From the NCBI RefSeq assembly GCF_964355755.1, contig NC_092680.1, positions 21,305,001 through 21,369,000 of the forward strand: DNA of 64,000 nt. The letters are read 5' to 3'. Below are positions 1 through 64,000 of this stretch, piece after piece. Below the pieces are notes generated by a model. It did no database searches. It saw only the letters and a list, made by a program, of their open reading frames with translations, and was not told the DNA's origin. The first letter of the stretch is position 1. Every line of letters starts with the position of its first letter. The stretch comes from Antedon mediterranea. Taxonomy: Eukaryota; Echinodermata; Crinoidea; Comatulida; Antedonidae. Position numbers and translations under genes: made by a program.

Positions 1-115
1 ATATTGATATAAGCAGTGAGTTAGGCAGATCATAAGTCAGCTCTCCTTAATTGCCCAAGTCACACAGCTGACTTAGGCAGAAACACAAAAAATACAGTAT
101 ATTTATATAAGCAGT
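1..115 (+). repeat. Edge fragment of satellite B
   Basis: This stretch matches the satellite B units at 46.1-52.9 kb in the same orientation. It has the 'gatataagcagtgagtta' segment, then the hairpin segment (one arm with a C-for-T change), then the A-rich 'agaaacacaaaaaata' segment. Similarity fades at about base 115. The left end is cut by the window, so an array may continue outside it. Confidence 0.85.
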
Positions 116-367
116 GACGTCCCAATCATATAGTAGTCATGGAGAATTCCTCAATAGTTTTTTTTATCAAGAATCCATTTCCATTTATTATGCATATTTA
201 TAGTCTACAAACAGGCCAAAAGAAATAATTTCTCACATGTGATTTATGCAAATTATGCATTCCACCAGGCGTGCCATGGCGCTTCTAATGATCATCTCTG
301 TGGGTTGAGGTCTTTGCAGTAGGACTAAGTAAAGTCGACAGCAATTAACCTGTTTTATAAACAAGAC

Positions 368-621
368 GGCCGGTTAGCTCAGTCGACTGAGCGTCGTGTT
401 AACAACACGAATGTCATGGGTTTGAACCCCACGATGTTGGAATAGAGTTAAAGCTATGCGAGCAACTGTGTTTGGGGTTCACAGATTATACGTCCCTCTT
501 CACCACACATCATGAGGCAATAACATCAATGCATCTGGTGATGTGCTGGAAACGACCCCGCAAGGCTCTGGCAGGGCCTTAGTGCTGAGGCAGGGAGAGC
601 ACATTTAACATCTTTTTTTTT
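368..621 (+). mobile_element. tRNA-derived SINE (Val-AAC-like head)
   Basis: The head folds like a tRNA. A D arm GCTC...GAGC follows a box-A-like GGTTAGCTCAGTCG. The anticodon stem TCGTG/CACGA closes the loop TTAACAA, which gives anticodon AAC (Val). A box-B-like GGGTTTGAACCCC lies at about 418-430. The acceptor ends do not pair well and there is no plausible CCA-ready 3' end, so it is not a working tRNA gene. An unrelated body of about 170 bp and a T-run at 613-621 follow, as in a SINE. No second full copy was seen in the window. Confidence 0.65.
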
Positions 622-2997
622 ATCTCCACCTCCTTCGATCTCGTAAATGTTATGTTTAGCGCCCTCAATTTTAAGAACACCTGCGTCAGAAAATTACGAA
701 TAATATTATAGAACATTAACATTAATTTGTAAAGATGTCTAAACCAACTTCGAAGTTAGACTAATCTGTCGTCGAGCTAGGCTAAGCATAATAAAGCCGA
801 ATTTTTTAAGTAGAGAAGAAGTCGCACCTAGATACTAAAAGTAATAATTAGACTTTTTTGTGGCTCGCGTGCTGTTTGTATTTTATAAGTTTGTTTAATT
901 GCCGTCATGGGCGCGTGAATTGCGTATTTGTGTATCTGTATTCCTCGCTGGCCCGCACTCACCATGACTGGTCCTGCTGCTTATTGATTTCGTTTCATAT
1001 TTCAAAGTAGATACGGACGGTTCTTATATATTTTGTTTCCATATTTCAAATTTTAGGTGTTATTTCCGGGGACCTAGTAGCTTTTATATTTCACAATTTT
1101 CGCCATTCCAGACAGCAACAATTAATTCCCCTGAATCCATGTTTATACCTTTTTCTTGTACTAGCCCTCTGAAAGTGTAGGCGGAAATTCTATTTGATGT
1201 CAAGGTGATGGAAATGTACACAACGGGAAATAGGCCCGATTGATTAAACGTAAACCCCTTTTTTATCACAAGATTTTAAACAATACTTTTTGTGTGTAAA
1301 GTGTAAGAATGTAAATATGCTTTCTCGGGCCCACCATTAGTTTATGTTACTCAGCATGATCCATCAAGAAATAATTTTGCCGGTACATTTTTAAAACAAG
1401 AATTTATAGGCTATACAACATATGTGAAGGCTCAACTGAAAACAATCAAGAAAGCAAACAACTTAAGCACCAGTAGAATAGTACGACGTTTATTGATGAA
1501 ATGAGTTTCGTTATTACGCGCGCATAACTGTATAATTTATCATAGTTTTATTCTGAATATCGATAAAAGTAATAATGCAAAGAGTGTTAATATTAGGCTA
1601 GCTCATCAGGCAATATTTACAATTCAGCAATTGTTGTTGTACCGTATGTATACTCTTTTTATCCCGGTGTGCTGATCTGGTAGGAGCTGCACTGCTGGCT
1701 GTCGTGGGTCCGTGAATCTGAATTTCAATTAAGCTTGAAAAAAAAACGACCGTGGGCTGTACACGTACATTAATCTAACTTCTATTTAACTGAAGTTTAA
1801 ATGATGCGTCCATTCGATTCCTTTTTAATTTCAAATAATTCAACATGTAATATCATATTTAATAGAAATGAGATTTTTTACAAGTAAATCCACTTGTTAA
1901 CTTAGTTTTTCTTTTTTTCTTATTGGTGGTATTTTAACATTTTAATGGACATCAAAATACTCTTCAATGCAAACATTATTAGGTTTTCCACAAGATTTTG
2001 TAATTAATTTCATTATTTCGATAGGAATACTATATGTAGGCTATAGGTGTAAATTAAGATACATAGCATAGTCACTAAAATATTTCCTAGTCGAACTAAA
2101 CTATTTTAAAAATATGGAATGGCCCATTACACAAAAAAATGTTAGGAGTAAAGAGTCATCACACCTTTTGAGATCATAGCTCTCACATTCAAAGTTTTCA
2201 GAAGTTCTCATTTTGATCATCTTTATTCTTCTTTCTTCCTCAAATATAAAAAATCATAAAAGAAGAAAAAAAGAGCTTTCGTTTATCGAGTTTGAATTTC
2301 TGAGAATAGAGAAAACTGAAAAAAAAAGTAAATTAATTATACATGAAATGAAATAAATCATTATTAATATGAAATAAATAAAATTGAATCATTACGGTGT
2401 ATTATGTGGTGGTTTCTGGTGAAATACGAAATTACCGAACTAAAATGTATTTTTATAAATTAAAACAGGCTATTAAAAATTATAATTAGCGGTTAAATTG
2501 AAGAACGGACTATTATATTCCACAATAATAATAATAATATTTGTTGAAGTGACAGAGTACTTTGTTGATTACTGTATATAAATTAGTATATTGTTATTAA
2601 CACTTGCTCCTTAATCGGCTAATAACATAAAGACGGCACTGCCATTTCATGTAGATGCCTATAATTGACGTTAGATTTAAATTGTAAACATTTTAAATGT
2701 GAATTTAATCTTAATCATTAACTTATGTTATTTCACGGCGAGAAGATTATAAATTAGATTTCTGCAGAATGTCAATGTGTTTATACAGCCATGCTTGATA
2801 AGTAGATTGATTAGTATACATTAGGAAGCATCGCAATCGAGCTATTATTGATGTATTTGTGAGAGGAAAATGATAGTGTTCCTCTTTAATCAACCATACC
2901 ATAGTAGAACTAATGGGACACCCGGGGGAGGAGGTTCACCCATATTCTGGAGGGGAAACTCTTCTGTTCGTATATGTTTCAACACTACTGTCATCTA

Positions 2998-3207
2998 AAG
3001 CGTGGTTCCCACTAGATACGCAACGCAAGGACGTAACGTACGCGCAAGCAAGTTGACCAATGACAAGCTACTGTTCGAATAATCCATCGCTTGTAATTTG
3101 TCAAATCATTTACGTTTGCAATACTTCCTTGCGTTGCGTCGCTAGTGGGAACCAAGCATTACGTTTGCAATACTTCCTTGCGTTGCGTCGCTAGTGGGAA
3201 CCAAGCT
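2998..3207. mobile_element. Foldback MITE, family 1
   Basis: The terminal inverted repeats read AAGCGTGGTTCCCACTAG at the left and CTAGTGGGAACCAAGCTT at the right. The interior is also self-complementary (TTGACCAATGACAAGC ... GCTTGTAATTTGTCAA). The right 48 bp is tandemly duplicated, so the right terminus occurs twice (ending near 3157 and 3206). Confidence 0.8.
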
Positions 3208-3546
3208 TAATGGACACTATTATTTATTGTGTCCCAAAGGTAAAACCGTAATAAAGGTTCTCTCTAACATTGTACAAAATATGACGAATGAAATGAACTT
3301 CATTTTTTATTCACAGAATGTACTGACATTTACCGAATGTGTATAAAGGAAATACGTCTGGAAATAGGCTGGACTGATTGACATTGTAATAGTGCTAAAA
3401 GCCGGCGATGCACCTAACACACAGCCAGAGAGAATAGTGCACTGTTGTACCGATCTGATCATCGGAAAGTCAAAGTAGGTGGTTTCAGAATTGTTACAAC
3501 ATTGACATCGGACAGTAATGTACCACCACTAACATATCGGCACCAA

Positions 3547-3712
3547 GGTAGGCCTAAATCAGGTTATACAGTGGCAAGAAGAACACATAACTTAGGCCTA
3601 AATCAGGTTATACAGTGGCAACTGAAGAACACATAACTTAGGCCTAAATCAGGTTATACAGTGGCAAGGCGTTTAAGAACACATAACTTTGGCCTAATTC
3701 AGGTGCGTTTGC
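3547..3712. repeat. Minisatellite, ~48-56 bp x about 3.5
   Basis: Successive copies of a unit containing 'taggcctaaatcaggttata' and 'agaacacataactt' begin about 50 bp apart. Copies differ by small indels between 'cagtggcaa' and 'gaacac'. Confidence 0.8.
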
Positions 3713-4212
3713 GAATTGTTTACAACCGGAAATTATGACGTCATCATATGGCCACGTGAATGTAACAAAATAGAATCACCATTTTTTCGAATAAACCAGT
3801 GACGTCACTGAACCTTAACGTACGGATAGAAATATACGCCATCAACGAATGATAACTTTATTAATGACTGTAATTAACATTTAATCTAGTCACAATCGAT
3901 GAGCGCGTCTTCGTAAATGACAAACATATTTATTACAAAGCGTTTGATTTTAATGAGGTGTGTGGTACGTTAGCCAATACCATTGTTAGCAATATAAACG
4001 ATATCTATGGTTATAGCCCTCGATGAGGTATTGGCGTAGTAGATACTTCAGATAGGTAAGTCATTAAGTTGCTTGTGTTGTTCAATTTAAGACTAGCTGT
4101 ATTTTGGTGGTTTTTAAGACGGGAGTTCATGAATGGAAGTTGTCAACGAAGAGTTATCAAATGGTAAATATCATTTTATGTAGATTATACAAATATCTTA
4201 TAATTATACTTA

Positions 4213-4249
4213 CTAGATGGTACGCTCGCTTCGCTCGCGTACCATCTAG
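4213..4249. repeat. 37-bp hairpin element, copy 1
   Basis: Perfect 13-bp arms CTAGATGGTACGC / GCGTACCATCTAG enclose the loop TCGCTTCGCTC. A relative of identical length lies at 53612-53648. Both are followed 11-12 nt later by GATGGTTCTCG. Confidence 0.75.
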
Positions 4250-6238
4250 GTCGTGCCCACAGATGGTTCTCGAATACACAGTAATTTCAGCGTAACAAAA
4301 CTGGCGATTTCAAATGTACGTACCGCAGGACTATAATACATTGTCGTTTACAGAAACGAATAATTAGACACGATGATTTATGTAGTCAACTAAAATTAGC
4401 ACCCTGGGAATTACTTCCGAAGGCGAAACTTATCACAAAATGAGTCCAAATTTTTGATTTGGACTCATTTAAAGAAACCCAATTTGTGTTTTGTATGTAA
4501 CATTAGGGTTGAGGGATGGGAAAGCGGATAGGTACAAAGAGGAATAATTTTTAAATATATTCTTTATCCACTTAGTAACGAAATATTTTTTTCATGTTTT
4601 ATAGGCCTATAAATAATATACCTCTAAATAAAGTAAAACATTTGCGATTTAATACTTTGTTAAAACTGTCACTGTCATAATCGATTGAAATATCAAAGTA
4701 CATGTCACGATACACCACTACGACGTTTATATTATTGGTAATTATTAATTAATACAAACGTTGAGAAGGAACTGTCAGTATAAAGTTTATTTTTATATAA
4801 TAATGTGTTTATATAATCAGTAGAGCCTAACCACAATCTCAGTAATAAAGTTTATTTGTATATATTTTTATATTACATCTAACAGTATGAACATTCACAG
4901 TAAGAAATGTTCGATTCAAATGACGACCAAAAATAGTTAATAGGTATTTACAGTATTGTCAAAGTATTGCAAGTTTATTCTCAAAGGGCCCATATATTTA
5001 CCTACCGTATGTGTTAAACCAAGGGCTCATAAATTTACCTACTTGTGTTAAACCAAATTCTGGGATGTTCCATTCATCGCAAATCAATACATTTGTATAA
5101 TCGTATATTAAATCTATCAAAATAGTATTTTTTTTTAAAGAAAATCGGCCTGTATTCAACATTATGATGCTGTACTTTAGCTGTTCAACCAGTTTTCAGC
5201 TATTAAAAACAATTATCGTAGGAGGAGATAGGAAAATGCGAAGCCTCCTCGCATTTTTGTGGCGGGTATTTTTCAAGATGAACATCCATTAGACAGTGTA
5301 TACCACGATCGGAAAACACCCCTATTTGGGGCAAATCGTTGAACCTAAATTCGTTTTAATCGTCAATAACTAATTACCTAACTCAATTTAATTAGTAAAC
5401 AGGGTTATGTCAGATGGTTAAAATCAGTACCGAAAGTATGAACCAACTTTATATACCATCGAGTAAAAATTCTATAAATTAACCGAGATTTATCGAATTT
5501 TGCCCTTACGTAAATTTATATATAGACGCTGATTAAGTCCGATTACACCTGATTGCTCTGGTTTGACCTGATTCATTGTTATTGCACACAATTTTTGTTC
5601 GTCGTCGTTCAATCTGCTTTCACCTCGGGGTGTATTGATTATAAACCCTCATCGATTCTGTACCGGCAATCATTAATGGTGAGAACAATACATTCGATTT
5701 CTATTCTTGATTATCATTATTATTGTTGAATCTACGGTAACGCTTTGTTGTTACTGGGCTACACTGATATTATGACTAAAAACTATTCTTTTGAATGTAA
5801 TAGTGAATGGATTTTATTTGTTTGCGTCTTAACAATCCTTGTAATTAACTATGTTAAGTGAGCGTTCAATATATCATTAAACAAATTTATGCTGGAAAAA
5901 GTCACTCCATTCAAAGCTATTCGCCTAAAATCCATCAAATCACGAATAGGTTGTACGGACATTATTTATTCGCGCACACGTACAAAAGGAACTTTTATAC
6001 GCACGTGCGCGTCGTCACGGCCGTGTTTCCCTTTTTTTCTTTTCGCGATGTCATTGCCAAAATCACTCTCTCGAAATGCAGTTTTAAAGAATTATTCTGT
6101 GCACTGAAGTCACAATTATATATATATAAGCATTAAACAGTAACAATATTCTGTTAACAATAACAACGTTTTTAATTATTACTTTGCAGTGGACCTAATC
6201 AGCCTTAATTAGTTGTAGGAATTGACAGAAAAAAATAT

Positions 6239-6372
6239 TGCAAGATGCAACGCAAGGACGTAACCGCGCCGCAAGTAATTGGACCAATCACGACGCGATG
6301 GGTCAACTGAACTGTCGCTTGTGATTGGTCAACTCACTTGCGTTCCTGCGTCACGTTGCGTTCAAGTGGGAA
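6239..6372. mobile_element. Foldback MITE, family 1 (ends eroded)
   Basis: The core is typical: GCAACGCAAGGACGTAAC, then GGACCAATCACGACGCGATG, then GTCGCTTGTGATTGGTCAAC and TTGCGTTCAAGTGGGAA. The left outermost 'GGTTCCCACTAG' part is missing. Confidence 0.75.
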
Positions 6373-6864
6373 AACTTTATATCATTAATTATTAACATTC
6401 AATAAAAAAAAAATCCTTACATATTAATAAAATAATAAAGTTATATATTAAAATATCAACAGATTTCTGTCTAAACATTCATAATGTATCAGTATGTTCA
6501 GACAGAGCTACTTTAATTAAAATGTTCTTTTGAGGTCAATCATGATAACTATGAGAGTATTTTCTTTAAATGATATTACCTGCTCTTGGATCTCACTCTC
6601 TGGTTATTAATATTAGCTAAAAGATTGCTTGTCAATGTTGGTATCTCAATGCGTTTCTATCTACGCCGACACAAGATCAGGAATATTAATATAAATATAC
6701 CAAGATATCCCGGATTTAGCTTGTGATTAGTACGCGATAAGAATTACACAACCTTGAATGAATAGTATTTACGAATCATTCTCCAGTTATACAACAGCAT
6801 CGTTTGTGATTCATTGTAAAAAAAAGGAATGATGATAAATGTTTTCTGGTAACTACTAGGTGGT

Positions 6865-7086
6865 ATGAGCATTAGCCTGCGGACGTTTATACGCCGACGG
6901 ACGCACTCAGGATTGGAAATGCTCAACCGTTTAAAGAGTTTTGGGGGAGTTAGTATGAGGCGACGTGGTACTACAACCTCGTCGTCAATGATGCATATGG
7001 TACCAAACGAGGAGGACACGTTGGATGATATTGTCATGACGTCGGAAGTGTGTAGTATTTTTGATAGTCCATATCGCCTTATAAAG
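6865..7086 (+). CDS. TRPA1: TRPA1 alternative first exon 1a
   Basis: This is a 74-codon open stretch from ATG (G at -3; in-frame TAA at 6850-6852) to a strong donor, ATAAAG|GTAAGA. It ends in phase 0, which is what TRPA1 exon 2 at 23395 needs. The encoded N-terminus is basic early on (SLRTFIRRR, RLKSF, MRRRG), then Ser/Thr-rich and acidic (PNEEDTLDDIV), and ends SPYRLIK. Exon 1b ends AYILK in the same position. Splicing to exon 2 skips exon 1b and removes a 16.3-kb intron, giving a 1,250-aa channel. Homology alone cannot prove it, because TRPA1 N-termini are poorly conserved. The phase, the donor and the matching C-terminal pattern are the evidence. Confidence 0.72.
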
Positions 7087-10000
7087 GTAAGAACTGTGTA
7101 TTGTGATATTTTGTATATTTTGTAAGATCATTTTAATCTAGACCTTTTTATTTGAATTGCCCCGTGTGGGATGATTAAAGAATTTTGAATTTAATTGAAT
7201 TGAACAAAATACTAGACAATAATATTTTATTATTTATTAGAAAAAAAGGAGGTAATATGGAATACAAAGTGAATATACAAGATTTAAAAATGATATTGAT
7301 GAAGTTGATCAAATTGTAATGACATTAGAAGTTAACAAAAATGTGATAAATAATATGATTTTATGTCAATAAAAGTGGTGTTTATGCCACAAAAAAGGAA
7401 CAAAATAATAATATGTTATTTAAAACAAGATAATATTAATTATAATTAAATGCAAAAACGTAGAGAAGTTGTATTTATTTGAGTAGCCAAACTTATTTCA
7501 ACAAACAAATTTTAGTATACAAGATAGCTATTTATACACAGCTTTTGGAGTTGAGTTTTGTTTACATTAACAAAGAATAATAATAATATTTTATAGAAGT
7601 AGTCTTCATTGTCAATCCGTTGTCGTAAATGTACACATTAATGGTCTAATATTTAGAATAATATTGTTGACATAGCAATATTTACAAGATCATTTCATAA
7701 TTAAATACATTTCTTTAATACATTTATTCGCTCAATATTGAATATTTTCAGATGAGCAATGATTTAACTACAGTATAGGCCTATGACTAATTAATTAACT
7801 ACAGTACAAATTCAAAGATGTATTGTCCCCCTAAAAAAACAATTCTGTAAAAAAAAAATTGTTGAGTAGGCCTATGCTATTTTAATTTCACGTAGTTATT
7901 TATGTTGACCAAAAATTGGATCGAAATTGGCTGCCAGTGGGTGGGTTTTTGATTGAATGGGGATTGAATCTAACCATTTATTTTGTCATTTTATAAGTGG
8001 AAACATTATTGTGCTAATTTTTTTCTGCGGAAGTGATTAGCTGTATTAAAACTGCAGAATAACCTATTCCAAGTCCGATTTAATTAATCTTCATTTTAAA
8101 TGTTTTTGGAGGAAAATACATATTTAACTAATGTTGAGTTACTAAACAATTAAACTATTCAGAAAAAGGGTTTTTTGTCGACTGCTGATATGATTTACAT
8201 ACAATATGGTGACAATATAAATGACTGGCTTAATTGACCCATATGCTAAAAGGGACGCTGATCTAAAATTCCACGTTACAAATAAATTACAATGAGAATA
8301 ATTTTATCATTTTTATTGTTATTTTATCAAATACAATGTTTGTTTTAAAAGAGGACTACTGTATTTTTATTAATTTTTTTTCTTAGTTGTTATACTTTAA
8401 AAGATGTTTTTTCTTGTTTTGTTCGTTTTATTGTAATTCTCTCTAACAAATAAATAAAAATTTAAAAAAATTAATTTATGGAGGCATTTAAAAAAAAATT
8501 TAAATAATCATCGTCACTGGACAATGTAAAGAACTGAATTTATTTTTAATAATGTGAATACTATAATGACTGAGCAATGGCATTTTTATTGGTCACTTTA
8601 TTTCAGAATAAAAATTCCATACAACAAACAATAAAAACGGAAATCACACAAAAGTAGAATTTTCTCTCATTTTGTGAAGAGATTTGAAGATCGTAACAGC
8701 AGGGAAGAGTGGAATTATACTCTTCCTTGGTAACAGATAGTTGCGGATTACACCTAACAAGATCATTTCACTATTGAAACTCTTAGCCTATTCTAAAACG
8801 ACAGACGTTTTAACTGTTACAACATACAATACGAAATATGCCTGCAAATTACATGTGATAGGATAGGACACAGTAATTTTACATTTACACATTGTCAAAA
8901 ATTATTACTTCAAAATTCCCTAATTATTACAATTGTCCGTCAATGTTTAGAATCTTCACCATTCATCGTCAGACATTAGCAGATGTATCAAACATCATAA
9001 TAATGTTTTTGTTATACGTTTTTTTAAATATTTGTATGACACCGATTGTGCCTGTCATGCGTTTCACAAGGCTTAAATAAATTTGCATCTGATTCTCCTG
9101 CATAATGGTCATCATTTTCCTCATTACGTCATCATCTAGAGGATATCAAATGTTCCTTAATTACAACTTAATCAATGACTGACCAACGGTAATGCGTGAT
9201 CTTCGATTTATTCCAGCAAGAACAATGTCCCCTCGATCCAATACCCTATTTGTTCCGTCTACTTTTCAAAGTAAATGTTTGTTTATAACTGAAGTTATTT
9301 TTGAAAAATATATTTTCGATCTAAACCATTTCGTCGTCACCTAGTAACCAAAGAAACATAGAATAAAACAGTTGACATGTCGCTGAGAACAAACAGCAGC
9401 AATTTAATCGAAACATTTCATAAAGGAAAACACCAATTAGTGAGATGATCGAAATATTTGAAATTGGTATAGTAGTTTTACAGTTACATAAACAACCGTT
9501 TGAGGTATCGTTCAGTTTATTCAAACACAACAACAACCAACGCTGTAAGAAAACAGATTAGGCTGATGACAAATAAACCACTCCTTACGTCGGCAAAACT
9601 ATAACGACGCGTCGTACTTATGTTATCAATTATTATATATTATTATCAATACTTATTATTAATCCACGAGCTCATGTTATAATAGCTATATATGACGTCA
9701 TGTGGTATCACGTGCGCTTACAAATATATCTTAATATTATTTCTCCTGCATCTTTTAGTAATAACGTTTGGAAAATGTTATGTAAAATGTACATAATTAT
9801 TATAAACCATTTCTCATTGTTTTCATGTCATAATCTTCCATCCTTCATTTTTGTTTACATGCTTCCTGTCTTCTGCCTCTTGCCTCTCACTGATGACCAA
9901 TTATTTTTTTAAAGTTTTTTATTTGATTCCCTTTTTAAGATTTCTATTATGATTATATAAATTCTATTTTTTACTTGTTGTCAACTATTATGTTATTGTC

Positions 10001-10275
10001 TTGCCAAATAGTATCGTTCTGAGGGTCCGTCGATCGGCTTCGTAATAAAATTAAATACAAACATCGTTGAGAGTGCGCATGCGTAGACGTACTGTTGATA
10101 ATATTTCTTAACCGTTTACGTCCTTCTTTTTTTAGTAGATATTAGCCTATTGAACAATTTATATGTAGAAAATAAGTATATAATATCATCTCATTTTCAG
10201 TACTAATTTAACTTTGAAATAATAAATTAAGCTTGGTATGTTGGCGACTGAGGAGTATTGATAACATCTGACGAT

Positions 10276-10389
10276 ATGGACAGCCTAATCAAATCTATCA
10301 ATTTAGTTGACAATCAGGCGATAACATTATTTGTCAATCAGTACTTAGGTAATGAAGATAATGATCTTTCAATGGTATTTTGCAATAAG
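10276..10389 (+). CDS. Possible third TRPA1 first exon (1c)
   Basis: An ATG in good context (G at -3 and G at +4, in-frame TGA at 10249-10251) opens 38 codons starting MDSLIKSINLVDNQ. They end ...VFCNK at a usable donor, AATAAG|GTACGC, in phase 0. Both stronger first exons also end in Lys in phase 0, so this would splice in frame to exon 2. A short ORF ahead of a GT is not rare by chance in 14 kb, so I rank it well below 1a and 1b. Confidence 0.3.
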
Positions 10390-10645
10390 GTACGCCCTTA
10401 TCATATTTCTCAGAGTGTAATAACCCTTATATAAAATGACTGAAATAATCCATTAGGTTTAACCCTTATGTTTGTCATCATGGCATGAATTTTGTGAATA
10501 ATTATCTCAGTTTTCCCATTCATGGCATTAAAGGAGGACATCAGATAGTTTGTTAGATCTATAACCATCAAAGTAAAATAACTTGTAGCTGATTCAGTCA
10601 GTCTTTGGCCACACTCCCATTCTAGGCTCAATGAAAAAATATATA

Positions 10646-10965
10646 AGAAGCAAGTATCAGAAACAAAAATGTTTTTATGGCTTACATATGCAATTACTCT
10701 ATCATACAATGAAAAATGAAATTGAAGAAAACTCAAAACAAAATAGAAAAGAAGCAAGTAGAATTCAGAAACAAAATTACAAATGGTTTCATGGCTTACA
10801 TATGCAATTACTCTATCATACAATGAAAAATAAAATTGAAGAAAAAAAATCAGATTGAAATAAAAACTTATAAAATAAAATAGAAAAAAAGCAAGTAGAA
10901 TTCAGAAACAGTTAAGAATGGTTTCATGGCTTACAATTCAATAACTCTATTATACTATAGGATAT
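10646..10965. repeat. Tandem repeat, ~115-134 bp x 3
   Basis: Three diverged copies share 'atggcttacatatgcaatta' near 10677, 10792 and 10926, and an A-rich 'agaattcagaaacaaaa' segment. Open frames on both strands here are by-products of the repeat. Confidence 0.8.
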
Positions 10966-13900
10966 AACCTATTTTATTTATTTATTTTCAATCTTTCTAC
11001 ATAGCAAAAAAACAAACATATAAGTATAACAGGAGAGTAGCGGAAAAGCAAAAGTATAAAACTGTCATCTTGTGATGTGCTTGACCAGCCCCTGTCAACT
11101 TGAACGATACAATAAAACCGACATTTAACAAATTTAGAAAAATACATAGAAAAATAAGGTATAATAAAATGTTAACAAAAGTGTTATAAAAATGCAATTG
11201 CTATCTGAACAATCTGATTGTGTAAAAGTTAAAAATTCTGATTGTATAAAAGTTAAAAATTAAACCTATATAAGTAGTTTACGTTTATATCACTGTACTA
11301 GCCTACAATAATATATATGGCATGTGAAGTCATGAAATATGTGCTAATTGGCATTTCTTTGGCTAATAGTTTTTTTTTTAAATTAAAGTGTGCTAAGTTA
11401 TACAAGGTGACTGACTTAAGTTATAATCATTGTAGTCAACAAGTGTGCAGCAGCTAAAATGTCATAATCATATTTTAGTCGTCAATTATTTTTTTTCTCA
11501 TGTAGTGATTCTCTATGGTTGAATGACGTATTTTTTCATATCATTTATCCTAATTATATTGCCCTACATTTTCACTATTGATGATCTATTTTTTTGTCAA
11601 TAAAAGTTGAATGAATAATCTATTGATCAGCTCACATGATTTTGTTATTTCTTTAACTCTGCAATCGATCTCATGACGATATTATAAAAGCCATTATATT
11701 TGTTAAAGAGATCGTTTATCATAAGCGGAATCAGTGCTTTTGACTCCACTTTATCCATCTACTATTAGTAACCGCATTTAGAATAATTATTTATACATCA
11801 TCTCAGTTTATAGTCTATAATGTTAATGTGAATGTGATATGATCAGAGAGAATGTTAGCGAGTACATGAACATCTCTCTTGTTAAAGCATTACTGTGAAA
11901 AAATTATTCCAAAGATAAACAATTTCTACTTTTTCTAAACATGGAAAAACGCCCTGTAAACTGTTACCTTACACATTAGTTTATATTGTAACAATAACTG
12001 TTTGATAAATGAACATCTTTTGTTTAACATTGTTGGGTCGGCAAGGTACAGGGGAAACTGTATCTACATAATGCATAATTCTAATTTTTGATGAGAAATT
12101 AAGAATTTCTACTTTTTCATGGAAAAATATACTGTTGTTGTAGACAATTTAGTTTAGTTTGTATGTATAAATATTGGTTAATTAACAATATTTGACAATA
12201 TAAAAATGAAGATTTATTTTTATTCTTATTATCTCATCTTAAAGCTTATTTCTTTCCGACAAAATAGTATAGTGTTTAGTAGACTTGCTCCAAGTCTGTA
12301 TTGTTTTTTTTAATAATTTATTTGTTTTTATTTCGACCCCGATTTTTGTCTGAAAATACAGACTTGTGAAACACGTATAGAAATCGATTTGCAGACCGCA
12401 AACAACTGATAAGAATGACGTAGGTTATCATACCGTATTTGGCTATATGGGGCGGGCGGTATTTAAATATGGATTTCAAATCAACCAATGATCATTTTGT
12501 TTCAAAATGAAAAAGATCGAGTACGTACAGTCATGCTGAATGTACGATCGAGACTGTTGAAATAATGAAATCGTGTTGCCAAGTTGTTTTGTTTATTAAT
12601 TGTTTAGTCCTTAGCCTAGGCCTCGCACGTATGATCTGCCAAATAAAACGCCAATAAGAGGTAGGCCTACATACCACCACCGGCACACAACAGGATTCAC
12701 ACACAACAGACAGGGCTACGACACCACTACACAGAACAGGACAGGGTCTAGGTGGGATTTAAATCAAATTATCTCCGCGTAATATTAAATGATTCATTCA
12801 ATGTTTGATTTGCGCAGAAGCAAGACGAGTTTTCATGTTCTTGGGGAAAATCCCATCAAATGTTTACCAGACTACTACTAGGCATATAAAATCATTTCTA
12901 GCCTTCAGAAACTTTCATCAATGTCCCGATCAATGTACCCAAGTACATTGTCTAAACGTAACATAGCGCATGCGTACCACAATTAGTTGTTGAGTCTTTG
13001 AAATTCTGAAATATGAATATTAAAACAGTGTACGAGTGAGTAGCCAATCGCATGCAGCTGAAACTAGTCAACCGGATAATCTATGCACCAAGAATTCTTG
13101 GTGTTAAACCACGTGACTTTTGCGTGTTTCCCCAGACGGAGTATCCAAACTCAAGTAATACACGTATGAAACGCCATATGTGCAAAAATGTTTATATTTT
13201 TACTAATATTAAGAAAAAAACTCCGTCTGGAGCCCAGACTAAGTGTTTAGCTACACCCACGTCATATATTGTCTGATTCCTCTCGATGAAGGATTTATCC
13301 TGCTAGCTTCTAGGGTCTTATCGTAGACTGACATCAATCGGTTCAATCTCCTATTATCACTTTTGACAATTGTATTTGTTTCACTGTTACTAAAGCAAGA
13401 CATCATAGGATTCATTCTTTAAAACATTCTGTCTCGTAAATAAATGTTTGTTATGTTCTATTAATAATCATAAAGCTTGCTTGTGAAATGACAAGTTTTG
13501 CAAACCTTAAGTGTGATGCTTACATTAAAGTGATGCTTTCCTCAAGTGAAATAAGGAGGCAAAAAGTATTATTCGTATAGGCTGCCTCCTCTCTCATCTC
13601 ATAGTTGTTATATGTGAGCTGCTTATGCTTAATGTTAGCACCTGTGTATGCTTAGTGTCTATTCGTTAATGTCCTAATTGAGATTTTTTGTCTTTTAAAA
13701 CGAATTTAAATTATTCTGTTTTCATTTAAAAAAATACATTCTAAACAAAGACAGAGAACATTAATCGTGTTTTCCAACATGCCAATATATTAGCATAAGT
13801 CTAACATTTCTTGATTGGTTGTGAATTTGTTTCATATCCCAATAAGTAAATTGAAATGTCAGTACTAATGCGCATTATATTCCATCTACTTTCGATTCGC

Positions 13901-14445
13901 AAGAATAAATTTAATGAAAAACATATAAATAATATATTTTACTTGATTAGGTTTGTTTTGTCATGATTTTGTTAACCGTAAAAGTAATTGTAATGCTCAA
14001 ATATGTTTGACCTTCTGACACTTAGTACAATAATATGCCTCGTGTAAAATAATCAAATTGTAGTTTAACGTTAATTAAAAGATATTAAAAGATTTCAAGA
14101 AAGGCCTGCAGAAAGTTAATATTGACAGTTGCTGCAGTAAGTGAGGATAATTATTTTTAATTACCTTAAATATTGATTATTTTCAAATAAATGAATGTCT
14201 TAAACGGGTTTTAGAGAGGTTAGATAATAGAAACATTAATGTACCGGAATGTGCAAATCTGCTCTTTTCTGGATCAATTCAAGTATAAAGAAAAAAAGAG
14301 TAAATCTATATTTTAATATAATAATATTTAAAACATACTTACCACATCTCTCTGTGTCAAACGTATTCTTGTACATTTTTTTTTCAACAATGCTCCTCCA
14401 TACCTCCGTGGCTCTTTTATAGCTAGTTCACATTATTCATGAGAA

Positions 14446-14575
14446 ACAATGCTTTTCTTAGCTAGTTTCTATCCCGTCACTGTGAACTTTGCTATTGTTT
14501 TAGCTTTCAAACAATGCTTTTCTTAGCTAGTTTCTATCCCGTCAATGTGAACTTTGCTATTGTTTTAGCTTTCAA
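14446..14575. repeat. 65-bp direct repeat x 2
   Basis: The segment from 'aacaatgcttttcttagcta' to 'attgttttagctttca' occurs twice in succession, 65 bp apart and almost identical (one C/A change). Confidence 0.85.
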
Positions 14576-14943
14576 GCCAGTCCTTCCCAGTTTCATTTAC
14601 TGTATTTCCCACTTTCCTGGGATTTCTGCATTCTCACTCATGAGAGGACGAAGTATTGTGGTGTACCCGCAAACTTTATATATATCAACACACTATTATT
14701 TTCGCAAACCTTTCAAACAATATATACTTGCTTTGTTAAGTGTTTATATAAACGGTCAGTGAATGAGAATTTAATATTGACATAGTGGAAGCGTGTTGCT
14801 CTTCGTAAATCAAAACTATATCCATACCTGCACAAAAATCTAGGCAGAGGTTCTTAAATGGTGGATTATAGACACCGCGTAATATCAATTTCAAATACAA
14901 TCCGATGTAGGCTGAACAGTAAAGCACATGGCTTTTGCAAACT

Positions 14944-15165
14944 TGTTCACGGTAGGTTAACAGATCTTTCTTAACATGTATAGCCTACTTTACTAGCCTA
15001 GGCCTTATCAATGATCATTTGTTCACGGTAGGTTAACAGATCTTTCTTAGCATTTAGACTTTACTAGCCTAGGCCTTAATCAATGATCATTTGTTCACGG
15101 TAGGTTAACAGATCTTTCTTAGCATGTAGACTTTACTAGCCTAGGCCTTAATCAATGATCATTTC
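14944..15165. repeat. Minisatellite, ~71-76 bp x 3
   Basis: Three head-to-tail copies begin 'tgttcacggtaggttaacag' and end 'aatcaatgatcattt', near 14944, 15020 and 15091. Confidence 0.85.
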
Positions 15166-15355
15166 TTAAACTACCTTATTTAGCAGGCTTCCTATTTGTG
15201 TAAACATTCCATTGTTTATTGTATTTATCTCTGAGCCGTGGTGTGATTTTTGGAGATTGAGCTGCGAGTTGTTACGGCATTATTCCTACGTCATGCCTTC
15301 CTTGGTGATTTACAACAGGTATTATACTTACGAGAGGTGGAAAGACCCCGGGAAA

Positions 15356-15565
15356 GACTGATAGCTAAGATCGATGAATGAGACTGATAGCTAAGATCGA
15401 TGAATGAGACTGATAGCTAAGATCGATGAATGAGACTGATAGCTAAGATCGATGAATGAGACTGATAGCTAAGATCGATGAATGAGACTGATAGCTAAGA
15501 TCGATGAATGAGACTGATAGCTAAGATCGATGAATGAGACTGATAGCTAAGATCAATGAATGAGA
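15356..15565. repeat. 26-bp minisatellite x 8
   Basis: The 26-bp unit starts 'agactgatagctaagatcga' and is repeated about eight times with almost no divergence (one C-to-A change in the last copy). This suggests recent expansion or ongoing length variation. Confidence 0.95.
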
Positions 15566-15602
15566 CACTCCCATCACCAAAATAGACTATTGGTCAATTA
15601 GT

Positions 15603-15705
15603 AGAAGTTTTGTTCTATTTACTATATTGACTTGATTTGTGTATTATTAAGAAGAAGAAGTACATACACAAATCAAGTCAATATAGTAAATAGAACAGAA
15701 CTTCT
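15603..15705. repeat. Long palindrome, 42-bp arms
   Basis: Arms 15603-15644 and 15664-15705 are reverse complements with one mismatch (34 bp perfect next to the loop). The 19-nt loop contains GAAGAAGAAG. A transcript would form a long hairpin. It lies immediately after the 26-bp minisatellite. It may be a MITE reduced to its inverted repeats or a hairpin RNA source; nothing in the sequence decides. Confidence 0.9.
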
Positions 15706-16798
15706 TTTGTTGTTGTATGTAAATAAATAAATTATTACATATTACATTGGAAACTATTTAAATTAAAATAAGTTTAATGTGTGCTATTATGGTATACGGT
15801 AGGCCTACCCTTACATAAAATAGTTTGGTTACTTTGATCATGGAGGTATAAAATAACCTCCATGCTTTGATTTTATTATGAACGTGAGTTCCATTTACAT
15901 CTTTTAATCTTTACGACTAAAGCTCATACAATGTCGCTAGAATTTTGTGACAATTACTATTCACACAATACTTTAAAATATGGATATGGTACCAATGAAT
16001 ACACGGATTGTTTATAGCGATCAATACACTTACTGTTACTTGTGGCGAAACTTATTGAAATCATATTGGTCCTATTAAGGAGGTAATGCAAAGTGTAATT
16101 GGTGAACAAATAAAAGAGGAAAAAAAAGAAACAAGATGAAATGGTGGAACGATACGGTAATCATCAGTGGTAAAGGATAAAGGGGACGATTATGTTTAAC
16201 GTTACTTTTGCTGAACTGATATTGTTTTAAACGATACAAACTTTATTTATTCTGTCGCAATATCATTATCAAAGAGAAAAAATCAAAAAGAAACGTAATT
16301 TCCTGGTGGAACCTGTCTTAAATTTTATTTGAGTTTCACCAGATACAAGGCATTAACTATTTGATTCATATTTTGTTAACATATATTGAATTTTTCTTTG
16401 TTTAAATAAATGAATGAAAGAATGAAAGGGAAACGTAATGAGCGTAAGTGCGTACCATACTTCTTTGACTGCCGCAAGAGGGCGCGAATCCGGAAGTGAC
16501 TCTCAAAGCGAATTCATTAATGAGTTGGCCAAATTGAAACTTCGATTTAAGCTTAAATGACCGGTAACATCAATACAATCAAATTGAATCACATTCAATT
16601 ATATAAACATAGCGACCACGTCGTACGTACGACGATTAGATATGATTTATTAATAGCTTCGGCTGCCGCTAGAGGCGTGATTCCGGAAGTACTGGCAAAG
16701 TGCCTACAGCGGCGAATCCGAGCTTAATCGCGCTCTCTGTGCGAACGAAGTTGAAATATTCCAATTCCAATCAAACACCTTCAGTTTGTCTCGCTGAA

Positions 16799-16950
16799 GC
16801 ATTGGTTTCCACTGGAGACGCAATACAATGACGTAGGTGCACCGCAAGCGAGTTGAGAAATGAAAAGCGATGGATTATTCGAACTGCCACTTCATTGGTC
16901 AACTCGCTTGCGTTATGTCAACGTCATTGCGTTGCCTCTCTGTGAGAGAG
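16799..16950. mobile_element. Foldback MITE, family 1 (diverged)
   Basis: It begins ATTGGTTTCCACTGGAGACG. The interior has GCAAGCGAGTTGAGAAATG, GATGGATTATTCGAACTG and CATTGGTCAACTCGCTTGCG, and it ends with GTCATTGCGTTGCCTCTCTG. The arms still pair but carry more changes than other copies. Confidence 0.7.
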
Positions 16951-18263
16951 AAAACATGATCAACAACGCATAGTTTGTGGAATATCTGAGACAGCTATTT
17001 CCATAAAAGTGTTTCCATTGTCTCCTCCTATAGAATTTAATTATTGACATATTGAAGTAGACAAATCAGAAGGGTCACATACCTGGAAAACAGCAGGCAA
17101 TTAGGGTAGAATTAGTAAATTTAGAAACATACATTATTTATTAACAATTTAATATATTTAATTATCGAAAGATTACAATCAATTTATTTAGAATTTACAA
17201 AATATAAAATCCAACTTGAGTTAATTAAATTAGGAATATCTAATCAGTTTGTAATGGAACTAACACCAGAATATTAAAAATAGGATCAAAATTTATTTTA
17301 ATGTTTATACATGATGGTCGGTTTCGTAACAACCAATAATACATTGACTATACAATGGAAATCATTTTCACAATAACGGTTTTAGGTCTTTGATCTATAA
17401 GCCATCATGATTGTGCTGATGAACTATCGAACTTCGGAGCAGACGCATATGAAGTCGGAGAAGTTAAAGAAGTATTTTCGCATTTTGGTCTATCAGATTT
17501 CTTCTTTCTTTCTCGTCAAATCGTCACTCGAACGGCGAACGCGTCTGTCCATCATCTACGATTTCTTCTCTTTCGAACTCATTCAACGTATCTGTTTAAA
17601 GTGCAAATAACTTTTGATCAAAGTGTTTAAATTATTTAAAATTTTGTATTTAATAATAATTATTATGGAATCATCATTCAAAATTTCACATCATTACGAT
17701 AATTTGTTGCTGAAATGCAAACACTCATTCCAATTCAACTTTTCTCAAAAAGTAAAATGTTGTAGTTACGTTGTTTTGCCTTTGAACGGCCGTCTTTGAA
17801 ACGTTTCTTTATTACAATTCACCGCGATTGGCCAGATCATCACGTGTTTTCCGTGTCATGTTTACGCATAGAACTCGTTCATTAAGGATATTAGTGTGTC
17901 AACTATTGACGTTTTGACTTCGCTGATGATAATTAAAACAAAATGTTACCTGCACGTGATACATTAGTTTTCAAACTGATTGTTATTGAACGATTATATT
18001 GTGTTACAAAATAGATTAACATCCCTCCATTGCATTCATGATTGTAATTTCAATACTTCTTAAACGTTAAAAAAAATATCCTTATTTACAGATATAAAGC
18101 CAATATACAGAGATACAATTTTGAATCCATAAATGTATTATATATTATCATATCGATATTGCCTTCGTGCAACCAATCGTATAATACAGTTTACATAACT
18201 GTCTGATCTCGGTGCTTAATATACCTATTCTAATATTCTGATACAGTACATTCCAACGGCATA

Positions 18264-18352
18264 TACGTAACAATAATTTGACCAATCACAAGCAACGAAT
18301 GAACCGTCACTTGTGATTGGTCAACTTTCCTTCCGCGCACGTAGTGTGTTGC
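18264..18352. mobile_element. Foldback MITE, family 1 (internal part only)
   Basis: Only the self-complementary centre remains: TTGACCAATCACAAGC ... CACTTGTGATTGGTCAAC, with GCGCACGTAGTGTGTTGCC after it. Confidence 0.6.
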
Positions 18353-18594
18353 CAAGGAACAACAACACAATATCCATCACGATTGAAAACATTGCATCTA
18401 CGGTACGGTACTACTTTTGTATTTGATTGTAATGTTTTCTTATGTATATTAGTTAAGAGCTTTGTATCTATATATATGTACATAACGAATAAAGAATAAA
18501 TTAATGAAAAAAAATTACATAAGTATGGCTACACGACATGAAATATAACAATAACAGTTATATAATGAGGAATGTTACTATACCTTACGTATAA

Positions 18595-19421
18595 TACTGT
18601 ACGTGAGTGTATTGCTTCCTGGATATTGTATAGCTTTTTTTTTTTTTTTCTCTTTTGTGGCGCAAACACCACTTTTATTCACATTCATATTATCTCATAT
18701 TACATAAAATCGTATTATTTAACTTGTAAATGTCGTTACAGTTCATAAGTAACATTTTTACATATATGAATCCTGTATTACTCCTTTTTTCATTAATTTT
18801 CGTATATTTTGTTATACACTTGACAGGATCATCATTGTCATCTATCCCGTTTTAAAATAGTTCACACATTTTCATTTGTTTGTTTTCATTTTACAACCCG
18901 GATTATACAATATATTTATATACATGATAAAAAAAACAATAATAACTCAGTACCACCAGTAACCCGTATCACTGTAATTCTTTTTCGGTTAATCGTATCA
19001 AATTAGAAATTATATTATCATAATCTTATTTCTTAAAGCTACCCATTTTTCTATACTTGTTTCTTTATTGTTATATGTTTCACATTCAATGTTATATAAC
19101 ATATTGCTTTTAAATGAATTCCATAAAGATTTACCCACTGGCTTATTTAGTGCAGATAACATTTTTATTCTATAAATAGTAAATGCTGCAAAAGTGTAAA
19201 TATAATCTATTAGCTTATCTCCCGTTCCTAGTATTAATTGTTTAAATGATATATTATTGTGATTTAAACTTACAAAGATACTAAGCATTTTCCTCCAATA
19301 TTTCTGAATAAATCTACAACTAAAAAACAAATGATTTTCATTTTCAATTTCTCCACATTTGTCACACGTTTGTGTACTTGTACTGTACGTGAGTGTATTG
19401 CTTCCTGGATATTGTATAGCT
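18595..19421 (-). mobile_element. 5'-truncated LINE with 41-bp target-site duplication
   Basis: An insert of about 745 bp (18636-19380) is bounded by identical 41-bp direct repeats at 18595-18635 and 19381-19421. On the minus strand it reads from a truncated 5' end into a reverse-transcriptase C-terminal zinc-knuckle region (CDKCGEIENENHLFFSC, then FIQKYW). The coding frame stops at 19010. About 370 nt of 3' UTR and a poly(A) tail follow (the long T-run on the plus strand from 18636). Truncation, tail and duplication together are the classic outcome of target-primed reverse transcription. Which LINE clade it belongs to cannot be read from this fragment. Confidence 0.9.
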
Positions 19422-20978
19422 ATTGTTTTTTTACCATAACATCATGAATATTCATGAGCTTTGAAAACAACAAAGATGGTGTATGGTAGCTATTCTGTCG
19501 GTCTAGACTGTAAGGTGACATATTTTAGATATATTATTCTTTAATCGTAACGTCGAATATTAACGTTCAGATGGAATGGCTCATAAACAACAAATCAACT
19601 ACTAATGACAGTATCATATATCCAATTGTGTAAAGTGGTTAGAGAAGAAACATTCCATTTCATTGGCTTCATTTGCTGTTTTCAATGTAAATTGCTTGCT
19701 TTTTTAAAGTGAACAATTCCCTTTGTTTTCTCGGTATTTGTAGGGAAGAGTGAATTTCACTGTCTGGTTATACGCACTTGCACTACTTTCTGTAGGATTA
19801 GGCTACGATAGACATTTCTATACCTCCATGATATTACACCGTGTGACTATCTCTATTGAGGCTGTCACAATGTTTAGTTTTTCTACATTTTTTGGAAGAT
19901 TCATCCAATATAGGCGATAACATCTGCCAGGTATAACTGTGATGCTTCATTATACATTCATAATGACAACAATATCAATTAGAATAGGGGATGTGTCGAA
20001 TAATTGCTATGTGAAATAATGTACATAGTTCAGACGGGTAAGCAGACTTGAAAGCTAAATGGATTGAATTCTGCTGACAAGTGGTTTGTTACGTCACAGG
20101 TTTTAGATTATGTACATTGTAGTGCTTGGATTTGTCGTGTGAATGAACTGTATTGTCTACTGTTAGTAGGCCAAGCCTTCCGATTTCGCCACCATCTTTC
20201 ATATATTATTATAATACCACATAATCAAATATATAATGGATGTTTTATTTCTGTAATATTCAAGATTGGTGATAATAGGTATCGGCAATCATTGATTAGT
20301 AAACATGATGATTAAGGAGTTTGTTTTCGAATTCTGGTTAATTCTGGTTGAATATTAATAATCCCGGTTCTTTGAGAGTGGTTTACACGCAGTAGTTCAC
20401 GCGTTCCTCCGGGCGTTCTCTTGATCAATCGTCTGCTTTAATACAATTTTAATGTAAAAAGATTCGTTTAATTCTGAGATTAATTTGTTTTCTTTTTTGA
20501 CATTGATTCATGTCAAGTGAATAAATGAAAAATCGTTGACAAATTTGCATATCTGTTAAGTCATTTGAGGTTTAGCCAATAGTGGGGTTGATTTAATGCA
20601 CACGCGCAACTCTAAAATTAGGATGATGGGAAAATTATACAAACAAGATTTGTTTCAAGAATATTCTGTACAGATCTGATTTGAAATGTATGCATGCGAT
20701 GTCCGGCTTGGGATCTCTATTTATCGAGCATCCATCAGTGTTGAAAGAAACTGAACTGATTGTATACAGCAGTATACCAATACCTGAACATCGATTATAA
20801 TTTGGACACTTGCTCTTCTAGACATTGTTACATTTGTAGTTTTAAAAAAATATCCAGACATTATTAATAAAACTTAAGGTGTCATCCTGCGATAGCTATC
20901 TCGGTGTAGAAGAACTGCATCAAAAGTTAAACGCAGTAATACACACCTTGAACTTCCTGTGGCAACACACGTTGAAGG

Positions 20979-23900
20979 ATGAGCGGCTTACGAAGGCTGA
21001 GTGAAATCGTGGATATAGCCAGAAGAGCTTATATTGGAGGGTTTCAAACAAGAATCGAAGCTGAAGAGGCTATGCAATTGCATTCATCCGCTCGACAATC
21101 CAACGCTACTACTAATTCTGATATCGAGATGGTTGACGGATGGGATGATGTTTTAAATGATGCCTATATTTTAAAAGTAATGTATGGTGATTTTATTTTT
21201 ATGTTTAATGATCAGGTAATGGTCAGTGAATGTTATTGACTGGTTTGCTTAGAGTATTAAGGTATATTTGAGTTCCGTATTTCATTTGCATGCCAACTTA
21301 CCGGTAACGTGTGTAAAGTTCTATGACCTATTCAATTCAAAATGTAAAAATGTATGTTAAGTCAAATTGAGACTGCTGGCATTCAACAAAGAATGTGACG
21401 TAACTGTGCGTAGTAAAGGCCCGCATGAATGCAAAACGTTGACAAAATTGTGGTTTATTTGTGTATTTCAATTGTCTGTTATCACTAATTTTAAGGCATC
21501 GGTTTGGTTCGAATCTTATGTTATCATTTAGGACATTCTAACGGTATTGCTTGTGAAGTGACTCGATGATCAAACTGGTTGTAAATTACACGACACTATT
21601 TGTTCAGCTTGAGCTATTAAAACTAGCTAGATAGTTTACACAGGTACTATTAACCTATTAACAAAGTGTGGTAAAACCATGTTTATATATCGTAAAATGA
21701 ATCCGAACGTTTGGTCACAATATATCGACCGCGTCTTGTCTATAGAAACAAAGAGTTAAGAGGGCAAAGAATGTATTTCAGCAACTGTACCTTACCGGAA
21801 GAATTATTCCTCCATGGATGTACCCTCGTCGACGGAGCAAAACTTCAAAGTAATTATTTAAACTATATAAAGTGCAGTTGGAAAATTGTTTACACATGGA
21901 ACAGTAAATGAGGCCTATTGCATACACTACACTTGTCAAGATGTTTAGACATATGATGATTTGTAATAATTTATAGAAAACAACTAGCCACTGCAACTGT
22001 GTTGTTTATTGTCGTAATGTAAGAGTGGATTAGACTAATTCAGTTAAGCTTTTGATGATAAACTTAATCTTCCTTTTGAGTAAATACGTAGTCTTTCGTG
22101 GTATTATAATTACAATACTAACATATTCAATTCCGTTTATCTTATATTGATGTACGTGATCGGAGGCCTAACGTTTCATCATCATCATCTTACAATTGAT
22201 GTGACACCTAAACTGGTGAATATCATTTCAATATGTGCGATAATTGCCATCAATATTTTTTTTTATCGTTATGATGATTTGAAAAGTCTCGCTTAATACA
22301 AACATTGTTCCAACGAGATACAAAGTTGAAATAATGACCACATTTTTGCTTATTGTAAGCAAAAGGCTGATTTTCTAATAAACGTATAAAATATACATTA
22401 GGACTTGGTGTTTGGAAGTAGTATGGTGGGTGTCACACAATAGCATTTGTTCCAGCATGTAAATGTAGTGTCTTCTCAAACCTATCTAATTTGTATAACT
22501 GTATAAAGAGGTATAACATGTTTTTCTGTTTCTACAATCATTTTTTTTAATGACGTCATGTTAAAAAAAACTTCTCAGTGATTATACTGATAATTAATTG
22601 TGATTTTTAAAGACTAAAATAATTAATTAATAAATATCTTTGTCTCAGATCGTGTTGGTTGGTTAGTTTGCTGGTTTTTAATGACTTATCTGTTTATTTT
22701 TCAATTCCTAAATGGCCTAGGCGATAAAACTCACAAACACCCTAATTAGTACTACTACCATTTTAACACACTCTACAAACCTCGTAATCATTGTTTCTAG
22801 TTTTATTATATTACAAGTCTAATGAATGACGTCATCAATTCTGTAATTAACGTACTTATCTGTAGAGCATTGCAGGTGCATTTAATTGGAGTAATTAGTA
22901 TTAATATTCATAATTAATAATGAATGTATCATCAGACTAATCGTTGAAACACAACTAGCCACAAACAAAATTGCTTTAGTATTCATTTTTTATTATGCTT
23001 TTTATTATTCTAATAATTATAACTCTCTTATTATAGTTTGACGACATTCCATACTAAAAGAAAGTTTTCACATGAGTCACAAAACTAGATAGACTCGAGT
23101 AATGTTAAATACAAGTAATGCTGATAACAACATTATATCAAGGCAATATAATAATTGCCTCATTGAAAGAAACCACATACCGTACTTTTTTACTGCTTTT
23201 TACTGTTTGTTTGTTAATGCAGATATTTTATGGGTTTTTTTTGTTGCAAATATGTAATATTCCTTGTAAATGCAGGCCCTTTATAACGTAATTAAGAAAA
23301 ACGAATTCGTCTGTATAATTTATTGACTTGAAATGACATAGTTTTATTCAATCGATATCCTTCATCATCGTCCAATTTTTTTATTTATTTTTAGATAGCA
23401 GAGAAGGGAAATTATGATGAATTTATTGAGCTGTATCGGAGTAAACCGGACCGAGTCAATTTTAAAGATAAGCGTGGTGCCGGTGTTCTACACCATTCGG
23501 TCAAAGGCAACAACATACAAATCATGGAGTTCCTCATATCTGAGGGCATTGGTAATATTCTATTTTACTCTTTTGTTTATGTTTGAAAGAAGTTTTACAA
23601 TATGGAGTTTGTGAAATTCTAATTAATAAGTCTAGTCTTGAAAATGTACCAAAATGCGAAAGTTTTCTTGAGGTTTTTTTTTACTTCTGCATGAGTTTGT
23701 CAACTCCGTCTACACGCAAACTTTTCTTGCCAAATGCTTGAGTTTGCTTGTGTTTTAAAACCAAAGTTTAGCTTAAATGATTAAATGATTTGAATTGTTG
23801 TTGTTTATCGTTTTATGTATTGCAATACATTCTGATGGGTTTCCCGCTGTCAAATTTAAATGAAAATAAAAAAAAAACACATCATCATTAGGTTATATTA

Positions 23901-26900
23901 TCAACGGGAATCTTTTTTACACATATCTCCAACTTCTTATTGTTGTAATATTATCCTAACCAACCTACTTAAATTATTATCAACATTTGGTTTAAACAAA
24001 AAATGTTTAGTTTGATTTTTCTCAGAAACTCTATTATGTCATTTAGGCGTATATGAAAAACAACATGATCATGTAGTTTAGGTCTATCTCATGTTAGGGT
24101 TTATCTCAGAGATTTTATTTAATTTGAAAGAAATAAATATATAATAAATATATATAAAATAAATTAATTGCAAAAAAAGAAAATATTATCCATTATCGTT
24201 GAAAGTCATGATTACTTCCATGTTTTAATCTTCCTCCTGATCTATCATGTAAATAACGAGGCTTCAGTACAATGTGATAAATTACACGATTAACATTCAT
24301 ATAATAACTATATATTGCAACGGTACAGTCGCAAATCAGTACGATGTTTTGCAATCTCAATTTCATTAATCAAGTTAACCTTCTTTGGTTTGCATAATGT
24401 TGTTAGTTCCGGAACATACACATTTACAATTCCACGGTAATTAATTTCAACTTTATTTTGTACATTTCAACATTTCGCTTCGTGGATTCCATTTTGAAAT
24501 TAGATTCTTCTTCTATCCTCTTTCGCGTCATATCATTACTACAAAGCTTTAAATTCATTCTGACAGCTTCATTTATTAAATCGCATGAAATGTAGACTCC
24601 TTTTGTCTACAAATTTAAACCGATCGATCAGTAAACATTAATACGTCATAGCATCTTATAACTGTATCAAACTATTTCTAATGTATGTCAAGTGTGCTTA
24701 TTTACTTTATGTAATATGTTGCTGTATTGACAACAGTAGTGCAATGTATTTTGAGAATCTAATGTAATTTAGACCGAAAAGGAAAACTAAGAATAAAAAA
24801 CAAATTTGCAGTTTCTTTTCATTTGAAATGAATAATGTATTAGAAAAATATGAATAATGTCAATAAAGGCTAAAATGAAATGGAAAATTAATAAGTTTTT
24901 GAAATAAAGAGATTTTATTTTAATAATATTCAAATGCTTTCGTTTATTTTCTATCCAAGGATGACAACCATGCTTGTTTTACATTCATGTTTTTGTTAAA
25001 TGTGTTTAAAAAAAAGTATTTAAAATTCCCTGGCTGACTTTTGTGACTTTTACTGTATAAATGCCAAAGATGGCTTTTATCTATTCTAATCTTGTGTAGT
25101 TTGTTCAAAGGTTTTTTTTTAATTGTTGTGATTTATTTTTAATGTTTTATGGCCCTTTTTGAAAATTAACACGTGGAGAAATCTTTCCAAAATAAATATC
25201 TTTGAACGGAGATAAATGAGCCAGATAAAAAATGATATAATCATATATTATACAAATTAAAATTACACTTTTTCAATTATGTTCAGATGTCAATTTACAG
25301 GACTCCTCTCAAAACACACCTCTTCACTGGGCAGCTTTGTACGACAAACCCGATGCTTGTCGATTGTTATTGTCAGAGTTTGGAGCCAATCCGAATATAC
25401 TAAACGACTGCCATCAAGCCCCACTCCACATTGGATGTGATAAAAACTATACAAGCATTGTTGAGGTAAGTAAGAACATGTAATTTTTATTGGCAGTGAA
25501 CATTACTAGAATAAAAAACTTCCATTTTATTCAATTTTTTTTCTAAAATTGATTTACCTCCCTCAGGAGAAAACAGAAAATAAAACAGTAAATTGTACAA
25601 TATAAAAACACCGTTGATTTAAAATTCACATGGTTTATAGCATGTAAAAGAAAAATCAAAATGATTTTTAGAAATTCAATGTGCAAAATATGTAGGCCTC
25701 TCTTACAGACTACTACTTTACTATTTTAGTCTAGTTAAGCCTCTATCTACTGTCATATAAATAAATAAATAAACTGCTAGATAGGCCTATTCTTGCTTTG
25801 TAGGCTTTAACCATTTTGTTTTTCTTGTCAATTGGATATAGAAACCCCTAACAATCGAGAAAACACAATGTTTATATTATTTTATCTATTTTATTCAGAT
25901 GGTACACAATTATATATCTTAGAGCATATATTATACAATATACAATTCTTTTTTACTCTAAGATATATAACTAACTAAGTAAAAACCTCTATTTGACAAT
26001 TTAAGCAATGCTTTTGCACATGCTTTCTCCATATGTGCAAAGAAGAACTATTTTGAAAGTGTTAATAGTTTAAATAATAACAGAAAAGTCTCCCAAGCCC
26101 ATTATAATTTAATCAAACTCATTTGATTAATATGTTTCTTCAGATTTTATGTAGTGAGAGCAAGACTGATATCAATTTAGCAGGGGATGCAGGACAAACC
26201 CCACTTCACTACTGTGCTGTTAAAGATAGTGTCGAAACCGCAAACATACTGGTGAGTAGAACATCCATATCAATGTGAAGGAATTTCAGCCTAACTGTGC
26301 TGTATTACTAGCTCGCATATGTGAACGACAAAAAACTACTTTCATCTCATTGCCGAAAAGCCCTCTTCCGATGCACTGTGTTCTTTAAAGTATAGGCCTA
26401 TACGAGCCAGATGTGTAACCTGGACCTAAAATCCTTATCCGAGAAGAATTGTTCTACCACCAGAACAATGGTTGACGAGAGGCGTGAACCTGTGCTGATT
26501 TTATGGCTATGGTTTACGGTGAACCCTACCACTCGGCCACCTAAAGTAAAGTTTCTTTAAACCGTTTCTAAACTCAAGATTGTTATATCCATTCAGTCTT
26601 AGTCAGTGTCATCATAGCTACAAACTACCTTAATATATTATGATCAGATCAGAAATAGCATGTAATAAAGATCCATTGTAATTAACGTTGTTGTTCTCAG
26701 ATTCGAAAAGAAGCTAAAATGACGATACCAGATTCGAACGGAATGTATGTGTTACATTCTGCTGCAACCCATGCCTCGTCTAGAGTGCTTGATCTGTTGT
26801 TTACAGAAGGTGAGAATGAAATATCATTTAATACATTTTCATTTCTTTCGTTATAGTTCATCGTGATTATTCAATAGAGCGCATCTCGCGTCTCAGCTCC

Positions 26901-29900
26901 GTGCACGATTTTCAAACTTTTGATTTGTTATTACGGAGAAAATTCTCACGCAACCATTTCTCATCATGGATGTGTTGGTTAAACTGTAGGTGGGTTACGT
27001 GCATCACGTAGGCCTCTACTTTGGGTAATAAGGAATATACATCCAATTTCCGCACATATATTCTAACATACGTCTTCATTTTATTTGCGACATAAATTAT
27101 CACCGAGTCCAAATAAAATATTACTTTGATAGATTGTGTAGCCTACTACTGTAATTGTTATTTCTGTTAATAAAAAACGATTCTTGTTTTCTATGTAAAA
27201 TTAATCCTCGTTTACCTCAACATTACGTTACGTGTTGTTTGCAAATTAAATCTGAGACTTGAAAATAAGTATGTTTGAGGCGTCGTTGCAAGCATGTATA
27301 TATTGTATAAGCCTACAATATAAGTATTGTTCTGATTATGTTTATCCAATAAGTAGAACTTCATTAAACAATTGTAAGAATGTTGAATCGTTGTCTTGAT
27401 TTATAAAGAAAGTTGGAATTATTATAATATAATATAACTATGTGACTGGATTGTGTCTCACAGGTGAGAAGTTTGGATGTACCAGAAAAAGCATGTTATC
27501 TCTGTTGGACCGAGAGCAGAATTCAGCATTACACTGCGCAGTGAACGGTGGGGACATCAATGCAGTCAAACTCTGCTTAGATTTTGGGGTGGCATTGGAC
27601 GTAAAACAGGTAAGGTTGTAAGGGCCTTTGTAGGCAGTATGTATTCTATAAAATAGGTATTTTATAATACGTAGACAAGCTTATAGTATTTTGATCACTC
27701 TGCTACTTGTAAAATAGCCGATAATTTCCAAAATGTGTTCGGGCATTTCTAAAACAATTCGGAATTAAAAAAGACTTAAATAGAGTAAATGGCATGATTA
27801 TCGGGTCTGTATTGTGTTACAGCATAATATAGAAGCTATTAGTAGATAGACAGACTAGTTAATTTGCTACAATGGTGTTTTTTTATATTTTATAATTATA
27901 CTATTATTTTTCATAGCCAGAAATCAGTTAGGTGATTTTTAAGAACAACATGTTTTTCAATATCGCATTGAAAAACAACATAATTAAGTTTGAACAGCAA
28001 GTTTACTTTGATTATAATATTAACAGTTAAGAATACAAGGCTGGTGAAGATGGCCACTTAAGCTTCATTACCATGTCACATTTGTTTAATTATGTGCCTG
28101 TTTAATTAGCTTTTGAACTCGTGATGTCGACATGTAAACACTTTACTAGTTGTTTTTATACATAGTGCTTTAGGCTACACGAACAACACTTAAAGAAACA
28201 CGTTAGAAAGTTTAAAATCTAGTTCTCAGGTTTTTTTTCTCTGTTATTTAGAATTATTGAATTTCATACATACATTGGTTAAAGAGTGCCGCACGATATC
28301 TTGTTTTTGCTTTTAAGTTGGTCATCCTAGCTAGAGGATATAATTTAAGTTGGTCATCCTAGAAGATATAATTCCATTATGTTTTCATTGTCAATAACCA
28401 CCAATGTAAATAAGGACTCCGCAGGCTAGAGTGTAATAAATAAGATAAAACGTCATATTGAGCTTATACAGAAAACAAAATACAATATATGCGTGACAAT
28501 GTTTTAACAAAATTATTACCGATAAATAATGTAAATGTAAATAGTGATCGTTGTTAAACTAAGTACAGTATTGAATTAAGTTTCAATGTAATCATTTGTG
28601 TTGTTAATAGGCCTATGTCGTTATTTAACCGTCAGATGATCATTTGTGTTGTTAATAGGCCTATGTCGTTATATTTAACCGTCAGATGATCATTTGTGTT
28701 GTTAATAGGCCTATGTCGTTATTTAACCGTCAGATGATCATTTGTGTTGTTAATAGGCCTATGTCGTTATTTAACCGTCAGATGATAAATATCTTCCTGG
28801 TGTTTACTCATCTATTGAAGTTTAAATGAAATTAGCGGCGCAATTATTTATCTGCTGTCTCTTAATCTCATACAGCGTCAGATGTATTATTAGATAATGA
28901 TGATCATACATTTCTTAATATCAAGTTATTCATTGCAATGTAAACACACAATATATATTTTATTACACCTTCGAGATGAACGCGAGTCAAAGTACTTGTA
29001 GAATATCACGAGTTGTTAGTAGTTGCTGTGATGTAGACCGCTAAACTCGTGTTTACACGGTAACAGGTAGCTTGTGTTTTCTAATTGTTTGAAACGAAGT
29101 CTTGATTAATGACTATGAAAGCAAGTGTACTTTTATGATAAAGCTAATAGGAATTGGCACTGATTGAGAGCTTGTAATGAAGCACTTTCACGAAGTCAAT
29201 TAAAGAATAAATGTCAGCCAATTTAATTAAAAGCATGACTCGCGAAAGCAGATATTGACTGTTACTATACATTGTTTTATGACTAGATGTATAATTAATA
29301 CTATCATAAACGATTTTACGACATGGCTTGTTTTGAAAATCTTGTTAGTTGCTGAAATGTTGGATTCAAAGGAGCGTTAAACCACTGCACTTCCATTATG
29401 TGATTGTAATTAATAAATGGGTGTCAAATCTTTTATAATCAAAACAGCTCAAAATATAGCTTGTTGATAATAATGAGTAAGCTATTTTGAGATGAATCAG
29501 CAATATTGTATCTTCACGTACGTCGTTACGAACGCGTCTCAGGTTGCATTGCGTCAGATGGTGTAATTCTTCACGTACGTCGTTAGGAACGCGTCTCAGG
29601 TTGCATTGCGTCAGATGGTGTAATCTTCACGTACGTCGTTAGGAACGCGTTTCAGGTTGCATTGCGTCAGATGGTGTAATTCTCACTCGCATAGCAAACT
29701 ATAATTGTAAATAAAACACAAAGCTTGATTTCAGTTAAAATTAACCAGAGTAATCTTTAACACAAACTAATAATCATGAAGTACATTTTCATACATTATT
29801 TGGCAATTTTTAGAACAAAAACTCTAACTAGCTAGCAGCTGAACATATTCGAAACAAAATAAGGCTCTGTTTACACTATCAAACTTTATGTGACAACAAA

Positions 29901-32900
29901 AATGTGATGTGCCCATATATGGACATTATGATGTCAAATCCCTATCATGTTGTGCATATCACTACCATATTTAGGCACATCAAACTTTTTTGTCATAAAA
30001 AGTTTGATAGTGTATAGACAGAGCTTTATTAAAACCTGCCCCTTCCGTCTTCCTGATTCCGATCATGATCAATGTTTGGTAAAGAACGAATCGCTCTGTG
30101 ATGAAACTTGTTTTATTTTAGGATGATGGTTCAACGGCCATTCATCTTGCGTGTTCTTTAGGCTGCTTGAAGATTATCAAACTGATGATTGAACGAGAAC
30201 CAGGAAAGCATCTACTCGAGATTAAAGACAACCAAAACCAAACGCCACTACACAAGTAAATGCAACCATTTATTTGTAGCTTTAATGAACTGAATTCAAC
30301 CATTGCTTAAGCTCTCAAGTCTACACTATCAAACCCCGTGATGTGCCCATATCAACCATTGCTTAAGCTCTCAAGTCTACACTATCAAACCCCGTGATGT
30401 GCCCATATCAACCATTGCTTAAGCTCTCAAGTCTACACTATCAAACCCCGTGATGTGCCCATATATGGACATGATTATGTCATATCACTACCATATTTAA
30501 GCATATCACTACCATATGGGCATATTATTATTACACTTTTTTGACAAACTAGTTTGATAGTAGACAGATTGGTTAAAAGTAAATTGGAAATAGTTGAATT
30601 CGCATAAACCATTAACCAAATTTGTTTATTGGGAAACAGGCTTAATTTAATGTTTACTTTGCTTTTTTATTTTTGTTTATTGTCTTTCATTAGTTTGTCA
30701 TGTACTGTTGAATGTATTGGGTCATAGTGAGACGAGAGCTGCTTACTTTTATACATAATTGCAACGAACTCTTCGTTTCCAATACTGTTTGTTATTATAA
30801 ATAAATAAATATACAAAGTTATAGAATCAACAATTAATCATTGAGCAATCCAACTAAATCATCTCCATTTATTATTCCAGAGCCGCCATGTTTGATCACG
30901 AAGAGCTTGTTAAACTTTTAATAAATGAGGTAACTTATTCACGTCAATAGGAAACGTACTACTTGGTATCTATAGTATAACATTATTTACCGGCAACAAT
31001 AATCTGTATACGATATACCGTAAAGTAGTCGAAATTTCTTGATGAAACTGGTTTTTCTTTCTTTTATTTATTTTTTCTTTCCTTTTTTCACAGTACTGCA
31101 ATATTTTTTAAACTGAGATAAACTTTCTGTCCACGTATGGTATCATTGAGCCACCATTGTCATTAAATAAAGTAATTCTGTATTGTTGTTATTATTATAG
31201 GGTGCAAGTGTTGACCCGGTAGATACGCACAATCGTACTCCGTTACTATTAGCAACAGCACGTGGAGGGTGGCGTACAGTACGTTTGTTGTTGTCACGTG
31301 GTGCAGACTACAACTGCGTCGACGGTCAAGACAGGAATATACTCCATCTTACAGCAATTAATGGCGCTGGACCATTTTTCTTTGGAAAAGAACTATTTAA
31401 GGTAAAGATTTTATTTAACTTTTGTTACGAATTAAAAATGAAAATTTTCAAATTTAATCACGAATTTATGCGCATGTCCGAAACATATACAGCACATTTA
31501 TGAAAGTTGATAACTACAACCGTAAAATGAAATAAGTCTTGGTTAACATTTCAATATGAAATTGTTCTTAAACGTTACCGTCATTTGTGTCATTAAATAA
31601 TTCGAATCAAATAGTAATAAATATTAAATAACATGCCGCCAAGAATCTTAATGTGCAGTTTTTATAGGCCCAAAGTAATAAGTTTAAGTTTTTACAGCTA
31701 AAACGTGAGAGTAGGCCTAGTTTGAATGAAGAAAATAGCTTGAATACATTAATGTGCTTTAAGGAGAAACTAATTGTTTACTGAACATTGATATCAAATG
31801 TAATTGTTAAAAGGAAAATACCCGAAGACTAATAACATTACATTTATCTTTCTCAATTTCTACAGAAAATTAAGAAACGAAATTAATTAGTTACGAGGTT
31901 ACAAATGTTAGGCTAATCTCTGATTGGCTGATCAGACGTTTAATTTGACTGAATGGTTGTTTAAGAACAAAAACTAATTACATTCTCAATCACGATCCTT
32001 CTCCTTTTAATAATTGTATTAAGATTATAAATGAATCATAATGCACGTGATGATTGTCCAGTCGGTCGTTCACTCGGATTGTCCTGTTGCTGTCACGTAA
32101 CACCTGCGCAATCGGATCTAAAAAATGATATAACATAATAATATGAACCAGTTTCTTATGATAATACACATTCCACTTAACGTCTGTGTATTAGTTTCTT
32201 TAAATCAATATTTGTTACTTTACAATTGTAAATAATATCCATTTCATGCATACGAACCTCATTATAGATAAAATAGCACAGTGAGCTTGGTGGTAACATA
32301 CTTGCTTACCAATTTCCTAAGCTGGGTTCAACTCATGGTTCTATCGCAGTACCATGGGTTTAATAGTAGTACACACTACTTCATTGACGAGCCTAGAATG
32401 CTTGGATTTCATTGGGACGTAATTGTCATATTTGCAATATAATAAACTAATAACGATATTTGTCGTTACTATTTGCATAATATAATAACAATAACGATAT
32501 TTGTTGTAAGCAAATCACATTGTAATAGTAAACACACTACCTCATTGACGAGCCTAGAATGCTTGGATTGAATTTTATTGGGATGTAATTGCAATATTTT
32601 GTTATAAACAAATCTCATTATTTGTTGTAAATAAATAAATCTTATTGTAATTTTAGAATAGAACAGCGAGAGAACTGATAAACATGAAAGACTCTCATGG
32701 ATGTACACCAATGCACTATGCCACAAAAGAAGGAAACATGAAATCTGTTATGGGCTTAATCGAACTTGGAGCAACCGTCAACTCTAAAGATAAACACAAA
32801 CAATCACCTTTACATTTTGCAGCCAAGTGAGTATAGAAATTGGTATCATTACCTATGTAACGCCAATTATGGTAAAACTGCTTTAAAAAAGTCACGTTCG

Positions 32901-35900
32901 AAAAGTAAACCGCCAAACGAAATGGGCAAACGTTGAGTGTTTAAATATACCTGTGTTTTTGTTTTACTTTTCAGTTTATTACAGCTGATATGACACGTAA
33001 TTGTTATACATAACGAACCGACTTTCTTATTTATCCTTTTTTGTATTCTCTTCTGCTACTGGTTGACGTGACGTCACTAACAGTCTACCCAATTTACCCT
33101 AGTTCAGTTGAACCATCCTTTTGTTTTTGATAATTTGATGGCAGACACAAATACACCCAATGACACGCACACACAAAGTTTGTCATGTTAATGTATGGAT
33201 ACAAACATTATTGTTCGTGGTTTATCTTCCTACAGTAGTAATTTGTTAAAAGGTATCCGTCATGATTTCATTAAACGCGTCAACTTTAATTGATGTTCTT
33301 TGATAGATATGGGAGATTCAACTCATGTCGACGAATGTTAGACAGTCCTCATGGACAAATGATCATTAACGAAGCAGACGGTGAAGGCAAGACTGCTCTT
33401 CACATTGCCGCCATGAATGGACAAGCTAAAGTGGTCCAACTTCTACTGCATAGAGGCGCCCTTCTTCATAAGTAAGAATTAACACGTTGTTTCTGACGCG
33501 TCACACTAACATTTTAGCAACATTCTTACTAATTTGATATTTCTAATAATTGAAAATCTAAAGCACTATTGGTTAATTTCAATGAACGCGTTTTTTTGCT
33601 TGGTATTAACGCGTTTTTTTGCTTGGTATTAACGCGTTTTTGTTGCTTGGTATTAACGCGTTTTTGTTTGCTTGGTGTACACGCATTTTGTTTGCTCAAG
33701 GTTGGTTGCTTCGTATCAACGCGTTTTTGTTTGCTTGATATTAACGCGTTTTTGTTTGCTTGGTATATATCAACGCGTTTACTGTTACAAATACAAATAT
33801 TAAGAATTGGAATTGAAGCTTGCACCACCTCTAAATCTCAACGATAAATGTCTAATGTCTTTTGCTTGAGTATCATTTTGCACAAACTACTACAAAGCTT
33901 ACGTCCTTCTCTGCTTATTCCACGCACACTCAGCTAGATCATTATACTCTATATCTTAACACTCTTCAATATCACTCTATCCGTTTTCTGCAAAATCTCT
34001 TAAACGCTTTCATTTCATGCTAACTGCATTTATACGTACTAGACAGTACACTATCGTTTGCTTCTATTAGGGACTACAACGGTCGTACGCCTCTGCACCT
34101 TGCTGCCATGGGAGGATACACGAATACAATGGGTGTGTTGTTAGCAACTCATTCTCATCTACTGGACATGGCTGACGACGAAGAGGTAGAACATAGTACA
34201 ATTAAGCTTGGTTTCAACTGAGACGCAACGCAGTGACGTATGCGCGCCGCAAGACATATAACCAATCATGGCGTGATGGATCATCTGAATTGCTTGTGAT
34301 TGGTCAACTTACTTGCGTTGCGCCTACATCGTTGCGTCCAAGTGGGAATCAAGCTTTTTAAAATTGTTATTATTTTTGTTCTTTTCGTGTATTAAATAAC
34401 ACTACTTTATCTGTTTTGTCTTTGTGTAGTAGTAGTAGTAGTCATTTACTGTGTTAATGATAAATTGACTTTTAATTTATTTTTCTATTTTCAATTTGAT
34501 AATAGTAAACTTAAATTAATTGTCTATAATACCCCTTTTTGGACGAGTAGGAGGTTATCTCGGTGTACTACTACATCACAGCGACTGAGCATAACTGGGC
34601 CCTCTGGGAGAACAGTCTTTGACTGAAGAGGTCACCCAGTATAAGAACTTTCAATTTCAATTCAATGTAGTAAAAAAAAACTTTCTTCTATTTTGAAGAA
34701 CACCGCATTGCATCTGGCGGCTCAGTACGGTCATTCTGGTGCGGTCAAGTTTCTATTAGACAGTGATGCCAAAATAATCGCCAACATTGAGAACTTGAAC
34801 ATAGTTGACATGGCAATACAGAACAAGAATAAGTATGTGGCCCTTGCCATTATACAAAACGACAGGTATATTTTATTGTATTATTTCATAATTAAATTTG
34901 TAAATTTTTTTATCAATCAATCACATCGGTTGGTAATTTGATCATGGAAATAAAAAAATGTACAATCAATTTCAAATTAAACGAAATAAATTCATTCATC
35001 AGTGGAAAATGACTTACATTTATTATCATTTGCATATAAAATATACATAGAAATGATATTTGCTCTGAGAATACAAAAAAACAATTACAAAGTGTCACAT
35101 CAATACAAATCATAAGAGAACAATTAACTTATAGAACAAAGACAATACAAAAGAAAGAAAAAATAACATAGGAATCATATATACAATACAAGTTATTAAA
35201 AATTGTGAAGAAAAGAAAAACAATGTACAATATTTAAAGATGTATTGTCCCTTTGACTAATTCCAAAAAAATAAAAAATAAAAGATTTCGAAAAAAGGTG
35301 GGTCATTTTGAAGTATCATAATAGTTATTAACTATCACCAAAAAAAAATTTTAACTGAAATACAGACGTTTTTTTGTTAAAAAAATAACTTTGACTTCCA
35401 GTCAAAGTTTTCAATCAAAACATATCCCATAATGCAACGCACTTGTTTGGCTACTCTGTATGCATAATCATAAAACTTCCTCATGATCTGTGTGAAAATA
35501 CCTTCTCAACCGTGACGAGTTGTAAACAATCCTAATTTATCATATGCATAATGCGTACTCATGGTTTGAAATCTTTGTTTACTTTCGCTCGTGACGATTT
35601 TCCAGATGAAATGTAATCAAACTAATTTACCTGTTAATTACGTAAACTTGTTGTTTTGGCTTAAATTTTCGACTTAAAGTGAATAGCTTTAATATTACTT
35701 TGATATGGCCACTTTAAATTTAGAATATTTTGACCTTCATTTTTTTGTGTTTCAAGGGACAATACATCTTTAATATAGCTCTTATTATTTGCAGTATGTT
35801 TCTTCAGTGACCTATGACCTATGTATATTTAAATGTATGATGTGATTTTTATGCGGCTCTGTTGTTAAATAATAACAATAACCTCATGTATAATATAGCT

Positions 35901-38900
35901 AATTTATTCAATGATAACATCGTTGTTATTTTGTTATGTTAGATGGAAGGAGGCTCTAGGCTCCTGTTGTCGATATACGCTTGGGCTTATTGAGCATCTT
36001 CCAGACGTTTGTTTAGTAAGTTACAATGCTATAGATGTTGTCTTTTTTACTTTAGTCGATTTTTTCTTAAAATACGTGTACGAGCTTAAGTAGTATACGT
36101 ATGAAACGCCCTATGTGCCAAAATATATTCCACATTTCCACATTTATTTAGTCATCAATTCCAAAATACAAAACAAATGCGTCTAGTATATAGACTACAT
36201 TGGCTATTGCCTGTTGATTTATTTTGTCAAGAATGTTAGTCAATTTGGAAATATATGCTTGATTATGTATTTTTCATCATCGTTTTGTCATTGTTACTTT
36301 ATTATAGGTTCTACTGGATCGATGTGTCACCAAGTCTGATCTGGAACCCGAGTCTGAACATTTCTGGGTAAGACGTGCAGAATACTTATTCAGTTTTCGA
36401 TCATAGATATATTATCAATTTGGTTTTTTCACAAGCAGCTATTGAGTCTAATATTCATTCTGCGCATGCTCATATGATTATGAGAGTGCGTAGAATGACT
36501 CGCGCACGCAATAGTCGCGCATAAAACGAAAGGAAGCTAACCAAATTACAACGATGGCAACTCTGACCAAACCCAGCGTTACAACAATATTGAGAAAATG
36601 AAGATAGCAAATATACCTTTACTTTTAGTCCCTAGAGGGGTTGTGAATAAATCATTTTTTTTAATATTCCTATTCTAGTATAAATATGATTTCACGTTTC
36701 TGAAATGTTCCGGATACGTGAGGAAAACATACGAAGAGAAAGGTATTGAGCTTATGCCACTACTGCCGCTAAATGTAAGTGTTATTATTATGTAAGATTT
36801 TTATTTTTGAATAACATTGTTATACTTTTGAATTACATAAACATTACCTTTGCAATTTTCTAAGATGGAAATTTGATAAAAATATTATTCAAAAATACGT
36901 TAGATATGTATTATATTATGGTATATTTCGGTTTACCATTGTACCATTGATAAACAGTGCAGGTGGCACGTCTGTTAAGGTCTGTCTACACTATCAAACA
37001 TTGTGATGTTCCAAATATGGTAGTGATATGTATAAATATCGTAGTTATATGACATTATCATGTCCATATAAGGGCACATCACATTTTTTTGTCACAAAAA
37101 TATTTGATAGTGTAGACACCCTTTAGTGCAATTTAAGAGCGATTTCTATTAGTAAATGCTCAGTATTCATTCATTTCTATTATTTCAGATAGTAAATCCA
37201 TAAACAGTAACGTAAAAAAAAAATATACTATAGATATAAACAAAATGAATTATATTACTAAAAGGATAACTAATGTTTGTTTATAACATAGAAAATGGTA
37301 CAATTCAACCGAATCAACTGCTTGTCACATCCCGTATGTCTTCACTACTTGTCGATGAAATGGTACGTACGCTTACTATGTTTCCTCTGTCACTAATGAA
37401 GATTTCGAAGTTATCAATGACGTAACGTCAATGGCGTACCAAGATTGATAGAAAAGTTTCTGCAGCGTATATACGTATACTTGTATTAATTGTTATTTGA
37501 AAAAAAAATATGTAGGGGACAATCTTGAAAACTGTCATCAACGAGCGGCGTTTTTTGTAAGAAATATTTCTTGTTATATATATTATTGCTGTGTATAATT
37601 GCTATTTTTCTTACAGGTCAGCTTACGGTAGACCAGTTTATATGCTGAACATTTTCATCTATTCCATATTTTTAATGTTCCTGACGTCATTCGTAATCAT
37701 AGAAGTACTTCCTCGTAAGAACCACACAGATGGATCACATTATGAGTACAAACACCCACCACCCTCTGAGGTTAGTTTGTTTCTTGATATGTAATCAATT
37801 TCAAGTTGCATACTAACTACTGTAGTTGCATACAAACTACTGTAGTTGCATACAAACTAGTGTAGTTGCATACAAACTACTGTAGTTGCATACAAACTAC
37901 TGTAGTTGCATACGAACTACTGTAGTTACAGAACATTGTTCTTTAATGTTTTGTGACTGTTAATTAAATAAGATTAGATTGGATGGTTCCTTACTTATTT
38001 GTTTATTTTCAATCTGTTCCATTTATTTAAGTATCTACCATTCGATACGCTCTTTGAAATCGACGTTATGATTTCTGTAAACATTTTAATATCAACAATA
38101 ACATACTTATGTTATTAGTAAAGTGAAATAAAATTTAATGAAATATGACTGTTAATATTAAAATTATTTCTTTTCAGTTTACAAATTTTAGCATCGTCGG
38201 TTGTTGGGTTATAACGATGTTTTCCGCACTCAATATGTTTAAAGAAATCGTCCAAATGTCTTACCAGGTAAGGGTTGCTAAATATAACAAAAACATGGTG
38301 CATACTAAATAAATCTCTATCATTAATAAAGGTTAATACTAGTAAAAAATGTTTGTAAGACCCCAATGGAAATAAGCTCCTAAACTTTTGGAGTTACTGT
38401 AAGTTGAAGTAAAATTATGACTTTGTTTTTCAAAATTCTAATCAATTCATACGTAAGAATATGTTGAGAAGTTATTTAAATCTAATTAATGAATCATTGA
38501 ATAAAATTGATTTATTTTAGAGAGATAAATACTTCAGGGAGGTAACAAACGCTGTAGAGTGGATTTTGTACATCAGTTCGATGCTGTTTGTGGCGCCGTT
38601 TTTAGGCGGTTACTCAACTCACTACCAGTGGTCGTGTGGCGCCATTGCAATATTTCTGGCATGGTTCAATTTTCTGTTATATCTCCAAAGGTAATGATTT
38701 ACTTTTATCAATATACACCCGATTTTACAGATGTCACTAGATAGATTCTAACTGACTATAGCAAGTCATGAAAACGATAGTCAGTAAGCATTTATCTTAT
38801 GACAACTGAAGAAATTTGTGTAATTATTATAGTGTACTTATTACGAAGGTTTTATAATTTGAGTTTAGGCCTACTCGCCTTTCAAATTTTACTTGCTTAT

Positions 38901-41676
38901 ACTAATAATATGTTTAGCATTTGTAGTGGTTTGTATTTTAGTGAACATCTAGTTTCTAAATAGGGCCTTTCTCCTACAAATTGTTTGAATTGAAAGTTCA
39001 CTTTTTCAAATATGTGTTTGTATTCAAATAATGTGTTATTTGTTTTCAGATTTGATATATTTGGCATTTACGTAGTGATGTTTCTGGAGATATTAAAAAC
39101 CTTGATACAAGTCTTACTCGTCTTTTCAATACTCATCATAGCCTTTAGCCTCGCTCTGTATATACTTTTATCACAAGAGGTAAGGTTCCTATGTACAACC
39201 AAAATGCATTACCGATTTAGTAACACTATTACTTACCATTATTTGAAATATTAATCTTGGTAATATGGTTTACTAAGCAAAAATATAATCGTGACAAAAT
39301 TCTTATTTTCAATTCCTATTTATTTTCCACATAAACCACCATCTTATGTGATAGTGTTGATACATTCTTGTTGTAATATTTTAATTATTTACAATTTTTT
39401 ATGCGTGTATACTTTTATACATACGTTTACATGATTAAACTTTACCTATTTTAAGGTTTGTAAATTTATTCGAGCAATAATCTCAATATAAGAATATCAA
39501 TAGGGTTTTTAATGATTTCTGTAGGCCCTTGTAAAATGATGCAGAGAGAGCAGCTTCCAATTGTAACTGCCACTAGCTAAGCTTATGATAAACCTACTTA
39601 TTTTAACCTGTATTGATACAATATTTCTTTTAGGAAAACCACGCTCATTCGACGATAGGTTTGTCTCTGATGCATGTTGTTGTGATGACATTAGGAGAGA
39701 TGGATTACATCAATTCGTATGTAGATCCAGCGACCGATGGCAGAGATGAGACAATGCACTTTCAAGGCCTCTCGTTCTTCTTCATTGTCATGTTGATATT
39801 ACTAATGCCTATTCTTCTTATGAACTTACTGGTAAGAATGAACTCATATGTATTATTGTAAATATCCTTAATTTTAACGTTCTTATTTTCATTACAAATT
39901 ACGTGTTAATTCTAACATAAGAACAATTAGGCCTATTAACTGCAATAAGTTTGAATAGTCCATCGCTTGTGATTGGTCAAATTAGTTGCGTTGCGTCCTT
40001 GCGCTGCGTCCTTGCGTTGCGTCGCTAGTGGGAACCAAGCTAATGGTTGTAACTGTAGCCCAATTCTCCTTTTTTGTTTTGTGTGATTATAGATTGGTTT
40101 AGCGGTTGGTGATATTGCTGGTGTACAGCGTAATGCTCAGTTAAAGCGTCTTGCAATGCAGGTTGATCTCCACACTGACTTAGAACAGAAGTTACCGCAA
40201 AAAGCCATTAAATACGTCGATAGGACTGAGTACACCGTATACCCTAATTGTTCAAAACTGTTCCTCTTCAAGGTATGACAATCGTACATTTTTTATAGTG
40301 ATCAATTTTTGTATATCTAATATTTACCTGCTTTTTTACTATGTTCTTCTTTCATTGCCTTACCTTCTTGAAAATCACAGTTTGTTACATTGTGTTTAAT
40401 TATTATTATTCTTAAATATGTGTTTTGATTAGATTTAACAAAATAATACAAATACAATTTTAGGATAATTATTTGACAAAATCATTGCTTAAAGTCGATT
40501 ATTGTCGATCGTCATAGTTTCCAAACAAAATGAAGAAAGTAAAGTATTTGTACTTTTGGACCTGATTAACCATGTAGTAAAATAGTGGTAATGTGTTGAA
40601 TATTTGTTATTGTTAGATTTGGAAGAAAATTCGGGCGACGGCAGGGATGGATGATGACAGCACTCAAATGGAAAGGATAACGGAAGCGACGACGGATCCG
40701 GTTTTCGATCTCGTACATAAAGAACAACTTAAACAGAAACGAAGGTAGCCTGTTCATACTACTACATTTCACTATTTCTTTCTTTTCTAAAATCACCTTA
40801 AAAGTTTGTCTCACTATAATGCAAACTAATGACGTACGCGCAGTGCCAGTTATCAACCAATCACAAGTGCCAGTTCAGATTGGTCAAAGTACTTGCGTTG
40901 TGCGTACGTAAAACATTGTGTTGTGTTCTTTCTAGTTCAAAGCAATTTAGAAATAAAAACATACCATATCTTAAATGGTGGCTATGCACATTACACATCA
41001 TTGATCTTTAATTTACTCGTTTTATTTTACATTAGAATCAAAGAAATGCAACAGCAGATGGGAAAGCAGTTGGATCTCTTGAAGTTGATTGTACAGAAAA
41101 TGGAAATAAAATCTGAAGCAGACGACCAGGACGAAGGAGACAATATCCGCGATAAAAATAAGTAAGTAAACAAAAATAATTACGATTAATATTTCAATTC
41201 ATATTGACCAATGACAAGTTTCTTCTCTTAAACCGTCCGTTGTATTGGTCAAATCATTTCATAATGATGTTACGTAAATGTTTTCCTCCAAAGATTTAAT
41301 ATGTTATGTTTTATTACAAAGGGTTCATTTAAGTCAAGTTGTTCGTCAGACCATGGTATTAAGAGCGTTCCATACCCAGTTATCACAAGCCTCAAGTTTA
41401 GGGATTGTGCGCAGGCGCAGTTCTGGCGAATCTACTGTGTTACCTGGAGTATCAACGGTAGAGGAAGTCAACGAGGAAACAGACAAAACCAAGGTTGATA
41501 CAAGTACGGTTAGGGCTATTGATGACGTATACGAAGTTGATGAGGACGTGGAGGATGACGACGACGACGATGATGATGATGATGACGAAGAGAAAGATAA
41601 TGAAAAGGGAGAAAGAGAGAGTGATGCTACGACTATCAGTCTTTCTGACGATTCAGAGATCACACCACAGTTATGA
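20979..41676 (+). CDS. TRPA1: TRPA1 cation channel (26 coding exons, isoform from exon 1b)
   Basis: TRPA1 is a plasma-membrane, tetrameric, Ca-permeable channel opened by irritants and, in many animals, by temperature. Exons: 20979-21176, 23395-23551, 25287-25465, 26144-26251, 26701-26809, 27464-27609, 30122-30255, 30881-30929, 31201-31401, 32657-32826, 33307-33471, 34071-34185, 34699-34865, 35943-36015, 36308-36367, 36679-36774, 37292-37362, 37617-37770, 38178-38267, 38521-38690, 39050-39179, 39634-39831, 40093-40272, 40617-40744, 41036-41161, 41322-41676. All phases match, giving 1,242 aa. I count 16 ankyrin repeats at about 67-625 (TPLHWAA, TPLHLAA, TALHIAA types). S1 is about 740-763, S2 791-808, S3 821-841, S4 851-870, S4-S5 linker GIYVVMFLEILKTL, S5 890-912, pore MTLGEMDY 932-939, S6 960-980 running into IGLAVGDIAGVQ. 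A coiled coil lies at about 1083-1112 and Asp x11 at 1203-1213. The family is usually about 1,100-1,200 aa. Two alternative first exons lie upstream. Confidence 0.96.
21177..23394 (+). other. TRPA1 intron after exon 1b
   Basis: This is a 2.2-kb intron of AT-rich sequence. The open frames near 21711-21996 have no recognisable content. I see no repeat family here beyond short A/T runs. Confidence 0.6.
23552..25286 (+). other. TRPA1 intron between ankyrin exons 2 and 3
   Basis: This is a 1.7-kb AT-rich intron. I see no gene, no inverted-repeat element and no tandem array in it. Confidence 0.6.
26340..26545 (-). mobile_element. tRNA-derived SINE (Ser/Leu-like head) in TRPA1 intron
   Basis: Read on the minus strand it begins GGTGGCCGAGTGG (box A of Ser/Leu-type tRNAs; plus 26529-26541), followed by AGGTTCACGCC (box B-like; plus 26481-26491). 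A non-tRNA body with TTCTGGTGGTAGAACAATTC follows. The anticodon region does not form a clean stem, so it is a derived element and not a tRNA gene. It is antisense to TRPA1. Confidence 0.55.
28593..28786. repeat. 48-50-bp minisatellite x 4
   Basis: Copies start 'catttgtgttgttaataggc' at 28593, 28641, 28691 and 28739. The second carries a 2-bp insertion ('atatttaacc'). Otherwise the copies are nearly identical. Confidence 0.93.
29511..29680. repeat. 56-58-bp minisatellite x 3
   Basis: Copies begin 'tcttcacgtacgtcgtta' at 29511, 29569 and 29625 and end 'gcgtcagatggtgtaat'. They are unusually GC-rich and CpG-rich for this intron. Confidence 0.92.
29862..30027. mobile_element. MITE, family 2
   Basis: Terminal inverted repeats of about 24 bp pair 'ggctctgtttacactatcaa' with 'ttgatagtgtatagacagag'. 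The interior contains 'gatgtgcccatatatggaca' and 'atcactaccatattta'. Related copies are at 30317-30572 and 36976-37124. Confidence 0.82.
30296..30572. mobile_element. MITE, family 2, with left end triplicated
   Basis: The left terminal part ('caagtctacactatcaaacc' then 'ccgtgatgtgcccatat') is present three times in tandem at a 57-58-bp period (30296-30466). The remaining interior and a right end 'agtttgatagtagacag' follow. The triplication includes flanking exon-proximal sequence ('tcaaccattgcttaagctct'). Confidence 0.8.
32287..32600 (+). mobile_element. Possible tRNA-like SINE with duplicated tail
   Basis: A box-A-like GAGCTTGGTGGTAA and box-B-like GGTTCAACTC lie about 40 nt apart at 32291-32333. 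The tail segment 'cattgacgagcctagaatgc' then 'ttggatt' occurs at about 32375 and again at about 32540. It has no convincing cloverleaf, so the call is tentative. Confidence 0.4.
33583..33785. repeat. ~23-26-bp minisatellite x about 8
   Basis: Repeats of 'aacgcgtttttttgcttggt' with variable T-run length and some diverged copies ('cacgcattttgtttgctcaa'). It lies in a TRPA1 intron just after the exon ending at 33471. Both strands stay open through it, which is a repeat artefact. Confidence 0.9.
34204..34356. mobile_element. Foldback MITE, family 1 (near full length)
   Basis: It starts AAGCTTGGTTTCAACTGAGA. The centre has ACCAATCATGGCGTGATGGA and GCTTGTGATTGGTCAACTTA, and it ends TCCAAGTGGGAATCAAGCTT. 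It lies 18 bp after the donor of the TRPA1 exon ending at 34185. Confidence 0.85.
35235..35772. mobile_element. Non-autonomous DNA element, family 3 (538 bp)
   Basis: Terminal inverted repeats TAAAGATGTATTGTCCCTT (left) and AAGGGACAATACATCTTTA (right) are a perfect 19-bp match, flanked on both sides by ATAT-like bases. No coding capacity is seen. A related end (AAAGATGTATTGTCCC) lies at about 7816-7831. It is in the TRPA1 intron before the exon at 35943. Confidence 0.85.
36976..37124. mobile_element. MITE, family 2
   Basis: The inverted ends are 'aaggtctgtctacactatca' and 'tgatagtgtagacacccttt'. The interior contains 'tggtagtgatatg' and 'gtccatataagggcacatca', which resembles the interior of the 29.9-kb copy read on the other strand. 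Confidence 0.82.
37803..37930. repeat. 20-bp minisatellite x 6-7
   Basis: The 20-bp unit 'agttgcatacaaactactgt' is tandemly repeated with occasional single-base changes, 33 bp after the S1-containing exon ends at 37770. Confidence 0.94.
39957..40042. mobile_element. Foldback MITE, family 1 (right half)
   Basis: Only the right half is present: CATCGCTTGTGATTGGTCAA, then a duplicated GCGTCCTTGCG segment, then GTCGCTAGTGGGAACCAAGC. It lies 50 bp before the TRPA1 exon at 40093. Confidence 0.8.
40826..40925. mobile_element. Foldback MITE, family 1 (internal part)
   Basis: It contains AATGACGTACGCGCAG, CAACCAATCACAAGTGCCAG, ATTGGTCAAAGTACTTGCGT and TGTGCGTACGT. The outer ends are lost. Confidence 0.7.
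41205..41279. mobile_element. Foldback MITE, family 1 (very degenerate)
   Basis: The pair GACCAATGACAAG ... TTGTATTGGTCAAATCATTT and TGATGTTACGTAAATG recall the centre and right arm of family 1. It lies in the last TRPA1 intron. Confidence 0.4.
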
Positions 41677-42425
41677 ATTGACGCACACTGGACACTCGCG
41701 CTAATCGTCTCTTTCTCCCACCAGTGCCAATAGGCGTATATCAAACCTACCTTTTGAGACAGTGTATCTCGATAAGCAATCAAAGCTTTAATACTTTCTA
41801 TCTTAAGTACATCTAACCAATAATATGAAATTCGATTAATATCAAATTTATCCTAAAAAAATATTATTTGATGTAAATTAATACACGCTAGATAGAAATT
41901 GATAAAGCGCAGTTATGATGTCTATATATTTTGATGGTTATACCTTGGACATGGTAATTTTTTATTTTAAATAATGGCTCTAACGCAACGTAATGAAAAA
42001 ATAAGTAATTTGACCAATCACGTCGGGTGAATAATCCAAATTGTCGCTTGTGATTGGTCAATTCAATTGCGTCCAAGTGGGAATATAGCTTTAAGGGATG
42101 GAAATCCGTTTACCTGTTACAGAGTGTAAATTGTTTAGCTTTGCAATATAAATACAGAAATCAGAAGGAAAGATTACAGACAATGTATGTCGTGATTCGA
42201 AGAGAAACAAATCTAACCAAAGGAGTGAGTGAGTTTTTTAGAGCAAAAGATTAAAAACATTCATAAAAAGACATTGAAAAAAACCTTACAATAAAACTTT
42301 CAAATCACAAGACAAAGACATCTGTTACGTTTGACACCTAAAACTGTACATTAATCCAACCCGCCTAAGTAAAATATACATATAAATATATTTTGTTATA
42401 TCTGTTCAGTGTTGCTAAATAAAGG
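41677..42425 (+). other. TRPA1 3' UTR and downstream, with candidate poly(A) signals
   Basis: After the TRPA1 stop, AATAAA hexamers occur at 42290-42295 and 42418-42423, and either could end the transcript. A family-1 MITE (41980-42092) would fall inside the 3' UTR and give it a strong internal hairpin. Transcript evidence is needed to choose the end. Confidence 0.45.
41980..42092. mobile_element. Foldback MITE, family 1, in probable TRPA1 3' UTR
   Basis: It contains AACGCAACGTAATG, TTGACCAATCACGTCGGGTG, GTCGCTTGTGATTGGTCAAT and GCGTCCAAGTGGGAATATAG. The central stem is nearly intact. Confidence 0.75.
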
Positions 42426-43500
42426 TAATGTTTGTACACAATATTAACATTGACAGTTAGAATAAGGCTAGGTAATACATCGTTTATTCACGTATGACAA
42501 CTGTAAACTTATATTTGTAATTGAGCAAAGACTAAATTAAGAACAGCCGACGAGTGACGACTAATGAGAACACACTTGGATAATGATAGTTTCAATTAAA
42601 ATATAGTAATTTGATTGGAACCGATTATTAGTAAAGCGTAAGTACAACTCGTCATGATGTATAATTATAGTCTTTAAAATACTATTATAATGTATTGGTG
42701 TATTACAATTAGATTAAATTGAATAGAATTATGTCATATTCAATTTGAAAGTATATTTCATTGGTGCCATTGTTTAGTTCGATTTCTAAGTCTTAAGAAT
42801 CAAAATGGTTGTAAATACACGTGAAAATACTGACATGTGAGTGAGAAATATAATAAAGAAAGAAAGTTATTATTAGAGTCAGGCAACAATCAACAGGTTG
42901 GAGTTGGACTCGTACAACACTCTTCATAGTCTCTAGATTGTTCGTAAACGTTCGCATAACGAATATTTAAGCGTGGTTCCCACTAGAACGCAAGGCAGCG
43001 ACGACGCAAAGTGTTGTATTGCGTAATCATAAGTGGGAACCGACGACGCAACAATGCTACAAAAATCGCAGGTTTGATTTCACGCAGGCGGGGGCAAACA
43101 CAATTATTGGAAGGGCATTTTCTTACGTTGCGTAGGTTGCGTTACGTTGCGTATCTAGTGGGAACCAAGCTTTAGTGCAGTTTATGATTGCTAGGTTATG
43201 TTTATATATTTATGAATAGCCTAGTATTGTATGCTTAGTTGTCTTGATATATGGTTTATTAAAATGCCAATAGTGATGATTTAGTTGCAATAATTATTAT
43301 TATAAGTTTGTAAAACAATATAATTATAGTTAATTATTGAAGAAAATAATTATGCGGTATTGTGTAATATATTTATTTAATTCTTTAAGTCTGTATTTGT
43401 GATACAAAATGTATGATTTATTTTTAATAAAAATAGATTGTTGATCGTTGTAAAATATATGCGCATATATAGCAATATTATTGCATAATAACAGTATTTT
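42426..43500. other. Non-coding stretch between TRPA1 and the satellites
   Basis: AT-rich sequence with no gene seen. A variant family-1 element (42970-43173) is the only clear structure. Toward 43500 the sequence grades into satellite A-like text ('atttgtgata', 'gcaatattattgcataataa'). Confidence 0.6.
42970..43173. mobile_element. Family-1 MITE variant with different interior
   Basis: The termini are canonical (GCGTGGTTCCCACTAG and CTAGTGGGAACCAAGC). The middle lacks the usual ACCAATCACAAGC hairpin and contains an unrelated GC-rich stretch (CACGCAGGCGGGGGCAAAC) plus a nested 'aagtgggaaccgacgacgca'. Confidence 0.75.
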
Positions 43501-43539
43501 AAAAAGTGCGTATTTTGGCCATTTTTTGGAAAAAAATCC

Positions 43540-46092
43540 CTGTACTATAGTAAGAGTAACCCATTATTCGACTCTGCGCATGTTTATTATGCTATAGTAA
43601 CCATGTATGTCAAAAGTGGTTACTATAGCACAATTGACATGCGCAGAACCCATTATTTGACTCTGCCCATGTTTATTATGCTATAGTAACTATTTATGTC
43701 AAAAGTGGTTACTATAGATATTATGCTATAGTAACCATTTATGTCAAAAGTGGTTACTATAGCACAATTGACATGCGCAGAACGCATTATTCGACTCTGC
43801 GCATGTTTATTATGCTATAGTAACCATTTATGTCAAAAGTGGTTACTATAGCACAATTGACATGCGCAGAACCCATTATTCGTCTCTGCACATGTTTAGT
43901 ATGCTATAGTAACCAATTATATCAAAAAATAAAAGGGTCGAAAATCGGTCATTTTTCGTAAATTTCCTTGTACTATAGTACAGGGATTTTTTCAAAAAAG
44001 GGCCAATTTTCGAACTTTTTATTTATCGATAAAACTGGTTACTATAGCACAATTGACATGCGCAGAACGCATTATTCGACTCTGCGCATGTTTATTATGC
44101 TATAGTAACCATTTATGTCAACAGTGGTTACTATAGCACAATTGAAATGCGCAGAACCAATTATTCGTCTCTGCGCATGTTTATTATGCTATAGTAACCA
44201 TTTATATAAAAAAATAAAGGGTCGAAAATCGGTCATTTTTCGTAAATTTCCCTGTACAGGGATTTTTTCAAAAAAGGGCCAATTTTCGAACTTTTTATTT
44301 ATCGATAAAACTGGTTACTATAGCACAATTGACATGCGCAGAACGCATTATTCGACTCTGCGCATGTTTATTATGCTATAGTAACCATTTATGTCAACAG
44401 TGGTTACTATAGCACAATTGACATGCGCAGAACCCATTATTCGACTCTGCGTATGTTTATTATGCTATAGTAACCATTTATATCACAAAATAAAAGGGTC
44501 GAAAATCGGTCATTTTTCGAAAATTTTTGTGTACTATAGTACAAGGATTTTTTTTAAAAAAAGGCAAATTTTTGACCTTTTTATTTTTCGATAAAACTGG
44601 TTACTATAGCACAATTGACATGCGCAGAACGCATTATTCGACTCGGCGCATGTTTATTATGCTATAGTAACCATTTATGTCAATAGTGGTTACTATAGCA
44701 CAATTGACATGTGCAGAACCCATTATTCGACTCTGCGCATGTTTATTATGCTATAGTAACCAATTATATCAAAAAATAAAAGGGTCGAAAATCGGTCATT
44801 TTTCGAAAATTTCCCTGTACTATAGTACAGGGATTATTTAAAAAAAAAGCCAATTTTCAAGCTTTTTATTTTTCGATAAAACTGGTTACTATAGCACAAT
44901 TGACATGCGCAGAACGCATTATTCGACTCTGCGCATGTTTATTATGCTATAGTAACCATTTATGTCAACAGTGGTTACTATAGCACAATCGAAATGCGCA
45001 GAACCAATTATTCGTTTCTGCGCATGTTTATTATGCTATAGTAACCATTTATATCAACAAATAAAAGGGTCGAAAATCGGTCATTTTTCGTAAATTTCCC
45101 TGTACTATAGTACAGGGATTTTTTCAAAAAAGGGCCAATTTTCGAACTTTTTATTTATCGATAAAACTGGTTACTATAGCACAATTGACATGCGCAGAAC
45201 GCATTATTCGACTCTTCGCATGTTTATTATGCTATAGTAACCATTTATGTCAACAGTGGTTACTATAGCACAATTGAAATGCGCAGAACCAATTATTCGT
45301 CTCTGCGCATGTTTATTATGCTATAGTAACCATTTATATAAAAAATAAAGGGTCGAAAATCGGTCATTTTTCGTAAATTTCCCTGTACAGGGATTTTTTC
45401 AAAAAAGGGCCAATTTTCGAACTTTTTATTTATCGATAAAACTGGTTACTATAGCACAATTGACATGCGCAGAACGCATTATTCGACTCTGCGCATGTTT
45501 ATTATGCTATAGTAACCATTTATGTCAACAGTGGTTACTATAGCACAATTGACATACGCAGAACCCATTATTCGACTCTGCGTATGTTTATTATGCTATA
45601 GTAACCATTTATATCACAAAATAAAAGGGTCGAAAATCGGTCATTTTTCGAAAATTTCCGTGTACTATAGTACAAGGATTTTTTTTAAAAAAAGGCAAAT
45701 TTTCGACCTTTTTATTTTTCGATAAAACTGGTTACTATAGCACAATTGACATGCGCAGAACGCATTATTCGACTCGGCGCATGTTTATTATGCTATAGTA
45801 ACCATTTATGTCAAAAGTGGTTACTATAGCACAATTGACATGCGTGGGAACCATTATTCGACTCTGCGCATGTTGATTATGCTATAGTAACCATTTATAT
45901 CAAAAAAATAAAAGGGTCGAAAATCGGTCATTTTTCGAAAATTTTCCTGTACTATAGTAGAGGGATTTTTTCGTAAAATTGCCAATTTTCGACCTTTTTA
46001 CTTTTCGATAAAACTGGTTACTATAGCACAATTGACATGACCAGAACCCATTACTCGACTCTGCGCATGTTTATTATGCTATAGTAACCATT
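43540..46092. repeat. Satellite A: ~280-bp units in 1,131-bp blocks
   Basis: Tandem units are marked by 'cgataaaactggttactata' near 44030, 44306, 44592, 44875, 45160, 45434, 45719 and 46005, about 280 bp apart. Each unit contains nested palindromes: CATGTTTATTATGCTATAGT against ACTATAGCACAATTGACATG, TGCGCAT/ATGCGCA, and CCCTGTACTATAGTACAGGG. The first 400 bp is built only of a shorter ~125-bp palindromic subunit. Unit variants recur every fourth unit, with a spacing of 1,131 bp. Short open frames starting MSTVVTIAQL are translations of the repeat. Confidence 0.95.
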
Positions 46093-49000
46093 AATTGCCT
46101 AAGTCACACAGCTGACTTAGGCAGAAACACAAAAAAACGATCTGAGCATGTGCAAATGTATATAAAAGCACTCAGATAATGTACAGAGGGCAGTATATTG
46201 ATATAAGCAGGGAGTTAGGCAGATCATAAGTCAGCTCTCCTTAATTGCCTAAGTCACACAGCTGACTTGGGCAGAAACACAAAAAAATATAGTATATTGA
46301 TATAAACAGTGAGTTAGGCAGAAAAACAAAAACATGACTTAGACACTTTTGTTATGAGGCTGTCGATATCATCTATATACAAAAAATGCTACCTTTAAGT
46401 AACAAAATTTAATAGCATCAGCTCTTCAGATTAAAATTAAAACTGATGATTTTAGAAAGGGAAAGTAGCAATAAAAGAGTAAGAATTTGTAACAAATGGG
46501 TTAAAAAATATACTATAAAAATGTATTTCTTATTTTATTAAAAAAATCATGAGTCTCCTTTCCTTAATTGCCTAAGTCACACAGCTGACTTAGGCAGAAA
46601 CACAAAAAACGATCTGAGCATGTGCAAAATGTATATAAAAGCACTCAGATAGTGTACAGAGGGCAGTATAATGATATAAGCAGTGAGTTAGGCAGATCAT
46701 AAGTCAGCTCTCCTTAATTGCCTAAGTCACACAGCTGACTTGGGCAGAAACACAAAAAAATATAGTCTATTGATATAAGCAGTGAGTTAGGCAGAAAAAC
46801 AAAACAAAAATTATGTCTTATACACTTTTGTTATGAGACTGTCGATATCATCTATATACAAAAAATGCTACCTTTAAGTAACAAAATTTAATAGCATCAG
46901 CTCTTCAGATTAAAATTAACACTGATGAATTTAGAAAAGGAAAGTAGCAATAAAAGAGAAAGAATTTGTAACAAATGGGTTAAAAAATATACTATAAAAA
47001 TGTATTTCTTATTTTATTAAAAAAATCATGAGTCTCCTCTCCTTAATTGCCTAAGTCACACAGGTGACTTAGGAAGAAACACAAAAAACGATCTGAGCAT
47101 GTGCAAATGTATATAAAAGCACTCAGATAGTGTACAGAAGGCAGTATAATGATATAAGCAGTGAGTTAGGCAGATCATAAGTCAGCTCTCCTTAATTGCC
47201 TAAGTCACACAGCTGACTTAGGCAGAAACACACAGAATATAGTATATTGATATAAGCAGGGAGTTAGGCAGATCATAAGTCAGCTCCCCTTAATTGCCTA
47301 AGTCACACAGCTGACTTGGGCAGAAACACAAAAAATATAGTATATTGATATAAGCAGTGAGTTAGGCAAAAAAAAAAGAAAAATTATGACTTAGACACTT
47401 TTGTTATGGGGCTGTCGATATCATCTATATACAAAAAATTCTACCTTTAAGTAACAAAATTTAATAGCATGAGCTATTCAGATTAAAATTAACACTGATG
47501 ATTTTAGAAAAAGAAAGAAGCAATAAAAGAGAAAGAATTTGTAACAAATGGGTTAAAAAATATACTATAAAAATGTATTTCTTATTTTATTTAAAAAATC
47601 ATGAGTCTCCTCTCCTTAATAATTGCCTAAGTCACACAGCTGACTTAGGCAGAAACACAAAAAAACGATCTGAGCATGTGCAAATGTATATAAAAGCACT
47701 CAGATAATGTACAGAGGGCAGTATAATGATATAAGCAGTGAGTTAGGCAGACCATAAGTCAGCTCTCCTTAATTTCCTAAGTCACACCGCTGACTTAGGC
47801 AGAAACACACAAAATATAGTATATTGATATAAGCAGGGAGTTAGGCAGATCATAAGTTAGCTCTCCTTAATTGCCTAAGTCACACAGCTGACTTGGGCAG
47901 AAACACAAAAAAATATAGTCTATTGATATAAGCAGTGAGTTAGGCAGAAAAACAAAACAAAAAGTATGTCTTATACACTTTTGTTATGAGACTGTCGTTA
48001 TCATCTATATACAAAAAATGCTACCTTTGTAACCAAATTTAATAGCATCAGCTCTTCAGATTAAAATTAAAACTGATGATTTTAGAAAGGGAAAGTAGCA
48101 ATAAAAGAGTAAGAATTTGTAACGAATGGGTTAAAAAATATACTATAAAATTGTATTTCTTATTTTATTAAAAAAATCATGAGTCTCCTCTCTTTAATTG
48201 CCTAAGTCACACAGCTGACTTAGGCAGAAACACAAAAAACGATCTGAGCATGTGCAAATGTATATAAAAGCACCCAGATAGTGTACAGAGGGCAGTATAA
48301 TGATATAAGCAGTGAGTTAGGCAGATCATAAGTCAGCTCTCCTTAATTGCCTAAGTCACACAGCTGACTTAGGCAGAAACACACAGAATATAGTATATTG
48401 ATATAAGCAGGGAGTTAAGCAGATCATAAGTCAGCTCCCCTTAATTGCCTAAGTCACACAGCTGACTTGGGCAGAAACACAAAAAATATAGTATATTGAT
48501 ATAAGCAGTGAGTTAGGCAAAAAAACAAAACAAAATTATGACTTAGACACTTTTGTTATGAGGCTGTCGATATCATCTATATACAAAAAATTCTACCTTT
48601 GTAATCAAATTTAATAGCATGAGCTCTTCAGATTTAAATTAACACTGATGAATTTAGACAAGGAAAGTAGCAATAAAAGAGAAAGAATTTGTAACAAATG
48701 GGTTAAAAAATATACTATAAAAATGTATTTCTTATTTTATTAAAAAAATAATGAGTCTCCTCTCCTTAATTGCCTAAGTCACACAGCTGACTTAGGCAGG
48801 AACACAAAAAACGATCTGAGCATCTGCAAATGTATATAAAAGCACTCAGATAGTGTACAGAGGGCAGTATAATTATATAAGCAGTGAGTTAGGCAGATCA
48901 TAAGTCAGCTCTCCTTAATTGCCTAAGTCACACAGCTGACTTAGGCAGAAACACACAGAATATAGTATATTGATATAAGCAGGGAGTTAGGCAGATCATA

Positions 49001-52000
49001 AGTTAGCTCTCCTTAATTGCCTAAGTCACACAGCTGACTTGGGCAGAAACACAAAAAAATATAGTCTATTGATATAAGCAGTGAGTTAGGCAGAAAAACA
49101 AAAAACAAATTATGACTTAGACACTTTTGTTATGAGGCTGTCGATATCATCTATATACAAAAAATGCTACCTTTGTAACCAAATTTAATAGCATGAGCTC
49201 TTCAGATTTAAATTAACACTGATGAATTTAGACAAGGAGAGTAGCAATAAAAGAGAAAGAATTTGTAACAAATGGGTTAAAAAATATACTATAAAAATGT
49301 ATTTCTTATTTTATTAAAAAAATCATGAGTCTCCTCTCCTTAATTGCCTAAGTCACACAGCTGACTTAGGCAGAAACACAAAAAACGATCTGAGCATCTG
49401 CAAATGTATATAAAAGCACTCAGATAGTGTACAGAGGGCAGTATAATTATATAAGCAGTGAGTTAGGCAGATCATAAGTCAGCTCTCCTTAATTGCCTAA
49501 GTCACACAGCTGACTTAGGCAGAAACACACAGAATATAGTATATTGATATAAGCAGGGAGTTAGGCAGATCATAAGTCAGCCCCCCTTAATTGCCTAAGT
49601 CACACAGCTGACTTGGGCAGAAACACAAAAAATATAGTATATTGATATAAGCAGGAGTTAGGCAGATCATAAGTCAGCTCTCCTTAATTGCCTAAGTCAC
49701 ACAGCTGACTTGGGCAGAAACACACACAAATATATATATCATCTATATACAAAAAATGCTACCTTTGTAACCAAATTTAATAGCATCAGCTCTTCAGATT
49801 AAAATTAAAACTGATGATTTTAGAAAGGGAAAGTAGCAATAAAAGAGTAAGAATTTGTAACGAATGGGTTAAAAAATATACTATAAAATTGTATTTCTTA
49901 TTTTATTAAAAAAATCATGAGTCTCCTCTCTTTAATTGCCTAAGTCACACAGCTGACTTAGGCAGAAACACAAAAAACGATCTGAGCATGTGCAAATGTA
50001 TATAAAAGCACCCAGATAGTGTACAGAGGGCAGTATAATGATATAAGCAGTGAGTTAGGCAGATCATAAGTCAGCTCTCCTTAATTGCCTAAGTCACACA
50101 GCTGACTTAGGCAGAAACACACAGAATATAGTATATTGATATAAGCAGGGAGTTAAGCAGATCATAAGTCAGCTCCCCTTAATTGCCTAAGTCACACAGC
50201 TGACTTGGGCAGAAACACAAAAAATATAGTATATTGATATAAGCAGTGAGTTAGGCAAAAAAACAAAACAAAATTATGACTTAGACACTTTTGTTATGAG
50301 GCTGTCGATATCATCTATATACAAAAAATTCTACCTTTAAGTAACAAAATGTAATAGCATGAGCTCTTCAGATTAAAATTAACACTGATGATTTTAGAAA
50401 GGGAAAGTAGCAATAAAAGAGTAAGAATTTGTAACAAATGAGTTAAAAAATATACTATAAAAATGTATTTCTTATTTTATTAAAAAAATCATGAGTCTCC
50501 TCTCCTTAATTGCCTAAGTCACACAGCTGACTTAGGCAGAAACACAAAAAACGATCTGAGCATGTGCAAATGTATATAAAAGCACTCAGATAGTGTACAG
50601 AGGGCAGTATAATGATATAAGCAGTGAGTTAGGCAGATCATAAGTCAGCTCTCCTTAATTGCCTAAGTCACACAGCTGACTTGGGCAGAAACACAAAAAA
50701 TATAGTCTATTGATATAAGCAGTGAGTTAGGCAGAAAAACAAAACAAAAATTATGTCTTATACACTTTTGTTATGAGGCTGTCGATATCATCTATATACA
50801 AAAAATGCTACCTTTAAGTAACACAATTTAATAGCAGCAGCTCTTCAGATTAAAATTAACACTGATGATTTTAGAAAGGGAAAGTAGCAATAAAAGAGAA
50901 AGAATTTGTAACAAATGGGTTAAAAAATATACTATAAAAATGTATTTCTTATTTTATTAAAAAAATTATGAGTCTCCTCTCCTTAATTGCCTAAGTCACA
51001 CAGCTGACTTAGGCAGAAACACAAAAAACGATCTGAGCATGTGCAAATGTATATAAAAGCACTCAGATAGTGTACAGAGGGCAGTGTAATGATATAAGCA
51101 GTGAGTTAGGCAGATCATAAGTCAGCTCTCCTTAATTGCCTAAGTCACACAGCTGACTTAGGCAGAAACACAAAAAATATAGTATATTGATATAAGCAGT
51201 GAGTTAGGCAGATCATAAGTCAGCTCTCCTTAATTGGTCAAGTCACACAGCTGACTTGGGCAGAAACACAAAAAAATATAGTCTATTGATATAAGCAGTG
51301 AGCTAGGCAGAAAAACAAAACAAAAATTATGTCTTATACACTTTTGTTATGAGACTGTCGATATCATCTATATACAAAAAATGCTACCTTTAAGTAACAA
51401 AATTTAATAGCATCAGCTCTTCAGATTAAAATTAACACTGATGAATTTAGAAAAGGAAAGTAGCAATAAAAGAGAAAGAATTTGTAACAAATGGGTTAAA
51501 AAATATACTATAAAAATGTATTTCTTATTTTATTAAAAAAATCATGAGTCTCCTCTCCTTAATTGCCTAAGTCACACAGCTGACTTAGGCAGAAACACAA
51601 AAAACGATCTGAGCATGTGCAAATGTATATAAAAGCACTCAGATAGTGTACAGAGGGCAGTATAATGATATAAGCAGTGAGTTAGGCAGATCATAAGTCA
51701 GCTCTCCTTAATTGCCTAAGTCACACAGCTGACTTATGCAGAAACACACAGAATATAGTTTATTGATATAAGCAGGGAGTTAGGCAGATCATAAGTCAGC
51801 TCCCCTTAATTGCCTAAGTCACACAGCTGACTTGGGCAGAAACACAAAAAATATAGTATATTGATATAAGCAGTGAGTTAGGCAAAAAAACAACAAAAAA
51901 TTATGACTTAGACACTTTTGTTATGGGGCTGTCGATATCATCTATATACAAAAAATTCTACCTTTAAGTAACAAAATTTAATAGCATGAGCTCTTCAGAT

Positions 52001-52905
52001 TAAAATTAACACTGATGATTTTAGAAAAGGAAAGTAGCAATAAAAGAGAAAGAATTTGTAACAAATGGGTTAAAAAATATACTATAAAAATGTATTTCTT
52101 ATTTTATCAAAAAAATCATGAGTCTCCTCTCCTTAATTGCCTAAGTCACACAGCTGACTTAGGCAGAAACACAAAAAAACATCTGAGCATGTGCAAATGT
52201 ATATAAAAGCACTCAGATAATGTACAGAGGGCATTATAATGATATAAGCAGTGAGTTAGACAGGTCATAAGTCAGCTCTACTTAATTGCCTAAGTCACAC
52301 AGCTGACTTAGGCAGAAACACACAAAATATAGTATATTGATATAAGCAGGGAGTTAGGCAGATCATAAGTCAGCTCTCCTTAATTGCCTAAGTCACACAG
52401 CTGACTTGGGCAGAAACACAAAAAAATATAGTATATTGATATAAGCAGTGAGTTAGGCAGAAAAAAAAAAAAAATTATGACTTAGACACTTTTGTTATGG
52501 GGCTGTCGATATCATCTATATACAAAAAAATTCTACCTTTAAGTAACAAAATTTAATAGCATCAGCTCTTCAGATTAAAATTAAAACTGATGATTTTAGA
52601 AAGGGAAAGTAGCAATAAAAGAGTAAGAATTTGTAACAAATGGGTTAAAAAATATACTATAAAAATGTATTTCTTATTTTATTAAAAAAATCATGAGTCT
52701 CCTCTCCTTAATTGCCTAAGTCACACAGCTGACTTAGGCAGAAACACAAAAAACGATCTGAGCATGTGCAAATGTATATAAAAGCACTCAGATAATGTAC
52801 AGAGGGCAGTATAATGATATAAGCAGTGAGTTAGGCAGATCATAAGTCAGCTCTCCTTAATTGCCTAAGTCACACAGCTGACTTAGGCAGAAACACACAG
52901 AATAT
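46093..52905. repeat. Satellite B: 13 units of ~575 or ~476 bp
   Basis: The anchor 'cgatctgagcatgtgcaaat' or a close variant occurs at 46138, 46610, 47089, 47666, 48240, 48812, 49386, 49978, 50552, 51029, 51605, 52180 and 52754. Spacings are 572-577 bp, 472-479 bp for short units, and 592 bp once. Long units have three, and short units two, copies of a ~98-bp subrepeat built around the hairpin GCCTAAGTCA-CACAGC-TGACTTAGGC. Each unit also has one TATATAAAAGC segment and an A/T-rich spacer. The third hairpin in a unit consistently reads TGACTTGGGC. Confidence 0.96.
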
Positions 52906-53440
52906 TTTTAAATCTCAATTATTTTGCAATAATATTGCAATATATGCACATATTATATTACGTTAAAACACCATCTTATAAAATCATAAATATTAACAAA
53001 TTATGTCAAAAAAATAAAATGGTGGAACATTGGTTATTTAAAAAATATTTCCCTGTGCATTTTTTTTAAATGGCCAAAATATAGACTTTTTAAAATTCAA
53101 TTATTATGCAATAATATTGCCATACACATATATTGCGTTATCATAATCTTATAGGGTCACATAGTAACCAGTTATGTCAAAAAATAAAAGGATCGTAATG
53201 TTGTCATTTTCTGACAAATTCCCTGTAGGCATACATGACTCAAATATCGACTTCTTGTTCTATTTTTATGCAATAATATATATATGTGCATGTATTGTGT
53301 TATCATCATGTTATAGAGCCATACTAATTAGTTATGTCAAAACATTAATGGGCTGGAATTTGACAATTTTTCGACATATTTTTTTCACATGCAGTCTCAA
53401 ACATCATCATTTATTTCATCATTTAAATCATTTAATAATA
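52906..53440. repeat. Degenerate satellite A, right of satellite B
   Basis: Blocks resembling satellite A ('gtaaccagttatgtcaaaaa', 'ataaaaggatcg', 'ttccctgta', 'gcaataatattgc') recur about 165 bp apart near 53002, 53173 and 53333. They are much more diverged than the left-hand array. Confidence 0.7.
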
Positions 53441-55105
53441 TTATTATTAATAAATAATCTTAGAATGGTACAGATATAAATCACAAAATATTTATTTCTA
53501 AACTTCTTAAATATTTCTATTTGCTCATCTTACTAAACTACGATCAATTGAAAACAACATATTTGTTTATTACAATATTTTGACATCAACATTTAAAGTA
53601 AATTGATATTACTAGAGGATGAGCTCGCTTCGCTCGCTCCCCCTCTAGGAAGTGTAGACGATGGTTCTCGGAATGATAATGTTCTCCTTATACATTTTCT
53701 GTCGGTTACCATTATTGAAAATGCTTGACATTCGTAAAACTAAACTACTTTGTTTCACAGTGTTTTAGATGATTAATAACATTTTAAAGTATAGTTTTTA
53801 TTGTTTGGTAGGGCCCTTTGGGGAGGCGGAGGTCATTTGAGGGAGGTGCTTATTCGAGGGATATATGTTAAATTTTTTAGTTCTAATAATATGGTAACAT
53901 TTATAATCAAATGAAATCCTCTCATAGATATGAAAAGTGTTAAAAAAGAATAACAAATGCTTGGTAAATTGCAGATAACAGTGCGGTGAATTCTACTACA
54001 AATAGTATAATTGTGTTATTATAAATATGTGGATGGACGTTTATTAGATAGTTGGGTTGGGGGGGGGGGGGTTATTATTCAAAGTGATGTTTTATTGGAG
54101 AGGCGTTTATTCAAATGAATACCATCCTAATAATTATTAATACATTATTTAATTTAATCATCTTTTGAAACTAACGGCCGTGCCAGAGTGGGCCCAAGAA
54201 AGAAGACATCACGGCTTGCAACATGGGCAGACATCTCGGTCCTAACGGGACACAGGAAGATAGCCTACAGTTATTCCTGCAAGCTTACTCAATAAAATTC
54301 AGCTATCGGGATTTCACTCGAAAAATGTCTTATCAAATCTCCCTATGTAATTTTATAATACTATTCCCCACAATATATTCTGATTCTTTATGGCGTATAT
54401 TTAATTTGATCTTTATTAATTTGCAGTATAATTCCTATTATTTAACTACTGTACCTTCACACACGTGTGGTATGTTTTAAAATAAACAAAAAACTGAAAT
54501 GGCTATGATTAATGGCCAATTTTTTTTTCGTCTTCCAAAGGGACACTGTATTGATTGATGGAAAGTGCCTGTTTCCAGTCACCTTTAGGGTCAAATCTAT
54601 TATTTTAACTGCTCCCTTGTGTATAAAAGAGAGAAAATATTTGAAACTAAGGTGAACTTATCTTAAACCCGGAAATTACTTTGACCGGGAAGAATTGAAA
54701 TTGAGAGGAAAATCCAATGTTGAAATCATAAATGTTGTTAAAAAACTCTTTATAATATCTTCCTAAGATATAAATATGGAACAATAGCGTCGGCGTGCAC
54801 ACTAATGTTATCAAATCTACGTTTCGCGGTACATCTCGGATAGATAAGGTAGGTATCCAAGGCGGAGATTTGTAGAGAAGTTTTTGCATTGTGCTCGCCT
54901 ATGTCAGAATTAACCATAATTTATATATAGATAGTCTATCGTGTATAATACGGTATGTATACAAATTAGCAAATGCTTTTAGATAATTGTAGCATCGAAA
55001 GACTAAATAAACTGTTATAATAGAAAATAATAAATAAAGGTAAAAAATTAGATGTGTATAATATGTTATCTAGGCTACTTTATATATATCATAATACGTC
55101 AATGG
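53441..55105. other. Non-coding stretch between satellites and NAT
   Basis: No gene supported. It contains the second 37-bp hairpin element (53612-53648) and a run of 13 G at 54059-54071. The open frame at 54223-54480 shows no domain and poor coding character. The right part presumably includes the NAT 3' UTR. Confidence 0.55.
53612..53648. repeat. 37-bp hairpin element, copy 2
   Basis: CTAGAGG and CCTCTAG form a 7-bp outer stem around GCTCGCTTCGCTCGCTC. It has the same 37-bp length as the 4.2-kb copy, and the same GATGGTTCTCG follows 11 nt downstream. Confidence 0.7.
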
Positions 55106-55987
55106 TTAATTAAATTTGAGCATAACCGCACTAAGCGCAGCCTCAACCATCGTCTCGGTAAACTGCGGAAAATATTCTAAAATCTTCGAAAGCAGCTGTT
55201 CTCTGGATTGCATACCTTCGGCAACAAGTTGATGTTCTTCATCCTCGTACAAGAACGTTGAATCCTTAAATCCATAAAGTTTATCATCTTTAAATGCAAT
55301 ACATCTAAATGATTTTAAGAAAGGGCAGCTGTGAACTCCTGGAATCGTATACATCTCACTCATTACTGGTTGTATATAATCAAGATCACGTGGTGTTATC
55401 GGCATGTCCATAAACTCGTTCCACGCTTTACTGTCAATATTTACCGGGTATTCTTCCCGTTTATGATGTTTATGTAGTCGAGTTATTACGTCACCGTTAC
55501 GTACAAACTTGAAATACAAAAATCCAACGTGATACACGGGGGATTCCAGATCGAAATTCAATGGTATAGGATCCCATGTGGGATACGCAATACCAACATC
55601 TGCTAGGTGTAGATCCCCCTGTTTGGTCAAATCGCGTACAAAGGTACATAAGTGATTATTGTCGGATTTCATTATGGCGCAACTAGTATGGAACACGTCG
55701 TAACCAATCTTTTCAAGTAATATTTTCATAAATTGGTTCATTGAGTAACACCGACCACCTTTCTTTTCGAACAGATCTTTCTTAATTTCTTCAAACGTTG
55801 GTAATCTTCTTTCCGTTGGTTTAGTACTAAGAGTGATGATATTTTGAAACGGCTGAGTTTGCAGAAATTTACGGAGTATTTCTCTGAGAAGATCAAATTT
55901 GTTTTCTTTAAACCTCTTGACCGCGTCTTTGATTTCTAAAACATCTTTTAAAAATCCGTCGACTTCGCGATCAGATAAAGTCAACAT
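55106..55987 (-). CDS. NAT: Arylamine N-acetyltransferase
   Basis: This cytosolic enzyme transfers acetyl from acetyl-CoA to arylamines, hydrazines or related amines through a Cys thioester. The whole CDS is one exon of 293 aa, the usual size of the family (about 280-295 aa). The catalytic triad is visible: Cys80 in KKGGRCYSMNQF, His112 in NNHLCTFV and Asp130 in LADVGIAYP. The usual RGGxC context is KGGRC here. The N-terminus carries about a dozen residues more than human NATs by my alignment. A good acceptor (minus-strand TTTCTTTCAG, ending at 56004) lies 16 nt before the ATG. This indicates a non-coding 5' exon spliced to an intronless CDS, as known for vertebrate NAT genes. No neighbouring gene is obviously linked to it. 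Substrate cannot be predicted. Confidence 0.95.
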   Translation of the reverse strand: MLTLSDREVDGFLKDVLEIKDAVKRFKENKFDLLREILRKFLQTQPFQNIITLSTKPTERRLPTFEEIKKDLFEKKGGRCYSMNQFMKILLEKIGYDVFHTSCAIMKSDNNHLCTFVRDLTKQGDLHLADVGIAYPTWDPIPLNFDLESPVYHVGFLYFKFVRNGDVITRLHKHHKREEYPVNIDSKAWNEFMDMPITPRDLDYIQPVMSEMYTIPGVHSCPFLKSFRCIAFKDDKLYGFKDSTFLYEDEEHQLVAEGMQSREQLLSKILEYFPQFTETMVEAALSAVMLKFN

Positions 55988-57517
55988 TTTTCTTTATTGT
56001 TAGCTGAAAGAAAATTATGTAAATGTGACGTCACTTGCTTCATAAATCTAGATTTTATCAAGCTCTTGTACTCTGTATTTGTATTAAACATTGAATGGAG
56101 ATAAGTGGGTCAAAGTAAGGTCAATGTATCCGCGAGATTGTTGTCAATTATAGATGAAATTATTCTATTTGAATGTGAAGGAAGCCGTTGCACGTTTCCA
56201 AAGCTTTGGCGAAAAGTGTAATAAGAGAAGAAATAAATTATTCAACGTTGACTATATCAACTAATTCTGATAGAATTATTATTCATACTTTTGCTAAATT
56301 TATTACATAAACGTAAAAGAGCATTATAATGCTTATAATACTAGTAAACAAAGAATAGAAAAATATTCAAAAGACAAATGCTGTCAATTCTAGGAACGAT
56401 CTGTGTACTGCAAAAACATGATTCTCAACTTCAGGAGTACTACTGTATTCATATGCCTACACGGTAGGCCTACTATCCTCCTCGTGAATATTGATGGAGA
56501 TTCTATATATTTGTTAATTTGAAAAAAATACGACAACTTGATATCTGCGTCTACATCATCATTTCATTACTTCAAAGCCTAGTATGCTGGTATTTCAGAC
56601 TACCCTGCTGTATACTATTTCATAGCCTATGTTATGCTATTTCATAGCCTATACGATATATTACTTCATAGCCTACGTTATACTATTGTAGCCTACATGT
56701 TTTATTCGTACTTACCTCGATTCAATACGTTTATTCAACTTAATTCAATTCCTCTCGTCGTACGAGTGCTTACAAACGCCCGGGCCTAACTGTGTAGTTT
56801 CTAATCTCCGTTCAAGTAATGACGAATGCAAATGCTATCCTAATATATAAATAATGATAAGTAATGCAAACCATGAAAGGGAGGCTTAAACTGTCGTTTT
56901 GTTTTCACCAAGGCTGCTGGCTACAAATACCTCTACATCCGCTTGGATTTCTTTGAAATACCTCTCGTGGGATACTTGTCATTGCGCGCGCCAAGGAGAA
57001 ACAGGATAATTTCTTTGAAATATCTCTCGTGGGATACTTGCCATTGCCAAGGAGTATTACTAAACAGGATAATAATCAATCTTCGTTATTATAATACTGA
57101 ATTATTCATTATTATATTATTCATTCATTTAATTCAATAAAATAAATGTAAATAAATTCATCTCGTAGGTATAACAAACATTTCTTTTTGTAAAAACGTT
57201 CTGCAAGTTCGTATATAATTTATTGGTGTTTACAAAAAGAAAATATATATATTATAATTACAGTATAATGATTCCTAAAATATTAGATGCATACCGTATT
57301 TATATTTGTGTGGTGATGATGACGAATTTTAATGTAGTCTAATGATGAGGACAGCGATGAAATTAAATACCTCTCCTCTGCTGCGTACGCAAATATTATA
57401 TTGTTATGTTTGCGTGTGTTGAAACAAGGGTACCGTTTTATATAAATACAAAGAAACGATCTCTTCTTTAATGTATGAAATAAATTTAATCAATTTCTTA
57501 ATGGCAAGAATGTCATG
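55988..57517. other. NAT 5' region and intergenic space
   Basis: It should contain the NAT 5' non-coding exon and promoter. Only the acceptor at 56004-56005 (minus) is clear. A short direct duplication ('tttctttgaaata' with 'ctctcgtgggatacttg') lies at 56948-57050, and degenerate 'catagcctat' repeats lie at 56620-56700. No protein-coding gene is seen. Confidence 0.55.
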
Positions 57518-60500
57518 TTAGTATACATTAAGTGCGAAGTCATCAGATGTCCTCTTCATCATTGAAATAATGTGACCATCCTTAAAGGCGTTGCTCAGCC
57601 TCCTTTCCAATGTATACCCGAATGACGTCATCTGAAAAGGTAAAACGATATGGTAGTTCCACACTGGCCAATTTCTAAACATTACTGAACTTCATTACTT
57701 ATAACAATATTAATAATAATATCTCACAAAAGGACGTACGCACAACGAAATTAAGTTGACCAATAACAAGAGACAGCTCTGAAGATCAAATCACTTGCGT
57801 TGCGCGTACGTTGCGTCCTAGTAGGAACCAAGCCCAGCGATGGATTAACCGTCGCTTGTGATTGGTCAACTCAAAATATTGTCAAACCGTTTTGTTTGTC
57901 TCTCTATCTTTTTTCATTGATGTAATTAGGGGAGGAGTGGTAGTCTCGTATTTTGTGACCCTGTGTTTCAATTCTGGTTTGGTGGAGTTCACCCCTACTA
58001 TTACCTGTTCATATAATTCTTGATCCTCTGCACGTGACTGGTCTATGGTGTTTCCTATCTGGTTCTTTTCGGCAATATTCTTGTTCTTATCTGTTTTCAG
58101 AATTGGTGGTTTTGTAACAATTGTTACGATGTTGGCTATAAGAAAGAAAATATAATTAATAAAAATTGGTAACAAATCTGACAAATTTCACCCCGACATA
58201 CATACTGTAAGGAGTGGTACACACAGGAAGAGTAAAAGTACAATTTTAATTAATTTACTCTTCCCTGGATCATCACAAAATACTGAAAGCTCTATTTTAA
58301 CCGCTCACTTCATCGATGCACATTCTATAGTTTTTGTTTGCTGTTGGTGGAAGAATATTTAATCAACCAAATATACAGTGCCGATATCGGAACGGAAAAC
58401 ATGCTCTATTTAAAAATAAAATTCCTTTTGTCTACGTTAAGTAAGTCAACTTCTACTAGGCGAATTTGTTAGCGCGAATCAAAAGCGTCATTTTTTACGC
58501 ATTCGTATTCATGTTTCCATCTTCCAAATTCCTCTCTACGCAAGCGTAAAAGCTGACACTTTAGATTCGCGCGAACAAATTCAAATAGTGGAAAATCGGC
58601 TTTACCTTGGCCGTAGTTCATGCTTGGACGAGGTTGTGATTTAATATTATTGTCTGTAGCTCTATGTTGGTTCCTCCTCAGCATACTTACTGCTTTTTTG
58701 GAGAGTATATTTTGAGGTGAAGAAACTGATCGTTTATACTGAAGATAATCTCTCTGCTTCATTTCTTCAGATTGTTTATGTAAATTATATTTCTAAAAGA
58801 AAAACGGTTTTATTTCAAAAAGTACATCGAGTGATACATAGAGGGGAATGGAAATAAATAATTATCACAACTTCACAAGGACATACGTAAATCAACTATT
58901 TTGACCAATCACAACACGGTGGATCAACCGAATTGTCACTTATGATTGCTTAACTTTGGTTTTCAAAAGCCAATGGTTGTTAACAAATATCGTACATACT
59001 TTTTGATGTGAACAATTATTGGCGGATTCTTCATACGATGAAGGCTCTCTCGTGAAAAGCATCTTACAATCTAGTCTGACATCCTTTGTCTTTTGGCATT
59101 CATTACATATTAGAGCTGAACAGTCAGTTGGCGCATCATCGGCTATGGAAACAGTGTGTATATTTGTTAACACGTTTTAAAAAAGGCAAATTTGCTATTT
59201 TTAATTCAAAATAAAACTAGGACTTATTAAAGCTTGGTTCCCACTTGAACGCAAAGCAAGGACATCAGCCCATCCTAAAGCTTGGTTCCCACTAGAAGGC
59301 AACTCAATGACGTAAGCACAAGATAATTAATTTGACCAACCACAACCGATAGATTATTCGAACTGACACTTGTTATTGGTCAACTCACTTGTGTTTCGCC
59401 TACTGCGTTGCGTCCTATAGTGGAAACCAAGCTTACAGTTTTGTTCAATTTGAATTGTGTGTGCAAGCAAATAAACACACACACATAATATACAAAAGAC
59501 GCTTCAAACCACCAAATACGAATCATTTGGATAAAGTAATACCAGCATGTTAAAATAATGGTTCAGTTATTATACCTGCAGTATACTTGTTCATGCTATT
59601 CTCTGTGTTCCTAGAATGTGGAGATTGGTGATTAACGATTAAAGTCTGACGAGAACTGGTACCGGTTTTAGGACGGAGTACTCGACGTGAACTGTTACCG
59701 GTTTTAGGACGGTATGTACGTCTTGAACTGTTACCGGTGTCGACACGTTTCGAAACAACACTAACAAGTTAATAGTGACACAATACGTCAGGGTGAATAT
59801 TTTGCAAAAATAACAAAACAGAAAAAAAAAGCATTTGAATAAGTTAAGCAAAGCAGTTATCGATAATGCTTGGTTCCTACTAGAGACGCAACACAACGAC
59901 GCAATGCAACGTAAGTGATTTGACCACTCACAAGCGATGGATTTATTCGACTGTTGATTATCATTGATCCTTGCGTTGCGTCCGAGTGGGAACCTAACTT
60001 TAGAGCCGTCTCCTTTGATTTAGGCTTATTGCCTTTATTTCATACCTTATATCACCTTCTGGAAATGTCTGATGTATGTTGTTTTTAGATATCAAAATCT
60101 TGACCTTATTGTCTTTATTCTTCTCTTTCTCTTTGCCGGCGGCGGATCCCGCTCTCCTCTGCCAACATATCCGTTGCGGCATAGAGCTTTGTAAGCCATT
60201 CGGGGTCGATAATGGAACCTCATTCTCATAGGGTACAGGCGTCATTGACACTACAGTAGGGGTCTTGGTTTGGTGCCTAGAAACAGGCCTGGACAGTTGA
60301 TCTGTGCTTGAAACTGGACTGGATACATCTCGATCAGTATTTTCAACGCAGACTTCTTTGACTCGACCATTATAACGAACATTTGATTCTTTTAATTTGA
60401 TTTCAAGTTTTGGTTTAAATTCATCTAACTTAGTATCAGCATTCCCAGCATTTGGATTAGTATACATTGTGGAGCTAAGTTGGTAACCATGTTTGAATGT

Positions 60501-63500
60501 TTTATTCATGTTAACAACATTGATTTCCTTCGAACGTATGCTTCCATGGTTAGTTTGCAGTGGCTTTGTATTGTAGATGTCTGGTGATGGAGTAAGCCGA
60601 CATTTAGGGGTGAATGATGGCCTCAGAATCGCCTTGAAATTTCTATTTTTTTCATCTGCAATTTCAACCGCAGCTAACATCGCTAGAGTTGCTTGAGGTT
60701 TTGGATACGTTTCCTGCGCTGTTTTACCCGTATCTGCTAATTTATTACGTGATTTCGAACATTGCCATTTCTGTCCCCTTAAGTGTTCTTCTCTATATGT
60801 CTGTGTTTTGCTTGCACGACAGGTTGCCGTTGTTTTCGGTCGCCGATATCGTTTCTCGTTACTTTTCGTGTTATTGTAATTTCTCGCTATTACGTTATTT
60901 ACCGTTGTGGCATTTCCGATTGGTTTTGTCTAAAGAAAATAAAACATGACTATTGCGTTAAAAAGGAACCGGTAAATGAGCAACATCAAACTTTTGATGT
61001 CAGTTGCAAATGCAGAATATCTTATTAAAATATATTGTGTTTGTCGCTAGATATGTAATTTATTGTTTTTGTATTGATTGAATTATATTTATTTCATTTT
61101 ATTGATTGATTGTATTGATTGTATGTTCATTCACATTATTCAGCAATATATATATTTTTGTTACATAGAATATTGCAGGGATCTTACAGAGAAAAGTAAT
61201 TGTCTGTAGTATAGTCATAAGACCCATTGAAGAAAAAAAAATATCACAAGAAAAACATGAAATAAAGTTTTAAAGGTACAAAAAATATGTTGATTTGTTA
61301 ATGTTGATATCATGATACACCAAACTTCTCAATTAATAAAAGATAATTAAAACACTTACCTTATTTCCTGTGGGTGGGCAGATTGCTGTCCTGGGTCTTC
61401 TATTGTCCCTTAAAAATAGCAAAAACAAAACATTTAAAAAACCAATTATTTTGTCATTTTAGCAATCACAAGCGATGGATTATTCAAACTGTCGCTTGTC
61501 TGGTGAACTCGCTTGCGTTGCGCGTATGTCCTTGCGTTGCGTCTCTAGTGGGAACCAAGCTTAACTTGGTTCAATGTTTAAATCGTTTAAAGTCTTTTTC
61601 GGCAAATCACTCCCTACACATCCTAACAGTCATTCATGGCATGCTCATGTTTTTCTGAGCGTGCGTAGAATGACCTTTCGACTCAACAGCTGCGCATTCG
61701 CGTTGTGAAAACGAAATGTCGGTATTGAATACACACATTGACACATACCTTTTGGTTTCACTGCCACTACTTAGAACTGCAAGCTCAAACGATAGTTTGT
61801 CGATGGGTTGCCTATAAATATTTAAGCAATAAACATTTTTAATACAAACCGGGTATTTTGAATAATAGACACAATGTATTTCAACTGCAGAAGAAGACTC
61901 TATTAAAGCTTGGTTCCAATTCCCGTTCCAATTAGAGACGCAACGCAACGTAAAAGATTTGACCAATCATAAGTGATGGATTATTCGAACAATGGCTTGT
62001 CATTGGTCAACTCGCTTGGGTTGCGCGTACGTCATTACGTCTCTAAGGGGACCTAACACAGTGTCCCTTTATTAGGGAAGGTTCTACTGTATTTTTAAAC
62101 ATTTTGATTTTAATTGTCAAAAAAATAATATCTAAATAACATTTTGGGAGAGATATATTAAAATGTTATAATCTTCACAAGATGATGGTATGCTTACTTG
62201 TTTAACATATGATTGCTGAACTTGACTAATCCCACCACAGCTGGCGTTTTTGGTCGCGGAGATTCTGGAACTTCTAATACAGAATGCATAATCAACATAT
62301 AGTCAGTCATTTATTGAAATGATGAAACAATTTTCAAAACGATAGTATTTTAAAATGTAATAGACACATCATGTTCGAGATCCATGTCCAGAGAGGTTAA
62401 TAAAATTACTACCAGCCGGCCATAGTGGTTGATGCAAATGAAAACATCCCATGGGTGAGCGAGAGTATTATGTTTTGGATGTTACATATATAACTTGTGT
62501 GTGTATATTTTAGTAGTACGCGTAACTGCTATATGAGCGCTCACTGACTAAACCTAGAGGCCACATAACTCAAGGGGCTCAGAGGATGATTACCCCCAGC
62601 GTTGGCGGGCCCATTGGGAGTGCTAAAGCATTTCTCCCTGCATTACTTAGTATAATGGCTAATGGACCTTGGATCCCGGGTTCAAATCCTGTTTTAGTCT
62701 CATGACAAAGTATACATTGATAGCCTATCTAAATCAAAACACGTTATAAAACACATTACAACTGGTAATTTACTACCTTGACTGGTGTCGTTATCAGTGG
62801 GTACACTTTGTTCTGGTTTCAATATCGATGTATGTTGAACGGTGGGCTTCTGCTTCAGGGTGTGATCACCGTTATTAACACTATGTTTTTTCTGCATGAC
62901 GTCATCAAGCATGATGTTATAGATGGCGCTGTATTCATCCAACTGGTAATCATTTACTCGCTGTTTAATTTGGTTTACTGGCAATTTCAAATACCCGGAC
63001 ATTTTCTCTAAAACCTAAGAGAAAATACAAGTTAACGGACAATAAATATTCATGCTCTAATTGTTTATTCCAATCCGTATAAACAAAGTAAACAACAACA
63101 AGCAATATAAGGAGAAAAGTTACAATAATAATATGTAGCAGAAGATAGTTCTATAATCATTTTGGCACACATGACGTGTCATACGTATACTAACAGACAC
63201 AAAACAAAATGGTGACTGGTGGCGCTCGTAAAGAAAAACTTTGTACGACATGAACAAGACAATTGGACAAGTTTGATTTCAAAAGGGATCCTAAATGATA
63301 TTTGGAAAGATAAGTGTAGATGTATTGGAGCCTTAAAACAAATAAAACACCTTCAAACTTGTATTTTTGTCTTTTGGCAGCTGACGATATGATGTAAATA
63401 ATTCTTTGCCACGATTAGTTATCCAAAGGTGCAATTCTATATCCAGAAGTGGTATTCGTCGTTCCGGGTTAGGCTCAATACATGACGTCAGAAGCTCTTG

Positions 63501-63945
63501 ACAATCTTATGAAAACAAAAATTTATTTTAAAACATTGACCAAAAAAGAGAGAACATTAATACAATTCAAAACCACTGAGTTTAACAGTTTCAGATGTTG
63601 TTTTAATCGTGTCTTTTGTGAACGTTTTTACGCATATTCTTGTCTTGTCCTGTGTGGAAGTGGGCTTACTAAGGTCTTCTCATGTCTTTCCTCCTGGAAA
63701 CATCTATAATGATCGTTCGCACAGAACTCTTTGTCATTTCTTTCCATCAATATGCCAGTTTTTGAAAAATTAAAAATGTACAAACAATTAGTGCTCGATT
63801 ACCTGTACTGACGTGTTGTAAATCTGCGCCATGTCTGGGTCCTAGTCCAAACTGAATTTGCTGAAGTAAATTTAGTCGTTTGTTCTCACTGTGTGGAGTT
63901 GTAAATGGAAGGTGGCCAGTTACCATAGCATACATACATATTCCC
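57518..63945 (-). CDS. HUNK: HUNK-like AMPK-related protein kinase, C-terminal 788 residues (5' part off the window)
   Basis: Twelve phase-matched exons (minus): 63945-63803, 63505-63351, 63014-62777, 62273-62198, 61811-61749, 61408-61360, 60929-60046, 59760-59576, 59142-59000, 58792-58606, 58135-58005, 57631-57518 (stop TAA). The first two finish a Ser/Thr kinase domain: GICMYAMVTGHLPFT (subdomain IX) and LLTSCIEPNPERR (subdomain XI). A UBA-like segment follows (VLEKMSGYLKLPVNQIKQRV, then AIYNIMLDDV), as in AMPK-related kinases. MYAMxTGxLPFT and EPxPxxR favour HUNK; SNRK is the main alternative. The rest is a long, low-complexity, basic tail with an 884-bp exon and a terminal SFGYTLERRLSNAFKDG. 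The ATP-binding and catalytic-loop exons lie beyond base 64000. Internal exon ends were chosen by phase and donor strength. Confidence 0.8.
57730..57873. mobile_element. Foldback MITE, family 1 (plus adjacent fragment)
   Basis: It contains AAAGGACGTACGCACAACG, TTGACCAATAACAAG, TTGCGTTGCGCGTACGTTGC and TCCTAGTAGGAACCAAGC. A second piece (GCGATGGATTAACCGTCGCT, then TGTGATTGGTCAACTCA) follows directly. It lies in the last HUNK intron. Confidence 0.75.
58870..58958. mobile_element. Foldback MITE, family 1 (diverged, partial)
   Basis: It contains AAGGACATACGTAAATC, TTGACCAATCACAACACGG and GTCACTTATGATTGCTTAAC. It lies between HUNK exons. Confidence 0.65.
59229..59434. mobile_element. Foldback MITE, family 1, with duplicated left end
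   Basis: The left terminus AAAGCTTGGTTCCCACT occurs at 59229 and again at 59277, so a truncated end precedes a full element. The full copy runs to CTATAGTGGAAACCAAGCTT. Confidence 0.85.
59867..60001. mobile_element. Foldback MITE, family 1 (full)
   Basis: It begins GCTTGGTTCCTACTAGAGAC and ends TCCGAGTGGGAACCTAACTT. It lies 45 bp beyond the donor of the 884-bp HUNK exon, and the apparent open-frame stop at 60000 falls at its edge. Confidence 0.85.
61462..61563. mobile_element. Foldback MITE, family 1 (right two-thirds)
   Basis: It contains AATCACAAGCGATGGATTAT, TCAAACTGTCGCTTGTC, CGCGTATGTCCTTGCGTTGC and TCTCTAGTGGGAACCAAGCT. The left terminus is absent. Confidence 0.85.
61907..62057. mobile_element. 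Foldback MITE, family 1 (full)
   Basis: The left end has a short duplication (GGTTCCAATTCCCGTTCCAA). The centre has TTGACCAATCATAAGTGATG and GGCTTGTCATTGGTCAACTC. It ends CGTCTCTAAGGGGACCTAAC. Confidence 0.82.
62640..62703 (+). mobile_element. Possible tRNA-like SINE fragment in HUNK intron
   Basis: A good box-B-like GGGTTCAAATCC follows a weak box-A-like TTAGTATAATGGC. GC-rich flanking sequence (CCAGCGTTGGCGGGCCCATT) stands out from the AT-rich intron. No cloverleaf could be drawn. Confidence 0.3.
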
Positions 63946-64000
63946 CTAAAAGTAAATTAAGACATGAATTAATAAAAAAAAAATCGGAGACCACTTTGGA

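Follow-up and report, generated by a model that had tools for sequence, protein, structure and literature searches.

TRPA1 is a sensory ion channel that acts as a receptor for irritants and heat. A complete TRPA1 gene lies on the plus strand of the Antedon window (the whole 64-kb stretch of DNA that was analysed), where 25 coding exons, between 23395 and 41676, would be common to two forms of the protein. Exon 2, the first of these (23395–23551), begins within the first ankyrin helix with the residues IAEKGN and corresponds to residue 63 onward of the Drosophila TRPA1 structure 7ykr. The spliced frame continues through eleven ankyrin exons: 3 (25287–25465), 4 (26144–26251), 5 (26701–26809), 6 (27464–27609), 7 (30122–30255), 8 (30881–30929), 9 (31201–31401), 10 (32657–32826), 11 (33307–33471), 12 (34071–34185), and 13 (34699–34865). 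Structure alignment, together with the frame, then places exon 14 (35943–36015) between the ankyrin repeats and the membrane part, followed by exons 15 (36308–36367), 16 (36679–36774), and 17 (37292–37362), exon 18 with the region of the first membrane segment (37617–37770), and exon 19 (38178–38267). Next in the same frame, with the pore-region search described below as further evidence, come exons 20 (38521–38690), 21 (39050–39179), 22 (the pore region, 39634–39831), and 23 (the TRP helix region, 40093–40272), and the frame ends with exon 24 (40617–40744), exon 25 (the coiled-coil region, 41036–41161), and exon 26, which encodes an acidic tail and includes the stop codon (41322–41676).

Two candidate first exons, 1a and 1b, precede this common body. 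As originally predicted, exon 2 (first residues IAEKGNYDEF, phase-0 start at 23395) fits both of them: spliced behind either, exons 2–26 give a single open frame with no internal stop, of 1250 amino acids with 1a and 1242 with 1b. The best match of the spliced protein among solved structures is 7ykr (840 bits by phmmer), followed by human TRPA1 (729 bits). Residues 73–767 and 798–1125 align with the fly channel and residues 99–1123 with the human one, and the long N-terminal ankyrin array and the six-segment pore are collinear with those of known TRPA1 proteins. When the pore region was used as a query against the genome, only one strong TRPA1 locus was found, along with two weaker pore matches elsewhere.

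Exon 1a occupies positions 6865–7086 (74 codons) and exon 1b positions 20979–21176 (66 codons), both on the plus strand. They are separated by 13.9 kb, in which there is a short reverse-transcriptase-like remnant that scores below the curated cut-off. As had been proposed, each starts at an ATG, stays open, and ends in phase 0; in-frame stops lie closely 5′ of both (TAA at 6850 for 1a and TGA at 20973 for 1b). Both donors had also been described as strong, which is true of that of 1a (AAG/GTAAGA, 11.1 bits) but not of that of 1b (AAA/GTAATG, 5.3 bits), below which one of the gene's 24 other donors scores, or four in a leave-one-out comparison. A stronger donor (CAG/GTAATG, 9.0 bits) lies 39 bases 3′ of the latter, at 21215, and its use would add 13 residues (21177–21215, plus strand, codon score −0.15). 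The similarity claimed for the two ends (YRLIK and AYILK) is a loose one, the rest of the two peptides being unrelated (BLASTP E 0.69). A hydrophobic residue in the third position before the junction is common to 1a, 1b, a fly primer, and a TRPA-like gene on C7 of the same genome (see below), and is absent from the longer 1b end, NDQ.

The exon 1a peptide is basic over its first 35 residues, about half its length, where the charge is +8; as a whole it has a net charge of +3 and one cysteine, and the exon 1b peptide has a net charge of −4 and no cysteine. Neither matches a family in Pfam or NCBIfam, and the structures predicted for each first exon alone have mean pLDDT values (59.6 and 62.9) that are too low for use. 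Within 250 bases 5′ of the exon, there are six ATGs in the case of 1a and none in that of 1b; this observation suggests that the 1a leader may be short or interrupted. A core promoter motif, TATAAATA, occurs at 6690, 5′ of 1a; since there are 16 copies on the plus strand of the window and none before 1b, the motif is uninformative about promoters. An origin of 1a and 1b by recent tandem duplication was rejected, as the exon DNA matches over at most 12 bases (best E 0.21) and the peptides are as dissimilar as noted above. A genome search that skips very common words matched each exon region to itself only, and at this sensitivity an origin from a mobile element was also rejected.

Two such exons exceed what chance would be expected to give. 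In positions 1–23394 of the window, open reading frames that begin with ATG, span at least 40 codons, and reach a phase-0 donor scoring 4 bits or more have five ends, all of which fall inside the 1a and 1b frames. Under a stricter filter (at least 60 codons and a donor of at least 5.2 bits, thresholds chosen after the exons were known), 2 of 200 dinucleotide shuffles contained two or more frames, and 34 of the 200 contained one or more. The same filter gave none on the reverse strand of this stretch, none on the plus strand and one on the minus strand of 41678–54900, and one on the plus strand of the 20 kb 5′ of the window (64 codons, donor 8.2 bits, codon score −0.14). In mean codon log-odds, 1a exceeded 54 and 1b all of 55 non-exonic control frames; with a codon table made from TRPA1 exons 2–26 alone, each exceeded 54 of the 55. 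Of the six frames, only the proposed one scored positive in each first exon, the codon test being a coarse one in which 6 of the 25 common exons score negative.

In positions 1–23394, no other exon-like segment was found on either strand when the thresholds were set so that half of the internal common TRPA1 exons (12 of 24) are recovered. Looser thresholds, which recover 16 of the 24, gave two exon-like segments on the plus strand and one on the minus strand, and with the thresholds at their loosest, the stretch 21746–21849, between 1b and exon 2, also looks exon-like. The 20 kb 5′ of the window contain four candidate ends of at least 40 codons, none of which was accepted as a TRPA1 first exon; the 64-codon frame among them combines its 8.2-bit donor with a negative codon score. 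The candidate with the best donor of the four, of 42 codons, was presumed to resemble a syntaxin, which a Pfam search did not indicate.

The best explanation of these features is that a single TRPA1 gene has two alternative first exons with a common exon 2, a reading to which a probability of about 0.72 can be attached. The original prediction of such exons is partly supported, by a scan without other upstream exons at the half sensitivity given above and by the single strong TRPA1 locus. The gene would then produce at least two messages that differ in their first coding exon: 1a and 1b would each supply a start codon and be joined in phase 0 to position 23395, where exon 2 starts; each would most likely have a promoter of its own, and in a message begun at 1a, exon 1b would be removed as an intron. 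The two channels would be identical in their ankyrin repeats, membrane part, and tail and would differ only in the stretch, 74 residues long with 1a and 66 with 1b, that runs up to the first ankyrin helix and completes it. Both first exons are presumably transcribed, and they may have separate promoters and tissue specificity; by analogy with TRPA1 in flies and mites, the two channels might also differ in their responses to heat or chemicals.

If both exons are used, a variant would be that both are reached through an untranslated leader from a single promoter far upstream, the choice between 1a and 1b then being made by alternative splicing. Consistent with this, an AG at 20821, 5′ of 1b, at which a leader intron could end, scores 6.2 bits, within the range of the 25 real acceptors (3.4 to 14.9), and in Scaptomyza, according to PMC12132172, start codons are supplied from further exons 5′ of exon 1. 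However, the best AG in the 260 bases 5′ of 1a scores 2.4 bits, which is below every real acceptor, and the variant is considered rather unlikely.

Another possibility is that 1b is the sole real first exon of TRPA1 and that 1a is either a former exon now in decay or a frame that is open by chance and happens to have a good donor. Exon 1b is the closer of the two to exon 2, has the better codon score, and has no ATG in the preceding 250 bases, and chance does yield at least one qualifying frame in the proportion of shuffles given above, as in the 20 kb 5′ of the window, where the one frame has a negative codon score. This explanation appears improbable, however, given that 1a has the stronger donor, outscores all but one of the control frames, and stops exactly in the frame and phase required by exon 2, its hydrophobic end being suited to the first ankyrin helix. 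The converse, in which 1a serves as the main first exon while 1b is either spurious or spliced from the donor at 21215, has in its favour the difference between the two donors available to 1b (5.3 versus 9.0 bits); against the codon scores of 1b in both tables, the negative score of the 13 added codons, and the loss of the hydrophobic residue in the NDQ end, it is very unlikely. Least likely of all, and hardly credible, is that 1a belongs to another transcript, for example one with overlooked exons, and is never spliced to TRPA1: the distance between 1a and 1b would allow this, as would the scan, which overlooks every second true internal exon at the settings under which the upstream region is empty, but that emptiness, the frame of 1a, and the position of TRPA1 as the next recognisable plus-strand gene argue otherwise.

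On the reading with two alternative first exons, the age of the junction is of interest. In the phmmer alignment, the exon 1a–exon 2 junction falls between residues 62 and 63 of 7ykr, and the alignment of the 1b form starts at query residue 65, paired with residue 61 of the chain (the start pair only). In the fly, the N-terminus in which TRPA1 isoforms differ is 62 amino acids long, according to PMC10073219, and a primer for fly exon 1b, one of a set said to span two exons, translates to VDYLE-A. Judged by this single published length of 62 residues and a single primer, the junction matches the point at which the fly isoforms diverge. In the TRPA-like gene on C7, an exon starts in phase 0 at AG/GCT (AARDGD), and the same scan found one first-exon frame 5′ of it (111 codons, donor 12.7 bits). 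This gene seems to share the phase-0 intron with TRPA1, a comparison that is partly circular since the motif search targeted such an exon start. For the TRPA-like gene on C6, the motif search found no exon with such a start 5′ of the first match, so the common intron is observed in one of the two TRPA-like genes examined. The length of the fly N-terminus and the C7 intron together make the splice point between exons 1 and 2 look old. The earlier idea that this lineage represents a separate case is therefore uncertain: as the junction aligns with that of the fly isoforms, the two-ended arrangement may be ancient and need not have arisen independently.

Similar arrangements have been described in arthropods. 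In Drosophila and Anopheles, exons 1a and 1b of TrpA1 give rise to the isoforms TRPA1(A) and TRPA1(B), and, as in the Antedon model, the 5′ exons differ, each has its own start codon, and both lead into one common body (PMC5068967), with the junction at the aligned position. The names of the fly isoforms vary among papers, PMC8541009 placing C and D with A, and B apart. Fly TrpA1 also has an exon 10a/10b pair, whereas a self-search of the Antedon gene for a second alternative pair (exon peptides against the masked window) gave weak matches only, the best with an E of 0.028. In the mite Tropilaelaps mercedesae, PMC4929936 describes TRPA1a, b, and c, which have different 5′ exons, probably from separate transcription start sites, and equal numbers of ankyrin repeats, as in the Antedon model; unlike it, there are three isoforms, found by 5′ RACE, and b and c have several upstream exons. 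The starfish Patiria pectinifera, an echinoderm like Antedon, also has a second TRPA gene beside TRPA1, in its case TRPA basal, and its TRPA1 is activated by heat (PMC5438368). The main text of that paper nowhere contains "isoform", "splice", "splicing", or "variant", and its TRPA1 cloning primer suggests, in our own translation, a start (MEGDE) unlike that of 1a or 1b. Among the literature matches listed, no paper was noticed that describes alternative first exons for an echinoderm TRPA1, and passages from the planarian, scallop, mosquito, and review literature added no non-arthropod case. The Antedon arrangement would be of a known kind, in what is probably a new lineage.

A bolder proposal, by analogy, is that the first exon of insect TRPA1(A) has its counterpart in 1a and the other type in 1b, that two-ended TRPA1 predates the split between protostomes and deuterostomes, and that the 1a channel would respond to nucleophiles, peroxide, and UV via C63, R71, and K74, with 1b of the warmth type. 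The residues that fly TRPA1(A) would use in this way, and that are specific to it, are C105, R113, and R116. By residue numbers alone, C63, R71, and K74 of exon 1a have the same spacing, with K rather than R in the third position, and spacing of this type was matched by 1,412 of 100,000 shuffles. The proposal, which also presupposes that the animal is a deuterostome, is regarded as quite doubtful.

In flies and mites, exchanging the front end of TRPA1 alters what the channel senses. If the reading with two alternative first exons is true, a non-arthropod case with its junction at this position in the protein would mean either that the device goes back further than has been supposed or that one splice point has been reused in evolution, and the two Antedon channels would offer a natural pair for probing how the N-terminus tunes the sensing of heat and irritants.

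The TRPA1 gene is complete on the forward strand of the window, where 25 shared coding exons (exons 2-26, 23395-41676), assigned by tblastn with a human TRPA1 query and by reading of the splice signals, are separated by 24 introns that all have GT-AG ends. Once spliced, the shared exons read through in one frame without an internal stop and yield 1250 aa via exon 1a (6865-7086, +, 74 codons) or 1242 aa via exon 1b (20979-21176, +, 66 codons), the two candidate first exons; the best solved relatives are TRPA1 of Drosophila (7ykr, 840 bits) and of human (729 bits). In a search of the genome (354 Mb, 18 contigs) with the pore region, the only strong match was the window gene. The next matches, on contigs C6 (E 2.2e-9) and C7 (E 1.7e-5), are far weaker, so that TRPA1 looks single-copy at the sensitivity of this search. 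The last exon (41322-41676) contains a long aspartate/glutamate run close to the C-terminus, and further on lies an arylamine N-acetyltransferase-like ORF of 295 codons (55106-55993, -; Pfam Acetyltransf_2, E 6.1e-14).

The two candidates were evaluated with a donor matrix built from TRPA1's own 24 donors, listing the ATG ORFs that reach a phase-0 donor within positions 1-23394. With at least 40 codons and at least 4 bits, five ORF ends were found, all inside the exon 1a and 1b ORFs. At 60 codons and 5.2 bits, a threshold set, like the 8-bit one, after both exons had been seen, the real stretch has two ORFs, and its dinucleotide shuffles had at least two in 2 of 200 cases and at least one in 34 of 200. 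With the cut-off raised to 8 bits, the real stretch still has two, exon 1b being counted via a downstream donor at 21215 rather than the proposed one, and none of the 200 shuffles had two. Control sequences were scanned with the 60-codon, 5.2-bit cut-offs. Positions 1-23394 read on the reverse strand had no qualifying ORF; 41678-54900 had none on the forward and one on the reverse strand; and the forward strand of the 20 kb preceding the window had one, of 64 codons, with a donor of 8.2 bits and a codon score of -0.14.

The original prediction gave both exons strong donors, which is borne out for exon 1a (11.1 bits) but not for exon 1b, whose donor is weak (5.3 bits; 1 of the 24 real TRPA1 donors is lower, or 4 of 24 by leave-one-out). 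Use of the better donor at 21215 would extend exon 1b by 13 residues; the added codons score negative (-0.15), and position -3 relative to the junction would no longer be hydrophobic.

Codon usage was scored with a table of 5,349 codons, biased in that its six long same-genome ORFs were picked from ankyrin hits, and by a test coarse enough to give negative scores for 6 of the 25 shared exons. Exon 1a (0.108) scored above 54, and exon 1b (0.278) above all, of 55 non-exonic ATG ORFs of at least 45 codons; with a table from exons 2-26 only, each exceeded 54 of the 55. Both are positive in the proposed frame only, among six, and an antisense ORF over exon 1a is therefore without support as coding sequence.

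An exon scan at thresholds that pick up 12 of the 24 shared internal exons found no exon-like segment on either strand of 1-23394. A looser scan (16 of 24 recovered) gave two on the forward strand (6229-6274 and 21746-21849) and one on the reverse; 21746-21849, between exon 1b and exon 2, is a weak segment seen at the loosest thresholds only. Searched against the genome, each of the two first exons plus flanking sequence gave no match other than itself. In the preceding 250 bases there are six ATGs for exon 1a and none for exon 1b. Exon 1a has no good nearby acceptor, since its best upstream AG (2.4 bits) is below every real one (3.4 to 14.9); a leader intron before exon 1b is possible, because the AG at 20821 (6.2 bits) falls within that range. 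On these signals, the reading leans towards separate promoters for the two exons. A stathmin-like exon lies upstream of the window on the reverse strand (Pfam Stathmin, E 0.0032, under the curated cut-off). Between exons 1a and 1b, the open stretch 19010-19441 (-) resembles a reverse transcriptase zinc-binding tail (zf-RVT, 18.7 bits, cut-off 27.5), and 14931-15614 holds two repeat arrays, one of three copies of 72 bases and the other of nine in-register copies at 26-base spacing; TAGGCCTA occurs 18 times in the whole window, against 0.39 expected from dinucleotide content.

The peptide ends (YRLIK in exon 1a, AYILK in exon 1b) had been taken as being of the same kind. Common descent is not favoured, because the two peptides fail to align (E 0.69) and the exon DNA has short matches only (best E 0.21); the likeness is best explained by a common structural requirement, that of completing the first ankyrin helix. 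With phmmer, the final residue pair of exon 1a falls on L61-E62 of 7ykr and exon 2 (23395-23551) on A63 onward; the table entry for the exon 1b version likewise begins the match at chain residue 61 (query residue 65). According to the paper describing the 7ykr structure (PMC10073219), Drosophila TRPA1 isoforms differ in a 62-amino-acid N-terminus plus another region, and a fly exon-1b primer, from a set said in PMC11471635 to straddle two exons, translates in our hands as VDYLE-A. From these two sources and the 7ykr alignment, the splice point coincides, as aligned, with the point at which the fly isoforms diverge; fly N-termini are grouped differently in PMC8541009.

The TRPA-like gene on C7 has a phase-0 exon, found by a motif designed for such starts, that begins AG|GCT (AARDGDV) at the same place as TRPA1 exon 2, and we infer that it belongs with ankyrin matches lying 7 kb further along and with the C7 pore match. 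The same ORF scan gave one candidate first-exon ORF upstream, at 2211-2543 of the C7 locus L011 (111 codons, donor 12.7 bits); the gene, followed from 4267 of L011 onward, appears to have a phase-0 intron before its first ankyrin helix. The motif search found no such exon upstream of the first match of the TRPA-like gene on C6; a collinear arrangement with TRPA1 is one possible reading of the ankyrin and pore matches of this second gene (L013 and L014, -). The exon 1|2 splice point is probably old; the age of an arrangement with two first exons does not follow from this.

In the fly, according to PMC5068967, C105 and R113/R116, specific to the TRPA1(A) isoform, are required for nucleophile, peroxide and UV responses. 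The only cysteine of exon 1a is C63, and R71 and K74 follow it at the fly spacing (+8, +11), the third residue being lysine as opposed to R116; the exon 1b peptide has no cysteine. Such spacing, noticed after the fact and compared with reported residue positions rather than fly sequence, arises in 1,412 of 100,000 random orders of the exon 1a residues, and 41 of 200,000 trials place the pattern flush with the exon end, a tighter match if the fly junction directly follows R116. This amounts to a lead and is not evidence of orthology.

As candidate first exons, 1a and 1b are well placed. Alternative first exons of TRPA1 are ordinary in kind, and the arrangement is probably new in this lineage. 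A mite has three TRPA1 isoforms, likely from different start sites, that vary in chemical sensitivity (PMC4929936); by analogy, the two N-terminal ends may tune sensing in Antedon mediterranea.
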